From a virus: DNA of 34,725 bases. Numbering within the stretch: position 1 is the first letter of the stretch; the number at the start of each line of letters is the position of its first letter. Location of the stretch: IMG/VR virus record IMGVR_UViG_3300001372_000001, positions 1-34,725 of that record. One strand, given 5' to 3'. The translations under genes were made by a program, and so were the position numbers. Positions 1 through 34,725 of this stretch are shown here, one piece after another. Under the pieces are notes generated by a model. That model worked only from the letters and a program-made list of their open reading frames with translations. It searched no databases and was not told where the DNA came from.

Positions 1-53
1 ACAATCAAAAGTGCAATAGCCGCAAGAGTAGCAGGCATGATATATCTTCTCAT
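1..53 (-). CDS. Partial exported or membrane protein (N-terminus only)
   Basis: The ATG at 53-51 is preceded by a strong Shine-Dalgarno AAGGAG seven bases upstream. It opens a frame that runs off the left edge after about 17 residues. The visible part begins MRRYIMPATLAAIALLIV: two arginines followed by a hydrophobic stretch. This is the shape of a signal peptide or an N-terminal membrane anchor. It follows the glycosyltransferase gene by 13 bases and is probably in the same operon. The function cannot be told from this much. Confidence 0.6.
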   Translation of the reverse strand, partial: MRRYIMPATLAAIALLI

Positions 54-66
54 TTATTCTCCTTAT

Positions 67-864
67 TCATTGTGTTTTACCCCACTTATTTTCATGAGTC
101 CAACGATTGCTATAACGTTTTAGCTGGACTTCTTCTTCTGGCCATATTTCTCTGTGGGGAATACCAATGGCCAAATTCCTTTTATCAAGTATGCATGGAG
201 TTCCATATTCTCTCTCACATGACTTAGCAAAGTCAATATTTTCATAAGCTATTCCTTCATCGTAAGTTAAGTCCCACCTTGCGCCGTTCCTTAGTAACTC
301 TACAGGAATAGCGGCCCAGTTTGCTTCCCAATGCTCTGCCGCACAAGAAACAACTCCTACAGGCCCAGGATAAATATCTGATTCTCTAACATCATACCAT
401 GAAATCCCCGTAGGACGCTCTGTAAGCGGTTCAGAGAATATACTGAACAAACCATATGGATCTGCTATTGCTTGGTCAGAGGGAGCGTCTGAGAGCGATA
501 CAAGACCTGTTATGAGGCAGTTTGACCAGTTTGCGTGATCTTCCACGAACATTTCAATGCCATTATCTGGAATCCAGATATAATCCTGCAAACTGATCAT
601 TAAATCAAAGTCTCCATCAACTGCAAGATCAGCAGCATTGTTATAAGCTTGTGCTAGAGCTCGTATATTTCCGGGCTGTTTCTCACAATCAACAAAGATT
701 GTGTCGTTTGTAAAGCCATGCTCTTCATATACTTGAATTCTTTCATTGGCAAGTTCATCAGCCATACAAAGTGTGTATGGATGAGTTTGCCTCTTCAAAG
801 AAGAGAATAGTATATCGAGTCCCCCGAACCTATTTGTCGGTACTACTACAAGTACATTGGTCAA
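67..864 (-). CDS. Glycosyltransferase-like protein (GT-A / family 2 type)
   Basis: A 265-residue protein. The N-terminus VLVVVPTNRFGGLDILFSSL is a typical first beta-strand and helix of a GT-A nucleotide-sugar fold. SLQDYIWIPDNG near residue 95 sits where the metal-binding DxD is expected, and an ENIDFAKSCEREYG segment near residue 210 resembles the later acidic motif (usually ED) of GT2 enzymes. It would transfer a sugar from a nucleotide donor, perhaps to virion proteins, DNA or host surface glycans. The start is TTG at 864, and its TTGA overlaps the TGA stop of the upstream peptidase gene, so translation is probably coupled. The DxD is not canonical, so acceptor and donor are unknown. Confidence 0.7.
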   Translation of the reverse strand: MTNVLVVVPTNRFGGLDILFSSLKRQTHPYTLCMADELANERIQVYEEHGFTNDTIFVDCEKQPGNIRALAQAYNNAADLAVDGDFDLMISLQDYIWIPDNGIEMFVEDHANWSNCLITGLVSLSDAPSDQAIADPYGLFSIFSEPLTERPTGISWYDVRESDIYPGPVGVVSCAAEHWEANWAAIPVELLRNGARWDLTYDEGIAYENIDFAKSCEREYGTPCILDKRNLAIGIPHREIWPEEEVQLKRYSNRWTHENKWGKTQ

Positions 865-1709
865 ATAGCAAGCTCCACAGCTATCAAGGCTTCTCCATAA
901 TCAACAAATAGTTTTTCCATATCTGCTTTATACATCTTGAAATGCCCATTATCTCCCCAACCTGCGCTCCAAGAATTAATGAACAGTAGAGAATCATCTG
1001 CTGAATCATAGCCGTTGGCTACATAGGCATGTCCTCCTGCTACTGCTCCGCGAACATCAACAAAGCCTTTAGCGTTGGGATCAAACATATTCTCTAGCCA
1101 ATCTGTGCCCATAACAACTGGACCCTTTTGCTGAATCCATGCAACAACTTCATCTACCGAAGCAGCAAATGCATAAATTCCTAATCTTCGTCTATTCTTT
1201 AACGCCTTGGCTTGTGAGCGTAGATCGGTTCCATTTTCTTGTCCAGGCTCACCATCAATAACCTTGCATTCATAATAAATATCATGACCATCTTGATCTG
1301 TAAATTTATCATTGATAGGAAGAGTGTTACCCCACTGTGCTGCTGAGAATCCGACACAATGGTTAGTGTCAGCTTGATCTAAAATTTCTTCTGGATCAAC
1401 CCACTCAGTTAAAGTAGTAGAAGGTGGCGCTGGAACAGGATTCAACGACGCCTTGGCCTGAGCAAAATAGTTCAGCGCCTTCCACCAGTGAGTTTTAGTT
1501 ACATCAGGGTATGAAGTAGCCGCCCATCTAGCGAATGTAACAGACGTTAGTTTTAGTTCCGCAATGCCAAGGTTGATTAGGTCTGTCGGATCTGATAGTG
1601 AAGATGCTCTATCTACTCCTAGACCAAGGAAGTTAGCTAGCTTATAATCTCTCTCGTCAGGAGGAGATACGTTTCTACCAAGCAAATGCGATCCAAAAAC
1701 TTTAGTCAT
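861..1709 (-). CDS. Papain-family (C1) cysteine peptidase
   Basis: A 282-residue protein with the complete papain catalytic set. The oxyanion Gln is Q112 and the nucleophile is C118 in NHCVGFS. The histidine is H227 in GGHAYVANGY, and the asparagine is N245 in INSWSAGWGDNG, followed by the family's WGDNG turn. Residues 1-100 look like a propeptide or linker with a proline-rich end (PVPAPPS). No signal peptide is seen, so it probably acts in the cell or in the virion. It could process structural proteins or cleave peptides during entry or lysis. It is embedded among small membrane and glycosyltransferase genes at the end of the packaging operon. Family assignment is firm; the role is inference. 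Confidence 0.85.
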   Translation of the reverse strand: MTKVFGSHLLGRNVSPPDERDYKLANFLGLGVDRASSLSDPTDLINLGIAELKLTSVTFARWAATSYPDVTKTHWWKALNYFAQAKASLNPVPAPPSTTLTEWVDPEEILDQADTNHCVGFSAAQWGNTLPINDKFTDQDGHDIYYECKVIDGEPGQENGTDLRSQAKALKNRRRLGIYAFAASVDEVVAWIQQKGPVVMGTDWLENMFDPNAKGFVDVRGAVAGGHAYVANGYDSADDSLLFINSWSAGWGDNGHFKMYKADMEKLFVDYGEALIAVELAI

Positions 1710-1720
1710 TTAAGCCCTTT

Positions 1721-1945
1721 CTATACGAGGATTAATTCTCTTTCCATTTTCATTGTACCACCATGAGATGGCTTCTTGGGATATGGATGATTAAGAATTA
1801 ATGAACCTCCAAGATCTTCTTCGTCATCGTCGTCATCTTCTTCTAGTTCATCCCAATAAATCATATCATCTTCGTCGTCTTCATAAAAATTATCATCAAG
1901 TTCATCTTCATCATAATCAGTTTCATCACCATAATCTCTATTCAT
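1721..1945 (-). CDS. Small, extremely acidic protein
   Basis: A 74-residue protein. Residues 3-46 are mostly Asp and Glu with scattered Tyr; the C-terminal part (SLILNHPYPKKPSHGG) is neutral to basic. An AGGAAG ribosome site precedes the ATG, and the start overlaps the end of the upstream HD gene by 8 bases, which supports a real, coupled gene. Such proteins may mimic DNA or bind basic partners, but no family is recognised. Low-complexity acidic coding can appear by chance in AT-rich DNA, which is why confidence is not higher. Confidence 0.6.
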   Translation of the reverse strand: MNRDYGDETDYDEDELDDNFYEDDEDDMIYWDELEEDDDDDEEDLGGSLILNHPYPKKPSHGGTMKMERELILV

Positions 1946-2492
1946 ATCTTCCTACTTTCACCCCTAGTTTTTCTAGACGAGTAATCATTTCAAATTTAGC
2001 TACTTGTGGCGACCACGGAACTATTCTAGTTTCTAGTGGTTTGCTTCCATTAAAGTCTGCTGTTCGTAATTCATTCTTAGACATTAAATCCCTGTACTCG
2101 GTATTCAGCAAGATCTTGTCAACTTTTGAAACTTCATCGGCATATGGAAAATTAAACCCATATTTCTTACCAACAAGCCGCATTAAATTATCTTCCGCCT
2201 CTCTGAAAAGGCTCATTGCATCTTGTTCTTTAACAGGTTTGGCTAAATCCATTAAATATGCCTCAGAAGCGTCATGCAAAATCCCTGCCATTCTATATTC
2301 ATGGGGCAGATTATCATGAACTCTGCAAGAGTGTTCAGCAACACTATAAAAGCTAGTGGTGTGTCCAGTAAATCTGCATTGATTTCCTAATGCATGACAG
2401 ATATCAAGCAAATTGATATCTTCTAGCTTTGGGTTAAGAGGCCAGAATAACCGACCTGTGTAAGTGACTATTGACCCTTTAGTATCTATCAT
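1938..2492 (-). CDS. HD-domain nucleotide phosphohydrolase (YfbR-like)
   Basis: A 184-residue protein with HD-superfamily metal ligands in order: the His of TGHTTSFYSVAEHS (residues 43-54), the HD pair in AGILHDASEAYLMDLAKPVK (residues 68-88), and a later Asp. The SVAEHS plus LLHD-like plus PVK pattern is that of YfbR-type 5'-deoxynucleotidases. These dephosphorylate deoxynucleoside monophosphates and shape dNTP pools. That fits the ThyX and NrdJ genes in the same genome. A TATAAT-like sequence lies three bases before the ATG, next to a strong hairpin on the upstream side, so it may begin its own transcript. Confidence 0.75.
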   Translation of the reverse strand: MIDTKGSIVTYTGRLFWPLNPKLEDINLLDICHALGNQCRFTGHTTSFYSVAEHSCRVHDNLPHEYRMAGILHDASEAYLMDLAKPVKEQDAMSLFREAEDNLMRLVGKKYGFNFPYADEVSKVDKILLNTEYRDLMSKNELRTADFNGSKPLETRIVPWSPQVAKFEMITRLEKLGVKVGRYE

Positions 2493-2517
2493 ATGATTAT
2501 AATGTTAGCACAAATCA

Positions 2518-2554
2518 ATGAGAGTGAGCAAATGCGGCGTTTGCTCACTCTCTA
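2518..2554 (-). terminator. Strong 13-bp hairpin without a U-tract
   Basis: A perfect inverted repeat: GAGAGTGAGCAAA at 2520-2532 and its exact complement at 2540-2552, with a 7-base loop. It sits between the end of the 77-residue gene and the HD gene on the minus strand. No run of T follows on either strand. It could be a U-tract-less terminator, as described for actinobacteria, or an RNA-processing or stability hairpin. Confidence 0.6.
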
Positions 2555-2597
2555 CGGGAGCAAATGGCGGGGACGTTACCAAATGCTCAACCGTTCT

Positions 2598-2612
2598 CTA
2601 GGCATAGCCTAG
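2598..2612. repeat. 6-bp palindromic hairpin CTAGGC-ATA-GCCTAG
   Basis: A perfect inverted repeat with a three-base loop just downstream of the stop of the 2617-2850 gene. It could form a short hairpin at the 3' end of that message or bind a dimeric protein. No T-run is attached. Confidence 0.4.
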
Positions 2613-2616
2613 ATAT

Positions 2617-2850
2617 TTACAGTAATATTTTAGGTATAAGCTCGTTGGGGCATCCTTTGTCTAACAATTCCTTAACATCCCAAGGGGAGATGTGGGTATG
2701 AACTATCAACGCATCTATATACCCACAATCTACCCCTAGTAGTTCTACGAAACGCATCCTTCTATTATCAACCAATTGTTGTAACCTTTGTCGGTCCAAC
2801 TTTTGTTCAACAGTTTCAGGTACAGGTTTTTTACTCGGAGGCACTACCAA
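2617..2850 (-). CDS. Small protein, function unknown
   Basis: A 77-residue protein. A proline- and lysine-rich N-terminus (PPSKKPVPETVEQKLDRQ) leads into a helical stretch rich in Arg, Gln and Leu, then IDALIVHTHISPWDVKELL and a C-terminal ILL. The first possible start is TTG at 2850, which overlaps the upstream holin-like gene by 20 bases; a GTG two codons later is an alternative. The position next to holin-like and small membrane genes suggests a lysis or envelope role, but no family is recognised. Confidence 0.55.
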   Translation of the reverse strand: MVVPPSKKPVPETVEQKLDRQRLQQLVDNRRMRFVELLGVDCGYIDALIVHTHISPWDVKELLDKGCPNELIPKILL

Positions 2851-3268
2851 AGCCCTTGCTAGGTGCAGGTGATTCTCCTGGAGTTACCAAGCCCTGGAGG
2901 GCACGGAAACCAGCCATGAGAGCTCCTACTAGTGCGGCAAGTCCCAATGACTTAGCCGTAGCCAAATCGGGAGCATTAAGAACTCCTACTATTGAAACTA
3001 AGAAAGCACCAAGTCCAGCCTGTAGAAATGCGTCTAGGTAGGCTCCAAAAGGCTGAGAAAGATAGTTGCCAAATGAAAGCTGTGGCACAAACTGCTGAAG
3101 TGCCTTTACGCCTGCTGCTACTGAAGCAAACAGGGCAGCAACACCAAGAGCATAAGCCTGACTTAAATCAGGTGCGGCAAGAATTCCTGTAGAAAGAGCT
3201 AGTGTTGAAACCGCAAAGGCTCCAATAAAAGCACGTCCTGCTGCTGAGAGTAAGTCTTTAAAATTCAT
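2831..3268 (-). CDS. Holin-like membrane protein with internal duplication
   Basis: A 145-residue protein preceded by a clear AGGAGG ribosome site. It contains two copies of one unit. Residues about 12-58 carry AFIGAFAVSTLAL, ILAAPDLSQAYALGVAALFAS and AGVKALQ; residues about 80-126 carry AFLQAGLGAFLVS, VLNAPDLATAKSLGLAALVG and AGFRALQ. Each unit has two hydrophobic helices around a conserved APDL turn, giving about four membrane spans in all. A short Ser/Pro/Gly tail follows. Size and hydrophobicity fit a phage holin or a related membrane protein. The endolysin, however, lies 24 kb away on the other strand, so the lysis role is inference. Confidence 0.65.
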   Translation of the reverse strand: MNFKDLLSAAGRAFIGAFAVSTLALSTGILAAPDLSQAYALGVAALFASVAAGVKALQQFVPQLSFGNYLSQPFGAYLDAFLQAGLGAFLVSIVGVLNAPDLATAKSLGLAALVGALMAGFRALQGLVTPGESPAPSKGFGSASE

Positions 3269-3279
3269 TTTTCACCTCC

Positions 3280-3699
3280 TTATGGTCTTAGAATTAATTT
3301 TTGACATTCTTTAATTGTTGGAACATGTAATTTATCTTTGCTCAATCTTTTAACATTCTGTTCATGAACTTTTGATATAACTATTTTCCCCTGAGATATA
3401 TATGTTTCACTAAGCGCTAATTCTCCAACTATATGTGCATCAACAAGATTATTGTATTTTTGAAGAGTTGATCTTGAACTGATACAGCTTGTTACCGCAT
3501 TTCGGTTAATTTCATTTCTAAGTTGTTTATCGTTATTGTCAGATACTTTATAAAGTCCTGCGGTCATCCCTAATGCAAGAATTAAATATCCTAAGACAGC
3601 CCGACGTACATATTTATTCAGAGCATTAACGCGATCAGCTTCAGCCGCAACTCTTCCGTCCTCTGCAATAACTCTATCTTGTTCTGAATTTTTATCCAT
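3280..3699 (-). CDS. Single-span membrane protein, possibly spanin- or lysis-related
   Basis: A 139-residue protein. Residues 1-30 are charged and Arg/Glu/Asp/Ala-rich, which looks like a coiled coil (IAEDGRVAAEADRVNALNKY). One membrane span follows at about 34-52 (VLGYLILALGMTAGLYKV), then a soluble domain with two cysteines (TSCISS and KECQKL). The topology is N-in, C-out. It starts 8 bases inside the end of the next small membrane gene, so the two are translationally coupled. It belongs to a cluster of four small membrane proteins that may control lysis. No family is recognised. Confidence 0.6.
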   Translation of the reverse strand: MDKNSEQDRVIAEDGRVAAEADRVNALNKYVRRAVLGYLILALGMTAGLYKVSDNNDKQLRNEINRNAVTSCISSRSTLQKYNNLVDAHIVGELALSETYISQGKIVISKVHEQNVKRLSKDKLHVPTIKECQKLILRP

Positions 3700-3793
3700 G
3701 TATTAAACCCTGAAACTGTAAAAGCAATGCAACTACTAAAGTAATTGTAACATAGCATGCAGTAACGGGGTAGGTTTTAATCATAGTTGTCAT
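3692..3793 (-). CDS. 33-residue single-span membrane peptide
   Basis: Starts at the ATG at 3793, where ATGA overlaps the TGA stop of the upstream 73-residue gene, and ends inside the start of the next gene. The sequence begins MTTMIKTYPV and then has one clean hydrophobic helix (TACYVTITLVVALLLQF). A longer frame that extends through the upstream gene exists, but its N-terminal part has no sensible composition. The short form is the likely gene. Function unknown; the stop-start coupling on both sides supports expression. Confidence 0.5.
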   Translation of the reverse strand: MTTMIKTYPVTACYVTITLVVALLLQFQGLIHG

Positions 3794-4011
3794 TTTGAAT
3801 CCTTTTCGTCGGGGTTTTGTTCTTCCCCGTTTGTCTTCCCGTTCTTTCTCTTTTCCTCTGCTTTGAACACTAGAGGGAATCCCATCAGAGCTAGGGAGGC
3901 TGTGAGTAGAAACGGGCGTTCGCCTTGGTAAAATATCAATTCGTGTAGAAAGCCGAATGTCCCGATCAGGTATGCGAGTGCTTCCTTGGTTTGTCTTGAA
4001 AGAGGCCACAT
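3790..4011 (-). CDS. Small membrane protein (holin-like candidate)
   Basis: A 73-residue protein with two hydrophobic stretches, ALAYLIGTFGFLHELIF and PFLLTASLALMGFPLVF, and a very hydrophilic Lys/Glu/Asn tail (from residue 51). Two spans plus a charged cytoplasmic tail is the layout of class II holins. The ATG at 4011 lies six bases after a GATAAT box on the minus strand (4018-4023), so it could be leaderless. It is followed by two more small membrane genes with overlapping ends. Confidence 0.6.
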   Translation of the reverse strand: MWPLSRQTKEALAYLIGTFGFLHELIFYQGERPFLLTASLALMGFPLVFKAEEKRKNGKTNGEEQNPDEKDSK

Positions 4012-4029
4012 AGTTATATTATCTTATTG

Positions 4030-6342
4030 TTATATTAGTTTTCCGAACAAATCGTTCCATTTACTATATGAAGCCTCCCAACTATAGTTTAACGCAAAGT
4101 TGCGTCCAATTTCTCTGATTTTCTTTCTTTCACCCCCATCCATTTCAGCTAGATAGAACAATAAACTGAGCCATCTGTTTTGATAGTCAAGATTGTGTGG
4201 CCAACCTTCTACTTTTAGATCGGTAAGAGCTACTGTTTCATTTAGAGCGCCTAACTTTGAAGTAATTGGAATTACGCCGGCAGCTTGATTTTCAATAGCT
4301 GTAATACAAAATGTTTCCATAAACTCTGTTGGATAAGCCCAATAATTAGAGCTATACATGGCTTTTGCTAATTCATTTTGATTAACTCGACCATGATTAA
4401 ATATCCCGCCCTCCTCATTGCCGAGTTCATTCATCTTGCCGACGATCTGGCTCTTCATATATTCAAGATATGTACCGACAGTGTTTCTATTTCGAAGATT
4501 AGCAATAATTTTATCTATCATGTTCCAGCCATAATAAACATTTAACTCTGCTTCAGGATAATGCTCTCTTATTACGGGCCAAAGACCAAGTAATACATCT
4601 AGACCACGATCTGGCGAAGAAGACCAAATGAATTTAAGTTCACCAGAATCATCATCTGATCTATCTTTCTTAAATCTGTCTAAATTAATACCATTTGGCA
4701 AAATGGCCATTTTATTTTCATCAATGCCATAAAGCTTTTGTAAATGAGTTGCATGCCACTTTGTTAAACCAATGATTTTGTCTGGAACATTCTTGACAAG
4801 CTCTAAATCTTCACCGACATTAACATCGTGCATCCAAAGAAGTTTTAATTTTGCGTTAAGATCTACTTCAAAGGGAGCAGGAGAGCGAGAGGAGACAAAA
4901 ACTTTAAAAGGCTCTGTTGGCAAGAAGTCTTGCGATGGCCAATATTCTACGCCTTCGTAGACTCCTGCATATTCGCCTGGAGTTCCAAATACTACTGTTC
5001 TCCAGCCATCGGCAGCAAACCTTTTTGCCAATTCCATGACACAAATTTCTGCGCCTCCAGATCCATCTTTCTCTATTGTTTGTGGATGCCAAACTTCAGG
5101 AATTGGAGATGTATAAAAACAGATACTTTTATCAGAACGCGACCCTCTTAACTTTTTGCGCTCATCTTTAACTTCTTCAGGAGCCTTGCCAATCTTTTTC
5201 TTTCTTAACAAAGCAATCTTGTCATCTAATAGACCGCTATCTGGATTCCAAAACTTTTTTGCCTTTTTATAATCCTTAATCGCCTGATCATACTCACCGA
5301 GATGCTCACAAGCAAGTCCTCTCAAAAAGAAAGGATAAAAACCTGTCATCATTGGTTCAATTGAAGCAACTGTATTGGGTTTTACAATTCTAGAAGCGAT
5401 ATCTGCAAATGCTTTTTGGCGACGATAATCTCCAAGTTCCATACAGCTTTTAGCTGCTCCAATATAGCCATCTGGCCAATCTGGATAGATAGCAATAGAA
5501 GTTAAATCTGATTCAATTGCCTTTCCATGTTCATTTTTCATTCTATAAAGGTCAGAAATTCTTGTATTGGCTAGATAATAGTCATCTGTAATTTCAGGAA
5601 TCATTTCCTTATATTTTTCAAATGCATGAATTGCCGCATCGACAACTTGATTTCTTTCAAGACTCGGCTCCATTGAATCTGCTTCTGCCATAGTCTCGCC
5701 AGCAAAATAAAACATATAGCGTGGCTCTTGTGGAGATTCTTTTATTGCTTTAGCAAGTATTCTTCTATTTCTTTCCCGAGCTCCTCGGTCTTCTCCGCTT
5801 TTTCGCATATGTTCAAGCCAGCATTCATCGCGTCGGGCGAACTGTGTGCCTGGTGGCGCAGCACACACTTCATGAAGTTTATATCTCCATTCCCAAGGAA
5901 GATCTGTAGACATAATTCTTTCGCGCCATTGCTCAACTACAACTAAACCAGTTTTAGGTTCAACAGCATAGTCATATCTAATGAATATCGCTTGACTATA
6001 TTCATCAAGCGATTCAAACATTCCATCAAGACCATTTGGAGCGTGGAAAATATCATCGCTATCAATCCACATCATCCAATCATATTCATCTTTCGGAACC
6101 ATATCAAAAGACTGTTGACGGGCTTTCCCGAAATCGTCTTCCCACTCAAAGAGTTCTAGAGTAGATTCAATTCCTAGACCAAACAAAAGCAGGCTAAGAT
6201 AATTTAATTTATCTTCATCTGTACCATTATAGGCAATAAATATGCCTTTAACGTGAGGTTCCAGGGAGCTAAAAAGCTGCTGTAATTCCTCTTCTTTAAA
6301 TGCGTCCCCTAAAATTAGGCAAGCCGCTAACCTATTCTTCAA
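4030..6342 (-). CDS. Two-headed glycosyltransferase: GT2 domain, TPR-like middle, GT4 domain
   Basis: A 770-residue protein. Residues 1-150 form a GT-A/GT2 domain with the metal motif WIDSDDIFH near residue 92. Residues about 190-370 are helical with TPR-like repeats (AIHAFEKYKEM, KAIESDLTSIAIYPDWPDGY, LGEYDQAIKDYKKA). Residues about 405-770 are a GT-B/GT4 domain: GSGGAEICVMELAKRFAADG at the donor end, LPNGINLDRF, WSSSPDRGLDVLL, HGRVNQNELAKAMYSSNYWA and the ETFCITAIENQAAG segment. Two sugar-transfer centres in one chain suggest it builds a disaccharide or short chain. The start is TTG at 6342, overlapping the portal stop by 11 bases. The substrate is unknown; virion or host-surface glycosylation is likely. 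Confidence 0.85.
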   Translation of the reverse strand: MKNRLAACLILGDAFKEEELQQLFSSLEPHVKGIFIAYNGTDEDKLNYLSLLLFGLGIESTLELFEWEDDFGKARQQSFDMVPKDEYDWMMWIDSDDIFHAPNGLDGMFESLDEYSQAIFIRYDYAVEPKTGLVVVEQWRERIMSTDLPWEWRYKLHEVCAAPPGTQFARRDECWLEHMRKSGEDRGARERNRRILAKAIKESPQEPRYMFYFAGETMAEADSMEPSLERNQVVDAAIHAFEKYKEMIPEITDDYYLANTRISDLYRMKNEHGKAIESDLTSIAIYPDWPDGYIGAAKSCMELGDYRRQKAFADIASRIVKPNTVASIEPMMTGFYPFFLRGLACEHLGEYDQAIKDYKKAKKFWNPDSGLLDDKIALLRKKKIGKAPEEVKDERKKLRGSRSDKSICFYTSPIPEVWHPQTIEKDGSGGAEICVMELAKRFAADGWRTVVFGTPGEYAGVYEGVEYWPSQDFLPTEPFKVFVSSRSPAPFEVDLNAKLKLLWMHDVNVGEDLELVKNVPDKIIGLTKWHATHLQKLYGIDENKMAILPNGINLDRFKKDRSDDDSGELKFIWSSSPDRGLDVLLGLWPVIREHYPEAELNVYYGWNMIDKIIANLRNRNTVGTYLEYMKSQIVGKMNELGNEEGGIFNHGRVNQNELAKAMYSSNYWAYPTEFMETFCITAIENQAAGVIPITSKLGALNETVALTDLKVEGWPHNLDYQNRWLSLLFYLAEMDGGERKKIREIGRNFALNYSWEASYSKWNDLFGKLI

Positions 6343-8029
6343 TTTCTTCCTCTTCGAGTTCTATTTCATTGCTCTTGAGTATTCTATCAAAAAAGCGTCT
6401 AAGCAATCCGCGCTCATCTTCTGAGAGACTTAACTTTGCACCCTTGGGTGCTGGCGGCTTAGGAGGAGGAATTGCAGGCTGAATTTTAGCTCCAGTAACA
6501 GGATCAACTTGGTGACCCTTGAATGCAGCTTCTTGACGGAGAGTTTCAAGCTTCTGTTGATGCTGCAAGTCTTGGTTATCAGCGATTTCCTTAAGTTTTT
6601 TCTCAATAGCGGCATGAGTAAGTTGAGGAACACCAAGTTGTCTGAGAATTTCCTGCATGTCTGCTTCAGGAACTTCACCATTTTTATTAGCAACAGCCTG
6701 GATAATAACTCTCATCGTTTCCACGTCTTGCGGATCGAAACCAGTTGTTACTTTGGTGCAGCTTGCTCCACCCGTTCCGAAATTAGCTTCAAGAAGCTGT
6801 GGAATCATATAGCGGTTAATAAGATTATCAATTTCTTCCATGACAACAGCTTGTGACTCATGGAAAATATCAGCGAATTCTGCTGCTACATTTCTTGAGC
6901 TAGAACCACCTTTACCTTCAACAAGAGCCTGCTCTGGAACCATAATTGAGCGAATCTTTTGAACATCAAGGTATTCAAATGAATCATTAAGTGCTGCAAA
7001 ATTAGCAGTAGATTCTACTTGCTTGAAATCCCATTCGCGCACGTTGGTTGGTCTATCTTCAGCATATCCTCTGATTACTGAAGAAGGCATGGCAACGTTA
7101 GCACCAGATCTAAGCTGCTCTGCTGTTGCTAGAGCTGCTTCTCCGAAGTCAATATCATTTCCATCAGCATCCTCTACTCCTTCATCAGAAGGATGGAATA
7201 CTACGAACGGAGGATCGCCCCATTTTTCAAAGGCGCGGTCAGAGAGGCCGAACTTATACCAGTATGACCACCAATATCTATAAGCATACCCAATTCTAGG
7301 ATATCCATAGAGAGAACCAAATTCAGAATCTTGTTCATTGGTAGCCCAAAGTGCCCAATCAGCAGGAATATCTGCTGGTCTTCCGCTTGCTCCAAAATAT
7401 GATCCTCCGAGAACACTTCCAAAGGCAGGAGCGTTGTCAATACCTACGAAATCACCCTGTTTATTAAATCTTGGTCTAGCCTTGCGAGGATTCAAAGGAA
7501 TAAAGGGCTTCCAAATAAGTGCTTTAACTCCCTTATTGGACCAAACTGGTTTTTCTGTGCCGGATTCTGGATCAATGAATGTCCAATCTGGCTCATCATA
7601 CTCAAATCTCTTAACAATTGGGCTATAACCATAGTCAAGGCAGTTGAGATATGCCAAAATTAATTTGCCATAAATCTTTTGTAGACAGTTTTGTACAAAA
7701 GCTGCTCTTTGCGGATCAACTGAATCAATTTTCCAGTGAGCTCTAATAAGAGGAACTTTTACGAACATGAGGGCAAAAGCAATCATCGGATCGCGCCGCA
7801 TCTGTTCTAGTTTTGAAAGAGGAATTCTTGTTACATTGAAAGGCTGACCAAGAAGGTCGGCCATCTCGTTCCAGTTAACCCAAGAACCAGTCTGCGACAT
7901 TGAAGTTGCAAACTTTCTGTCTTGCGCTAATCTAGCCGCATACTTTTTTTGTCGCGCTACAGTTTCTCCTGTTTTTAAAGACTCTGCCAGGTTAACCATA
8001 CCGCCAACATCTTTACCATTATCATCCAT
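6332..8029 (-). CDS. Portal protein
   Basis: A 565-residue protein directly downstream of the large terminase gene (6-base gap), which is the classic portal position. The features fit: an N-terminal wing region, IAFALMFVKVPLIRAHWKI, the WALWATNEQDSEFGSLYGYP segment, PPFVVFHPSDEG, and a C-terminal long helix rich in Gln, Leu and Glu (KLKEIADNQDLQHQQKLETL), ending in a very acidic tail. It would form the dodecameric ring through which terminase pumps DNA. An AGAGGG ribosome site precedes the ATG at 8029. Confidence 0.85.
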   Translation of the reverse strand: MDDNGKDVGGMVNLAESLKTGETVARQKKYAARLAQDRKFATSMSQTGSWVNWNEMADLLGQPFNVTRIPLSKLEQMRRDPMIAFALMFVKVPLIRAHWKIDSVDPQRAAFVQNCLQKIYGKLILAYLNCLDYGYSPIVKRFEYDEPDWTFIDPESGTEKPVWSNKGVKALIWKPFIPLNPRKARPRFNKQGDFVGIDNAPAFGSVLGGSYFGASGRPADIPADWALWATNEQDSEFGSLYGYPRIGYAYRYWWSYWYKFGLSDRAFEKWGDPPFVVFHPSDEGVEDADGNDIDFGEAALATAEQLRSGANVAMPSSVIRGYAEDRPTNVREWDFKQVESTANFAALNDSFEYLDVQKIRSIMVPEQALVEGKGGSSSRNVAAEFADIFHESQAVVMEEIDNLINRYMIPQLLEANFGTGGASCTKVTTGFDPQDVETMRVIIQAVANKNGEVPEADMQEILRQLGVPQLTHAAIEKKLKEIADNQDLQHQQKLETLRQEAAFKGHQVDPVTGAKIQPAIPPPKPPAPKGAKLSLSEDERGLLRRFFDRILKSNEIELEEEEIEE

Positions 8030-8035
8030 AATTTT

Positions 8036-9838
8036 CTACCCTCTGGGCAAGTATCGAGGAGCGCTGCTTTTAGCTACATTCTTAATTATATGCTTTTTCT
8101 CACCATATTTGGGCTTGGTTTTGCCAGGAGTACGTCTTCCGATCAATTTAATATTCTCCATAGCATACCTAAAGTTAGACATACAGTGGTCAAAGTCCTT
8201 AACTGGTTCTTCTGGTTCATCAATCATGCCCGGTCTATTTTTTCTCCAGGCCCAACTTTCAGCCTCATTACAAAACATCGGACACTTCATTGTATCTACT
8301 ACAAAGTAGTCATCATTTAAATAGGTTTTGCATGTTTTTATGTGTTCTTTTACATCTCTTGTTACATAAAAGACTGTGGGAAGGGCTACTGGCTTATGCT
8401 TTGCCCAATCTAGACGGGCTGCTTTTGCTGCAATATCGGCAAATCTTCTTTTAACTCTAAATTTAGGATATTTCTTGCGCCACCCCTCTTCTTTCAAAAC
8501 AACAAGATCGGCTAATTCTGAGTTACCAATTTCAGCTTTGTAAATCTCATCAAAACAGACAACGGTGCCGGCGCGAAGTCTTTTAATTGGTTCTTCTTTG
8601 CCATCTTGATCGTGACCATACACATAAATATCATGATCTAGGATTTGATACCAATTTACAGCATGGGGGTTAGTTCCCCCGAAGTCTGTTGAGCTATAAA
8701 TATCTCCATTGTCGGGATCTGGTTCATAAAATTTAACACCATAGCGTTGCTTTGTGAACATAGGAAATACAAGCCCACCAACTTCAGGTCTAGAACATTC
8801 TTTCTGTGCTTCCCATGTATCTCTATCGTTTTCAAGAAACTTTCTATGAATATCGGTAAGAGATGTATACCCATCTGACCTAGCTAATCTGCCTTTGCAT
8901 ACATCACTAAATCTTCTTGGTGTTTCATCTTCCCATTCGCCCTTAACAACCTTGTGACATTGACATTTTTCTTCTTCAGGTAAATCTGGATTCGCAACTC
9001 TACAATTAGGAACATTCTCTGCTACTTCGAATACACACCATGTATAAAGCTTATAAGCTGAACGAAAACCTTTTTGATCTGAGTCTTTAATTTCGTCAAC
9101 AAGGTTCTGCATCTGACCATGCGCCCATTTTCTTGTAGAAGTAATCCAGTCCTGTGCAGGAATTTCTCTTTTTACTTCATTACCTTCTTCATCTCTTTCA
9201 AGAATAATTTTAGAAGAAGAAATGTTCACAGCTTCTTTGAACACTTCCGGGTCCATTAGCTCTACTTCGTCCCTGTGTAGTTTTTGTCCGTGAGGTCCGT
9301 TCACAGCAGAAATAGTTCCAGGGAGAATTTCTACGCTTGAACCATTAGCAAACTGTGTTCTCTCTTTGTTTGTTCTAACAATGTCAGGATGCTTATCAAT
9401 ACTAGGAACTTTGCCGTGGTATTTAGCAAGCTTCTGAAGATTCTCATAAGCTCTGTTTGACTGCGCCCAAATAGCACCAACAGTAATGCTTTCGCACCCT
9501 GGTTTAAAGAGAGAATTCAAGAGATGGATGAGTGCAGAAGCCATCGTCTTGCCACCATCTCTAGAGGCAACAGCAATGGCAGAATCTTCGCGTTCAAAAT
9601 AGATATCTGCGACGAATTCAAAAGGAGATTGATGATCGTCACAAACAGAAACTCTAGGAATGTTTAAACCAAGATTATCTCTAATCCATTTATGAAGTTG
9701 ATCGTCAGTTTGTGGGCCGAGAGATTTATTCTGGGCTATCAGGAGCTTCAAGTTTTTCGCTAGTGCTACTTGCTGTTCCTTCGGCAATCTCGACAAGCTC
9801 TCCTTCGATAAACGGAAGGTCGATTGATCCATTCTCAC
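8036..9838 (-). CDS. terL: Terminase large subunit
   Basis: A 600-residue packaging motor and nuclease. Walker A is ASRDGGKT at residues 91-98. The Walker B-like site with its catalytic acid is RDEVELMD at 189-196. The RNase H-like nuclease domain starts at YSSTDFGGTNPHAVNW near residue 385, with further acidic residues in VVCFDEIY and VKRRFADIAAKAA. Starts are GTG at 9838 or, more plausibly, ATG at 9832. Both lie inside the small-subunit gene, giving an overlap of more than 100 bases read in two frames. The N-terminal residues (SLSRLPKEQQVALAKNLKLL) look like a real terminase N-terminus. Confidence 0.93.
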   Translation of the reverse strand: MRMDQSTFRLSKESLSRLPKEQQVALAKNLKLLIAQNKSLGPQTDDQLHKWIRDNLGLNIPRVSVCDDHQSPFEFVADIYFEREDSAIAVASRDGGKTMASALIHLLNSLFKPGCESITVGAIWAQSNRAYENLQKLAKYHGKVPSIDKHPDIVRTNKERTQFANGSSVEILPGTISAVNGPHGQKLHRDEVELMDPEVFKEAVNISSSKIILERDEEGNEVKREIPAQDWITSTRKWAHGQMQNLVDEIKDSDQKGFRSAYKLYTWCVFEVAENVPNCRVANPDLPEEEKCQCHKVVKGEWEDETPRRFSDVCKGRLARSDGYTSLTDIHRKFLENDRDTWEAQKECSRPEVGGLVFPMFTKQRYGVKFYEPDPDNGDIYSSTDFGGTNPHAVNWYQILDHDIYVYGHDQDGKEEPIKRLRAGTVVCFDEIYKAEIGNSELADLVVLKEEGWRKKYPKFRVKRRFADIAAKAARLDWAKHKPVALPTVFYVTRDVKEHIKTCKTYLNDDYFVVDTMKCPMFCNEAESWAWRKNRPGMIDEPEEPVKDFDHCMSNFRYAMENIKLIGRRTPGKTKPKYGEKKHIIKNVAKSSAPRYLPRG

Positions 9839-10187
9839 TCAATTCCATTAGTTGGTTATAAATTAATGCCGCAAGATCATTCCCGCGCATGTCTTCAATA
9901 CTTTTCTCTTCTTCAAGCTGAAGTTTTCTCTCTTTCTCTTCAGTTTCTAGAATAGTTCTAGCAGCAGCAATAGAATCAGAATTCTTGCCGCCTCTAGTAA
10001 TTTCCATAAGGCGCTCAAAGATAGCATCTCCTTCTTTAGCAGCCCTTTCAGCTACTACTTCAGAAGCACGAACAGTTCTAGGTCTACCTTGACCTCTACC
10101 TTTGCCCCCAAATTTTCCCTCTTCAACTAAACGCTTAGCAACTTCACGTTGTTTTTCACGTCGTTCTACAGACCATCCAGTTGACAT
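9726..10187 (-). CDS. Terminase small subunit-like protein
   Basis: A 153-residue protein just upstream of TerL. The N-terminus is basic (SVERREKQREVAKRLVEEG, then GGKGRGQGRPRTVRASEVVA) and is followed by helices rich in Glu and Arg. The acidic C-terminus ends SEKLEAPDSPE. This fits a DNA-binding subunit that recognises the packaging site and hands it to TerL. The assignment rests on position and character, not on a diagnostic motif. Its last 38 codons are also coding for TerL in another frame. Confidence 0.7.
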   Translation of the reverse strand: MSTGWSVERREKQREVAKRLVEEGKFGGKGRGQGRPRTVRASEVVAERAAKEGDAIFERLMEITRGGKNSDSIAAARTILETEEKERKLQLEEEKSIEDMRGNDLAALIYNQLMELSENGSIDLPFIEGELVEIAEGTASSTSEKLEAPDSPE

Positions 10188-10208
10188 ATCTCTATATTCT
10201 AACTGATT

Positions 10209-10721
10209 TTATAGGTGTTTTAAGCGCTCTTCTCTCTTCTTTTGTCTTCTTGCCTCATAGAATTCTTCTGCTCCTTTAGGAGTACCTGCTCCTCTTTTAC
10301 TTTTTACATTACTTTTTTTAGTTTTAAATGGCAAAACTTTTATTTGTTGTGATTTATTTTTTTTATTATTTCTTCTTTTTCGTTTAGCAAATGCTCTTTT
10401 TTTTGTTACAGATTTAGACAACCTATAATCATCAGTTAATTTAACAATATTTTCATCTTTAACAATACCAACCAGCCTAAGTGTTTCTAGCCAAAGTCTT
10501 TTATTATTACCTTTAATCCTTTTATGAAATTCATTATGGCATCTTTGACATAAAGAAAAAAGCCAATCTAGCGGCTCTTCAAAGTTACCTAAATAACGTC
10601 CATGATGTACTACAGTAGCAATTCTTTTACAACCGACTGCTCTACATTTATAATGATCTCTTTTGAGAACTTCTATTCTCAAAGCTTGCCATTTTGGATC
10701 AAGATAATTTTTTTTTACCAC
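10209..10721 (-). CDS. HNH endonuclease with long basic tail
   Basis: A 170-residue protein. The HNH core is at residues 10-70: KWQALRIEVLKRDHYKCRAV, two zinc cysteine pairs (CRAVGC and CQRC), VVHHGRYL with the catalytic His, and CHNEFHKRI. HNH proteins beside terminases assist packaging-site cleavage in many phages. Residues 100-170 are extraordinarily basic (KKRAFAKRKRRNNKKNKSQ and similar), a likely DNA- or RNA-binding extension. The start is GTG at 10721, with TATATA four bases before it, so it may have almost no leader. It is the first gene of the leftward structural operon. Confidence 0.88.
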   Translation of the reverse strand: MVKKNYLDPKWQALRIEVLKRDHYKCRAVGCKRIATVVHHGRYLGNFEEPLDWLFSLCQRCHNEFHKRIKGNNKRLWLETLRLVGIVKDENIVKLTDDYRLSKSVTKKRAFAKRKRRNNKKNKSQQIKVLPFKTKKSNVKSKRGAGTPKGAEEFYEARRQKKREERLKHL

Positions 10722-10847
10722 TGTCTATATAGTCTAATATATAAGAATATTAAAAAAAATGAAAATTGTTTAATTTGTTAAGAAGATTCTTTAAACATTA
10801 GGTATTTCTTCGGATTCGTTCGTTACACTCACTCATCCTCAGAAATA

Positions 10848-10876
10848 TATAATTGCACAAATTTTCATTTTGTCAA
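10848..10876 (-). promoter_or_regulatory. Sigma70-type promoter for the leftward packaging operon
   Basis: On the minus strand TTGACA (10871-10876) is followed, 17 bases on, by ATTATA (10848-10853). The transcript would run left into the HNH gene with a leader of about 120 bases. That leader contains a hairpin pairing GGAT with ATCC around 10812-10844, reinforced by outer TTCT/AGAA pairs. Confidence 0.6.
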
Positions 10877-10917
10877 GTTATGGTTAGGTTAAGCTTTCTT
10901 TCCTTAAGAGTTCTTAA

Positions 10918-10946
10918 CAAACTGTTCCTCCAAAGTTTGCTACTCT
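10918..10946 (+). promoter_or_regulatory. Extended -10 promoter and inverted repeat before dnaB
   Basis: TGC-TACTCT (10938-10946) ends exactly six bases before the dnaB ATG, so the message is probably leaderless. The inverted repeat CAAACT at 10918-10923 and AGTTTG at 10934-10939 covers the -35 and spacer region and is a candidate operator. No TTGACA-like -35 is visible. Confidence 0.5.
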
Positions 10947-10952
10947 AGAGCA

Positions 10953-12230
10953 ATGGATTATGAAAAAGCACTCATTTCAAGAGTAGCCCAAACCGGGCAA
11001 GTGAACGTTCTTATGGCGGAAGGAATCAGAGAGGATCATTTCTCGGACGAAAAGCTGAGGAAAATATGGAACTTCATGACTGATCATTACCGCCACTATA
11101 AGATAGCACCTACATTTGAAACTGTCTACGCGGAATTTCCTGATTTCAACTTTGAGACTACAGGAGAATCTGTCGCGTTTCTTAAAGATAAGTTTAAGAA
11201 AGAAGTAATGTATCGAGTTGGAGCCGAGGCTGTATTACGAATTTCAACTGAGCTTGCAAATAAAGACAATAAATATGATGTTGATCAGCTCTTTATGGAA
11301 GAGTCTCGTCGGCTTGCTACAATTATGCCGACAGCAAAGCTTCATGCTTTTAAGGATATGGAGCAGCGGATTGCTGATTATGAAGCTATGGTTGAAGAAG
11401 AACCTGGCATTAAAACTGGTATTCCAGAGGTAGATAAACTTACATTTGGAATTCAGCCGCATGAATATATAACGATTTTCGGTGCAACCTCTATCGGTAA
11501 ATCTACTTTGTCTCAGTGGCTTCTTTTTAATGCTTGGATGCAGAAAAAGACACCGATGTATATTTCTTTGGAGATGGAAGCTAAAGCATTGTTTAGAAAG
11601 TGGGACACAATGCTAATGCAATTTAAATATAACGATTTGAAAGGGCATACTCTTCGTGATGAAGAGATTGAAAAATGGAAGTATGAAGCAAAGAAGGTTG
11701 CGGCAAAGCCAAACGATATCATCGTAATGGATGATGTGCGCGGTTGTACCGTTGACAGAGTTTATGCAGAATTAGTGCGCTGGCAACCGGACATATTATG
11801 TCTTGACTATATTAACCTTATGAGTGTGAATAGTACATATGCTCAGAATTGGGAGAAGATTAGTTATCTCACTCAGGAGCTTAAGCAGATTTCTCGAACA
11901 CTCAAGATACCTATTATCGGCGTTGGGCAGGCAAATAGAGCATCGTTCCAACAGGGGGCAACTCTAGAAAATATTGCTGGTAGTATCAGCGCAGTACAGG
12001 ATGCAGATCTAGTTTTTGGTTTGCATTCAGACGATGAAATGAGAGAAGAGAAGAAAACAGAATTGAGACTATTAAAAAATAGAGATGGAATGGTAGGTAA
12101 TGTCGATCTTTGGTGGGAACCAGAGACAATGACATTTGGCCCCTGGGAAGAGACTCGTTATTGGAGAAGTAGAAGACCACAAGCGCAAACAGAACCCGAA
12201 AAGAAAGAGAGTTCTTGGGAATGGATATGA
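10953..12230 (+). CDS. dnaB: DnaB-type replicative helicase
   Basis: A 425-residue protein. The N-terminal helical domain (1-130) is shorter than in host DnaB. The RecA-like motor follows: Walker A GATSIGKST at 177-185, YISLEMEA, Walker B region DILCLDYINLM near 287, and a later arginine-rich segment ELRLLKNRDGMVG. It would unwind the fork ahead of the phage DnaE polymerase. It is the first gene of the rightward operon. There is no Shine-Dalgarno; the ATG lies six bases after a -10 box. The C-terminal 25 residues are charged and proline-rich and may bind partners. Confidence 0.92.
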   Translation: MDYEKALISRVAQTGQVNVLMAEGIREDHFSDEKLRKIWNFMTDHYRHYKIAPTFETVYAEFPDFNFETTGESVAFLKDKFKKEVMYRVGAEAVLRISTELANKDNKYDVDQLFMEESRRLATIMPTAKLHAFKDMEQRIADYEAMVEEEPGIKTGIPEVDKLTFGIQPHEYITIFGATSIGKSTLSQWLLFNAWMQKKTPMYISLEMEAKALFRKWDTMLMQFKYNDLKGHTLRDEEIEKWKYEAKKVAAKPNDIIVMDDVRGCTVDRVYAELVRWQPDILCLDYINLMSVNSTYAQNWEKISYLTQELKQISRTLKIPIIGVGQANRASFQQGATLENIAGSISAVQDADLVFGLHSDDEMREEKKTELRLLKNRDGMVGNVDLWWEPETMTFGPWEETRYWRSRRPQAQTEPEKKESSWEWI

Positions 12231-12496
12231 TAAATATTGGTTTAAAAATATTAGTAATCGCTACTTGTTTATTTGGAATAATCGCTTCTTTAATTGTAGG
12301 AGAATATACAACAGCAGTATGGGCATTTATTGCCTTGATATATGTGGTGACTACTATTGTTGAAGAACAAAGAGCAAATGAATGGAAGAATTTATATAAT
12401 GATTTAGCAAATAAAACATTCAAAGATTCTAAAGACTATGAAAAAGCATGGGACAGAATGTATGGGACAAAGTATGGGCCTCGCAAACCTAATTAG
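12221..12496 (+). CDS. Small two-span membrane protein
   Basis: About 91 residues from the ATG at 12221 (a TTG six bases earlier is possible). Two hydrophobic helices (INIGLKILVIATCLFGIIA and AVWAFIALIYVVTTIV) are followed by a soluble charged tail (KNLYNDLANKTFKDSKDY). It overlaps the end of dnaB by 10 bases and the start of thyX by 23. No family is recognised. A membrane protein within a replication operon could tether the replication machinery, but that is only a guess. Confidence 0.6.
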   Translation: MDMINIGLKILVIATCLFGIIASLIVGEYTTAVWAFIALIYVVTTIVEEQRANEWKNLYNDLANKTFKDSKDYEKAWDRMYGTKYGPRKPN

Positions 12497-13100
12497 TGTA
12501 ACTCCAAATGCGGAAGATACTATTGCTTATTGCGCGAGAGTATCTAGCCCTAATCAAGACAATCCAAATATCAGTGGCCTTCTCAAGTACATGATAAGAG
12601 AGGGTCACTGGTCGCCATTTGAAATGGCAAACATGGTTGTGGAAATCACAACTTCCAGGGCTATTGCACAACAAATCTTGCGGCATCGAAGCTTCTCGTT
12701 TCAAGAATTTAGTCAGCGCTATGCAAGTGTGCGCAATTATATTCTTTATGGAGCTCGCCGTCAAGATGAAACAAATAGACAAAATTCTATTGACGATATG
12801 AATCAAGAAGACAAACAGTGGTTTGCTGCTGCTCAAACAAATGCAGCAGAGTATGCATTTGAGCTATATGAACTTGCATTAAAGAAAGGGATTGCGAAAG
12901 AGAGTGCAAGATTCATACTTCCGCTTAGTACAGAAACTAAACTTTATATGAACGGAACTTTGCGCTCATGGATTCATTATATTCAGCTAAGATCGCCAGA
13001 ACACGGTACTCAGAAAGAACATGCAGATATTGTCGCAGAGATTAAAAAAATATTTGTTGAACAATTTCCAGTTATATCGGAGGCTTTAGAATGGACGTAA
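12474..13100 (+). CDS. thyX: Flavin-dependent thymidylate synthase
   Basis: ThyX converts dUMP to dTMP using FAD, NADPH and methylene-tetrahydrofolate. The diagnostic motif RHRSFSFQEFSQR is present in full. Other family marks are EGHWSPFEMANMVVEI, RFILPLSTETKLYMNG, and RSWIHYIQLRSPEHGTQ. I choose the ATG at 12474 (MGLANLISVTP) because the family begins with such a strand; an upstream ATG at 12438 adds 12 unlikely residues. It lies in the nucleotide block with NrdJ. ThyX is common in actinobacteria and their phages. Confidence 0.95.
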   Translation: MGLANLISVTPNAEDTIAYCARVSSPNQDNPNISGLLKYMIREGHWSPFEMANMVVEITTSRAIAQQILRHRSFSFQEFSQRYASVRNYILYGARRQDETNRQNSIDDMNQEDKQWFAAAQTNAAEYAFELYELALKKGIAKESARFILPLSTETKLYMNGTLRSWIHYIQLRSPEHGTQKEHADIVAEIKKIFVEQFPVISEALEWT

Positions 13101-13261
13101 CATCTGAGAAAGAAATAAAGGTTAAAGAAGAATCTAAGGCATGCGAACACCGAGACAAGGTATACCTATATACAATAGAAAATTATCAGGGCACAGAAAA
13201 TATAGATGCATATCGTTGTCTTGAATGCCAACATATCATCAATGTCTATGTCGTTCGCTAA
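13091..13261 (+). CDS. 56-residue zinc-ribbon-like protein
   Basis: Starts at the ATG at 13091, overlapping the end of thyX by 10 bases. The N-terminus is charged (MDVTSEKEIKVKEESKA), then CEH, a tyrosine-rich middle, and CLEC near residue 44. The Cys-His plus Cys-x2-Cys layout would suit one zinc ion. Small zinc ribbons often mediate contacts in replication or transcription complexes. The function is unknown. Confidence 0.6.
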   Translation: MDVTSEKEIKVKEESKACEHRDKVYLYTIENYQGTENIDAYRCLECQHIINVYVVR

Positions 13262-13269
13262 ATTAATGA

Positions 13270-13300
13270 CTCCTTAACCCTAAACGCCCTACGGGTTCAG
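13270..13300 (+). terminator. Weak hairpin in the thyX-nrdJ gap
   Basis: AACCC (13277-13281) and GGGTT (13294-13298) can pair around a 12-base loop in the 80-base gap before nrdJ. No T-run follows. It may attenuate transcription or be fortuitous. A TACAAT sequence just after it could be a -10 for nrdJ, but no -35 is clear. Confidence 0.3.
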
Positions 13301-13341
13301 TACAATTAGTGGTCTGTTGAAAAATTCGAGTAGGAGCTAAT

Positions 13342-15201
13342 ATGGATGCCACTGTTGAAGAGGTTCAATCCTCTTTTTATTTAGATGATTTGGGCGAAGA
13401 TGTTTTTAAAAGATCGTATGCAATTGATGACAACGAGACTTGGGAGTTAGCTTCATTCCGAGTAGCAGAACATGTAGCAGCAGCAGAAAGCCCAGAGCTA
13501 AAACAAAAGTGGCTACGAAGATTTTATAGAGAAATCGCTGACAATAGATTTATGCCGGGAGGTAGGATTTGGTATGGAAGCGGTAGACCAAAAGGACAAC
13601 TCCTCAACTGTTTTGTTATCCCTGCTGGAGATTCTAGAGAAGGGTGGGGAGACTTACTCAAAGAGTCTCTTATCATTAGCGGAACTGGTGGTGGTGTTGG
13701 AATTAATTTCTCAGCTATTCGCCCACGAGGTTCAGAAATTAAAGGAACAGGAGGGCATGCAACTGGCCCTGTTTCCCTAATGCGAATGGACAATGAAGTA
13801 GGGCATGAGCTTGTTGCTGGCGGAGGTCGGCGCATGGCAAAAATGTCCTGTCTCAATGTCACACACCCTGATGTTTGGGAATTTCTTAATTCAAAACTTA
13901 AAGATGGTCAGCTTTCTAATACAAATATTAGCGTCATTATAAATTTTGATCATGATGAATTTGTAAAACTAGTTAAAGAGGATGGACAAATTGAGCTTGA
14001 ATGGGCAGGAAGAAAAACAGGACAGACAGTTAGCGCCAGAGAACTCTGGAATACTATCGTTGAGAATGCATGGAATAATGGAGAGCCTGGCGTCCTTAAT
14101 GGTTTCATGGCTAACAAACAAAACAACATTTATTATCATAAGCCTCTTGTCTCTACCAATCCTTGCGGTGAAATATGGTTGGAGCCTTACGGCTGCTGCT
14201 GCCTTGGAGCTCTTGTTTTACCTCGTTTTGTGGAAGAAGGTAAAATTAATTGGGAAGCGCTTGAAGAATCGGTTAGGATAGCAGTTAGATTTCTTGATAA
14301 TGTTTTAACTGTTAACCATTATCCATTTGACAAGATTAAGGAGAACTGTGAAGAAGTCAGACGTATCGGCCTCGGTGTTATGGGATTGCATACTATGCTG
14401 CTCGAACTCGGAATTAAATATTCCTCACAAGAAGCATTTGACTTTACTGATAGACTATTCTCTTACATCAAACATGCTGCCTACGACACAAGTATTGCAT
14501 TGGCAATCGAAAAAGGACCATTTCCTGCATTTAAAGCTGAGTTCGTAGATAGTGGTTTTATGCAGACAATGAAGCCTGCAATTAGAAGAAAGGTTAGAGA
14601 ATATGGTATCCGCAACTGCGCCCTGCTTACCGTTGCTCCCACAGGCACAACAGGTATTGTTTCAGGAGTGTCCACAGGGATTGAACCTTATATGGCCCCC
14701 GTCTACTGGCGAAGAATCAAAACTATTGATGCTTCTCTTAAGACAGAAATAAAGAAAGTATTGGTGATTGAACCAGCTTATGAAAAATTTGGTGAACTCT
14801 GCGAAGGAGCAGCAGACATTTCAGTTGACGATCATTTCAAGATGCAAGCTACTGTACAAAAGCATATTGATAATGCCGTATCTAAAACCATTAATCTCCC
14901 AACTGATTATCCTATGGAGAATCTCTCGGAAATATGGCTTAAATACCTCCCGCAACTAAAGGGAAGCACGTTTTATCGTTGGGGTAGCAGAGAAAATGAG
15001 CCGTTCCAGCCAGTTTTACTCAAGGATATTCCAGATGTGCTAGAATCTACACCAGAAGAACAAATTAAAAGAAAGCAGCGCAATGAAAACGAAGCTGATT
15101 GTGCTTCAGGCGTGTGTGAAATTCCTATCGTTATTGGAACAGAAAAAGCAGTAGCTCAACCACGCAAAAAAGTTTATCTTAATGAAAAGGTGGTAGCATA
15201 A
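13342..15201 (+). CDS. nrdJ: Class II (adenosylcobalamin-dependent) ribonucleotide reductase
   Basis: A 619-residue protein that reduces ribonucleotides to deoxyribonucleotides. Active-site elements: C90 in LLNCFVIP, GTGGGVGINFSAIRPRG typical of class II enzymes, NPCGE with radical C275, and TVAPTGTTGIVSGVSTGIEP. The C-terminal redox pair is C587/C592 (CASGVC), which passes electrons from thioredoxin. The motif style and the absence of a small-subunit gene point to NrdJ, which uses vitamin B12 instead of an iron tyrosyl radical. The host must therefore supply cobalamin. AGGAG precedes the ATG. A thioredoxin gene lies downstream in the same genome. Confidence 0.93.
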   Translation: MDATVEEVQSSFYLDDLGEDVFKRSYAIDDNETWELASFRVAEHVAAAESPELKQKWLRRFYREIADNRFMPGGRIWYGSGRPKGQLLNCFVIPAGDSREGWGDLLKESLIISGTGGGVGINFSAIRPRGSEIKGTGGHATGPVSLMRMDNEVGHELVAGGGRRMAKMSCLNVTHPDVWEFLNSKLKDGQLSNTNISVIINFDHDEFVKLVKEDGQIELEWAGRKTGQTVSARELWNTIVENAWNNGEPGVLNGFMANKQNNIYYHKPLVSTNPCGEIWLEPYGCCCLGALVLPRFVEEGKINWEALEESVRIAVRFLDNVLTVNHYPFDKIKENCEEVRRIGLGVMGLHTMLLELGIKYSSQEAFDFTDRLFSYIKHAAYDTSIALAIEKGPFPAFKAEFVDSGFMQTMKPAIRRKVREYGIRNCALLTVAPTGTTGIVSGVSTGIEPYMAPVYWRRIKTIDASLKTEIKKVLVIEPAYEKFGELCEGAADISVDDHFKMQATVQKHIDNAVSKTINLPTDYPMENLSEIWLKYLPQLKGSTFYRWGSRENEPFQPVLLKDIPDVLESTPEEQIKRKQRNENEADCASGVCEIPIVIGTEKAVAQPRKKVYLNEKVVA

Positions 15202-15438
15202 TTGGCGCTTAATTTTACAAGAAGATGTAACCTATGCGGCTCCCCGCTTATGGGAAGAAAGGGTCATGGTTTCGTTACATCTGCCGGTGTCGTTTGTAGT
15301 AACTTTAGATACCATGATAAGTTGAAGAGAATGCAAAGGCGCAACAAGGCATTTGACAACGACGTAGAGGATATGCTATATTTTGAAGCAGCAGTATCAG
15401 AGCTTGACGATACAGTGTTAGTGGAGGTGAAGAAATAA
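15202..15438 (+). CDS. Small zinc-finger-like protein
   Basis: A 78-residue protein that starts with TTG immediately after the nrdJ stop, with GGTGG as a ribosome site. RRCNLCGSP at residues 7-15 gives a Cys-x2-Cys knuckle, and a third cysteine is in VVCSNFRYHDK with a nearby His. The middle is basic (KLKRMQRRNKAF), the C-terminus acidic. It probably binds zinc. Being joined to nrdJ may mean a role in nucleotide or nucleic-acid handling, but no family is recognised. Confidence 0.65.
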   Translation: MALNFTRRCNLCGSPLMGRKGHGFVTSAGVVCSNFRYHDKLKRMQRRNKAFDNDVEDMLYFEAAVSELDDTVLVEVKK

Positions 15439-15492
15439 ATGTGTGAATGTGGAGAAAGTTGTAATTGCAGTTCTTGTAGCTGCGGTAAGTAG
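15439..15492 (+). CDS. 17-residue cysteine-rich peptide, metallothionein-like
   Basis: The sequence is MCECGESCNCSSCSCGK: six cysteines in 17 residues as three Cys-x-Cys pairs, with Ser, Gly, Glu and Asn between. Cys-x-Cys pairs with Ser/Gly spacers are the hallmark of metallothioneins, especially the short fungal ones. The ATG directly follows the stop of the preceding gene, and GGAGGTG lies about ten bases upstream, so a ribosome can start here. The tmRNA begins 11 bases after the stop. A role in binding zinc or copper is inference; very short genes are hard to prove. Confidence 0.55.
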   Translation: MCECGESCNCSSCSCGK

Positions 15493-15502
15493 AAAGGAAT
15501 AA

Positions 15503-15835
15503 GGGCTCGACAGGTTTCGATTGCATAAAACAGATAATGAATTACAGCGGTTGATTGCCTAAAATCACAAAAACAATAAATGCAGATAATAAAGATGCAA
15601 CACATCTCTTCTTCTCGGGTGAGGCTACGGTCGCCCCGTCAAGAAGTCTGGCATACGCCTAAGCCAAGGAACCCAATTAGGTAGACTCTCAGGAAAGACT
15701 GAGTGGTGTCGCGGGTAATCCCGGCTGACGAATCGGAAAGACGATAAGGTGGAGGGAGTTAGTAAGCCCCCAAAAGCTGTTATAAGATTTATTGTTATGA
15801 TATGTAAGACGAGGGTTCGAATCCCTCCGAGTCCA
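15503..15835 (+). ncRNA. ssrA: Transfer-messenger RNA (tmRNA)
   Basis: The ends form a tRNA-Ala-like domain: acceptor GGGCTCG at 15503-15509 pairs with CGAGTCC at 15828-15834, including the G3-U70 alanine signal, then A73. The T arm is GAGGG-TTCGAAT-CCCTC. CCA is not encoded. A likely tag frame runs from GCA at 15582 to TAA at 15660-15662: 26 residues that begin ADNKDATHL and end RSLAYA. Bacterial tags are usually 8-15 residues ending in LAA, so this one is long and differs at the degron. tmRNA rescues stalled ribosomes with SmpB. It sits inside the replication operon. Confidence 0.95.
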
Positions 15836-15842
15836 TAAAATT

Positions 15843-15995
15843 ATGTCATATAAAATAGAAAAACTAGAGTCACCGATTTTTCGTTCAGGTCGGCGTATAT
15901 TTAAATACAGAATCTTAAGAACCACAGATAGAGAGACAGTATTTCTTTTTCAAGATAAGAAAACAGCAGAAGACACACTAGAAAAATTAAAATAA
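15843..15995 (+). CDS. 50-residue basic protein, function unknown
   Basis: Opens with ATG at 15843, eight bases after the tmRNA, and closes nine bases before the primase start. The sequence is rich in Lys, Arg and Glu (MSYKIEKLESPIFRSGRRIF, then RILRTTDRETVFLFQDKKTA). There is no clear Shine-Dalgarno, so it may be read after tmRNA 3' processing. It fits the spacing of real genes here, but no family is recognised. Confidence 0.55.
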   Translation: MSYKIEKLESPIFRSGRRIFKYRILRTTDRETVFLFQDKKTAEDTLEKLK

Positions 15996-16004
15996 AGGGG
16001 ACAG

Positions 16005-17072
16005 TTGGACCTAAGTAAAATTGATGTGTTTGAGTTCCTCTCAGAACTCGGAATGAACAACGTGAGGGAAGATGGCGAGAACGTTTGGTATAGTTGCTTT
16101 TCTGACACTCATTATCGCGGTGATGCTAACCCTTCCGCTTCGATGGAGAAGGGAACTACACGATTCCATTGCTTCTCTTGTGGCATGGGGGGAAATGCTG
16201 TAGCTTTTTTGGCAGAACTGGAGAATGTATCTCCAATTCAATCTGCTATTTGGATTAAAGAACGTTTCAATATTGGAACAGTTCCTAAGAAAGATTCACT
16301 AGTAGATAATGTTAAGGAAATATTAAGTAAAAAACCGACGACAAAAACTGCAAACTATAGTCTTCCTGAACTAGATGAAAGTGAAGCCGATAGACGAGCA
16401 GTAAGATGGCATAACCTTTATGAAGAATATAGAAATTTTTCTAGCCAATTAACTGAGCTTCCAGGGACAACTTGGGAAGATATTTTTGAATATAAGATTG
16501 AAAAGAATCCTCTTTGGTATATGTTTGACAGAGGGTTTAGTCCAGAAACTTTAACCGAATGGAAAATAGGTTGGGATAAGATTTCTGAACGTATCACTAT
16601 TCCAATTAGAAATGAAGCTGGACGGCTAGTTGGCTTTAAAGCACGAACAATCAAAGAAGATGAAAAACGTCGCTATATAGTTCTTGGTGGCCCTGAATAT
16701 GGTTTTGAACCTTACGAAACTAACAAAGTTTTATTTGGTCTAGACAAGACGAGAGAAAAAGAACTTATCATTAGAGAGGGAGAGCTTAACGTTATTGCTC
16801 TACATGAAAAAGGCTTTAGAAATAGTATTGGTTTATCAGGAAAAATTTTGTCAGAAGAACAAGTTGCATTATGTAAAAAGCATGGCGAAAAACTAATCAT
16901 GTGGTTTGATGATGAAGATGACGCAAGAGTAGCGGCTGAAAAAATTAAGACTCTGCCGGTGCAAGTTGTTTCATCTTTTGAACGCGACCCTGTTGATATG
17001 ACACGCGGAGAGATACATTCTCTGTTGACAGGGGCGAAGTATCTTGCTATGATGAATCTTGCCATTAAATAA
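16005..17072 (+). CDS. dnaG: DnaG-type DNA primase
   Basis: A 355-residue protein that makes RNA primers for the lagging strand. The zinc-binding domain is at residues 30-63: C31, H36, C56 and C59 (YSCFSDTHYRGD and RFHCFSCGMGGNAVAF). The catalytic Toprim fold follows: RITIPIRNEAGRLVGFKART, LIIREGELNVIALHEKG with the Toprim Glu, and IMWFDDEDDARVAAEKI with the Asp cluster. It is shorter than host DnaG and lacks the C-terminal helicase-binding domain. The start is TTG at 16005 after AAGGGGA. Confidence 0.9.
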   Translation: MDLSKIDVFEFLSELGMNNVREDGENVWYSCFSDTHYRGDANPSASMEKGTTRFHCFSCGMGGNAVAFLAELENVSPIQSAIWIKERFNIGTVPKKDSLVDNVKEILSKKPTTKTANYSLPELDESEADRRAVRWHNLYEEYRNFSSQLTELPGTTWEDIFEYKIEKNPLWYMFDRGFSPETLTEWKIGWDKISERITIPIRNEAGRLVGFKARTIKEDEKRRYIVLGGPEYGFEPYETNKVLFGLDKTREKELIIREGELNVIALHEKGFRNSIGLSGKILSEEQVALCKKHGEKLIMWFDDEDDARVAAEKIKTLPVQVVSSFERDPVDMTRGEIHSLLTGAKYLAMMNLAIK

Positions 17073-17092
17073 AAACAAACAAAGGAGAAACA

Positions 17093-17791
17093 ATGGCTCG
17101 TGGTTTTGGAGCATTAGCTTCAGCAAAGGAAGATATTGAGAGAAGAAGAGACTCAGGTGGGGGCGATTTTATTAGATATTTCCGCCTCGGAAATGGTGAG
17201 TCTACTGTTGTACGCTTTTTAGAAGAGAAGGAAGACGTTGCTTGTGGTTGGGTACATTTAGTTCGTGTCCCCTCTCGTAGCTTTCCTATTCAGGTTCCCT
17301 GCATTGATCAGGACGATGAAGGCCGTAGAAATCTAGGCAAGGATTGCCCTGGCTGTGAGCAGGAACTTGATCTTAAGTTCAGAGGTAAGATTAATATGAT
17401 CCAGCGCGATGCTCCTGTTCAGGAGAAGGTTGGAGATAGATGGGAAACTGTAGGTAATGAAGATGCAGTTGTTGTTTGGGATGTAAGCTTTGAAGTCTTG
17501 CAGGATTTGCAGGAGAAGGACTTTGACTATAAGGGTCTAAAGTCTAGAGACTTCAAGATTAAGCGGGTTGGAGAGAAGTTTGATACGAAGTATTTCATCT
17601 CTCCTGCTGATCCCGATGGAGGCCCACAGCCAATGTCTGACAATGACAAGGAACTCGAAGACAATAAGTATGATTTGAATGAGCTTACTGCTCCTTCATC
17701 ATATGATTCGTGGGGTGTTCGGTTTGAGAAGCCGAAAGAGGAAGTAACACCTTCAAGAGAATCTCCGTTTAGAAGAAGAACAGATAGTTAA
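17093..17791 (+). CDS. Single-stranded DNA-binding protein (gp32-like)
   Basis: A 232-residue protein after an AAGGAG ribosome site. The middle looks like an OB fold with an inserted zinc site: VPCIDQDDEGRRNLGKDC followed by PGCEQE. FIRYFRLGNGESTVVRFLE starts the fold and VWDVSFEVLQDLQ lies in its second half. The C-terminus is acidic and then Ser/Arg-rich. This matches phage SSBs of the T4 gp32 style often found between primase and polymerase. It would coat single strands and coordinate DnaE, DnaB and RecA. Confidence 0.75.
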   Translation: MARGFGALASAKEDIERRRDSGGGDFIRYFRLGNGESTVVRFLEEKEDVACGWVHLVRVPSRSFPIQVPCIDQDDEGRRNLGKDCPGCEQELDLKFRGKINMIQRDAPVQEKVGDRWETVGNEDAVVVWDVSFEVLQDLQEKDFDYKGLKSRDFKIKRVGEKFDTKYFISPADPDGGPQPMSDNDKELEDNKYDLNELTAPSSYDSWGVRFEKPKEEVTPSRESPFRRRTDS

Positions 17792-20700
17792 TTGTCTAAT
17801 CTGGTCCACTTACATCGTCATGGAGAATTTTCTCTTCTTGATGGAGTAGGAACGGCAGAGCATTATGCAAAGCGAGCAGCCGAGCTAGGACAGTCGGCTC
17901 TCGCTTTGACAGATCATGGTTCTTTAGCCGGGGTTCTCTATCATGTAGACGCCTGTGAAGCGCAGGGAATTAAACCTATCATCGGTGCAGAAATGTACTT
18001 TACGCTTGATGCTCTTAAGCACGACAAAGAACACAAGCGCTTCCACTTAGTTTTGCTAGCTAAAAATTACGCTGGTTTTAGAAATTTAATGCGGCTATCA
18101 AGTCTTTCGTGGCAACCTGAAAACTTTTATTATAAGCCTTGTATTGATTGGCGCTTGCTGCGACAGTATTCAGAGGGTCTTATTGCTTCAACTTCCTGTA
18201 TGAGCGGGATAGTTCCTCGTGCAATTCTTGCAGGGGATGATGAAGGAGCTCATAGATATTTAAATACATTGCAGGATATTTTTGGCGATGATCTTTATCT
18301 AGAGATTCATCCTCACGATGATAATGGACAGCGCAGAGTTAATAGAGAACTTATAAAACTAGCAGAACAAAAGGGGCTTCCTGTTGTTGCTGCTACTGAC
18401 GCTCATTATCCTTTTAAAGAATGGTTTGGAACACAGGATATTCTTGTAATGATTCAAACTGGTCAGTCTAATAAGTCAAGAGAAGATAGAGAAGATGCCG
18501 CTAAAGATATCTTTAAGTTTTCCGGCAATACTTATTGGCTCATGAGCGAAGATGAACTAGTAGAGCAATTCAACAGTTTCCACCCTGAACTAAAGGAAGA
18601 TTGGATTGATGAATTCATTCGGAATACTACAGAAATTGCTGATCGCTGTGAACATTTTACAATAGATAAATCGCCTAAGATTCCAAAGGCAACAAAGTCT
18701 CCACTAGAGGCAGAGAGAATTCTGCGCCGTTGGTGTAGGGAAGGATTAGAGAGAATTGGAAAGAGTGACGACGACCGATATTTGTCTAGGGTTGAAGAGG
18801 AACTGGCTACAATGCGTAGGCTTAGAGTCCTTGATTATTTCGTCATTGTGGCTGACATGGTACGATGGGCTAAAGACCAAGGTATCCGTGTCGGACCGGG
18901 CAGAGGTTCTGCTGCTGGTTGCCTTGTCAATTATCTATGCAGAATCACATCCGTTGATCCGATTGGATACGGACTCCTCTTCGAACGTTTTCTAAACGAT
19001 TATAGAACATCGCTTCCTGATATTGATATTGACTTTCAGGATGATAGACGCGATGAAGTGAAGCAGTATCTTCATGAAAAATATGGGGACGAGTATGTAG
19101 TCAATGTTGCTTCTTATCAATCATTTGGTTTGAGAGCTTCAATTCTAGATGTAGCCAGAGTTCTTAATGTCCCTTATGAGAAGGTTCGCAGAGCTACAAA
19201 CGCCATCCCAGATAAAACATTTGGAGAAACTCTTGAATCACTAGAAATGTCTTATCCTCCTATTAAGCAGTTTTTTAAAGAGTTTCCACAGGTTCGCACT
19301 CATGCAATGAGATTGCAGGGACAAATGAAGGGGCAGTCACAGCATCCTGCGGCAGTTATTATTACTGACGTACCAGCCATAGATGTTATTCCTATGATGC
19401 AATCAAAAGATGGTGGTATGGTTACTCAGTGGTCTGAGCGAGCTAACGCACAGCTTATTTCTCCATATGGATTCCTTAAGATTGATTGTCTTGCTACAGA
19501 AGGTCTTACTATGCAGCAAAACATCATTGATAAAATCAAGGAGCGCACAGGAGAAATTATTGATTTTGAAAGCATAGAACAGTTCCCTATTATTGAATCT
19601 CCCTATAAAGTAGACGCTCAAGTTGTTGAAAATTTTGCTGACGGTTATAACATAGGCGTGTTTCAGTTTGCTAGTCGAGGGATCGTTGGTTTGCTTAAAC
19701 AAATTCAGCCAGAAAATCTTGAGCATGTTATTGCTGCCAACGCTCTCTTTAGGCCAGGAACGCTGGCTAACGGTGTAGCCTTTGAATATGCTGACAGAAA
19801 GAATGGTAAGAAATTCTGGAAGATGCCGCACGAATCAATGGATCAATTCATTAGCCCTACATATGGATTTATGATCTTCCAAGAGCAGGTTATACAAATC
19901 TTCAGAGCCTTGGGGAGAAATGTAACTCCTGCTGATACTGCACCATTCCTTTCTGTAGTAGCAAAAGGTATTGCTAGGGATCTTGATGGAAAAAAGAAAC
20001 TTCAAGCATTCTATGATCAATTTGCTGCTGGCTGTGAAGATAAAAAGATTCCGCGCCATATTTATGACGAGATTTGGTCGCAGATTCTTCAGATGACTAC
20101 ATATGCTTTCAATAAAGCTCACTCTACAGGATATTCTTTGCAGGCTTATCAAGATAAATGGCTTAAAACTTATTATCCTCTTGAATTCTATGCTTCTCTA
20201 CTCACAGTAGAGATGGGTTCAAGTGCTGATTCACAGAAGAAAGTTATGAAGGCTATTAGAGAGGCCAATACTATAGGAGTTAAAATTCTGCCGCCAGATG
20301 TTAATATTTCTGACGTTGGTTTTACTATTGACGGTAACTCAATTAGGTTCGGCTTGCAAGGTATTAAGTTTGTTGGCCAAGCCGCTGTTGAAGAGATAAA
20401 AGAGAAGCGTCCGTTTGAATCATATGAAGATTTTTATTCAAAGGTTGATAAGAAAAAGATTAACAAAAGATGCAAGAAATCTTTGGTGATGGCCGGTGCT
20501 TTTGACAACTTAGGTGGACGTGAAAAATGGACACTAGATGAAGACGGTATTAGAGAAGATGGAAGAATGAATCAAGATGATAGAGCATTGGCTGAGAAGG
20601 AAATGATGGGCTACTCAGTTTCTTATGGAGAAGATGCAGCGAAATATAATGCCTTGCTAGTTGATTATATTTCAAATGAATTGAAAGGCGATGTTCAGGT

Positions 20701-20944
20701 CGGAGGAGAAGTTGTTAACGTCAAAGAGATAAATGACAAGAACAACAACAAGATGGCTTTCGTGGATTTAAGCTATAATATGACTGACTATGCGGCTACA
20801 TTTTTTGCTGATTCATACGAACAGTTTAGACATATTCTCACTGAGGGGAACACGATTCTAATCTCAGGAGAGTACGATTCTGAAAGAGAAACTACGATAG
20901 CGAGCAGAGCCATAAGTGTTGCTCAGTTGATAGCGGAGGGCTAA
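17792..20944 (+). CDS. dnaE: DNA polymerase III alpha subunit
   Basis: A 1050-residue C-family replicative polymerase. The N-terminal PHP domain begins NLVHLHRHGEFSLLDGVG and includes LALTDHGSLAG. GPGRGSAAGCLVNY precedes the catalytic aspartates in LPDIDIDFQDDRRDEV near residues 405-418. The fingers and tandem helix-hairpin-helix region follow (FNKAHSTGYSLQAYQDKWL, then GLQGIKFVG), and an OB-like segment ends the chain. It is about 110 residues shorter than E. coli DnaE. The start is TTG directly after the SSB stop. Phages that carry DnaE usually borrow the host clamp and loader. Confidence 0.96.
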   Translation: MSNLVHLHRHGEFSLLDGVGTAEHYAKRAAELGQSALALTDHGSLAGVLYHVDACEAQGIKPIIGAEMYFTLDALKHDKEHKRFHLVLLAKNYAGFRNLMRLSSLSWQPENFYYKPCIDWRLLRQYSEGLIASTSCMSGIVPRAILAGDDEGAHRYLNTLQDIFGDDLYLEIHPHDDNGQRRVNRELIKLAEQKGLPVVAATDAHYPFKEWFGTQDILVMIQTGQSNKSREDREDAAKDIFKFSGNTYWLMSEDELVEQFNSFHPELKEDWIDEFIRNTTEIADRCEHFTIDKSPKIPKATKSPLEAERILRRWCREGLERIGKSDDDRYLSRVEEELATMRRLRVLDYFVIVADMVRWAKDQGIRVGPGRGSAAGCLVNYLCRITSVDPIGYGLLFERFLNDYRTSLPDIDIDFQDDRRDEVKQYLHEKYGDEYVVNVASYQSFGLRASILDVARVLNVPYEKVRRATNAIPDKTFGETLESLEMSYPPIKQFFKEFPQVRTHAMRLQGQMKGQSQHPAAVIITDVPAIDVIPMMQSKDGGMVTQWSERANAQLISPYGFLKIDCLATEGLTMQQNIIDKIKERTGEIIDFESIEQFPIIESPYKVDAQVVENFADGYNIGVFQFASRGIVGLLKQIQPENLEHVIAANALFRPGTLANGVAFEYADRKNGKKFWKMPHESMDQFISPTYGFMIFQEQVIQIFRALGRNVTPADTAPFLSVVAKGIARDLDGKKKLQAFYDQFAAGCEDKKIPRHIYDEIWSQILQMTTYAFNKAHSTGYSLQAYQDKWLKTYYPLEFYASLLTVEMGSSADSQKKVMKAIREANTIGVKILPPDVNISDVGFTIDGNSIRFGLQGIKFVGQAAVEEIKEKRPFESYEDFYSKVDKKKINKRCKKSLVMAGAFDNLGGREKWTLDEDGIREDGRMNQDDRALAEKEMMGYSVSYGEDAAKYNALLVDYISNELKGDVQVGGEVVNVKEINDKNNNKMAFVDLSYNMTDYAATFFADSYEQFRHILTEGNTILISGEYDSERETTIASRAISVAQLIAEG

Positions 20945-21972
20945 TGTCATTAGAAAAAGCTAATCTAAGTAAAGTATTAAATGCAATTAAAAAAGAATAT
21001 GGCGATTCAAATATCCACTTCGCCAATGACTATCCTGAGCTTGTAAGAATCCCTACAGGCTCTCTAGAGCTAGATGCTGCAACCTATGGAGGAATCCCTT
21101 TGGGGAGATGGAGTCACTTCTATGGCCCTCCTGGTGGCGCTAAGACACTAACCTGCTGGAACATCATTAAGCAGGCTCAGGACATGGGACTTGATTGCGC
21201 TTACTATAATATTGAGAAACAGTTTCTCCCTGAATGGGTTGAGCGCAAAGGGATTGATCTGTCTAAACTGCATGTTATTGAAGGTAGCACCATTGAGGAT
21301 GTAGGTGCTAAGCTAGAATCTTTGCTCGGCGTTATCAATGTTCATGTTCTTGATTCATTGGCTCAGGCTGTTTCTATTGACGAACTCGCTGGAAAAACAG
21401 AAGGTTGGTTGCCCGGTATTCAGGCTAGAGCTTGGGGTAAAGTTTTGCGCAGAGCTAATGAACGCTTTGATGATAAAGAGAATGCAGTTATTCTCGTTAA
21501 TCAAACGCGACAAGTTTTTGGTAAATTTGCTGGCTCAGAAGAACCTACTTCTGGACGCTCAGTAGAATATATTTCCTCAATGTCATTGCAGTTTAGAAAG
21601 TCACACTGGTTATTTAAGGATGACAACGGAGTTCTGCATGAGGGAGGTTCTAATACTGATACTCTCTCTGGTGACTCTGATCCCGAAGGTATGGAGTTTC
21701 AAATTCGAGTTGCCAAATCTAGAGTGTGCAAGCCATTTGAAACTGCTCGCATGAGATTAGATTTTGATACAGGAAACTTTGACTCGGCTTGGGAATTGAC
21801 TAAGGCCGCAGCCTATCATGGAATTGCGGATCGCAATGGTTCATGGTACACTGTCGGAGAGAAACGAGTTCAAGGCGAAAAGAAACTAAGAGATTTAATT
21901 TTGGAAGATACAGACTTACAGCAAACAATTAAAGCCGCCATATTAAATGGCCATTCAAAGAAGGAGAGTTAA
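20944..21972 (+). CDS. recA: RecA-like recombinase
   Basis: A 342-residue strand-exchange ATPase. Walker A is GPPGGAKT at 61-68; the Walker B region is VHVLDSLAQAV, and the NQTRQVFGKF segment matches the RecA L2/allosteric region. IPTGSLELDAATYGGIPLGR is the family start of the core. The ATG overlaps the dnaE stop (TAATG), so the two are coupled. It would support recombination-dependent replication and repair together with the nucleases downstream. Confidence 0.93.
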   Translation: MSLEKANLSKVLNAIKKEYGDSNIHFANDYPELVRIPTGSLELDAATYGGIPLGRWSHFYGPPGGAKTLTCWNIIKQAQDMGLDCAYYNIEKQFLPEWVERKGIDLSKLHVIEGSTIEDVGAKLESLLGVINVHVLDSLAQAVSIDELAGKTEGWLPGIQARAWGKVLRRANERFDDKENAVILVNQTRQVFGKFAGSEEPTSGRSVEYISSMSLQFRKSHWLFKDDNGVLHEGGSNTDTLSGDSDPEGMEFQIRVAKSRVCKPFETARMRLDFDTGNFDSAWELTKAAAYHGIADRNGSWYTVGEKRVQGEKKLRDLILEDTDLQQTIKAAILNGHSKKES

Positions 21973-22676
21973 TGCCACTTAAGAAGGGCAAGAAGCCTAC
22001 AACTACTTCAGATTTGAGAACACTTATCGCAATTGTTCTTGATGAATCAGGTTCAATGGATACTAGACGAGAGGAGACAATTTCTTCTGTCAACTTTTAT
22101 CTAAATAGTATTCTAGATGCCGCTGATACAACAGCAATTGTTACTCTTGCTGAGTTCTCTGATATGGGTAGTACAGAAGATCATGTTCGTTTTGTTGAAA
22201 GAAATACTCCTATCACAGAAGTTTATGAACTGACCGAGGAGACTTATAGACCACGCGGAAATACTCCGCTTTATGATGCTGTAGGTCTTACAATTCGAGC
22301 AGTTGAGAAGGAAAATGTTGATCGTTTTCTCTTTGTGATTGTTACAGATGGTTGGGAAAACACATCGCGTGAGTTCACAAGAGAAAAGATTGTTGATATT
22401 ATCACGGAGAAGGAAAAGACCGATAGGTGGACATTTGTTTATCTAGCTGCTGGTCAGGATGCATGGGCTGGTGCTTCTAGTATTGGTATCTCTACTCCAG
22501 GCACCACTCGTTCATATACTGGTGCTAAGGGTACTACAGCACAGCAGACACAGGTTATGGCTGCTTCTACAGTAGACTATCTTGCAAGTAGCAAGACAGT
22601 AGCTCCCGATTTCTGGAGCGCCACAGAAGAGGAAGAGACTAAGACTACACCAAAGAAAGTAACGGTTAGTTCGTAA
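21972..22676 (+). CDS. VWA-domain protein with intact MIDAS
   Basis: A 234-residue protein. A von Willebrand A fold begins at about residue 16. The metal site is complete: DESGS at 24-28, a threonine in RPRGNTPLYDAVG, and an aspartate in VIVTDGWEN. The C-terminus is Thr- and Lys-rich. VWA proteins bind partners through a divalent metal and often work with AAA+ ATPases. This one overlaps recA by one base (TAATG) and the nuclease after it in the same way. It is probably part of the recombination machinery or a host-interaction factor; which is unclear. Confidence 0.85.
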   Translation: MPLKKGKKPTTTSDLRTLIAIVLDESGSMDTRREETISSVNFYLNSILDAADTTAIVTLAEFSDMGSTEDHVRFVERNTPITEVYELTEETYRPRGNTPLYDAVGLTIRAVEKENVDRFLFVIVTDGWENTSREFTREKIVDIITEKEKTDRWTFVYLAAGQDAWAGASSIGISTPGTTRSYTGAKGTTAQQTQVMAASTVDYLASSKTVAPDFWSATEEEETKTTPKKVTVSS

Positions 22677-23068
22677 TGACTCCACAGGATCAGGGGCGGG
22701 AATTTGAGAAAGATCTGGCAGATGAATTTGGTCTGCAACAAACTCCTGCCTCTGGTTCTGTGTGGCATTCTAAATTAGATTTAGTAGGTTTAGGAGCTCG
22801 CTGGAGTTTAAAATTTACTACTAAAGAATCGTTTCCTATAACTGCTACAGATATTTTAGAAGCTGAAATGGCTTGTGATGGCCCTGGAGGAGATGGAAAA
22901 ATTCCTATTTGGGCAGCAAGAATTCCTCGCGGAGATTATATTATAATGAGGAAAGAAGATTTTAAAAATTTACAACAAGGAAAAATTAAACTAATAGAAG
23001 AAGATAGACCACAGGTTGCAGCTAGAAAAGCTAGAGCTAGACAGCCTGAATTGTTAAGAGAGGAATAA
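22676..23068 (+). CDS. Putative PD-(D/E)xK nuclease, Holliday-resolvase-like
   Basis: A 130-residue protein. GREFEKDLADEFG (E9/E11) near the N-terminus, then SGS...SKLDLVG with D35 and SLKFT with K46, have the spacing of archaeal-type Hjc resolvases and related phage nucleases. The usual Glu of ExK is a Ser (S44), so activity should be checked. The C-terminal Arg-rich helix (RPQVAARKARARQPELL) could bind DNA. It sits between recA and a Cas4-like exonuclease, which fits a recombination role. Confidence 0.6.
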   Translation: MTPQDQGREFEKDLADEFGLQQTPASGSVWHSKLDLVGLGARWSLKFTTKESFPITATDILEAEMACDGPGGDGKIPIWAARIPRGDYIIMRKEDFKNLQQGKIKLIEEDRPQVAARKARARQPELLREE

Positions 23069-23313
23069 TGTTAATACAATCATTTACAGATCCCTATGTA
23101 GCAGAAATACATCAAACTAGATGGAAAGTAAATTTCGTTATAGTTGATAAAGGAAAGCGTTATGAGTTTGTTGTTTCTGCTGATCAAGCATTAACAGAAG
23201 GCGATGGAATTTGGTTTGGAACTAAAGAAGAGTATGATAAATTTTTAAACCATCACATCTTTAATAAAAACTACGAACAAGAACAGGATAAAATTGGCTT
23301 TAACGCGAGTTGA
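23068..23313 (+). CDS. 81-residue protein, function unknown
   Basis: Overlaps the previous gene by one base (TAATG). It appears to be a small mixed alpha/beta protein: SFTDPYVAEIHQTRWKVNFV, VDKGKRYEFVVSADQALTEG and WFGTKEEYDKFLNHHIF. There are no catalytic motifs. Its place between two nucleases hints at an accessory role. Codon use and tight packing support a real gene. Confidence 0.6.
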   Translation: MLIQSFTDPYVAEIHQTRWKVNFVIVDKGKRYEFVVSADQALTEGDGIWFGTKEEYDKFLNHHIFNKNYEQEQDKIGFNAS

Positions 23314-24235
23314 ATTGTTTAAGGCTTTAGGGGCGATCAAAGAAGGTCCACAGATTGACAAGTGGACACATGAAGCTTATAAACAAGATGAAGAAAAACG
23401 TTGGCGAGCTAATTCATATTTTAGTTCTTCCTTCCATGCTAGCTCATATCCAGGCGCAGATAAATCCTGTGGTCGGAAGGCTCTTTATAAGTTAATGAAT
23501 TTCCCTGAGCCTGAACCTATTTCCCCTAAAGGAATAGGAATAATGGGCGTTGGTAAAGCTGTTGAAGAACAGATTGTAGAGAGATGGGCAAAGATGGGTA
23601 TTCTTCTAGGCCCACAACCTCCTGAGCAGCTTCGTATTGAGTTTGAAGACCTTTGGTTAAGCGGCTATGGCGATGCTGTTCTAAATTTGTCTCCAGAATA
23701 TTTTCACGTTTTACCAGTAGAAATTAAAACAAAAGCCAATAAAGTTATTGAGTATATGAAAGTAGGGGGACAGGCTTACGATGAAGCTCACTATTACCAG
23801 CTCCAAGCATATATTTTATGGTGTATACAAAACTATAGAGAGATGGGTTGGAACAAAATTGGGTTAAATCCACCCGAAGGTGGAGTTATCTATTATGTTT
23901 CGAGGGAAGACCCTAGGAATACTCATGAATTTTATATAGAATTTGATAGAAAAATGGCTATGGAAGCCGGGATGAGACTTAAAAAATGGAGAAAAAACTT
24001 TCTCTATGACGAACTTCCTGAGCGTCCTAAAGACTGGAAGTGGACAGAGGAGCCTTGCAAGTGGTGTCCCTTTAAGAAGCATGTATGCAAGCCTGATCAT
24101 GTAGCAGGGATTGTTAAGCTTAGTGAAAGCGCGGGGGTAGAATTTGCGCAGGCCCACACTCCTAGCTATAATATTGAAAACGTCAGAAGGAGGGTCAAAG
24201 AGAGATGGACATACAAACAGCTAGAGCTATTCTAA
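23294..24235 (+). CDS. Cas4/RecB-like exonuclease with iron-sulfur cysteines
   Basis: A 313-residue PD-(D/E)xK nuclease. Active-site residues: E91 in AVEEQIVERW, D127 in SGYGDAVL, E143 and K145 in VEIKT, then HYYQLQAYIL (QxxxY-like motif). C59 (KSCGRKAL) and C255, C258, C265 (CKWCPFKKHVC) would hold a 4Fe-4S cluster, as in Cas4 and AddB-type nucleases. The start is TTG at 23294 after AGGA, overlapping the previous gene by 20 bases. It would chew DNA ends for recombination or degrade host DNA. No CRISPR array or other cas genes are present. Confidence 0.85.
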   Translation: MALTRVELFKALGAIKEGPQIDKWTHEAYKQDEEKRWRANSYFSSSFHASSYPGADKSCGRKALYKLMNFPEPEPISPKGIGIMGVGKAVEEQIVERWAKMGILLGPQPPEQLRIEFEDLWLSGYGDAVLNLSPEYFHVLPVEIKTKANKVIEYMKVGGQAYDEAHYYQLQAYILWCIQNYREMGWNKIGLNPPEGGVIYYVSREDPRNTHEFYIEFDRKMAMEAGMRLKKWRKNFLYDELPERPKDWKWTEEPCKWCPFKKHVCKPDHVAGIVKLSESAGVEFAQAHTPSYNIENVRRRVKERWTYKQLELF

Positions 24236-24942
24236 GTGAAGTTGCAGCCGGCAATTGGCTGGATAAAGATATTCCAGAGGGTGAAAGTGATGTTATTGAC
24301 TTGGCGCAATACTATGTAGAAGAAGCTCAACTTGCCATTAAAGAAGGAATGGACAATGACCATCTCCATGCTATAATTAATTTATCAAAGCTTTCTCCCC
24401 CGGTATTAAGCGAGCTTGCCGAATCGCCCAACATCGAAGGAAGCCCACCGGGGGAGATTACACAATATGATACTGGCTATCAAACAATAGATATGTTTGA
24501 TAAAGATTACGATGGATTGCCTATTCCTAGAGCCATTCCAGAAGATGCTTTAGAGATGCCAACCGATCTGACCGAGGTTGGAGACAAGGCCGTTAGAAGG
24601 CTATACAGCGCGTTTAACAGCTATCTAGGACGTGCTAGATGGAAGTTGGCTCTTTCTCTTAGCAATCAAGCTAACGCTACTCACCTAAGAGATGAATCTT
24701 ATAGAGTTGCTTTCTTAAAAGCTTTTAAAGCAAGCAAAGCAGAAGGTGAGAAACTATCTCAGGCAGTTCTTGAACAATTTGCCCAGGAAACTGAAGATTA
24801 TAAAAATTGGAGTGAAAAAGTAAGAGAACATACAGATGAAGTAACATCTTGGAGAGCTTTAGTAGATATCTATGGCGGAAATGTTGATAGACTATCTAGA
24901 GAATGGACAATGAGAACGGAACAGTATGAACGCGAGCGCTAA
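24205..24942 (+). CDS. 245-residue helical protein, function unknown
   Basis: Overlaps the Cas4-like gene by 31 bases. The N-terminus is acidic and helical, the middle is proline-rich (SPPVLSELAESPNIEGSPPG), and the C-terminal half (about 125-245) is a long helical region rich in Ala, Arg, Lys and Glu that includes WKLALSLSNQANATHLRDES and AFLKAFKASKAEGEKL. A coiled coil is likely. Its place between the exonuclease and RuvC suggests a recombination accessory, but no family is recognised. Confidence 0.7.
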   Translation: MDIQTARAILSEVAAGNWLDKDIPEGESDVIDLAQYYVEEAQLAIKEGMDNDHLHAIINLSKLSPPVLSELAESPNIEGSPPGEITQYDTGYQTIDMFDKDYDGLPIPRAIPEDALEMPTDLTEVGDKAVRRLYSAFNSYLGRARWKLALSLSNQANATHLRDESYRVAFLKAFKASKAEGEKLSQAVLEQFAQETEDYKNWSEKVREHTDEVTSWRALVDIYGGNVDRLSREWTMRTEQYERER

Positions 24943-25099
24943 GAGAGCCAAGTGGGAAATTGGCTATGCTTCTCATGGAAGCAATCAAATGGTTCTGATG
25001 CTTCAACAGGGTTGGGAACCTTTTGCAGTTTCCCCTTTGCCAGATCCATTCTCAACTGCCGGTGTTTATGTTTGGTTTCGTCGTCAGGTTATTAAATAA
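24926..25099 (+). CDS. 57-residue protein, DUF1737/DUF4177-like
   Basis: ATG at 24926, overlapping the previous gene by 17 bases. The sequence reads as a short beta-sheet protein: WEIGYASHGSNQMVLMLQQG followed by WEPFAVSP and GVYVWFRRQVIK. The 'long loop, GWEPF, then W-F-R-R' layout resembles small phage and bacterial domains of the DUF1737/DUF4177 kind. The role of those is unknown. Confidence 0.6.
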   Translation: MNASAKRAKWEIGYASHGSNQMVLMLQQGWEPFAVSPLPDPFSTAGVYVWFRRQVIK

Positions 25100-25203
25100 T
25101 GAGCGGTAAAGATAAATCTTTATTTATGTGGATATTTTTTCCATCAATAGCATTTTTAATTGTCTTAGATACAATTTTAGTAATGATTAGGTGTTCAATT
25201 TAA
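25099..25203 (+). CDS. 34-residue single-span membrane peptide
   Basis: ATG overlaps the previous stop (TAATG). After a short charged start (MSGKDKS) there is one hydrophobic helix (LFMWIFFPSIAFLIVLDTIL). The next gene starts two bases after the stop. Coupling on both sides supports expression. The function is unknown. Confidence 0.5.
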   Translation: MSGKDKSLFMWIFFPSIAFLIVLDTILVMIRCSI

Positions 25204-25204
25204 T

Positions 25205-25504
25205 ATGTGGCCTTTTAATAAACAAAAATGGGTTGAAATTACTGTGCAAGATTTACAAAAAATGTCTCTAGATGAGAAAATTAATATAGCTCTTGAAGAA
25301 TATAAAAGATTAGATGCTGTTAGGCAGACACAAAAAGTTCGTAATAGAAAGAAAGATTTAAATTTGGCTCTTGAATTTTGGTGGACAGCTAAGGGCAGAA
25401 AATTGCCTCCACTTGCAACTCCACCACTTCCTGACCCCGAATTAATTGTGTGGAAAAATAGCGATGGAGTCGTCAAAGGTTGTGGTTGCAGTTGTCCACA
25501 GTAA
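25205..25504 (+). CDS. 99-residue protein with a CGCSC tail
   Basis: A charged helical protein (KWVEITVQDLQKMSLDEKIN, then EEYKRLDAVRQTQKVRNRKK) with a proline-rich linker (KLPPLATPPLPDPE). It ends VVKGCGCSCPQ, a small cysteine cluster that could bind a metal. The last 25 bases overlap the ruvC start. No family is recognised. Confidence 0.6.
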   Translation: MWPFNKQKWVEITVQDLQKMSLDEKINIALEEYKRLDAVRQTQKVRNRKKDLNLALEFWWTAKGRKLPPLATPPLPDPELIVWKNSDGVVKGCGCSCPQ

Positions 25505-25974
25505 TTGGTATTGATCCTGGCTCACATATTGCTGGCATTGCAGTAGTTGATAGTAAAAGAAAACTTAAATCTGTGCGGCAGGTTAAATCTTTAAACAATA
25601 AGAAGTATGATGACTATGATTTAGCATCCTATATGAGTTCATTTATGCTTGAAGTACAGGATGATATAGATATCTATGAACCTGATCTTTTAGTGTGTGA
25701 GCTTTGTAGTGTCCCGACAAATATGCATACAAATAAGCTACTGGCTTATTGGGAAGCCGCCGCTATGATTGCCGCCGCTATGAATGCTATTAATGTTAAA
25801 AGGTTTAGAACAAGCGAAGCAAGGAAGCGAGCTCTAGGGAAGAATTTTCCCAAAGGTGAGTCGGTAGCTATAATTAAATCTCAATATGAAACATCTGATT
25901 ATGAATTTACAGATGATGAGTCAGAAGCAATAGTATTTGCACTAGCAGGAGTTGATTTTCTTGAAGAAAACTAA
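25480..25974 (+). CDS. ruvC: RuvC-like Holliday junction resolvase
   Basis: About 164 residues, RNase H fold. Catalytic acids: D12 in VIGIDPGSHIAGIAVV, the Glu in LLVCELCSV near residue 72, and the acidic pair in FTDDESEAIVFALAG near 150. The middle helix NKLLAYWEAAAMIAAA matches the family. It would cut recombination or replication junctions before packaging. The start is uncertain: TTG at 25480 overlaps the previous gene, and TTG at 25492 gives a more usual N-terminus. Confidence 0.85.
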   Translation: MWLQLSTVIGIDPGSHIAGIAVVDSKRKLKSVRQVKSLNNKKYDDYDLASYMSSFMLEVQDDIDIYEPDLLVCELCSVPTNMHTNKLLAYWEAAAMIAAAMNAINVKRFRTSEARKRALGKNFPKGESVAIIKSQYETSDYEFTDDESEAIVFALAGVDFLEEN

Positions 25975-26068
25975 TGAAACAGGCAAGAAAGATAAGAAGA
26001 AAGACAAGAAGTGGCCGGACGATTATAAAAGATTCGGCACCAATGTCAAGCCCAAGAAGGCCAAGTAA
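25961..26068 (+). CDS. 35-residue lysine-rich protein
   Basis: TTG at 25961, overlapping ruvC by 14 bases. The protein is KKTNETGKKDKKKDKKWPDD followed by YKRFGTNVKPKKAK. A short ATG frame in another phase (25972) gives a more arbitrary Arg-rich peptide. I favour the TTG frame because WPDDYKRFG looks like folded protein. It probably binds nucleic acid. The tRNA promoter begins four bases after its stop. Confidence 0.45.
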   Translation: MKKTNETGKKDKKKDKKWPDDYKRFGTNVKPKKAK

Positions 26069-26071
26069 CCC

Positions 26072-26100
26072 TTGACAGACCCTCGGCCTTGTGCTACTAT
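26072..26100 (+). promoter_or_regulatory. Consensus promoter of the plus-strand tRNA operon
   Basis: TTGACA (26072-26077), 17-base spacer, TGC-TACTAT (-10 at 26095-26100). It starts ten bases before tRNA-Ser(UGA). Full -35 consensus plus an extended -10 make this among the strongest promoters in the window. Confidence 0.85.
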
Positions 26101-26109
26101 AGGTCAATT

Positions 26110-26193
26110 GGAAGCTCGCATGTGGTGTGCTTATGCGCCTTGAAAGCGTTGATGGTCTTACCGGCCGTGTGGGTTCGAGTCCTACAGCTTCCG
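26110..26193 (+). tRNA. tRNA-Ser(UGA)
   Basis: Class II tRNA. Acceptor GGAAGCT/AGCTTCC, anticodon loop CTTGAAA (TGA), long variable arm containing GGT-CTT-ACC, T arm GTGGG-TTCGAGT-CCTAC, G73 as expected for serine. The anticodon stem has only four good pairs. CCA is not fully encoded. Confidence 0.88.
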
Positions 26194-26199
26194 CCTTAA

Positions 26200-26283
26200 G
26201 CGCGTGTGGTGAAATGGGTAAACACACTAGGCTTAGAACCTAGCGCCCCGCAAGGCTTGGAGGTTCGATTCCTCTCATGCGCA
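26200..26283 (+). tRNA. tRNA-Leu(UAG)
   Basis: Class II tRNA with a proper long variable arm. Acceptor GCGCGTG/CATGCGC, anticodon stem CTAGG/CCTAG with loop CTTAGAA, T arm GGAGG-TTCGATT-CCTCT, A73. This is the only leucine tRNA in the window with the normal class II shape. Confidence 0.93.
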
Positions 26284-26287
26284 TCAA

Positions 26288-26361
26288 GCCCCTTTAGCCC
26301 AACGGGTAGAGGCAGCAGACTTAAAATCTGCACAGTCAGAGTTCGAATCTCTGAGGGGGTA
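26288..26361 (+). tRNA. tRNA with Leu(UAA) anticodon on a class I scaffold
   Basis: Acceptor GCCCCTT/AGGGGGT (first pair G-U), D loop with GG, anticodon stem GCAGA/TCTGC with loop CTTAAAA, five-base variable loop, T arm CAGAG-TTCGAAT-CTCTG, A73. The anticodon reads UUA (Leu), but bacterial leucine tRNAs should have a long variable arm; this one does not. Confidence 0.9.
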
Positions 26362-26366
26362 CTTAA

Positions 26367-26440
26367 ACCGATCTATCCCAACGGGTAGAGGAAGCAGTTT
26401 CAAAAACTGTTCAGTCTGAGTTCGAATCTCAGGATCGGTA
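26367..26440 (+). tRNA. tRNA with Leu(CAA) anticodon on a class I scaffold
   Basis: Acceptor ACCGATC/GATCGGT perfect, anticodon stem GCAGT/ACTGT with loop TTCAAAA, variable loop of five bases, T arm CTGAG-TTCGAAT-CTCAG, A73. D loop and variable loop closely match the previous tRNA, so the two look like duplicates with different anticodons. Confidence 0.9.
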
Positions 26441-26574
26441 CTACGAAGGACTACGCCAAAGTATACCGAAGCTGTAAGGGGTGGAGGTTAAAACGGCGGT
26501 AAAGGGTTCCTTAGCCCGAAATCAGAGGTCCCCGGCGAGGAGTCGGGGTAAACCAAAAGCCCTAAGTTTATTAA
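26441..26574 (+). other. Structured 134-base spacer between tRNAs
   Basis: No gene is seen. CTTAG (26510-26514) pairs with CTAAG (26562-26566), enclosing the hairpin CCCCG/CGGGG (26530-26534 and 26544-26548). It must be part of the tRNA transcript. It may be a processing element or an unknown small RNA. Confidence 0.4.
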
Positions 26575-26649
26575 ACCGCTCTATTCCAATATGGTAGAGA
26601 AACAGGACTGAGATTCCTGACAGTGAGAGTTCGAATCTCTCGGGCGGTA
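26575..26649 (+). tRNA. tRNA with Leu(GAG) anticodon on a class I scaffold
   Basis: Acceptor ACCGCTC/GGGCGGT, D loop with GG, anticodon stem CAGGA/TCCTG with loop CTGAGAT, variable loop ACAGT, T arm GAGAG-TTCGAAT-CTCTC, A73. The scaffold is shared with the two tRNAs at 26288 and 26367. Confidence 0.9.
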
Positions 26650-26660
26650 CTTAAAAATAT

Positions 26661-26732
26661 GCATCTTTGGTATTCTGGGCAATACACTCGGCTGTAACCC
26701 GACGGAGCAAGGTTCGATTCCTTGAGGATGCA
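26661..26732 (+). tRNA. tRNA-Tyr(GUA), short variable loop
   Basis: Acceptor GCATCTT/AGGATGC, D arm GTAT...ATAC with GGG, anticodon loop CTGTAAC (GTA) on a four-pair stem, variable region of about four bases, T arm CAAGG-TTCGATT-CCTTG, A73. Bacterial tRNA-Tyr is normally class II; this one is class I in shape. Confidence 0.85.
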
Positions 26733-26735
26733 CCT

Positions 26736-26743
26736 GCTATAAT
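26736..26743 (+). promoter_or_regulatory. Extended -10 (TGC-TATAAT) for a leaderless micro-gene
   Basis: TATAAT at 26738-26743, preceded by an exact TG-n (TGC overlaps 26735-26737), six bases before the ATG of a 20-residue peptide. It lies immediately after tRNA-Tyr, so the micro-gene can be transcribed independently. Confidence 0.55.
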
Positions 26744-26749
26744 AAAAAA

Positions 26750-26812
26750 ATGAGTATTTTATACATACTTTTAATTATAATTGCAGTAATTGTTATTGTT
26801 AAATTAATATAA
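26750..26812 (+). CDS. 20-residue membrane micro-peptide
   Basis: ATG at 26750, stop TAA at 26810. The sequence is MSILYILLIIIAVIVIVKLI, a single hydrophobic helix. The ATG lies six bases after TATAAT and has no ribosome site, so translation would be leaderless. It fills the gap between tRNA-Tyr and tRNA-Ser(GCU). Low complexity makes a chance ORF possible, but the promoter spacing matches other leaderless genes here. Confidence 0.4.
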   Translation: MSILYILLIIIAVIVIVKLI

Positions 26813-26816
26813 TTTT

Positions 26817-26902
26817 GGAATGCATCCGGCAGGATGAGGAGCAGGTTTGCTAAACCTGTAAGGTCTTAATCGGCCTTCTGGGTTCGAGTCCCAGGCTTTC
26901 CG
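26817..26902 (+). tRNA. tRNA-Ser(GCU)
   Basis: Class II tRNA. Acceptor GGAATGC/GCTTTCC with one T-T mismatch, anticodon stem CAGGT/ACCTG with loop TTGCTAA, long variable arm, T arm CTGGG-TTCGAGT-CCCAG, G73. Confidence 0.92.
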
Positions 26903-26909
26903 CCTTATA

Positions 26910-27212
26910 ATGGCAATAAATGTAACAGCAGCTACCTTTGACGAGGAAGTTCTGACTAATGAATCTGTACTTGTAGATTTCTGGGCGGAATGGTGTTCTC
27001 CTTGTAAAGCAGTTGATCCAATTCTTAATACTATTTCTCAAGAGCGAGGATTAAAGCTGGTCAAAATTAATATTGACGAAGAATCGGAGCTCGCTGATCG
27101 TTTTGGAGTTAGATCTATTCCTACTATTATGATGTTTAATAATGGAATTCAAGGTGAAACGGTTATTGGAGCGGTAGGTAAAACCGCTATGGAAGACATG
27201 TTAAACCTTTGA
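26910..27212 (+). CDS. trxA: Thioredoxin
   Basis: A 100-residue thioredoxin fold. The active site is WCSPCK (C29, C32); the usual Gly is Ser. The cis-proline is in VRSIPT, and the strand VLVDFWAEW precedes the site. It would reduce the C-terminal cysteines of the phage NrdJ. The ATG lies seven bases after tRNA-Ser(GCU) with no Shine-Dalgarno, so it is probably made from the tRNA transcript and becomes nearly leaderless after tRNA 3' processing. Confidence 0.93.
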   Translation: MAINVTAATFDEEVLTNESVLVDFWAEWCSPCKAVDPILNTISQERGLKLVKINIDEESELADRFGVRSIPTIMMFNNGIQGETVIGAVGKTAMEDMLNL

Positions 27213-27218
27213 TATAAT
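27210..27218 (+). promoter_or_regulatory. Extended -10 (TGA-TATAAT) for the leaderless endolysin gene
   Basis: TATAAT at 27213-27218 with TGA before it overlaps the thioredoxin stop. Six bases separate it from the endolysin ATG, which would be the first transcribed codon. Confidence 0.6.
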
Positions 27219-27224
27219 TCCTTT

Positions 27225-27908
27225 ATGGCTAAACTTACTAGAGATTTAAAACTTGGGATGAAGGGGCTTGATGTAGAAGCTTCTAAGCGTTCTATCTATA
27301 GATACCTTGGGAAAGTTGTTAAGGGAGCATATTGGGCTAAGTATATTAAAGAAAGTTCTACTACAAAACTTTTTTTTGGCCCACTTTATAGGCATGATTT
27401 AATCAAAGCGCAAAAGCTTTTAGCTATTAAAAGAGATAGGCTTGGTGTCTTTGGTCAACACACATTAGATGCTCTTGAAAAAGTTGGAGCAGTAGATAGT
27501 GTTGCAGAGAAACTCTTTGAATATGCAGCGAAACCTAAGCCTCAGCTTCCTAAACTAGTAGAGCCAAAGCAAGGCTGGAATTCTCTTCATCATGAGTTAT
27601 GGGATGAGTATAGTTTAGGACGCAACATGGGCATGGCTGATCTTGGGACTTATAACCCCTCCTCTAGACTGCCTTCTGGTAAGCCTTCTGACCATGCTGT
27701 TTATCCAGCGTGGGCATTTGATTTAGGAGTTAGTCCTGCTACTGGATATAACAACCCAGTTGGAAGAAAATTTTTTGATATGATGGCGGGTCGCCCAGGT
27801 ATTAATTATGTAATTTTATCTCCTAAAATTTGGAGTGTATCTCAAGGTCTTCATGCTTATACTGGTGGGGATCATTACAATCATTGTCATGTAAGTGGCC
27901 TACATTAA
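27225..27908 (+). CDS. Endolysin with a C-terminal M15-like peptidase domain
   Basis: A 227-residue protein. The N-terminal half (TRDLKLGMKGLDVEASKRSI, then KRDRLGVFGQHTLDALEKVG) resembles a peptidoglycan-binding repeat domain. The C-terminal half has the zinc peptidase signature: PSDHAVYPAWAFDLGV (His and Asp ligands) and HYNHCHVSGLH (His-x-His end). This is the fold of D-Ala-D-Ala-type M15 peptidases used by actinophages to cut cell-wall peptides. No signal peptide is present, so a holin should release it. Translation probably starts at the 5' end of the message. Confidence 0.82.
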   Translation: MAKLTRDLKLGMKGLDVEASKRSIYRYLGKVVKGAYWAKYIKESSTTKLFFGPLYRHDLIKAQKLLAIKRDRLGVFGQHTLDALEKVGAVDSVAEKLFEYAAKPKPQLPKLVEPKQGWNSLHHELWDEYSLGRNMGMADLGTYNPSSRLPSGKPSDHAVYPAWAFDLGVSPATGYNNPVGRKFFDMMAGRPGINYVILSPKIWSVSQGLHAYTGGDHYNHCHVSGLH

Positions 27909-27916
27909 GGATAAAA

Positions 27917-28246
27917 ATGGCAGATTTTGCTAAGAAACCTACTCAACCGCCTTCAGGAGCAGATATGAATGCTCTTGTTTTGCGTGTTGATCAGCTGTCA
28001 AAGAAAGTTTTAAACAAAGGTTTTATTTCTAAGCTTGCTGCCTGGAAACGTTGGGTTGGCGGCGAAACTGAGTTTGATGGTACAGGATTAAGAGATGTAG
28101 TTAATGCTAATGCTTATGCATTAGACAGCGTAAAAAATAATTTAGATAATTTTGAAAGTGAAGTCAATCCTGCCATCGTGGATTTAAAAAAACGGGTGAG
28201 TGCGCTGGAGTCGCAGCCTAATACCCCTTTTCCGGGGTCTGGGTAA
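27917..28246 (+). CDS. Coiled-coil protein, probable N-terminal part of a frameshift product
   Basis: A 109-residue protein from the ATG at 27917, eight bases after the endolysin stop. It begins MADFAKKPTQPPSGADMNAL, has a tryptophan-rich basic segment (KLAAWKRWVGGE), then a C-terminal helix with heptad character (YALDSVKNNLDNFESEVNPA, then VDLKKRVSALE). The slippery heptamer C-CCT-TTT lies six codons before the stop. In the -1 frame translation continues into the TIM-barrel-like domain. Alone it could be an adaptor; fused, a virion-attached enzyme or baseplate protein. Confidence 0.7.
   Translation: MADFAKKPTQPPSGADMNALVLRVDQLSKKVLNKGFISKLAAWKRWVGGETEFDGTGLRDVVNANAYALDSVKNNLDNFESEVNPAIVDLKKRVSALESQPNTPFPGSG
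28225..28231 (+). promoter_or_regulatory. Candidate -1 ribosomal frameshift site (C CCT TTT)
   Basis: In the zero frame the codons are ACC CCT TTT CCG. Slipping back one base re-pairs CCT with CCC and TTT with TTT. The downstream -1 frame has no usable start codon before 28288, yet it already reads like protein (PGVWVNEEFETGYFSTP). Confidence 0.55.
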
Positions 28247-28875
28247 ATGAGGAATTTGAAACTGGATATTTCTCTACGCCGACTGAGATGGCGCAGAAAG
28301 CTAAGGCAGCAGGTTTTGGTTGGGTAACTTTAGAATATAACGACAGCAATAATGCTGCACGAGCTCCTGCTGTTAAAGCAGCTTGTGATGCTGCTGGATT
28401 AATTTTTACAATTTGGATGACGAGAAATTTTACTGCAGCTGAAGCTCGACAGGCTGTTGTAGAATCAGGAGCTAAGGGATTTATTGCTGAAGCAGAAATT
28501 CCTTCAGAGAATCCTCCTGGTGTTCCTAATCCACAGGCTCAGAACTGGCCTGAATTAATCTTTGAACTTAGTGATTTAAATATACACAAGGCTGTTGTTA
28601 CTAACTTTGCACCGTTTGTGCATTGGGATGGAGCACCATTTCCTGAAAAAGCAGCACCATTAATTGATGCTGGTTGGCATTGTATGACTGAGTGCTATCT
28701 TTCAGAAGCTCCTTTAGCTACTCCTGAGCGCACTAATTTCTATGCAATAACTAATCTTGGTTGGTCAGAAACACAACCAGTTCTAGGTATTTATGGTGGT
28801 AAAACGTATAGTGATTACCCAACCAGAGATAACTACCGCAACTGGTCAGTTTGGGATGCTAATTCGGTTCTCTAA
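28228..28875 (+). CDS. TIM-barrel-like domain, read by -1 frameshift or from ATG 28288
   Basis: About 216 codons in the -1 frame; the first ATG is at 28288. The sequence has alternating strands and helices expected of a glycoside-hydrolase-like barrel: WVNEEFETGYF, GFGWVTLEYND, AACDAAGLIFTIWMTR, SGAKGFIAEAEIP, HKAVVTNFAPFVHWDG, AGWHCMTECYLSEA and VLGIYGGKTYSDYP. An acidic pair (EAEIP and TECYL) could be catalytic. The first strand lies upstream of ATG 28288, so starting there would break the fold. The C-terminus overlaps the convergent M50 gene by 17 bases. A cell-wall or polysaccharide-active enzyme is likely. Confidence 0.65.
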   Translation, partial: FSGVWVNEEFETGYFSTPTEMAQKAKAAGFGWVTLEYNDSNNAARAPAVKAACDAAGLIFTIWMTRNFTAAEARQAVVESGAKGFIAEAEIPSENPPGVPNPQAQNWPELIFELSDLNIHKAVVTNFAPFVHWDGAPFPEKAAPLIDAGWHCMTECYLSEAPLATPERTNFYAITNLGWSETQPVLGIYGGKTYSDYPTRDNYRNWSVWDANSVL

Positions 28876-29224
28876 GTCCTTTAATTACTTGTCTACCATC
28901 AGTAGGGCCGAGAGGAATAGCATTTATTAAAAATATAAAGAAATTTAACACAAATAAATAATTTATAAACCAAAAATTAATAAAGGGGAAAGAAAGCATA
29001 GAAATACCGGCAGTAACAAGAAGCCCTGCTAATGCTATTTTCCATATATCTCTTGGCTTTTTCGATATATCTATTCTGGCTCCTATTCCAGACCAGTGAT
29101 AAACAAATCCGTGGAATGAATGACCCAATTTTTTCGCCATTAAAATATGCCCATATTCATGAGCATAAATAGAAAAAATAGTTAATATAACTATTACAAA
29201 AGAAAATATAAAAAGGTTATTCAT
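28859..29224 (-). CDS. M50 site-2-type intramembrane metalloprotease
   Basis: A 121-residue membrane protein, so a minimal version of the family. The zinc motif HEYGH (H22, E23, H26) lies in the first long hydrophobic segment; the third ligand motif NAIPLGPTDGRQ is near residue 100. Between them are two more hydrophobic stretches. Such enzymes cut transmembrane helices, often anti-sigma factors or signal peptides. It overlaps the upstream GT2 gene by 8 bases. A phage could use it to trigger host sigma release or to process membrane proteins; that part is inference. Confidence 0.85.
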   Translation of the reverse strand: MNNLFIFSFVIVILTIFSIYAHEYGHILMAKKLGHSFHGFVYHWSGIGARIDISKKPRDIWKIALAGLLVTAGISMLSFPFINFWFINYLFVLNFFIFLINAIPLGPTDGRQVIKGLREPN

Positions 29225-29873
29225 ACCCTACAGATACATTATACGAGTCTGCGATTTGAAATGTAACTACTCTTTGGCCATCTTCTAATTCGTTGGGCCA
29301 AATAACAGTAGACGTACAGTGTCCGAGGATCTGACCGCAATCAATATGAATAGGAATATTGAGTTCATTAAGTTTGTTGCAGAATAAATAATCTTCAGAA
29401 ATATCTTCGTTCTTCTGAAATATTTTTCCTCCATATGCTGCTCTGATTTTATCAAACACAGATTTGCGAACCAGCATGCCTGCTGTTCCAGTTTTATCTA
29501 CTTCAATCAAGCCCTCTGAGGGTATTTCTTGCATATTAATAGAAGAACCATCAAACTGAGCCACAGGACTGAATGGTTTTTGCCTCATTAAACAGAGGGG
29601 CGCGACAACTTCTACATTCCAATCCAATAATCTTGTGAGCATATCAGGAGCAAAGGCATGGTCATCATCCATGAACCACATCCAGTCTCCAACCATCCTA
29701 TCTTCTACAAGATTGTTTCGAGAGTTAACAACGTCTGATCCAATTGCCCAGGCAATTTGAGAATACGGGGGCGACTGAATTGCTGCTAAGCACATGGCAA
29801 AAACAACATATCTTCCTGTTTCATTGGCTGCAATACCAATTGTCCCTGCTGGTTGACTAGAAATTTTTGACAA
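29217..29873 (-). CDS. GT2-like glycosyltransferase
   Basis: A 218-residue GT-A protein. VVNSRNNLVEDRMVGDWMWF leads to the metal-binding MDDDHAF, and the acceptor-side acidic motif NEDISEDYLFCNKLNE and the HID-type His (HIDCGQILGH) follow. VDKTGTAGMLVRKSVFDKI is also typical of small phage GT2 enzymes. The start is TTG at 29873 after AAGGAG. It is the third sugar-transfer gene in the window and shares a transcript with the M50 protease. Confidence 0.85.
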   Translation of the reverse strand: MSKISSQPAGTIGIAANETGRYVVFAMCLAAIQSPPYSQIAWAIGSDVVNSRNNLVEDRMVGDWMWFMDDDHAFAPDMLTRLLDWNVEVVAPLCLMRQKPFSPVAQFDGSSINMQEIPSEGLIEVDKTGTAGMLVRKSVFDKIRAAYGGKIFQKNEDISEDYLFCNKLNELNIPIHIDCGQILGHCTSTVIWPNELEDGQRVVTFQIADSYNVSVGYE

Positions 29874-29905
29874 CGTAATTTTCTCCTTCTCTTATATTTA
29901 TAAGC

Positions 29906-29911
29906 ATTATA
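29906..29911 (-). promoter_or_regulatory. Extended -10 (TGC-TATAAT) for the GT2-M50 operon
   Basis: On the minus strand TGC-TATAAT lies directly after the tRNA-Gln(CUG) terminator hairpin and about 30 bases before the GT2 start, which has its own ribosome site. No clear -35 is needed for an extended -10. Confidence 0.6.
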
Positions 29912-29917
29912 GCACAG

Positions 29918-29945
29918 AAAAACCTCCGAAGAGGCTTTCTGTCGC
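29918..29945 (-). terminator. Rho-independent terminator after tRNA-Gln(CUG)
   Basis: On the minus strand GCCTC-TTCG-GAGG followed by TTTTT, with outer ACAGAA/TTCTGT pairs. It ends the minus-strand tRNA-Gln(CUG) transcript. The symmetrical outer pairs could also slow plus-strand transcription. Confidence 0.75.
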
Positions 29946-29971
29946 GGGGCTACCGCTTTGTATTATATAGG

Positions 29972-30042
29972 CTCCAGATCAAGGATTCGAACCTCAATTC
30001 GCGGCTTCAGAGGCCGGCGTCCTACCTTTAGACGAATCTGGA
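29972..30042 (-). tRNA. tRNA-Gln(CUG)
   Basis: Acceptor TCCAGAT/ATCTGGA with the U1-A72 glutamine signal and G73. Anticodon loop CTCTGAA (CTG), D loop with GG, T arm TGAGG-TTCGAAT-CCTTG. One anticodon-stem mismatch (27-43). Confidence 0.9.
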
Positions 30043-30053
30043 ATGAATTAAAT

Positions 30054-30082
30054 ATTATAACAATTGAGTGGTAACTTGTCAA
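30054..30082 (-). promoter_or_regulatory. Consensus promoter overlapping the 3' end of tRNA-Thr(CGU)
   Basis: TTGACA (30077-30082), 17-base spacer, TATAAT (30054-30059) on the minus strand. The first base of the -35 is the discriminator base of tRNA-Thr(CGU). It drives tRNA-Gln(CUG). Confidence 0.85.
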
Positions 30083-30153
30083 GCCACACTGAGGATTTGC
30101 GCCTCACTCTCTGGGTTACGAAGCCAGTATATCGCTGTCTATATTTGTGCGGC
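30082..30153 (-). tRNA. tRNA-Thr(CGU) with an altered elbow
   Basis: Acceptor GCCGCAC/GTGTGGC, U73. Anticodon loop TTCGTAA (CGT). D arm ATAT...ATAT with loop AGACAGCG (A18-G19 in place of GG). T arm TGAGG-CGCAAAT-CCTCA, so TTC is replaced by CGC. It starts three bases after the RNase P RNA 3' end. Confidence 0.7.
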
Positions 30154-30156
30154 ACG

Positions 30157-30466
30157 TTAAATGGGCTATAAGCCGGGTTCTGTCTAGGGAATACATCTGT
30201 CTCACATATTGTGATGGCACTATGCCATTGCTCTCTACCTGAAGGATTAGGAGTCCTCTGCTTGAGATTACACCCCGTCGAATCTGAAGTAAAACGATAG
30301 GTATCTGTACGCGACCTCAGAGTTTATCAATGGTTTCCCATTCGCTATGACCTATCTCCTTCTTTTTCTGCACGTTATCTTATACCTTTTAAACCTAATA
30401 TAAGAAGGTGGCCGGACTTTCCTCGAAGGTTTTTGAATTCCTCCGCATATTCCTACCCATTTAATT
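30157..30466 (-). ncRNA. rnpB: RNase P RNA (catalytic RNA)
   Basis: About 310 nt. On the minus strand the 5' P1 strand TTAAATGGG (30456-30464) pairs perfectly with CCCATTTAA (30157-30165). P2 is GGAATAT/GTATTCC. P3 is GGAGG/CCTTC. The universal core GAGGAAAGTCCGGC (30411-30424) and ACAGAACCCGGCTTA (30169-30183) forms P4 with its bulged U. The conserved AGATGTATTCCCT-GACAGAACCC order near the 3' end matches bacterial RNase P RNA. I could not place the L15 GGU loop that pairs with CCA. The RNA would cut 5' leaders off tRNAs, using the host or a phage RnpA protein. Confidence 0.93.
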
Positions 30467-30573
30467 AGATACATCACCACTCGCTACCCACCTCAGATTC
30501 TTTTCTCGCTGGCCTACAGATTGCGCTGTAGCGCCGAGATACTGAGCCTAAGCCTTGTCCGTGTGTATCTAAG
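30467..30573 (-). other. Structured leader between tRNA-Thr(GGU) and rnpB
   Basis: No gene. AGATAC (30537-30542) pairs with GTATCT (30565-30570). A second hairpin is CTACAG (30514-30519) with CTGTAG (30526-30531). This stretch is the 5' leader of RNase P RNA in the polycistronic transcript. Confidence 0.45.
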
Positions 30574-30648
30574 AGCCGACGGAAGGACTTGAACCTTCAT
30601 CCTCATCTATACCAAAGATGCGCTCTGTCCATTTGGAGCTACACCGGC
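30574..30648 (-). tRNA. tRNA-Thr(GGU)
   Basis: Acceptor GCCGGTG/CGTCGGC, U73. Anticodon stem CATCT/AGATG with loop TTGGTAT. D loop with GG. T arm GAAGG-TTCAAGT-CCTTC. Downstream of it lies rnpB. Confidence 0.9.
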
Positions 30649-30722
30649 TTGTTAGATTTTTTTCTTTTTTCTCTAGTTAATTTATTCTTTTTTCTTTTCC
30701 ATTCTCTGCAAAGATTACTTAA
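30649..30722 (-). other. Purine-rich spacer between tRNA-Met and tRNA-Thr(GGU)
   Basis: A 74-base tract, almost all A and G on the transcribed strand, with no stable stem and no gene. It stands out against the structured spacers elsewhere in the cluster. Confidence 0.3.
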
Positions 30723-30794
30723 TGCCTCTCTTGGGGATTGCACCCAAACCTTCGAGCTTATGAGGCTCGCGCTCTACTGTTAAGCTAGAGAGGG
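30723..30794 (-). tRNA. tRNA-Met(CAU), initiator-like 1-72 mismatch
   Basis: Anticodon stem CGAGC/GCTCG with loop CTCATAA. Acceptor CCCTCTC/GAGAGGC: the 1-72 pair is C-C, unpaired as in initiators, but the three G-C pairs of initiator anticodon stems are absent. Variable loop AAGGT is as in E. coli fMet. D loop AACAGTAG and T loop TGCAATC: the altered elbow type. A73. Confidence 0.8.
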
Positions 30795-30801
30795 TTGAAC
30801 T

Positions 30802-31887
30802 TTAGGGTCTAACAAAACCTTCTGCTATTTTATTTCCGAAGGTATCTCTTGTTTCTGCCCATTGTAGACCTAATAATCTAGTACCATTTTCATGTTGCCC
30901 CGCAGCCGTTACTTGGATGAACTCTGCATTCTCTCTTAGTTCATTTAAATTAGTCGCGCCGCCATAAGAAACGCCACTTCTAATTCCCCAAGCCAATTCC
31001 TTAATTACACTTTCTACACTACCTACCCTTTTTACAAAGCCATATGATCCTTCAGGAGCTCTATGACCATTTACATGCTCGGAAGCATTGCCATAATATT
31101 CTCCAGGGCTTGGTGCTTCATCACAACCTGCTAATAAAGAACCAATCATCACTGTATCCGCTCCAGCCGCAAGTGCTTTAACGATATCTCCTGAGTTTTT
31201 AATGCCCCCATCAGCAATAACTTTTACATCGGGATACCATTTTTTAATTCTACTTACTTCAATAATAGCTGAGAGTTGCGGCACTCCAAAACCAGTTACT
31301 TCTCTAGTTCTACAAGCTGCTCCTGGCCCAACACCAACTTTAATAACATCAGCACCAGCATCAGCAAGTCTTTCTGCTCCGAAGAATGTAGCTACATTAC
31401 CTACAATTAATTTATGCTCAGAAGTATTAAAAGTTTCTTTAAAATTCTTAATAAATTTAATTACTATATCATGATCACCATGAGCTACATCTAAACAAAA
31501 AACTCTTGCCCCACAATAATGTAATTTTCTTGCTCTTGTAAATCCATCTTTAAGACCTAAAGAACAACCAACTTGTCTTGTCCCTGATATAGATGCATAG
31601 TGATATTCTTCTACATTTTCTTCAACAGAATTGAACCTATGAAGAATACCAAAGCCTCCAACATCATACATTGCTCTTGCCATGTGATGTTCTGTAACGC
31701 TAGGCATATTTGCTGAAATAATAGGAATATTTAATTTAAAATTTTTATAAAGTTCCCCTGAAATATCAGCATCTTTGCGACTATCTAATGCTCCTGTCTT
31801 TGGGACCAAGAGTACATCATCAAAAGTAAAAGCTGGTTTAATTGTATGATACAAACTATTCTTTTTCCTTATCTTTTTCAAATCCAA
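30802..31887 (-). CDS. IMP dehydrogenase / GMP reductase family enzyme
   Basis: A 361-residue TIM barrel. Nucleophile C192 in [20 protein letters not shown], phosphate site [40 protein letters not shown], and the flap region [23 protein letters not shown] domains are absent, as in GMP reductase, but GVPQ and the AGCDEAPGE-like part look more like IMPDH. It would shift purine flow between IMP, XMP and GMP. The start is TTG at 31887, inside the end of the small upstream gene. Either activity would help the phage's own nucleotide supply. Confidence 0.85.
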
Positions 31888-32002
31888 ATGAACTTTTATT
31901 TAAGTCTGATTTAGTCATTATAATTGAGTCCCAAATCTTTATTTTGCCATCATGCATAGTGACATGAGTTTCGGAGTCGGGTAACCAAATTTCTTTAGCC
32001 AT
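31856..32002 (-). CDS. 48-residue protein upstream of the IMPDH/GMPR gene
   Basis: ATG at 32002 after GGGGAGG. Sequence MAKEIWLPDSETHVTMHDGK then IKIWDSIIMTKSDL and a charged tail. It overlaps the next gene by 32 bases, so translation is probably coupled. No family is recognised. Confidence 0.55.
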   Translation of the reverse strand: MAKEIWLPDSETHVTMHDGKIKIWDSIIMTKSDLNKSSFGFEKDKEKE

Positions 32003-32045
32003 TATATATTACCTCCCCTCATCCGTATATTAAATTTACATTAAG

Positions 32046-32119
32046 AGCCACACCAGAGGATCGAACTCTGAGCCTCATCCTTACAAGGGATTTGCTCTGC
32101 CGGACTGAGCTTCTGTGGC
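32046..32119 (-). tRNA. tRNA-Thr(UGU)
   Basis: Acceptor GCCACA/TGTGGC plus one mismatch, U73, anticodon loop CTTGTAA on ATCC/GGAT, D loop with GG, T arm CAGAG-TTCGATC-CTCTG. Confidence 0.88.
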
Positions 32120-32123
32120 ATAG

Positions 32124-32196
32124 TTTCCTAAATAGGAGTTGCACCTATGACCTTTGCCTTCGCAGGGCAATGCTCTGTCTACTGAGCTATTAGGAA
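32124..32196 (-). tRNA. tRNA-Arg(GCG), altered elbow
   Basis: Acceptor TTCCTAA/TTAGGAA, A73. Anticodon stem TTGCC/GGCAA with loop CTGCGAA. D loop AGTAGACA lacks GG (A18-G19). T arm ATAGG-TGCAACT-CCTAT, so TGC instead of TTC. Bacteria normally read CGN with an ACG anticodon. Confidence 0.85.
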
Positions 32197-32201
32197 ATAA
32201 G

Positions 32202-32277
32202 CTCCAAGGGTAGGGATCGAACCTACAACCAACAGTTTCAAAGACTGTGCTCCGATGCCAATACAGAGTGCCTTGGA
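32202..32277 (-). tRNA. tRNA-Gln(UUG)
   Basis: Acceptor TCCAAGG/CCTTGGA with U1-A72, G73. Anticodon stem ACAGT/ACTGT with loop CTTTGAA. T arm GTAGG-TTCGATC-CCTAC. Confidence 0.93.
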
Positions 32278-32281
32278 ATGT

Positions 32282-32635
32282 TTAAGTTACGCGCCAAGCT
32301 CTAAACTGAAGAACCGCGCTAACATCATGATCAACCCAAACTTGATTGCTACCATCAGGTTGATTATAAATATTTCCAGGGAATTTCCCAAAGAAATATG
32401 TAGTTGATGCATTTGAAACACTTACTAGATCATCTGCTACCGGCCATTCATTGTCCACAATGAGTCCTGTCAATACTGTGAACTGCTGTCCTGTAGTAGA
32501 AGATATAACTTCTAGAAAAACATCTCCAGAAGAATTATCAAAATAAAAACCATCTGCACCTGTTACTGTATACAGTGATGGAGGCGCAGCTAATATGCGC
32601 GAAATGTCTGTAACGCTTAATTGTATTCTGGCCAT
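32282..32635 (-). CDS. 117-residue beta-rich protein inside the tRNA cluster
   Basis: Sequence ARIQLSVTDISRILAAPPSL, then GADGFYFDNSSGDVFLEVIS and TYFFGKFPGNIYNQPDG. It is strand-rich with few charges, like a small virion or decoration protein. The ATG at 32635 is exactly six bases after TATAAT (32642-32647) with no ribosome site, so it should be leaderless. No family is recognised. Confidence 0.7.
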   Translation of the reverse strand: MARIQLSVTDISRILAAPPSLYTVTGADGFYFDNSSGDVFLEVISSTTGQQFTVLTGLIVDNEWPVADDLVSVSNASTTYFFGKFPGNIYNQPDGSNQVWVDHDVSAVLQFRAWRVT

Positions 32636-32641
32636 GAGTTA

Positions 32642-32647
32642 ATTATA
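32642..32647 (-). promoter_or_regulatory. TATAAT six bases before the ATG of the 117-residue gene
   Basis: A minus-strand -10 box just after tRNA-Lys(UUU). The spacing to ATG equals that of the endolysin and the 26750 micro-gene. Confidence 0.6.
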
Positions 32648-32658
32648 TACTATTTAGG

Positions 32659-32730
32659 TGGATGTACTAGGAATCGAACCTAGGACTTGGGTTTAAAAGA
32701 CCCTAGCTTTACCATTAAGCTTACACATCC
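32659..32730 (-). tRNA. tRNA-Lys(UUU)
   Basis: Acceptor GGATGTG/TACATCC, A73. Anticodon loop CTTTTAA. T arm CTAGG-TTCGATT-CCTAG. D loop with GG. The anticodon stem has one mismatch at its outer end. Confidence 0.9.
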
Positions 32731-32743
32731 AAAGTGGGGTTTG

Positions 32744-32813
32744 TTCTCGGAATGGAGTTCCCCGTTCCATTTCTTCCTCGCCATACGCCGGAAGCTAACA
32801 AAGGCACCGAGAA
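32744..32813 (-). other. Three-way-junction spacer RNA (70 nt)
   Basis: TTCTCGG (32744-32750) pairs perfectly with CCGAGAA (32807-32813). Inside are AATGGA/TCCATT (32751-32756, 32766-32771) and CTTCC/GGAAG (32773-32777, 32790-32794). It separates tRNA-Gly and tRNA-Lys. Confidence 0.5.
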
Positions 32814-32815
32814 AG

Positions 32816-32889
32816 AGCCACCACTCGGATTTGAACCGAGACTCCATGCTTGGAAGGCACGTTTGCTAGACCATTAACAATATGGCGGC
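32816..32889 (-). tRNA. tRNA-Gly(UCC)
   Basis: Acceptor GCCGCCA/TGGTGGC, U73. Anticodon stem CGTGC/GCATG with loop CTTCCAA. T arm CTCGG-TTCAAAT-CCGAG. D loop with GG. Confidence 0.92.
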
Positions 32890-32998
32890 ATATCCTTGGC
32901 CGCGAGTCGCGTCAAACTCCGCCAAGACTCTTTTCCCCTCTACTCTTGGACGCTGACGTAGAGATGAAAAAGAGAATCTATCCCGTTAAGAATAGAAG
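32890..32998 (-). other. Structured spacer between tRNA-Asn and tRNA-Gly
   Basis: Two hairpins: CTTGGC/GCCAAG (32895-32900, 32921-32926) with an inner CGCG/CGCG, and a compound stem CTCTTTTC/GAAAAAGAG (32928-32935, 32966-32974) enclosing CTCTAC/GTAGAG (32938-32943, 32958-32963). No gene. Confidence 0.45.
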
Positions 32999-33070
32999 CT
33001 CCAACACTAGGGTTCGAACCTAGAATACTTGGTTAACAGCCAAGCGTGATGCCGATTTCACCATACTGGA
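32999..33070 (-). tRNA. tRNA-Asn(GUU)
   Basis: Acceptor TCCAGTA/TGTTGGA, G73. Anticodon stem CTTGG/CCAAG with loop CTGTTAA. T arm CTAGG-TTCGAAC-CCTAG. Confidence 0.93.
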
Positions 33071-33075
33071 AAGTT

Positions 33076-33106
33076 GACCGTAATTTTCTTTACTGCGCCT
33101 ACGGTC
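33076..33106 (-). repeat. 7-bp hairpin in the Ala-Asn spacer
   Basis: GACCGTA (33076-33082) and TACGGTC (33100-33106) pair perfectly around a 17-base loop. It lies just before tRNA-Asn on the transcribed strand. Confidence 0.45.
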
Positions 33107-33140
33107 TAGCCCATTAACAGCGGCATTTCGCCCTGTAAAG

Positions 33141-33208
33141 TGGACAATCAGGGAATCGAACCCTGCTGAATTCCTGAGTGCAAATCAGGTGACCACCCCA
33201 AGCAGTCC
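33141..33208 (-). tRNA. tRNA-Ala(UGC)-like, shortened D arm
   Basis: Anticodon stem CCTGA/TCAGG with loop TTTGCAC (TGC). T arm CAGGG-TTCGATT-CCCTG. A73. The acceptor GGACTGC/ATTGTCC pairs well only in its first four positions, the alanine G3-U70 pair is absent, and the D arm is about five bases short. It may be degenerate. Confidence 0.65.
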
Positions 33209-33372
33209 CATCGCCCAAGTGGGAGGGGTTTTCTCCCGTAATACAAACCCCGCACTCGTTCTGTTCCCAGGTCTAGGTGCGCCCTACCCGGATTCTAAGT
33301 CATATTTTCCCAAGCGTTACGATACTCGCCTATATATTTTTTTTGAATCAACAAGACATGTTCTCTTGTTAG
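33209..33372 (-). other. 164-base structured spacer between tRNA-Val and tRNA-Ala
   Basis: No gene is supported. Hairpins: AACAAGA/TCTTGTT (33350-33356, 33364-33370) directly after tRNA-Val, and GGGAG/CTCCC (33221-33225, 33233-33237). An eight-T run on the plus strand lies at about 33337-33344. Confidence 0.35.
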
Positions 33373-33446
33373 TGGGCAATGTAGGCTTCGAACCTACGGC
33401 CTTTCGGGTGTAAACCGAACGCTCTCCCAAGCTGAGCTAAATGCCC
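33373..33446 (-). tRNA. tRNA-Val(UAC)
   Basis: Acceptor GGGCATT/ATTGCCC with one mismatch, A73. Anticodon stem TTCGG/CCGAA with loop TTTACAC. T arm GTAGG-TTCGAAG-CCTAC. Confidence 0.92.
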
Positions 33447-33551
33447 ATAAAATGCCCGTATATCGCTACGGGACGAGCGCCGAATGACAACGCCTCAATC
33501 GGTAACGTCTACACTCCGCAGTAGATGCGTCGGCCGAACTTTTTATTACAG
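33447..33551 (-). other. Structured spacer between tRNA-Arg(UCU) and tRNA-Val
   Basis: Hairpins CCCGTA/TACGGG (33455-33460, 33467-33472) and TCTAC/GTAGA (33508-33512, 33521-33525). No gene is seen. Confidence 0.4.
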
Positions 33552-33624
33552 ACCGCCTTGAAGGAATCGAACCTTCGCTCATGGGGTAGAAACCCATTGC
33601 TCTATTCCGCTGAGCTAAAGGCGG
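33552..33624 (-). tRNA. tRNA-Arg(UCU)
   Basis: Acceptor CCGCCTT/AAGGCGG perfect, U73. Anticodon stem ATGGG/CCCAT with loop TTTCTAC. T arm CGAAGG-TTCGATT-CCTTC. D loop with GG. Confidence 0.92.
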
Positions 33625-33628
33625 AAGA

Positions 33629-33738
33629 GAGAGAGGTGAGCTTACTTTCTATCTTCCCTTCGCTATCATTTCTAACAACTACCTACCATATCACTCCGAA
33701 TTAAATAGACTTACGGAGTTCCCTCAGCTACCTCTCTC
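33629..33738 (-). other. Spacer RNA closed by a 13-bp stem
   Basis: GAGAGAGGT (33629-33637) pairs with ACCTCTCTC (33730-33738); after one bulged base AGCT (33639-33642) pairs with AGCT (33726-33729). Inside is the hairpin ACTCCG/CGGAGT (33693-33698, 33714-33719). It lies between tRNA-Lys(CUU) and tRNA-Arg(UCU). Confidence 0.55.
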
Positions 33739-33741
33739 AAG

Positions 33742-33813
33742 TGATTCCCGAAGGATTTGAACCTTCACCATCCTGTTTAAGAGACAGGAGCTCTACCGTT
33801 GAGCTAGAGAACC
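33742..33813 (-). tRNA. tRNA-Lys(CUU)
   Basis: Acceptor GGTTCTC/GGGAATC, A73. Anticodon stem CCTGT/ACAGG with loop CTCTTAA. T arm GAAGG-TTCAAAT-CCTTC. Confidence 0.93.
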
Positions 33814-33852
33814 AAGCCGGAGTTTCAACAGCACAACCCGTTGTTATCTCCA

Positions 33853-33925
33853 CGATTCATACGGGAATCGAACCCGTTCTAAGTGGTAGACAGCCACTTG
33901 TGCAAGACCACTACACTAATGAACC
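33853..33925 (-). tRNA. tRNA-Asp(GUC)
   Basis: Acceptor GGTTCAT/ATGAATC, G73 as expected. Anticodon stem AGTGG/CCACT with loop CTGTCTA. T arm ACGGG-TTCGATT-CCCGT. Confidence 0.93.
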
Positions 33926-33978
33926 AAGATGGAAAGTTACATTTTTAATGCGGGAACCCTTCCATATTAAACCGCAAG

Positions 33979-34047
33979 CACCAGTTGAAGGAATCGAACC
34001 CTCTCCTAGAGTTTTGGAGACTCCTTGGCTACCTTAGCCTAACTGAT
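33979..34047 (-). tRNA. tRNA-Trp(CCA)
   Basis: Acceptor ATCAGTT/AACTGGT, G73 as expected. Anticodon stem GGAGT/ACTCT with loop CTCCAAA. T arm GAGGG-TTCGATT-CCTTC. Short D arm with GG. Confidence 0.9.
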
Positions 34048-34050
34048 ATA

Positions 34051-34164
34051 TTAAGCGTTTTCGACGGCCCAATTAGGTGTCCAAGCCATAGTTACAGCGG
34101 GAGTCCAGCTTGCTGAATACTGTGAATTAGAACCTGAGCCTGTACTTACTTTAATTGCTGTCAT
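34051..34164 (-). CDS. 37-residue small protein inside the tRNA cluster
   Basis: ATG at 34164, stop at 34051. Sequence MTAIKVSTGSGSNSQYSASW then TPAVTMAWTPNWAVENA. It is rich in Ser, Thr and Trp, like a fragment of a virion surface protein. The ATG lies nine bases after a TATAAT box with no ribosome site. Its own strong promoter supports expression. No family is recognised. Confidence 0.5.
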   Translation of the reverse strand: MTAIKVSTGSGSNSQYSASWTPAVTMAWTPNWAVENA

Positions 34165-34173
34165 CGTTTAAAG

Positions 34174-34201
34174 ATTATAGCATGTTTTTTCTACTTGTCA
34201 A
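34174..34201 (-). promoter_or_regulatory. Consensus promoter after tRNA-Ile(UAU)
   Basis: TTGACA (34196-34201), 16-base spacer, TGC-TATAAT (34174-34179) on the minus strand. The -35 lies one base after the discriminator of tRNA-Ile(UAU). It drives the 37-residue gene and the tRNAs from Trp onward. Confidence 0.85.
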
Positions 34202-34202
34202 G

Positions 34203-34277
34203 TGGACGATCAAGGAGTTGAACCTTGCTCTAATACCTTATAAGAGTACACGCGACTACCGGCCGCACCCATCGTCC
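34203..34277 (-). tRNA. tRNA-Ile(UAU)
   Basis: Acceptor GGACGAT/ATCGTCC perfect, A73. Anticodon stem GTACT/GGTAT (wobble pairs) with loop CTTATAA. T arm CAAGG-TTCAACT-CCTTG. It reads AUA directly, without needing lysidine-modified CAU. Confidence 0.85.
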
Positions 34278-34281
34278 ATTC

Positions 34282-34397
34282 GGCTTTAGTGGACCCTCAT
34301 CTCTTTATATTGAAAGGAGACACCCATAAATATAAAGCGAGTATTTATTTTATGTTTTCTAGTGTGGGCCAGTCGCCATAAAATCTACACTAAAGCC
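34282..34397 (-). ncRNA. Three-way-junction RNA of unknown family
   Basis: Three perfect stems. Closing: GGCTTTAGTG (34282-34291) with CACTAAAGCC (34388-34397). Arm 1: CTTTATATT (34303-34311) with AATATAAAG (34329-34337). Arm 2: ATTTTATG (34347-34354) with CATAAAAT (34377-34384). 116 nt, between the two tRNA-Ile genes. Strand assumed from the tRNA transcript. Confidence 0.6.
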
Positions 34398-34400
34398 TAA

Positions 34401-34473
34401 TACACAGTATAGGAATCGAACCTATCAGTACATGTTTATCAGACATGCGTGTTCTCCAGTTCACCACCTGTGT
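34401..34473 (-). tRNA. tRNA-Ile(GAU)
   Basis: Acceptor ACACAGG/ACTGTGT with six good pairs, A73. Anticodon stem CATGT/ACATG with loop CTGATAA. T arm ATAGG-TTCGATT-CCTAT. D loop with GG. Confidence 0.9.
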
Positions 34474-34584
34474 ATGAGAGGATTTTCCTGTTCCTCTAAC
34501 AGACTCACTTATTTTGAGGTAGAAGTTGTGAGCCCCTTCTCTCTGGTTCTACCATAACTCAACGGTAGAGCGCGGCACCCGTAG
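34474..34584 (-). other. Structured spacer between tRNA-Arg(UCG) and tRNA-Ile(GAU)
   Basis: Three short hairpins: AGAGG/CCTCT (34477-34481, 34493-34497), CTCAC/GTGAG (34504-34508, 34528-34532) and TCTACC/GGTAGA (34548-34553, 34564-34569). No gene is seen. Confidence 0.4.
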
Positions 34585-34657
34585 ACTCCCATGTAGGATT
34601 TGCACCCACGATCTTTTGGTTCGAAGCCAAACGCTGTATCTACTTAGCTAATGGGAG
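34585..34657 (-). tRNA. tRNA-Arg(UCG), altered elbow
   Basis: Acceptor CTCCCAT/ATGGGAG, U73. Anticodon stem TTTGG/CCAAA with loop CTTCGAA. D loop AAGTAGATAC lacks GG (A18-G19). T arm GTGGG-TGCAAAT-CCTAC. Confidence 0.88.
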
Positions 34658-34725
34658 ATAATTGTGGACTTATGGTTGACGCCGTATTTTCGGGGTCTTC
34701 GTGGCTCGCGCGTGGGCGATCGAGG
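34658..34725. other. Right end of window, GC-rich, no gene identified
   Basis: The last 68 bases become GC-rich (CGCGCG and GGGCGATCG-like words) compared with the rest of the window. No ORF, tRNA or clear stem is visible. Confidence 0.3.

Follow-up and report, generated by a model that had tools for sequence, protein, structure and literature searches.

The window, by which we mean the whole stretch of DNA analysed, is a 34,725-base viral record of a tailed phage. Genes for terminase, portal and a glycosyltransferase lie on its minus strand, and genes for DnaB, primase, SSB, DNA polymerase III alpha, a RecA/UvsX-like protein, thymidylate synthase and ribonucleotide reductase on its plus strand; a scan of 20 of the proteins of the window revealed no tape measure gene. 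There are 25 tRNA genes in all (26110-34657) and one tmRNA. The tRNA set of this fragment is without Pro, Phe, Glu, His and Cys, and the phage-borne tmRNA (15503-15835, plus strand) has the tag ADNKDATHLFFSGEATVAPSRSLAYA. The candidate frameshift gene lies downstream of a cluster of tRNAs, a thioredoxin gene and a gene resembling endolysins; the features of this region are as follows.

27225-27908, plus strand: endolysin-like neighbour gene, with a weak match to phrog_32486 (E 0.053)
27917-28246, plus strand: ORF1, unshifted product of 109 amino acids ending NTPFPGSG; helical, probably coiled-coil; homologues aligned
28207-28210, plus strand: GGAG, Shine-Dalgarno-like, 14 nt before the heptamer; possible stimulator
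28219-28221, plus strand: TAA in the -1 frame upstream of the heptamer, bounding the slip region
28225-28231, plus strand: slippery heptamer C CCT TTT in X XXY YYZ phase, with Pro tRNA in the P site and Phe tRNA in the A site
28231-28875, plus strand: ORF2, the -1 extension starting SGVWVNEE, stop included; predicted eight-stranded TIM barrel
28244-28246, plus strand: TAA, 0-frame stop of ORF1
28288-28290, plus strand: ATG, the first possible start in the ORF2 frame, after barrel strand 1 and with no Shine-Dalgarno motif at the usual distance

The last codons of ORF1 read ACC CCT TTT CCG GGG TCT GGG TAA, so the heptamer is in phase and begins six sense codons before the TAA, as an earlier reading of this DNA from its sequence alone had claimed. 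The -1 frame is open from 28222 to 28872, with its stop codon at 28873-28875, and because of the TAA at 28219-28221 any -1 shift is confined to 28222-28246, about 22 nt. CCCTTTT is the sole heptamer in this 22-nt overlap, and the first ATG, GTG or TTG of the -1 frame is codon 21, counted from 28228. Heptamers of the XXXYYYZ type occur 133 times, in any phase, on the plus strand of the 34,725 bases, and 25 ORF ends on the two strands of the window are followed by a -1 extension of at least 60 codons. Among these, the end of ORF1 is unique in combining a short overlap with an in-phase heptamer; at the ten other heptamer-bearing ends the overlaps are all at least 109 nt. Conservation in relatives is a stronger test than such chance counts within the window.

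Conservation of the junction in related phage contigs

Searches of IMG/VR with ORF2 and ORF1 identified five distinct contigs (L001, L002, L004, L005 and L006), giving six loci in all with the window and spanning 39% to 67% GC. A pattern search of viral DNA for further members returned four contigs, all of which had already been found, and the scan of bacterial genomes yielded no relatives. Among isolate phages, tblastn gave no match to ORF1, ORF2 or the endolysin-like gene of the window (E 0.01), nor to ORF2 of L001, L002, L004 and L006 (E 1). In L001, L002, L004 and L005, which derive from distinct uncultured-phage contigs, ORF1 is in frame 0 with the heptamer in phase. The relatives compare as follows (heptamer; distance of the 0-frame stop past it; peptide in the -1 frame; earliest ATG, GTG or TTG of the ORF2 frame, which is codon 21 in the window; ORF2 identity to the window).

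L001: CCCTTTC; 4 codons; GIWLNEE; codon 49; 58%
L002: CCCTTTT; 2 codons; GIWLNEE; codon 37; 51%
L004: CCCTTTC; 4 codons; GLWVNEE; codon 34; 62%
L005: CCCTTTT; 2 codons; GVWLNEE; 50% (partial row)
L006: CCCTTTC, in another phase; 34%

At the level of sequence, this comparison shows the site, the frame, the codons and the absence of a start to be conserved. CCCTTTT or CCCTTTC is found in phase at five of the six loci, the window included, and thus in four of the five relatives; a clean single frame in relatives, which the sequence-only reading had named as the mark of a sequencing error, was found in none of the five. In L002 the heptamer marks the very point at which the -1 frame opens and is again the sole one in the overlap, which here measures 13 nt. 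No start codon lies ahead of the GxW[VL]NEE motif in the -1 frame of the window, L001, L002 or L004; L006 differs.

Codon usage points to constraint at the site. In the five aligned ORF1 sequences (L006, with the heptamer in another phase, was left out) both Pro residues at the site keep a single codon, CCT in 5/5 and CCG in 5/5, while among 32 invariant fourfold-degenerate columns of ORF2 none keeps one codon in all four loci compared, L005 being left out for its frame break and L006 for its other frame and divergence. A simultaneous requirement for Gly in the -1 frame can account for the conservation of CCG. In the GC-rich L005, CCT makes up 5 of 48 sampled Pro codons, yet CCT stands at the slippery site. 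The product of the codon chances, 1.6e-6, is a rough guide, since the relatives were treated as independent and the codon samples are small (215 to 4235 codons). The same early reading had called the -1 frame protein-like ahead of its first ATG, and the changes between relatives agree: from heptamer to first ATG they number 6, 3 and 10 at -1-frame positions 1, 2 and 3 in one comparison, 7, 5 and 12 in another and 7, 5 and 9 in a third, third positions changing most. Judged from these alignments, the stretch changes as a translated frame does.

As a possible stimulator of the shift, TGGAG is identical in all five aligned loci, a conservation due in part to Leu-Glu codons, and the gaps between GGAG and heptamer in the five loci are 14, 16, 11, 14 and 16 nt, with a second GGAGG in L005 at 13 nt. 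In the accessible text of a review (PMC5009743), stimulators of -1 frameshifting are placed 9-14 nt upstream, so that the 16-nt gap of L001 lies beyond this range; the same text indicates that stimulators seem to be absent from some tailed-phage frameshifts. Pseudoknot-free folding of five sequences gave no support for a shared structure downstream of the site, the z-scores ranging between -2.2 and +2.2, and the covariation term of the downstream consensus fold was positive, i.e. unfavourable.

Predicted folds, gene neighbours and the role of the barrel

For both members of the pair the folds are predictions. The model of ORF2, built from a six-sequence alignment, is an eight-stranded TIM barrel (pLDDT 87.3, pTM 0.86), in keeping with the TIM-barrel-like domain proposed from sequence. 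In alignment A4, which takes all six loci, the L005 row begins past its frame break. Strand 1 comprises residues 3-6 (GVWV) and the first ATG corresponds to residue 21; the prediction thus also places the first strand upstream of the ATG, as had been suggested. The ORF1 model has helices at 14-32, 37-48 and 58-98, with a low-confidence mean pLDDT of 68.5, and its terminal helix of 41 residues is compatible at that confidence with the coiled coil first proposed. No membrane anchor was seen in the frameshift product.

Sequence searches place neither protein in a known family: there was no convincing match in Pfam, PHROG or NCBIfam for ORF1 or ORF2, no Pfam family at E <= 1 for ORF2 of any of the six members, no NCBIfam family at E <= 1 for the ORF2 protein of the window, and no match at E <= 1 of ORF2 to sequences of solved structures, where ORF1 gave weak helical matches only. 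The best family matches were at chance level, for example a coronavirus spike model that matched ORF1 at E 0.019, below its cut-off, and the fold search of ORF1 in BFVD, made with a weak query model, returned nothing at E <= 0.001. By structure, the best PDB matches of ORF2 in Foldseek are sugar epimerases (E 4e-7, TM 0.59) and other TIM barrels, and the best viral structure match is an unnamed phage protein (TM 0.64, 18% identity). The top match in VIA-align is the GHL10 domain of Cwp19 from Clostridioides difficile (PDB 5OQ2; Z 15.2, rmsd 3.2, 203 residues aligned, 9% identity), a TIM barrel like the predicted ORF2 fold, and GH18 and GH20 enzymes follow at Z 13-15. Function does not follow from the fold, as several unrelated TIM barrels also reach Z 13-15, nearly the score of Cwp19. 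A sequence relation of ORF2 to Cwp19 was not detected. Assignment of the barrel to a glycoside hydrolase family (GH18/GH20/GH25/GHL10-like) was rejected because no sequence signature was found, although the predicted fold agrees. E88, E90, E155 and E160 are invariant in all six loci; the first two form an ExE at 88/90, possibly akin to the DxE motifs of GH18 and GH25, at the end of predicted strand 4 (84-89). Cwp19 is reported to be a TIM barrel that acts as a peptidoglycan hydrolase (PMC5765458).

The gene adjoining the frameshift gene has a peptidoglycan-binding match in three of the six loci: in L001 it lies upstream and also matches endolysin PHROGs, in L005 it is a downstream lysin (PG_binding), and in L004 it lies downstream and matches under Pfam's cut-off. 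The L005 lysin also matches phrog_32486 (E 1.2e-7), the function of which is not known; this is the only family matched by the neighbour in L002 (E 5e-4) and by the endolysin-like gene of the window. L002 shares the order of the window within 1213-3651, namely a tRNA cluster, an endolysin-like gene, the frameshift gene and tRNAs. In L006 the next gene has no Pfam or PHROG match, and the upstream gene is collagen-like and matches tail fibre PHROGs. The full contig of L005, designated L016, encodes a head-tail adaptor, a tail terminator, a tape measure protein, proteins of 437 and 227 amino acids, the frameshift gene and the lysin, in this order.

These data bear on what the barrel does. The frameshift could be real and the barrel a receptor-binding or structural domain, or an enzyme acting on small metabolites, rather than a glycan cutter; we consider this quite possible, if a little short of an even chance. 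Sugar epimerases and other TIM barrels at the top of the Foldseek matches fit such a role, as does the position of the L016 gene after the tape measure and other tail-module genes, a frequent place of fibres and receptor-binding proteins. In favour of a glycan hydrolase are the four glutamates shared by every locus, of which E88 and E90 lie where strand 4 ends, and the neighbours with peptidoglycan-binding matches.

Proposed mechanism, alternatives and known systems

We consider it likely (probability of roughly 0.78) that a programmed -1 ribosomal frameshift joins the 109-residue helical stalk protein to the TIM barrel. Most ribosomes would stop at 28244-28246 and release the stalk protein ending in VSALESQPNTPFPGSG. 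At C CCT TTT a fraction would slip, with the tRNAs for Pro and Phe shifting back by one base, perhaps aided by pairing of the GGAG 14 nt upstream with 16S rRNA, and translation would then proceed through the junction peptide VSALESQPNTPF-SGVWVNEEFETGYFSTPTEMAQK to 28875, giving a fusion of about 320 amino acids with the barrel at its end. As the window carries no Pro or Phe tRNA gene, both slipping tRNAs would be supplied by the host or by parts of the phage genome outside this fragment. The helical stalk probably oligomerises, so that the barrel would be carried by only some stalks or subunits, and the barrel, in the tail tip or the lysis apparatus, is likely to bind or cleave a glycan of the cell envelope. 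Oligomerisation, stoichiometry and glycan target are what we infer, and the same applies to glycosidase activity and the location of the product; our confidence is moderate to low that frameshifting doses a glycan-active barrel onto a helical stalk serving the tail tip or lysis.

Among explanations that dispense with a frameshift, the production of two separate proteins, ORF2 being translated by reinitiation or internal initiation past the ORF1 stop, fares best and is nevertheless improbable. It draws on L006, in which ORF2 is offset by +1, ORF1 ends CCC TTT CCG TAG and an ATG at 3302 follows seven bases past this stop with GAGG directly upstream, and on the ATGs internal to ORF2 in the window, L001 and L004 and the GTG in L002. 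In these four loci, however, the first ATG, GTG or TTG lies 21-49 codons into the barrel frame, at differing positions and without a clear upstream Shine-Dalgarno motif; initiation at the first ORF2 ATG would, according to the model, cost the barrel its strand 1, and the GxW[VL]NEE peptide is conserved before the first start, in a stretch where third positions vary most. An indel introduced by sequencing or assembly, or decay of the gene, is very improbable: the loci are metagenome contigs, and L005 and L006 show other frame irregularities, but an identical offset occurs at an identical place in five distinct contigs, the window included, ORF2 shows conservation and has a well-folded predicted structure, and a shared error is unlikely in loci spanning so wide a range of GC. 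Transcriptional slippage on the C-T run, yielding mixed mRNA, can be given equally little weight. In its favour, such slippage occurs in bacteria on longer A or T runs, and the process is treated in the accessible part of PMC5009743; against it, the runs at the site are just three to five bases long (T3 in L001 and L004).

The programmed -1 frameshift that we favour belongs to a known kind, that of phage frameshifts adding a C-terminal domain, while the gene family and the kind of domain are new. As in the tail assembly chaperones G/GT of lambda and many other phages, the shift would be a -1 slip on an XXXYYYZ heptamer close to where the first ORF ends, giving a low-copy fusion alongside a short form. 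Identity with G/GT was considered and rejected: the gene for G/GT is by definition directly upstream of the tape measure gene, whereas in L016 the frameshift gene lies downstream of the 895-residue tape measure, between it and the lysin, and the extension is here a predicted TIM barrel. In the part of PMC10885494 available, 2397 of the 2476 joined frameshift genes of SEA-PHAGES are tail assembly chaperones. Also comparable are the frameshift-added Ig-like and other extensions of capsid and tail proteins, which likewise place a C-terminal domain on a fraction of subunits and are known from T3 gene 10, the Listeria phages A118, A500 and PSA, and phage A2; unlike these, the added domain here is an enzyme-like TIM barrel and the first part a short helical protein. 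According to the accessible text of PMC5009743, such extensions are joined by -1, +1 or in-frame fusion in different phages, which parallels L006. The frameshift of phage 9g at CCCUUUUUUU also uses a C3-U slippery run, as given in the available text of PMC4276943, but is a -2 shift in a tail assembly chaperone gene. In the passages and listings of openly accessible literature searched, there was no description of a helical phage protein being extended by frameshifting into a TIM barrel.

If a small helical protein gains an entire predicted enzyme domain through a conserved frameshift, this would broaden a picture dominated by chaperones and would offer a case of enzyme dosage set by the ribosome; the barrel may represent a new family of envelope-active phage proteins. 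It would also show that such proteins are split or clipped by gene callers, at the cost, in the present case, of the first strand of the barrel. It is conceivable, though unlikely in our estimation, that several phage lineages use the ribosome to dose the copies of a glycan-cutting barrel on an oligomeric coiled-coil stalk, forming part of a virion or a lysis rod, with the barrel exchanged between phages at the slippery junction, L006 being an example, and the two parts joined through -1 slippage, +1 slippage or reinitiation.

The two irregular loci are not directly relevant to the site in the window, yet they make plain that the join differs between members of the family. In L005 an apparent small deletion at 2958-3010, real or due to an assembly error, restores frame 0 after the NEES/NEE motif, and this return of the frame after NEES leaves the barrel broken as assembled. 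L006 may use reinitiation or a +1 slip at TTT C, or may carry an indel. Its ORF1 is 59% identical to that of the window, as against only 34% for ORF2, and with the +1 frame and an ATG of its own the region 2971-3910 may be one in which the barrel was swapped at the junction. Away from the frameshift gene, phrog_16701, a peptidase, is matched both by L006 (4752-5468) and by the window (864-1709, minus strand).

Follow-up and report, generated by a model that had tools for sequence, protein, structure and literature searches.

A bacterial-type RNase P RNA gene inside a phage tRNA array, and similar arrangements in other phages

RNase P RNA (P RNA) is among the few ribozymes common to nearly all cells, normally with one gene per genome. 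The archaeal minimal (type T) form consists of a catalytic domain with little specificity domain, ca. 200 nt in all; it resembles in size and domain content the 211-nt copies of Microbacterium phages described below, but has archaeal protein partners and an archaeal core, whereas the match of the phage copies is to bacterial class A. With the bacterial class A RNA (rnpB, M1 RNA) the phage RNA reported here shares P1–P5, P15 with its GGU, a P18-like hairpin, CR-I, CR-V and a P4 with bulged U. It differs in being phage-encoded within a tRNA array, in its short and atypical specificity domain, in scoring below the Rfam cut-off and in that no rnpA was found with it. The P RNAs of the Candidate Phyla Radiation are diverged and were found only by lowering the cut-off (PMC8172020). 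They are likewise missed at standard cut-offs and have reduced helices; however, each of them is the rnpB of a cellular chromosome, and some lack the UGG motif that is kept in our copy (PMC8172020). Phage translation genes, i.e., tRNA arrays, tmRNA and the CCA-adding enzyme, share its neighbourhood and presumed purpose (PMC7162821). In the survey of huge phages the tRNAs were identified by tRNAscan-SE and the tmRNAs by ARAGORN, and RNase P is unmentioned in the text (PMC7162821). In our search of the open-access full-text literature no description of an RNase P RNA encoded by a phage came to light.

The window, i.e., the whole stretch of DNA analysed, is a fragment of 34,725 bases, the first 13.9 kb of which are overlapped at 100% by another record. 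The contig is viral: it carries a Mu-type portal protein (6332–8029, minus strand; PF06074, 8.8e-15), a terminase large subunit (8036–9838, minus strand; phrog_5653, 7.5e-10), DnaB, primase and a phage DNA polymerase III alpha (17792–20944, plus strand) that served to identify a sister phage, together with a RecA/UvsX-like recombinase, Thy1 and ribonucleotide reductase. An earlier note on this DNA had listed portal, terminases, endolysin and tRNA arrays as its surroundings; portal, terminase large subunit and tRNA array are there, while no endolysin was identified by family. The window has 25 tRNAs and a tmRNA (15503–15835, plus strand, from the RNA gene scan), and the absence of encoded CCA that the note had reported holds for all of the tRNAs (0 of 25). 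The tmRNA has an unusually long predicted tag, ADNKDATHLFFSGEATVAPSRSLAYA, and a similar tag is present in the sister phage.

The feature studied here is an RNase P RNA of the bacterial class A. Using cmscan with permissive settings it matched RF00010 at 30464–30153 on the minus strand with 71.6 bits and E=1.2e-21, the model being covered over its full span, and a search of the whole record with RF00010 gave E=1.3e-23. The match lies below the curated Rfam gathering score of 100 bits, and therefore a default gathering scan of the window does not list the P RNA. This score is a search convention and no biological limit: among 14 control genomes an RF00010 match was found in 11, of which eight were above the cut-off and three below, so genuine P RNAs can score below it. 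The earlier note had proposed this check with Infernal and had taken a score below threshold as a refutation; a match was indeed obtained and its score is below the threshold, yet this is outweighed by the E value and by the covariation described below. Its central claim of a phage-encoded RNase P RNA is borne out by the RF00010 match, the phage hallmarks of the contig and an orthologue in the same tRNA context in the sister phage.

From P1 to P1 the RNA measures 308 nt (30464–30157, minus strand), as delimited by the RF00010 match and the sister covariation; the place given before (30157–30466, about 310 nt) was right, and the strand and the ends are corrected here. The helices that had been picked out by eye (a P1 of 9 bp, P2, P3 and a P4 with bulged U) were all found when we read the sequence. 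P1 is formed by UUAAAUGGG (30456–30464) and CCCAUUUAA (30165–30157), with 9 bp, and P2 by UAGGAAUA (30448–30455) and UAUUCCCUA (30193–30185). The P3 hairpin, CGGAGG...CCUUCG (30424–30445), was recognized in the RF00010 alignment and the sister comparison, and in P4 the 5' strand AAG-U-CCGG (30412–30419, bulged U at 30416) pairs with CCGGCUU (30176–30170). The CR-I/CR-V core with the bulged-U P4 is canonical (GAGGAAAGUCCGG and ACAGAACCCGGCUUA), and P5 (CACC/GGUG), P15 (UCUC/GAGA) and P16-like and P18-like hairpins could also be read. The L15 GGU, the motif that pairs with the 3' CCA of tRNAs, had been suspected to be absent. It is present at 30239–30237 within CAGGUAGAGAG, in the context AGGUAGAGAG (30240–30231), according to both the RF00010 alignment and the sequence reading, and is kept in the sister phage copy as well. 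In the specificity domain, of ca. 125 nt, stems are present but the fit to the RF00010 model is poor; this predicted domain (P7–P12, CR-II and CR-III in class A) appears reduced and divergent. A single-sequence fold of the P RNA gave a z of -0.80, which we judged to be no test here.

The P RNA is flanked upstream by tRNA-Thr(GGT) (30573–30648) and downstream by tRNA-Thr(CGT) (30082–30153) and tRNA-Gln(CTG) (29970–30042), all on the minus strand. The tRNA-Thr(CGT), with a 7-bp acceptor (GCCGCAC/GTGTGGC), starts 3 nt past P1. ARAGORN did not call it in the window, whereas its orthologue (492–563 of locus L110) was called normally in the sister phage; the T-loop and the anticodon stem of the window copy are unusual. 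Adjoining the RNA cluster there is a gene of the IMP dehydrogenase/GMP reductase family (30802–31887, minus strand), the closest of whose four viral relatives found is 47% identical.

The sister phage (G026, 39 kb) has a polymerase 77% identical to that of the window and maintains the same order at locus L110: tRNA-Thr(GGT), a structured element, P RNA, tRNA-Thr(CGT) and tRNA-Gln(CTG). Its P RNA copy gave no RF00010 match at E up to 10. We compared the two P RNAs over 60 pairs, in helices assigned by hand, with an uncertain alignment of S2 and without a formal null, and found that in 24 of them both bases had changed with pairing retained, while two were broken and 34 unchanged, with no one-sided changes. 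Without the stems of the specificity domain there were 21 compensated pairs and one broken in 49. In P1 seven of the nine pairs were doubly changed, and in P2 six pairs were compared. The predicted secondary structure has thus been kept through compensatory change between the window and its sister. A more distant relative (G032) has a tRNA array without detectable P RNA. A search with the pattern ACGGGGTNNAATCTCAAG was abandoned; beyond the sister, its hits gave no match to RF00010 and were for the most part repeats of a single sequence that seems to be protein-coding.

The gap between tRNA-Thr(GGT) and the P RNA is exactly filled by a conserved structured element (30465–30572, minus strand), which is independent of the RNase P RNA. 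In the window it has the stem UUAGAUACA/UGUAUCUAA and the strands CACGGACAAGGCUUAGGC and GGGUAGCGAGUGGUGA. The motif, a closing stem around CACGGACAAGGCUNNGG ... GGGNNGCGNGUGGUGA, was found in 28 distinct copies in the sequences searched, among them those at L110 78–184, L132 5794–5895 and NC_048730.1 92752–92825. Over the 28 copies the closing stem shows strong covariation: pairing at its first six positions was 96–100% and involved up to five pair types, and with the stem slid by one to three bases it was 0–68%. There was no match for the element in Rfam. Its copies often lie in tRNA clusters of phages, and 124 records of Streptomyces and Arthrobacter phages contain it without annotation. 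At L132 the region 5730–6014 is a permuted two-piece phage tmRNA with the element between its halves. In the permuted tmRNAs of L132 and L340 (the latter read from sequence only) the segment between the 3' CCA and the 5' G is exactly the element, and the stem that closes it is at most 15 bp long.

Similar arrangements were found when IMG/VR was scanned for the exact CR-V string, which gave 91 stretches. A subset of these contigs has the P RNA inside a tRNA array, the next tRNA usually lying 28–38 nt past the start of CR-V. These are G002, G003, G005, G010, G104 and G115, mostly in the order Cys-P-Gly; G004, G121 and G122; G008, G012 and G017; and, with reduced forms of the P RNA, G014, G118, G123 and G007. 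Phage hallmarks are present in G014 (tail sheath and head maturation protease) and G118 (portal, terminase and baseplate wedge), and a terminase in G123 and G008; phage status is weaker for G007, G002 and G003, and for the remaining contigs it is taken from their place in the viral collection and from their tRNA arrays. Compared with the polymerase of the window, those of G014 and G118 show only 27–29% identity. Judged from these sequences, P RNA within tRNA arrays recurs in several unrelated phages. Cellular P RNAs that share the CR-I variant had no tRNA close downstream, the nearest being 5.3 kb off. A blastn search of annotated phages with the window P RNA gave only an 11% partial match (E 0.1). 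We set aside matches of about 260–335 bits on short prophage-like contigs as probable host sequence at prophage edges, two contigs of 372 and 497 kb in which the P RNA has no tRNA nearby, and a match in Microcystis phage MaAM05, which has mtgA in the neighbourhood and no tRNA annotated there. The array of G123 also contains a sub-threshold match to a selenocysteine tRNA (L219 16984–17070, minus strand).

Cultured Microbacterium phages provide further examples. A P RNA like that of G123, 211 nt long, is present, unannotated, in A3Wally (93855–94065, 99.5%), in Zooman and Big4 (91%) and in one more record. The A3Wally copy is preceded by a tRNA ending at 93854 and followed by one beginning at 94071, and in Zooman and Big4 the P RNA lies in the same way directly between tRNA genes. 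The RF00010 scores were 72 bits for A3Wally and 53 bits for Zooman. On this point the earlier note, which called the gene rare in phages, needs amending: the P RNA of the window is no isolated case, as others occur in several groups of phages and in phages that have been cultured.

The sequence of P4 is in uppercase, i.e., highly conserved, in the RF00010 consensus, and the canonical P4 is kept in the A3Wally, G123 and window copies. In L110 P4 reads ACG-UU-AGG/CCUUCGU: two changes, A-U to C-G and C-G to A-U, are compensated, one C-G pair has become U-U and is broken, and the core ACAGAA has become ACAAAA. In Zooman and Big4 an A-U has become G-C and a G-C has become U-G, both compensated; the P RNAs whose P4 has two compensatory pair changes relative to A3Wally lie at OK040793.1 89341–89551 and ON637770.1 91782–91992. 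The predicted changes in Zooman and Big4 are independent of those in the sister of the window. Since the changes at these near-invariant positions are compensated, the pairing of P4 appears to be selected though its sequence varies. If the L110, Zooman and Big4 copies work, they would do so with an altered core. We suggest tentatively, and at somewhat less than even probability, that phage P RNAs are an overlooked class of viral ribozyme that is leaving the cellular constraint, with P4 rewritten in at least two lineages, the products being either catalysts with an altered core or agents that bind RnpA or tRNA and act against the host RNase P.

The RNase P protein RnpA (PF00825) was not found in any of 20 records (18 virus records plus the complete genomes of A3Wally and Zooman), in a search that was positive in 10 control genomes. 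With no RnpA gene in these records, the host RnpA would have to serve. A CCA-adding enzyme (PF01743) is encoded in A3Wally, Zooman, G123, G007, G002, G003 and G008, and was not found in the window or the fragments of its relatives.

We consider it probable, with reasonable rather than strong confidence, that the phage P RNA supplies RNase P catalysis for the phage tRNA array; transcription, borrowing of RnpA, catalysis and a benefit to infection are what we infer from the gene and its context. The array would be read as one transcript, the P RNA being probably co-transcribed with its neighbours; host RnpA would bind the phage P RNA, and the holoenzyme would trim the 5' leaders of the phage pre-tRNAs and of the tmRNA, which is a likely second substrate. 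Cleavage at the abutting tRNA-Thr(CGT) would release the 3' end of the P RNA itself, a natural-looking end because P1 and the tRNA are only 3 nt apart, and the array would thereby help to mature its own processing enzyme. Against this reading we count the poor fit of the specificity domain to the model, the lack of an RF00010 match for the sister copy, the change of ACAGAA to ACAAAA in L110 and the altered P4 of L110, Zooman and Big4, and the need of a second P RNA is unproven, as the host already has one. The same observations could be explained if the P RNA-like fold were a decoy that binds host RnpA or pre-tRNAs, restraining the host RNase P and favouring the phage tRNAs, for which good catalysis is not required. 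The missing RnpA partner in the records searched, the reduced specificity domain and the altered, still paired, near-invariant P4 of sister copies in two lineages would all suit such a role, but the copies of A3Wally, G123 and the window have kept a canonical core, the contact of the L15 GGU with the substrate is preserved and the placement abutting tRNA genes fits the processing of that array, so that we regard a decoy as unlikely.

Phages accumulate tRNAs, and the P RNA could also have come as part of a bacterial tRNA locus with its rnpB, swept into the array and now functionless or decaying. The array of G032 without detectable P RNA implies that phages can gain or lose the gene, and the core changes in L110 would agree with decay. 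However, decay would not be expected to leave 24 positions doubly changed and still paired between sister phages, nor P4 of Zooman and Big4 altered in a compensatory way, and the arrangement is found again in several groups of phages; a passenger is quite improbable. As for an origin from a host chromosome through misassembly or bacterial contamination, many high RF00010 matches in the viral collection do look host-derived, at the edges of prophage contigs. Here gene order throughout the region is shared with the sister contig, and an arrangement of this kind occurs in the complete genomes of cultured phages, so that this explanation, which the earlier note had named as a way to be wrong, has a negligible probability and is already refuted in substance.

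A P RNA gene in a phage escapes notice for two reasons: it is missed at curated cut-offs, and phage annotation includes no search for it. The cultured carriers have a laboratory host, which makes need, activity and use of the host protein directly testable, and the sister phages with a rewritten P4 provide naturally occurring compensatory variants of an active site in which cells show hardly any variation. If the preferred reading of phage-supplied RNase P catalysis is right, some viruses would carry their own catalyst of tRNA maturation, and tRNA arrays may help to mature the RNA that matures them.
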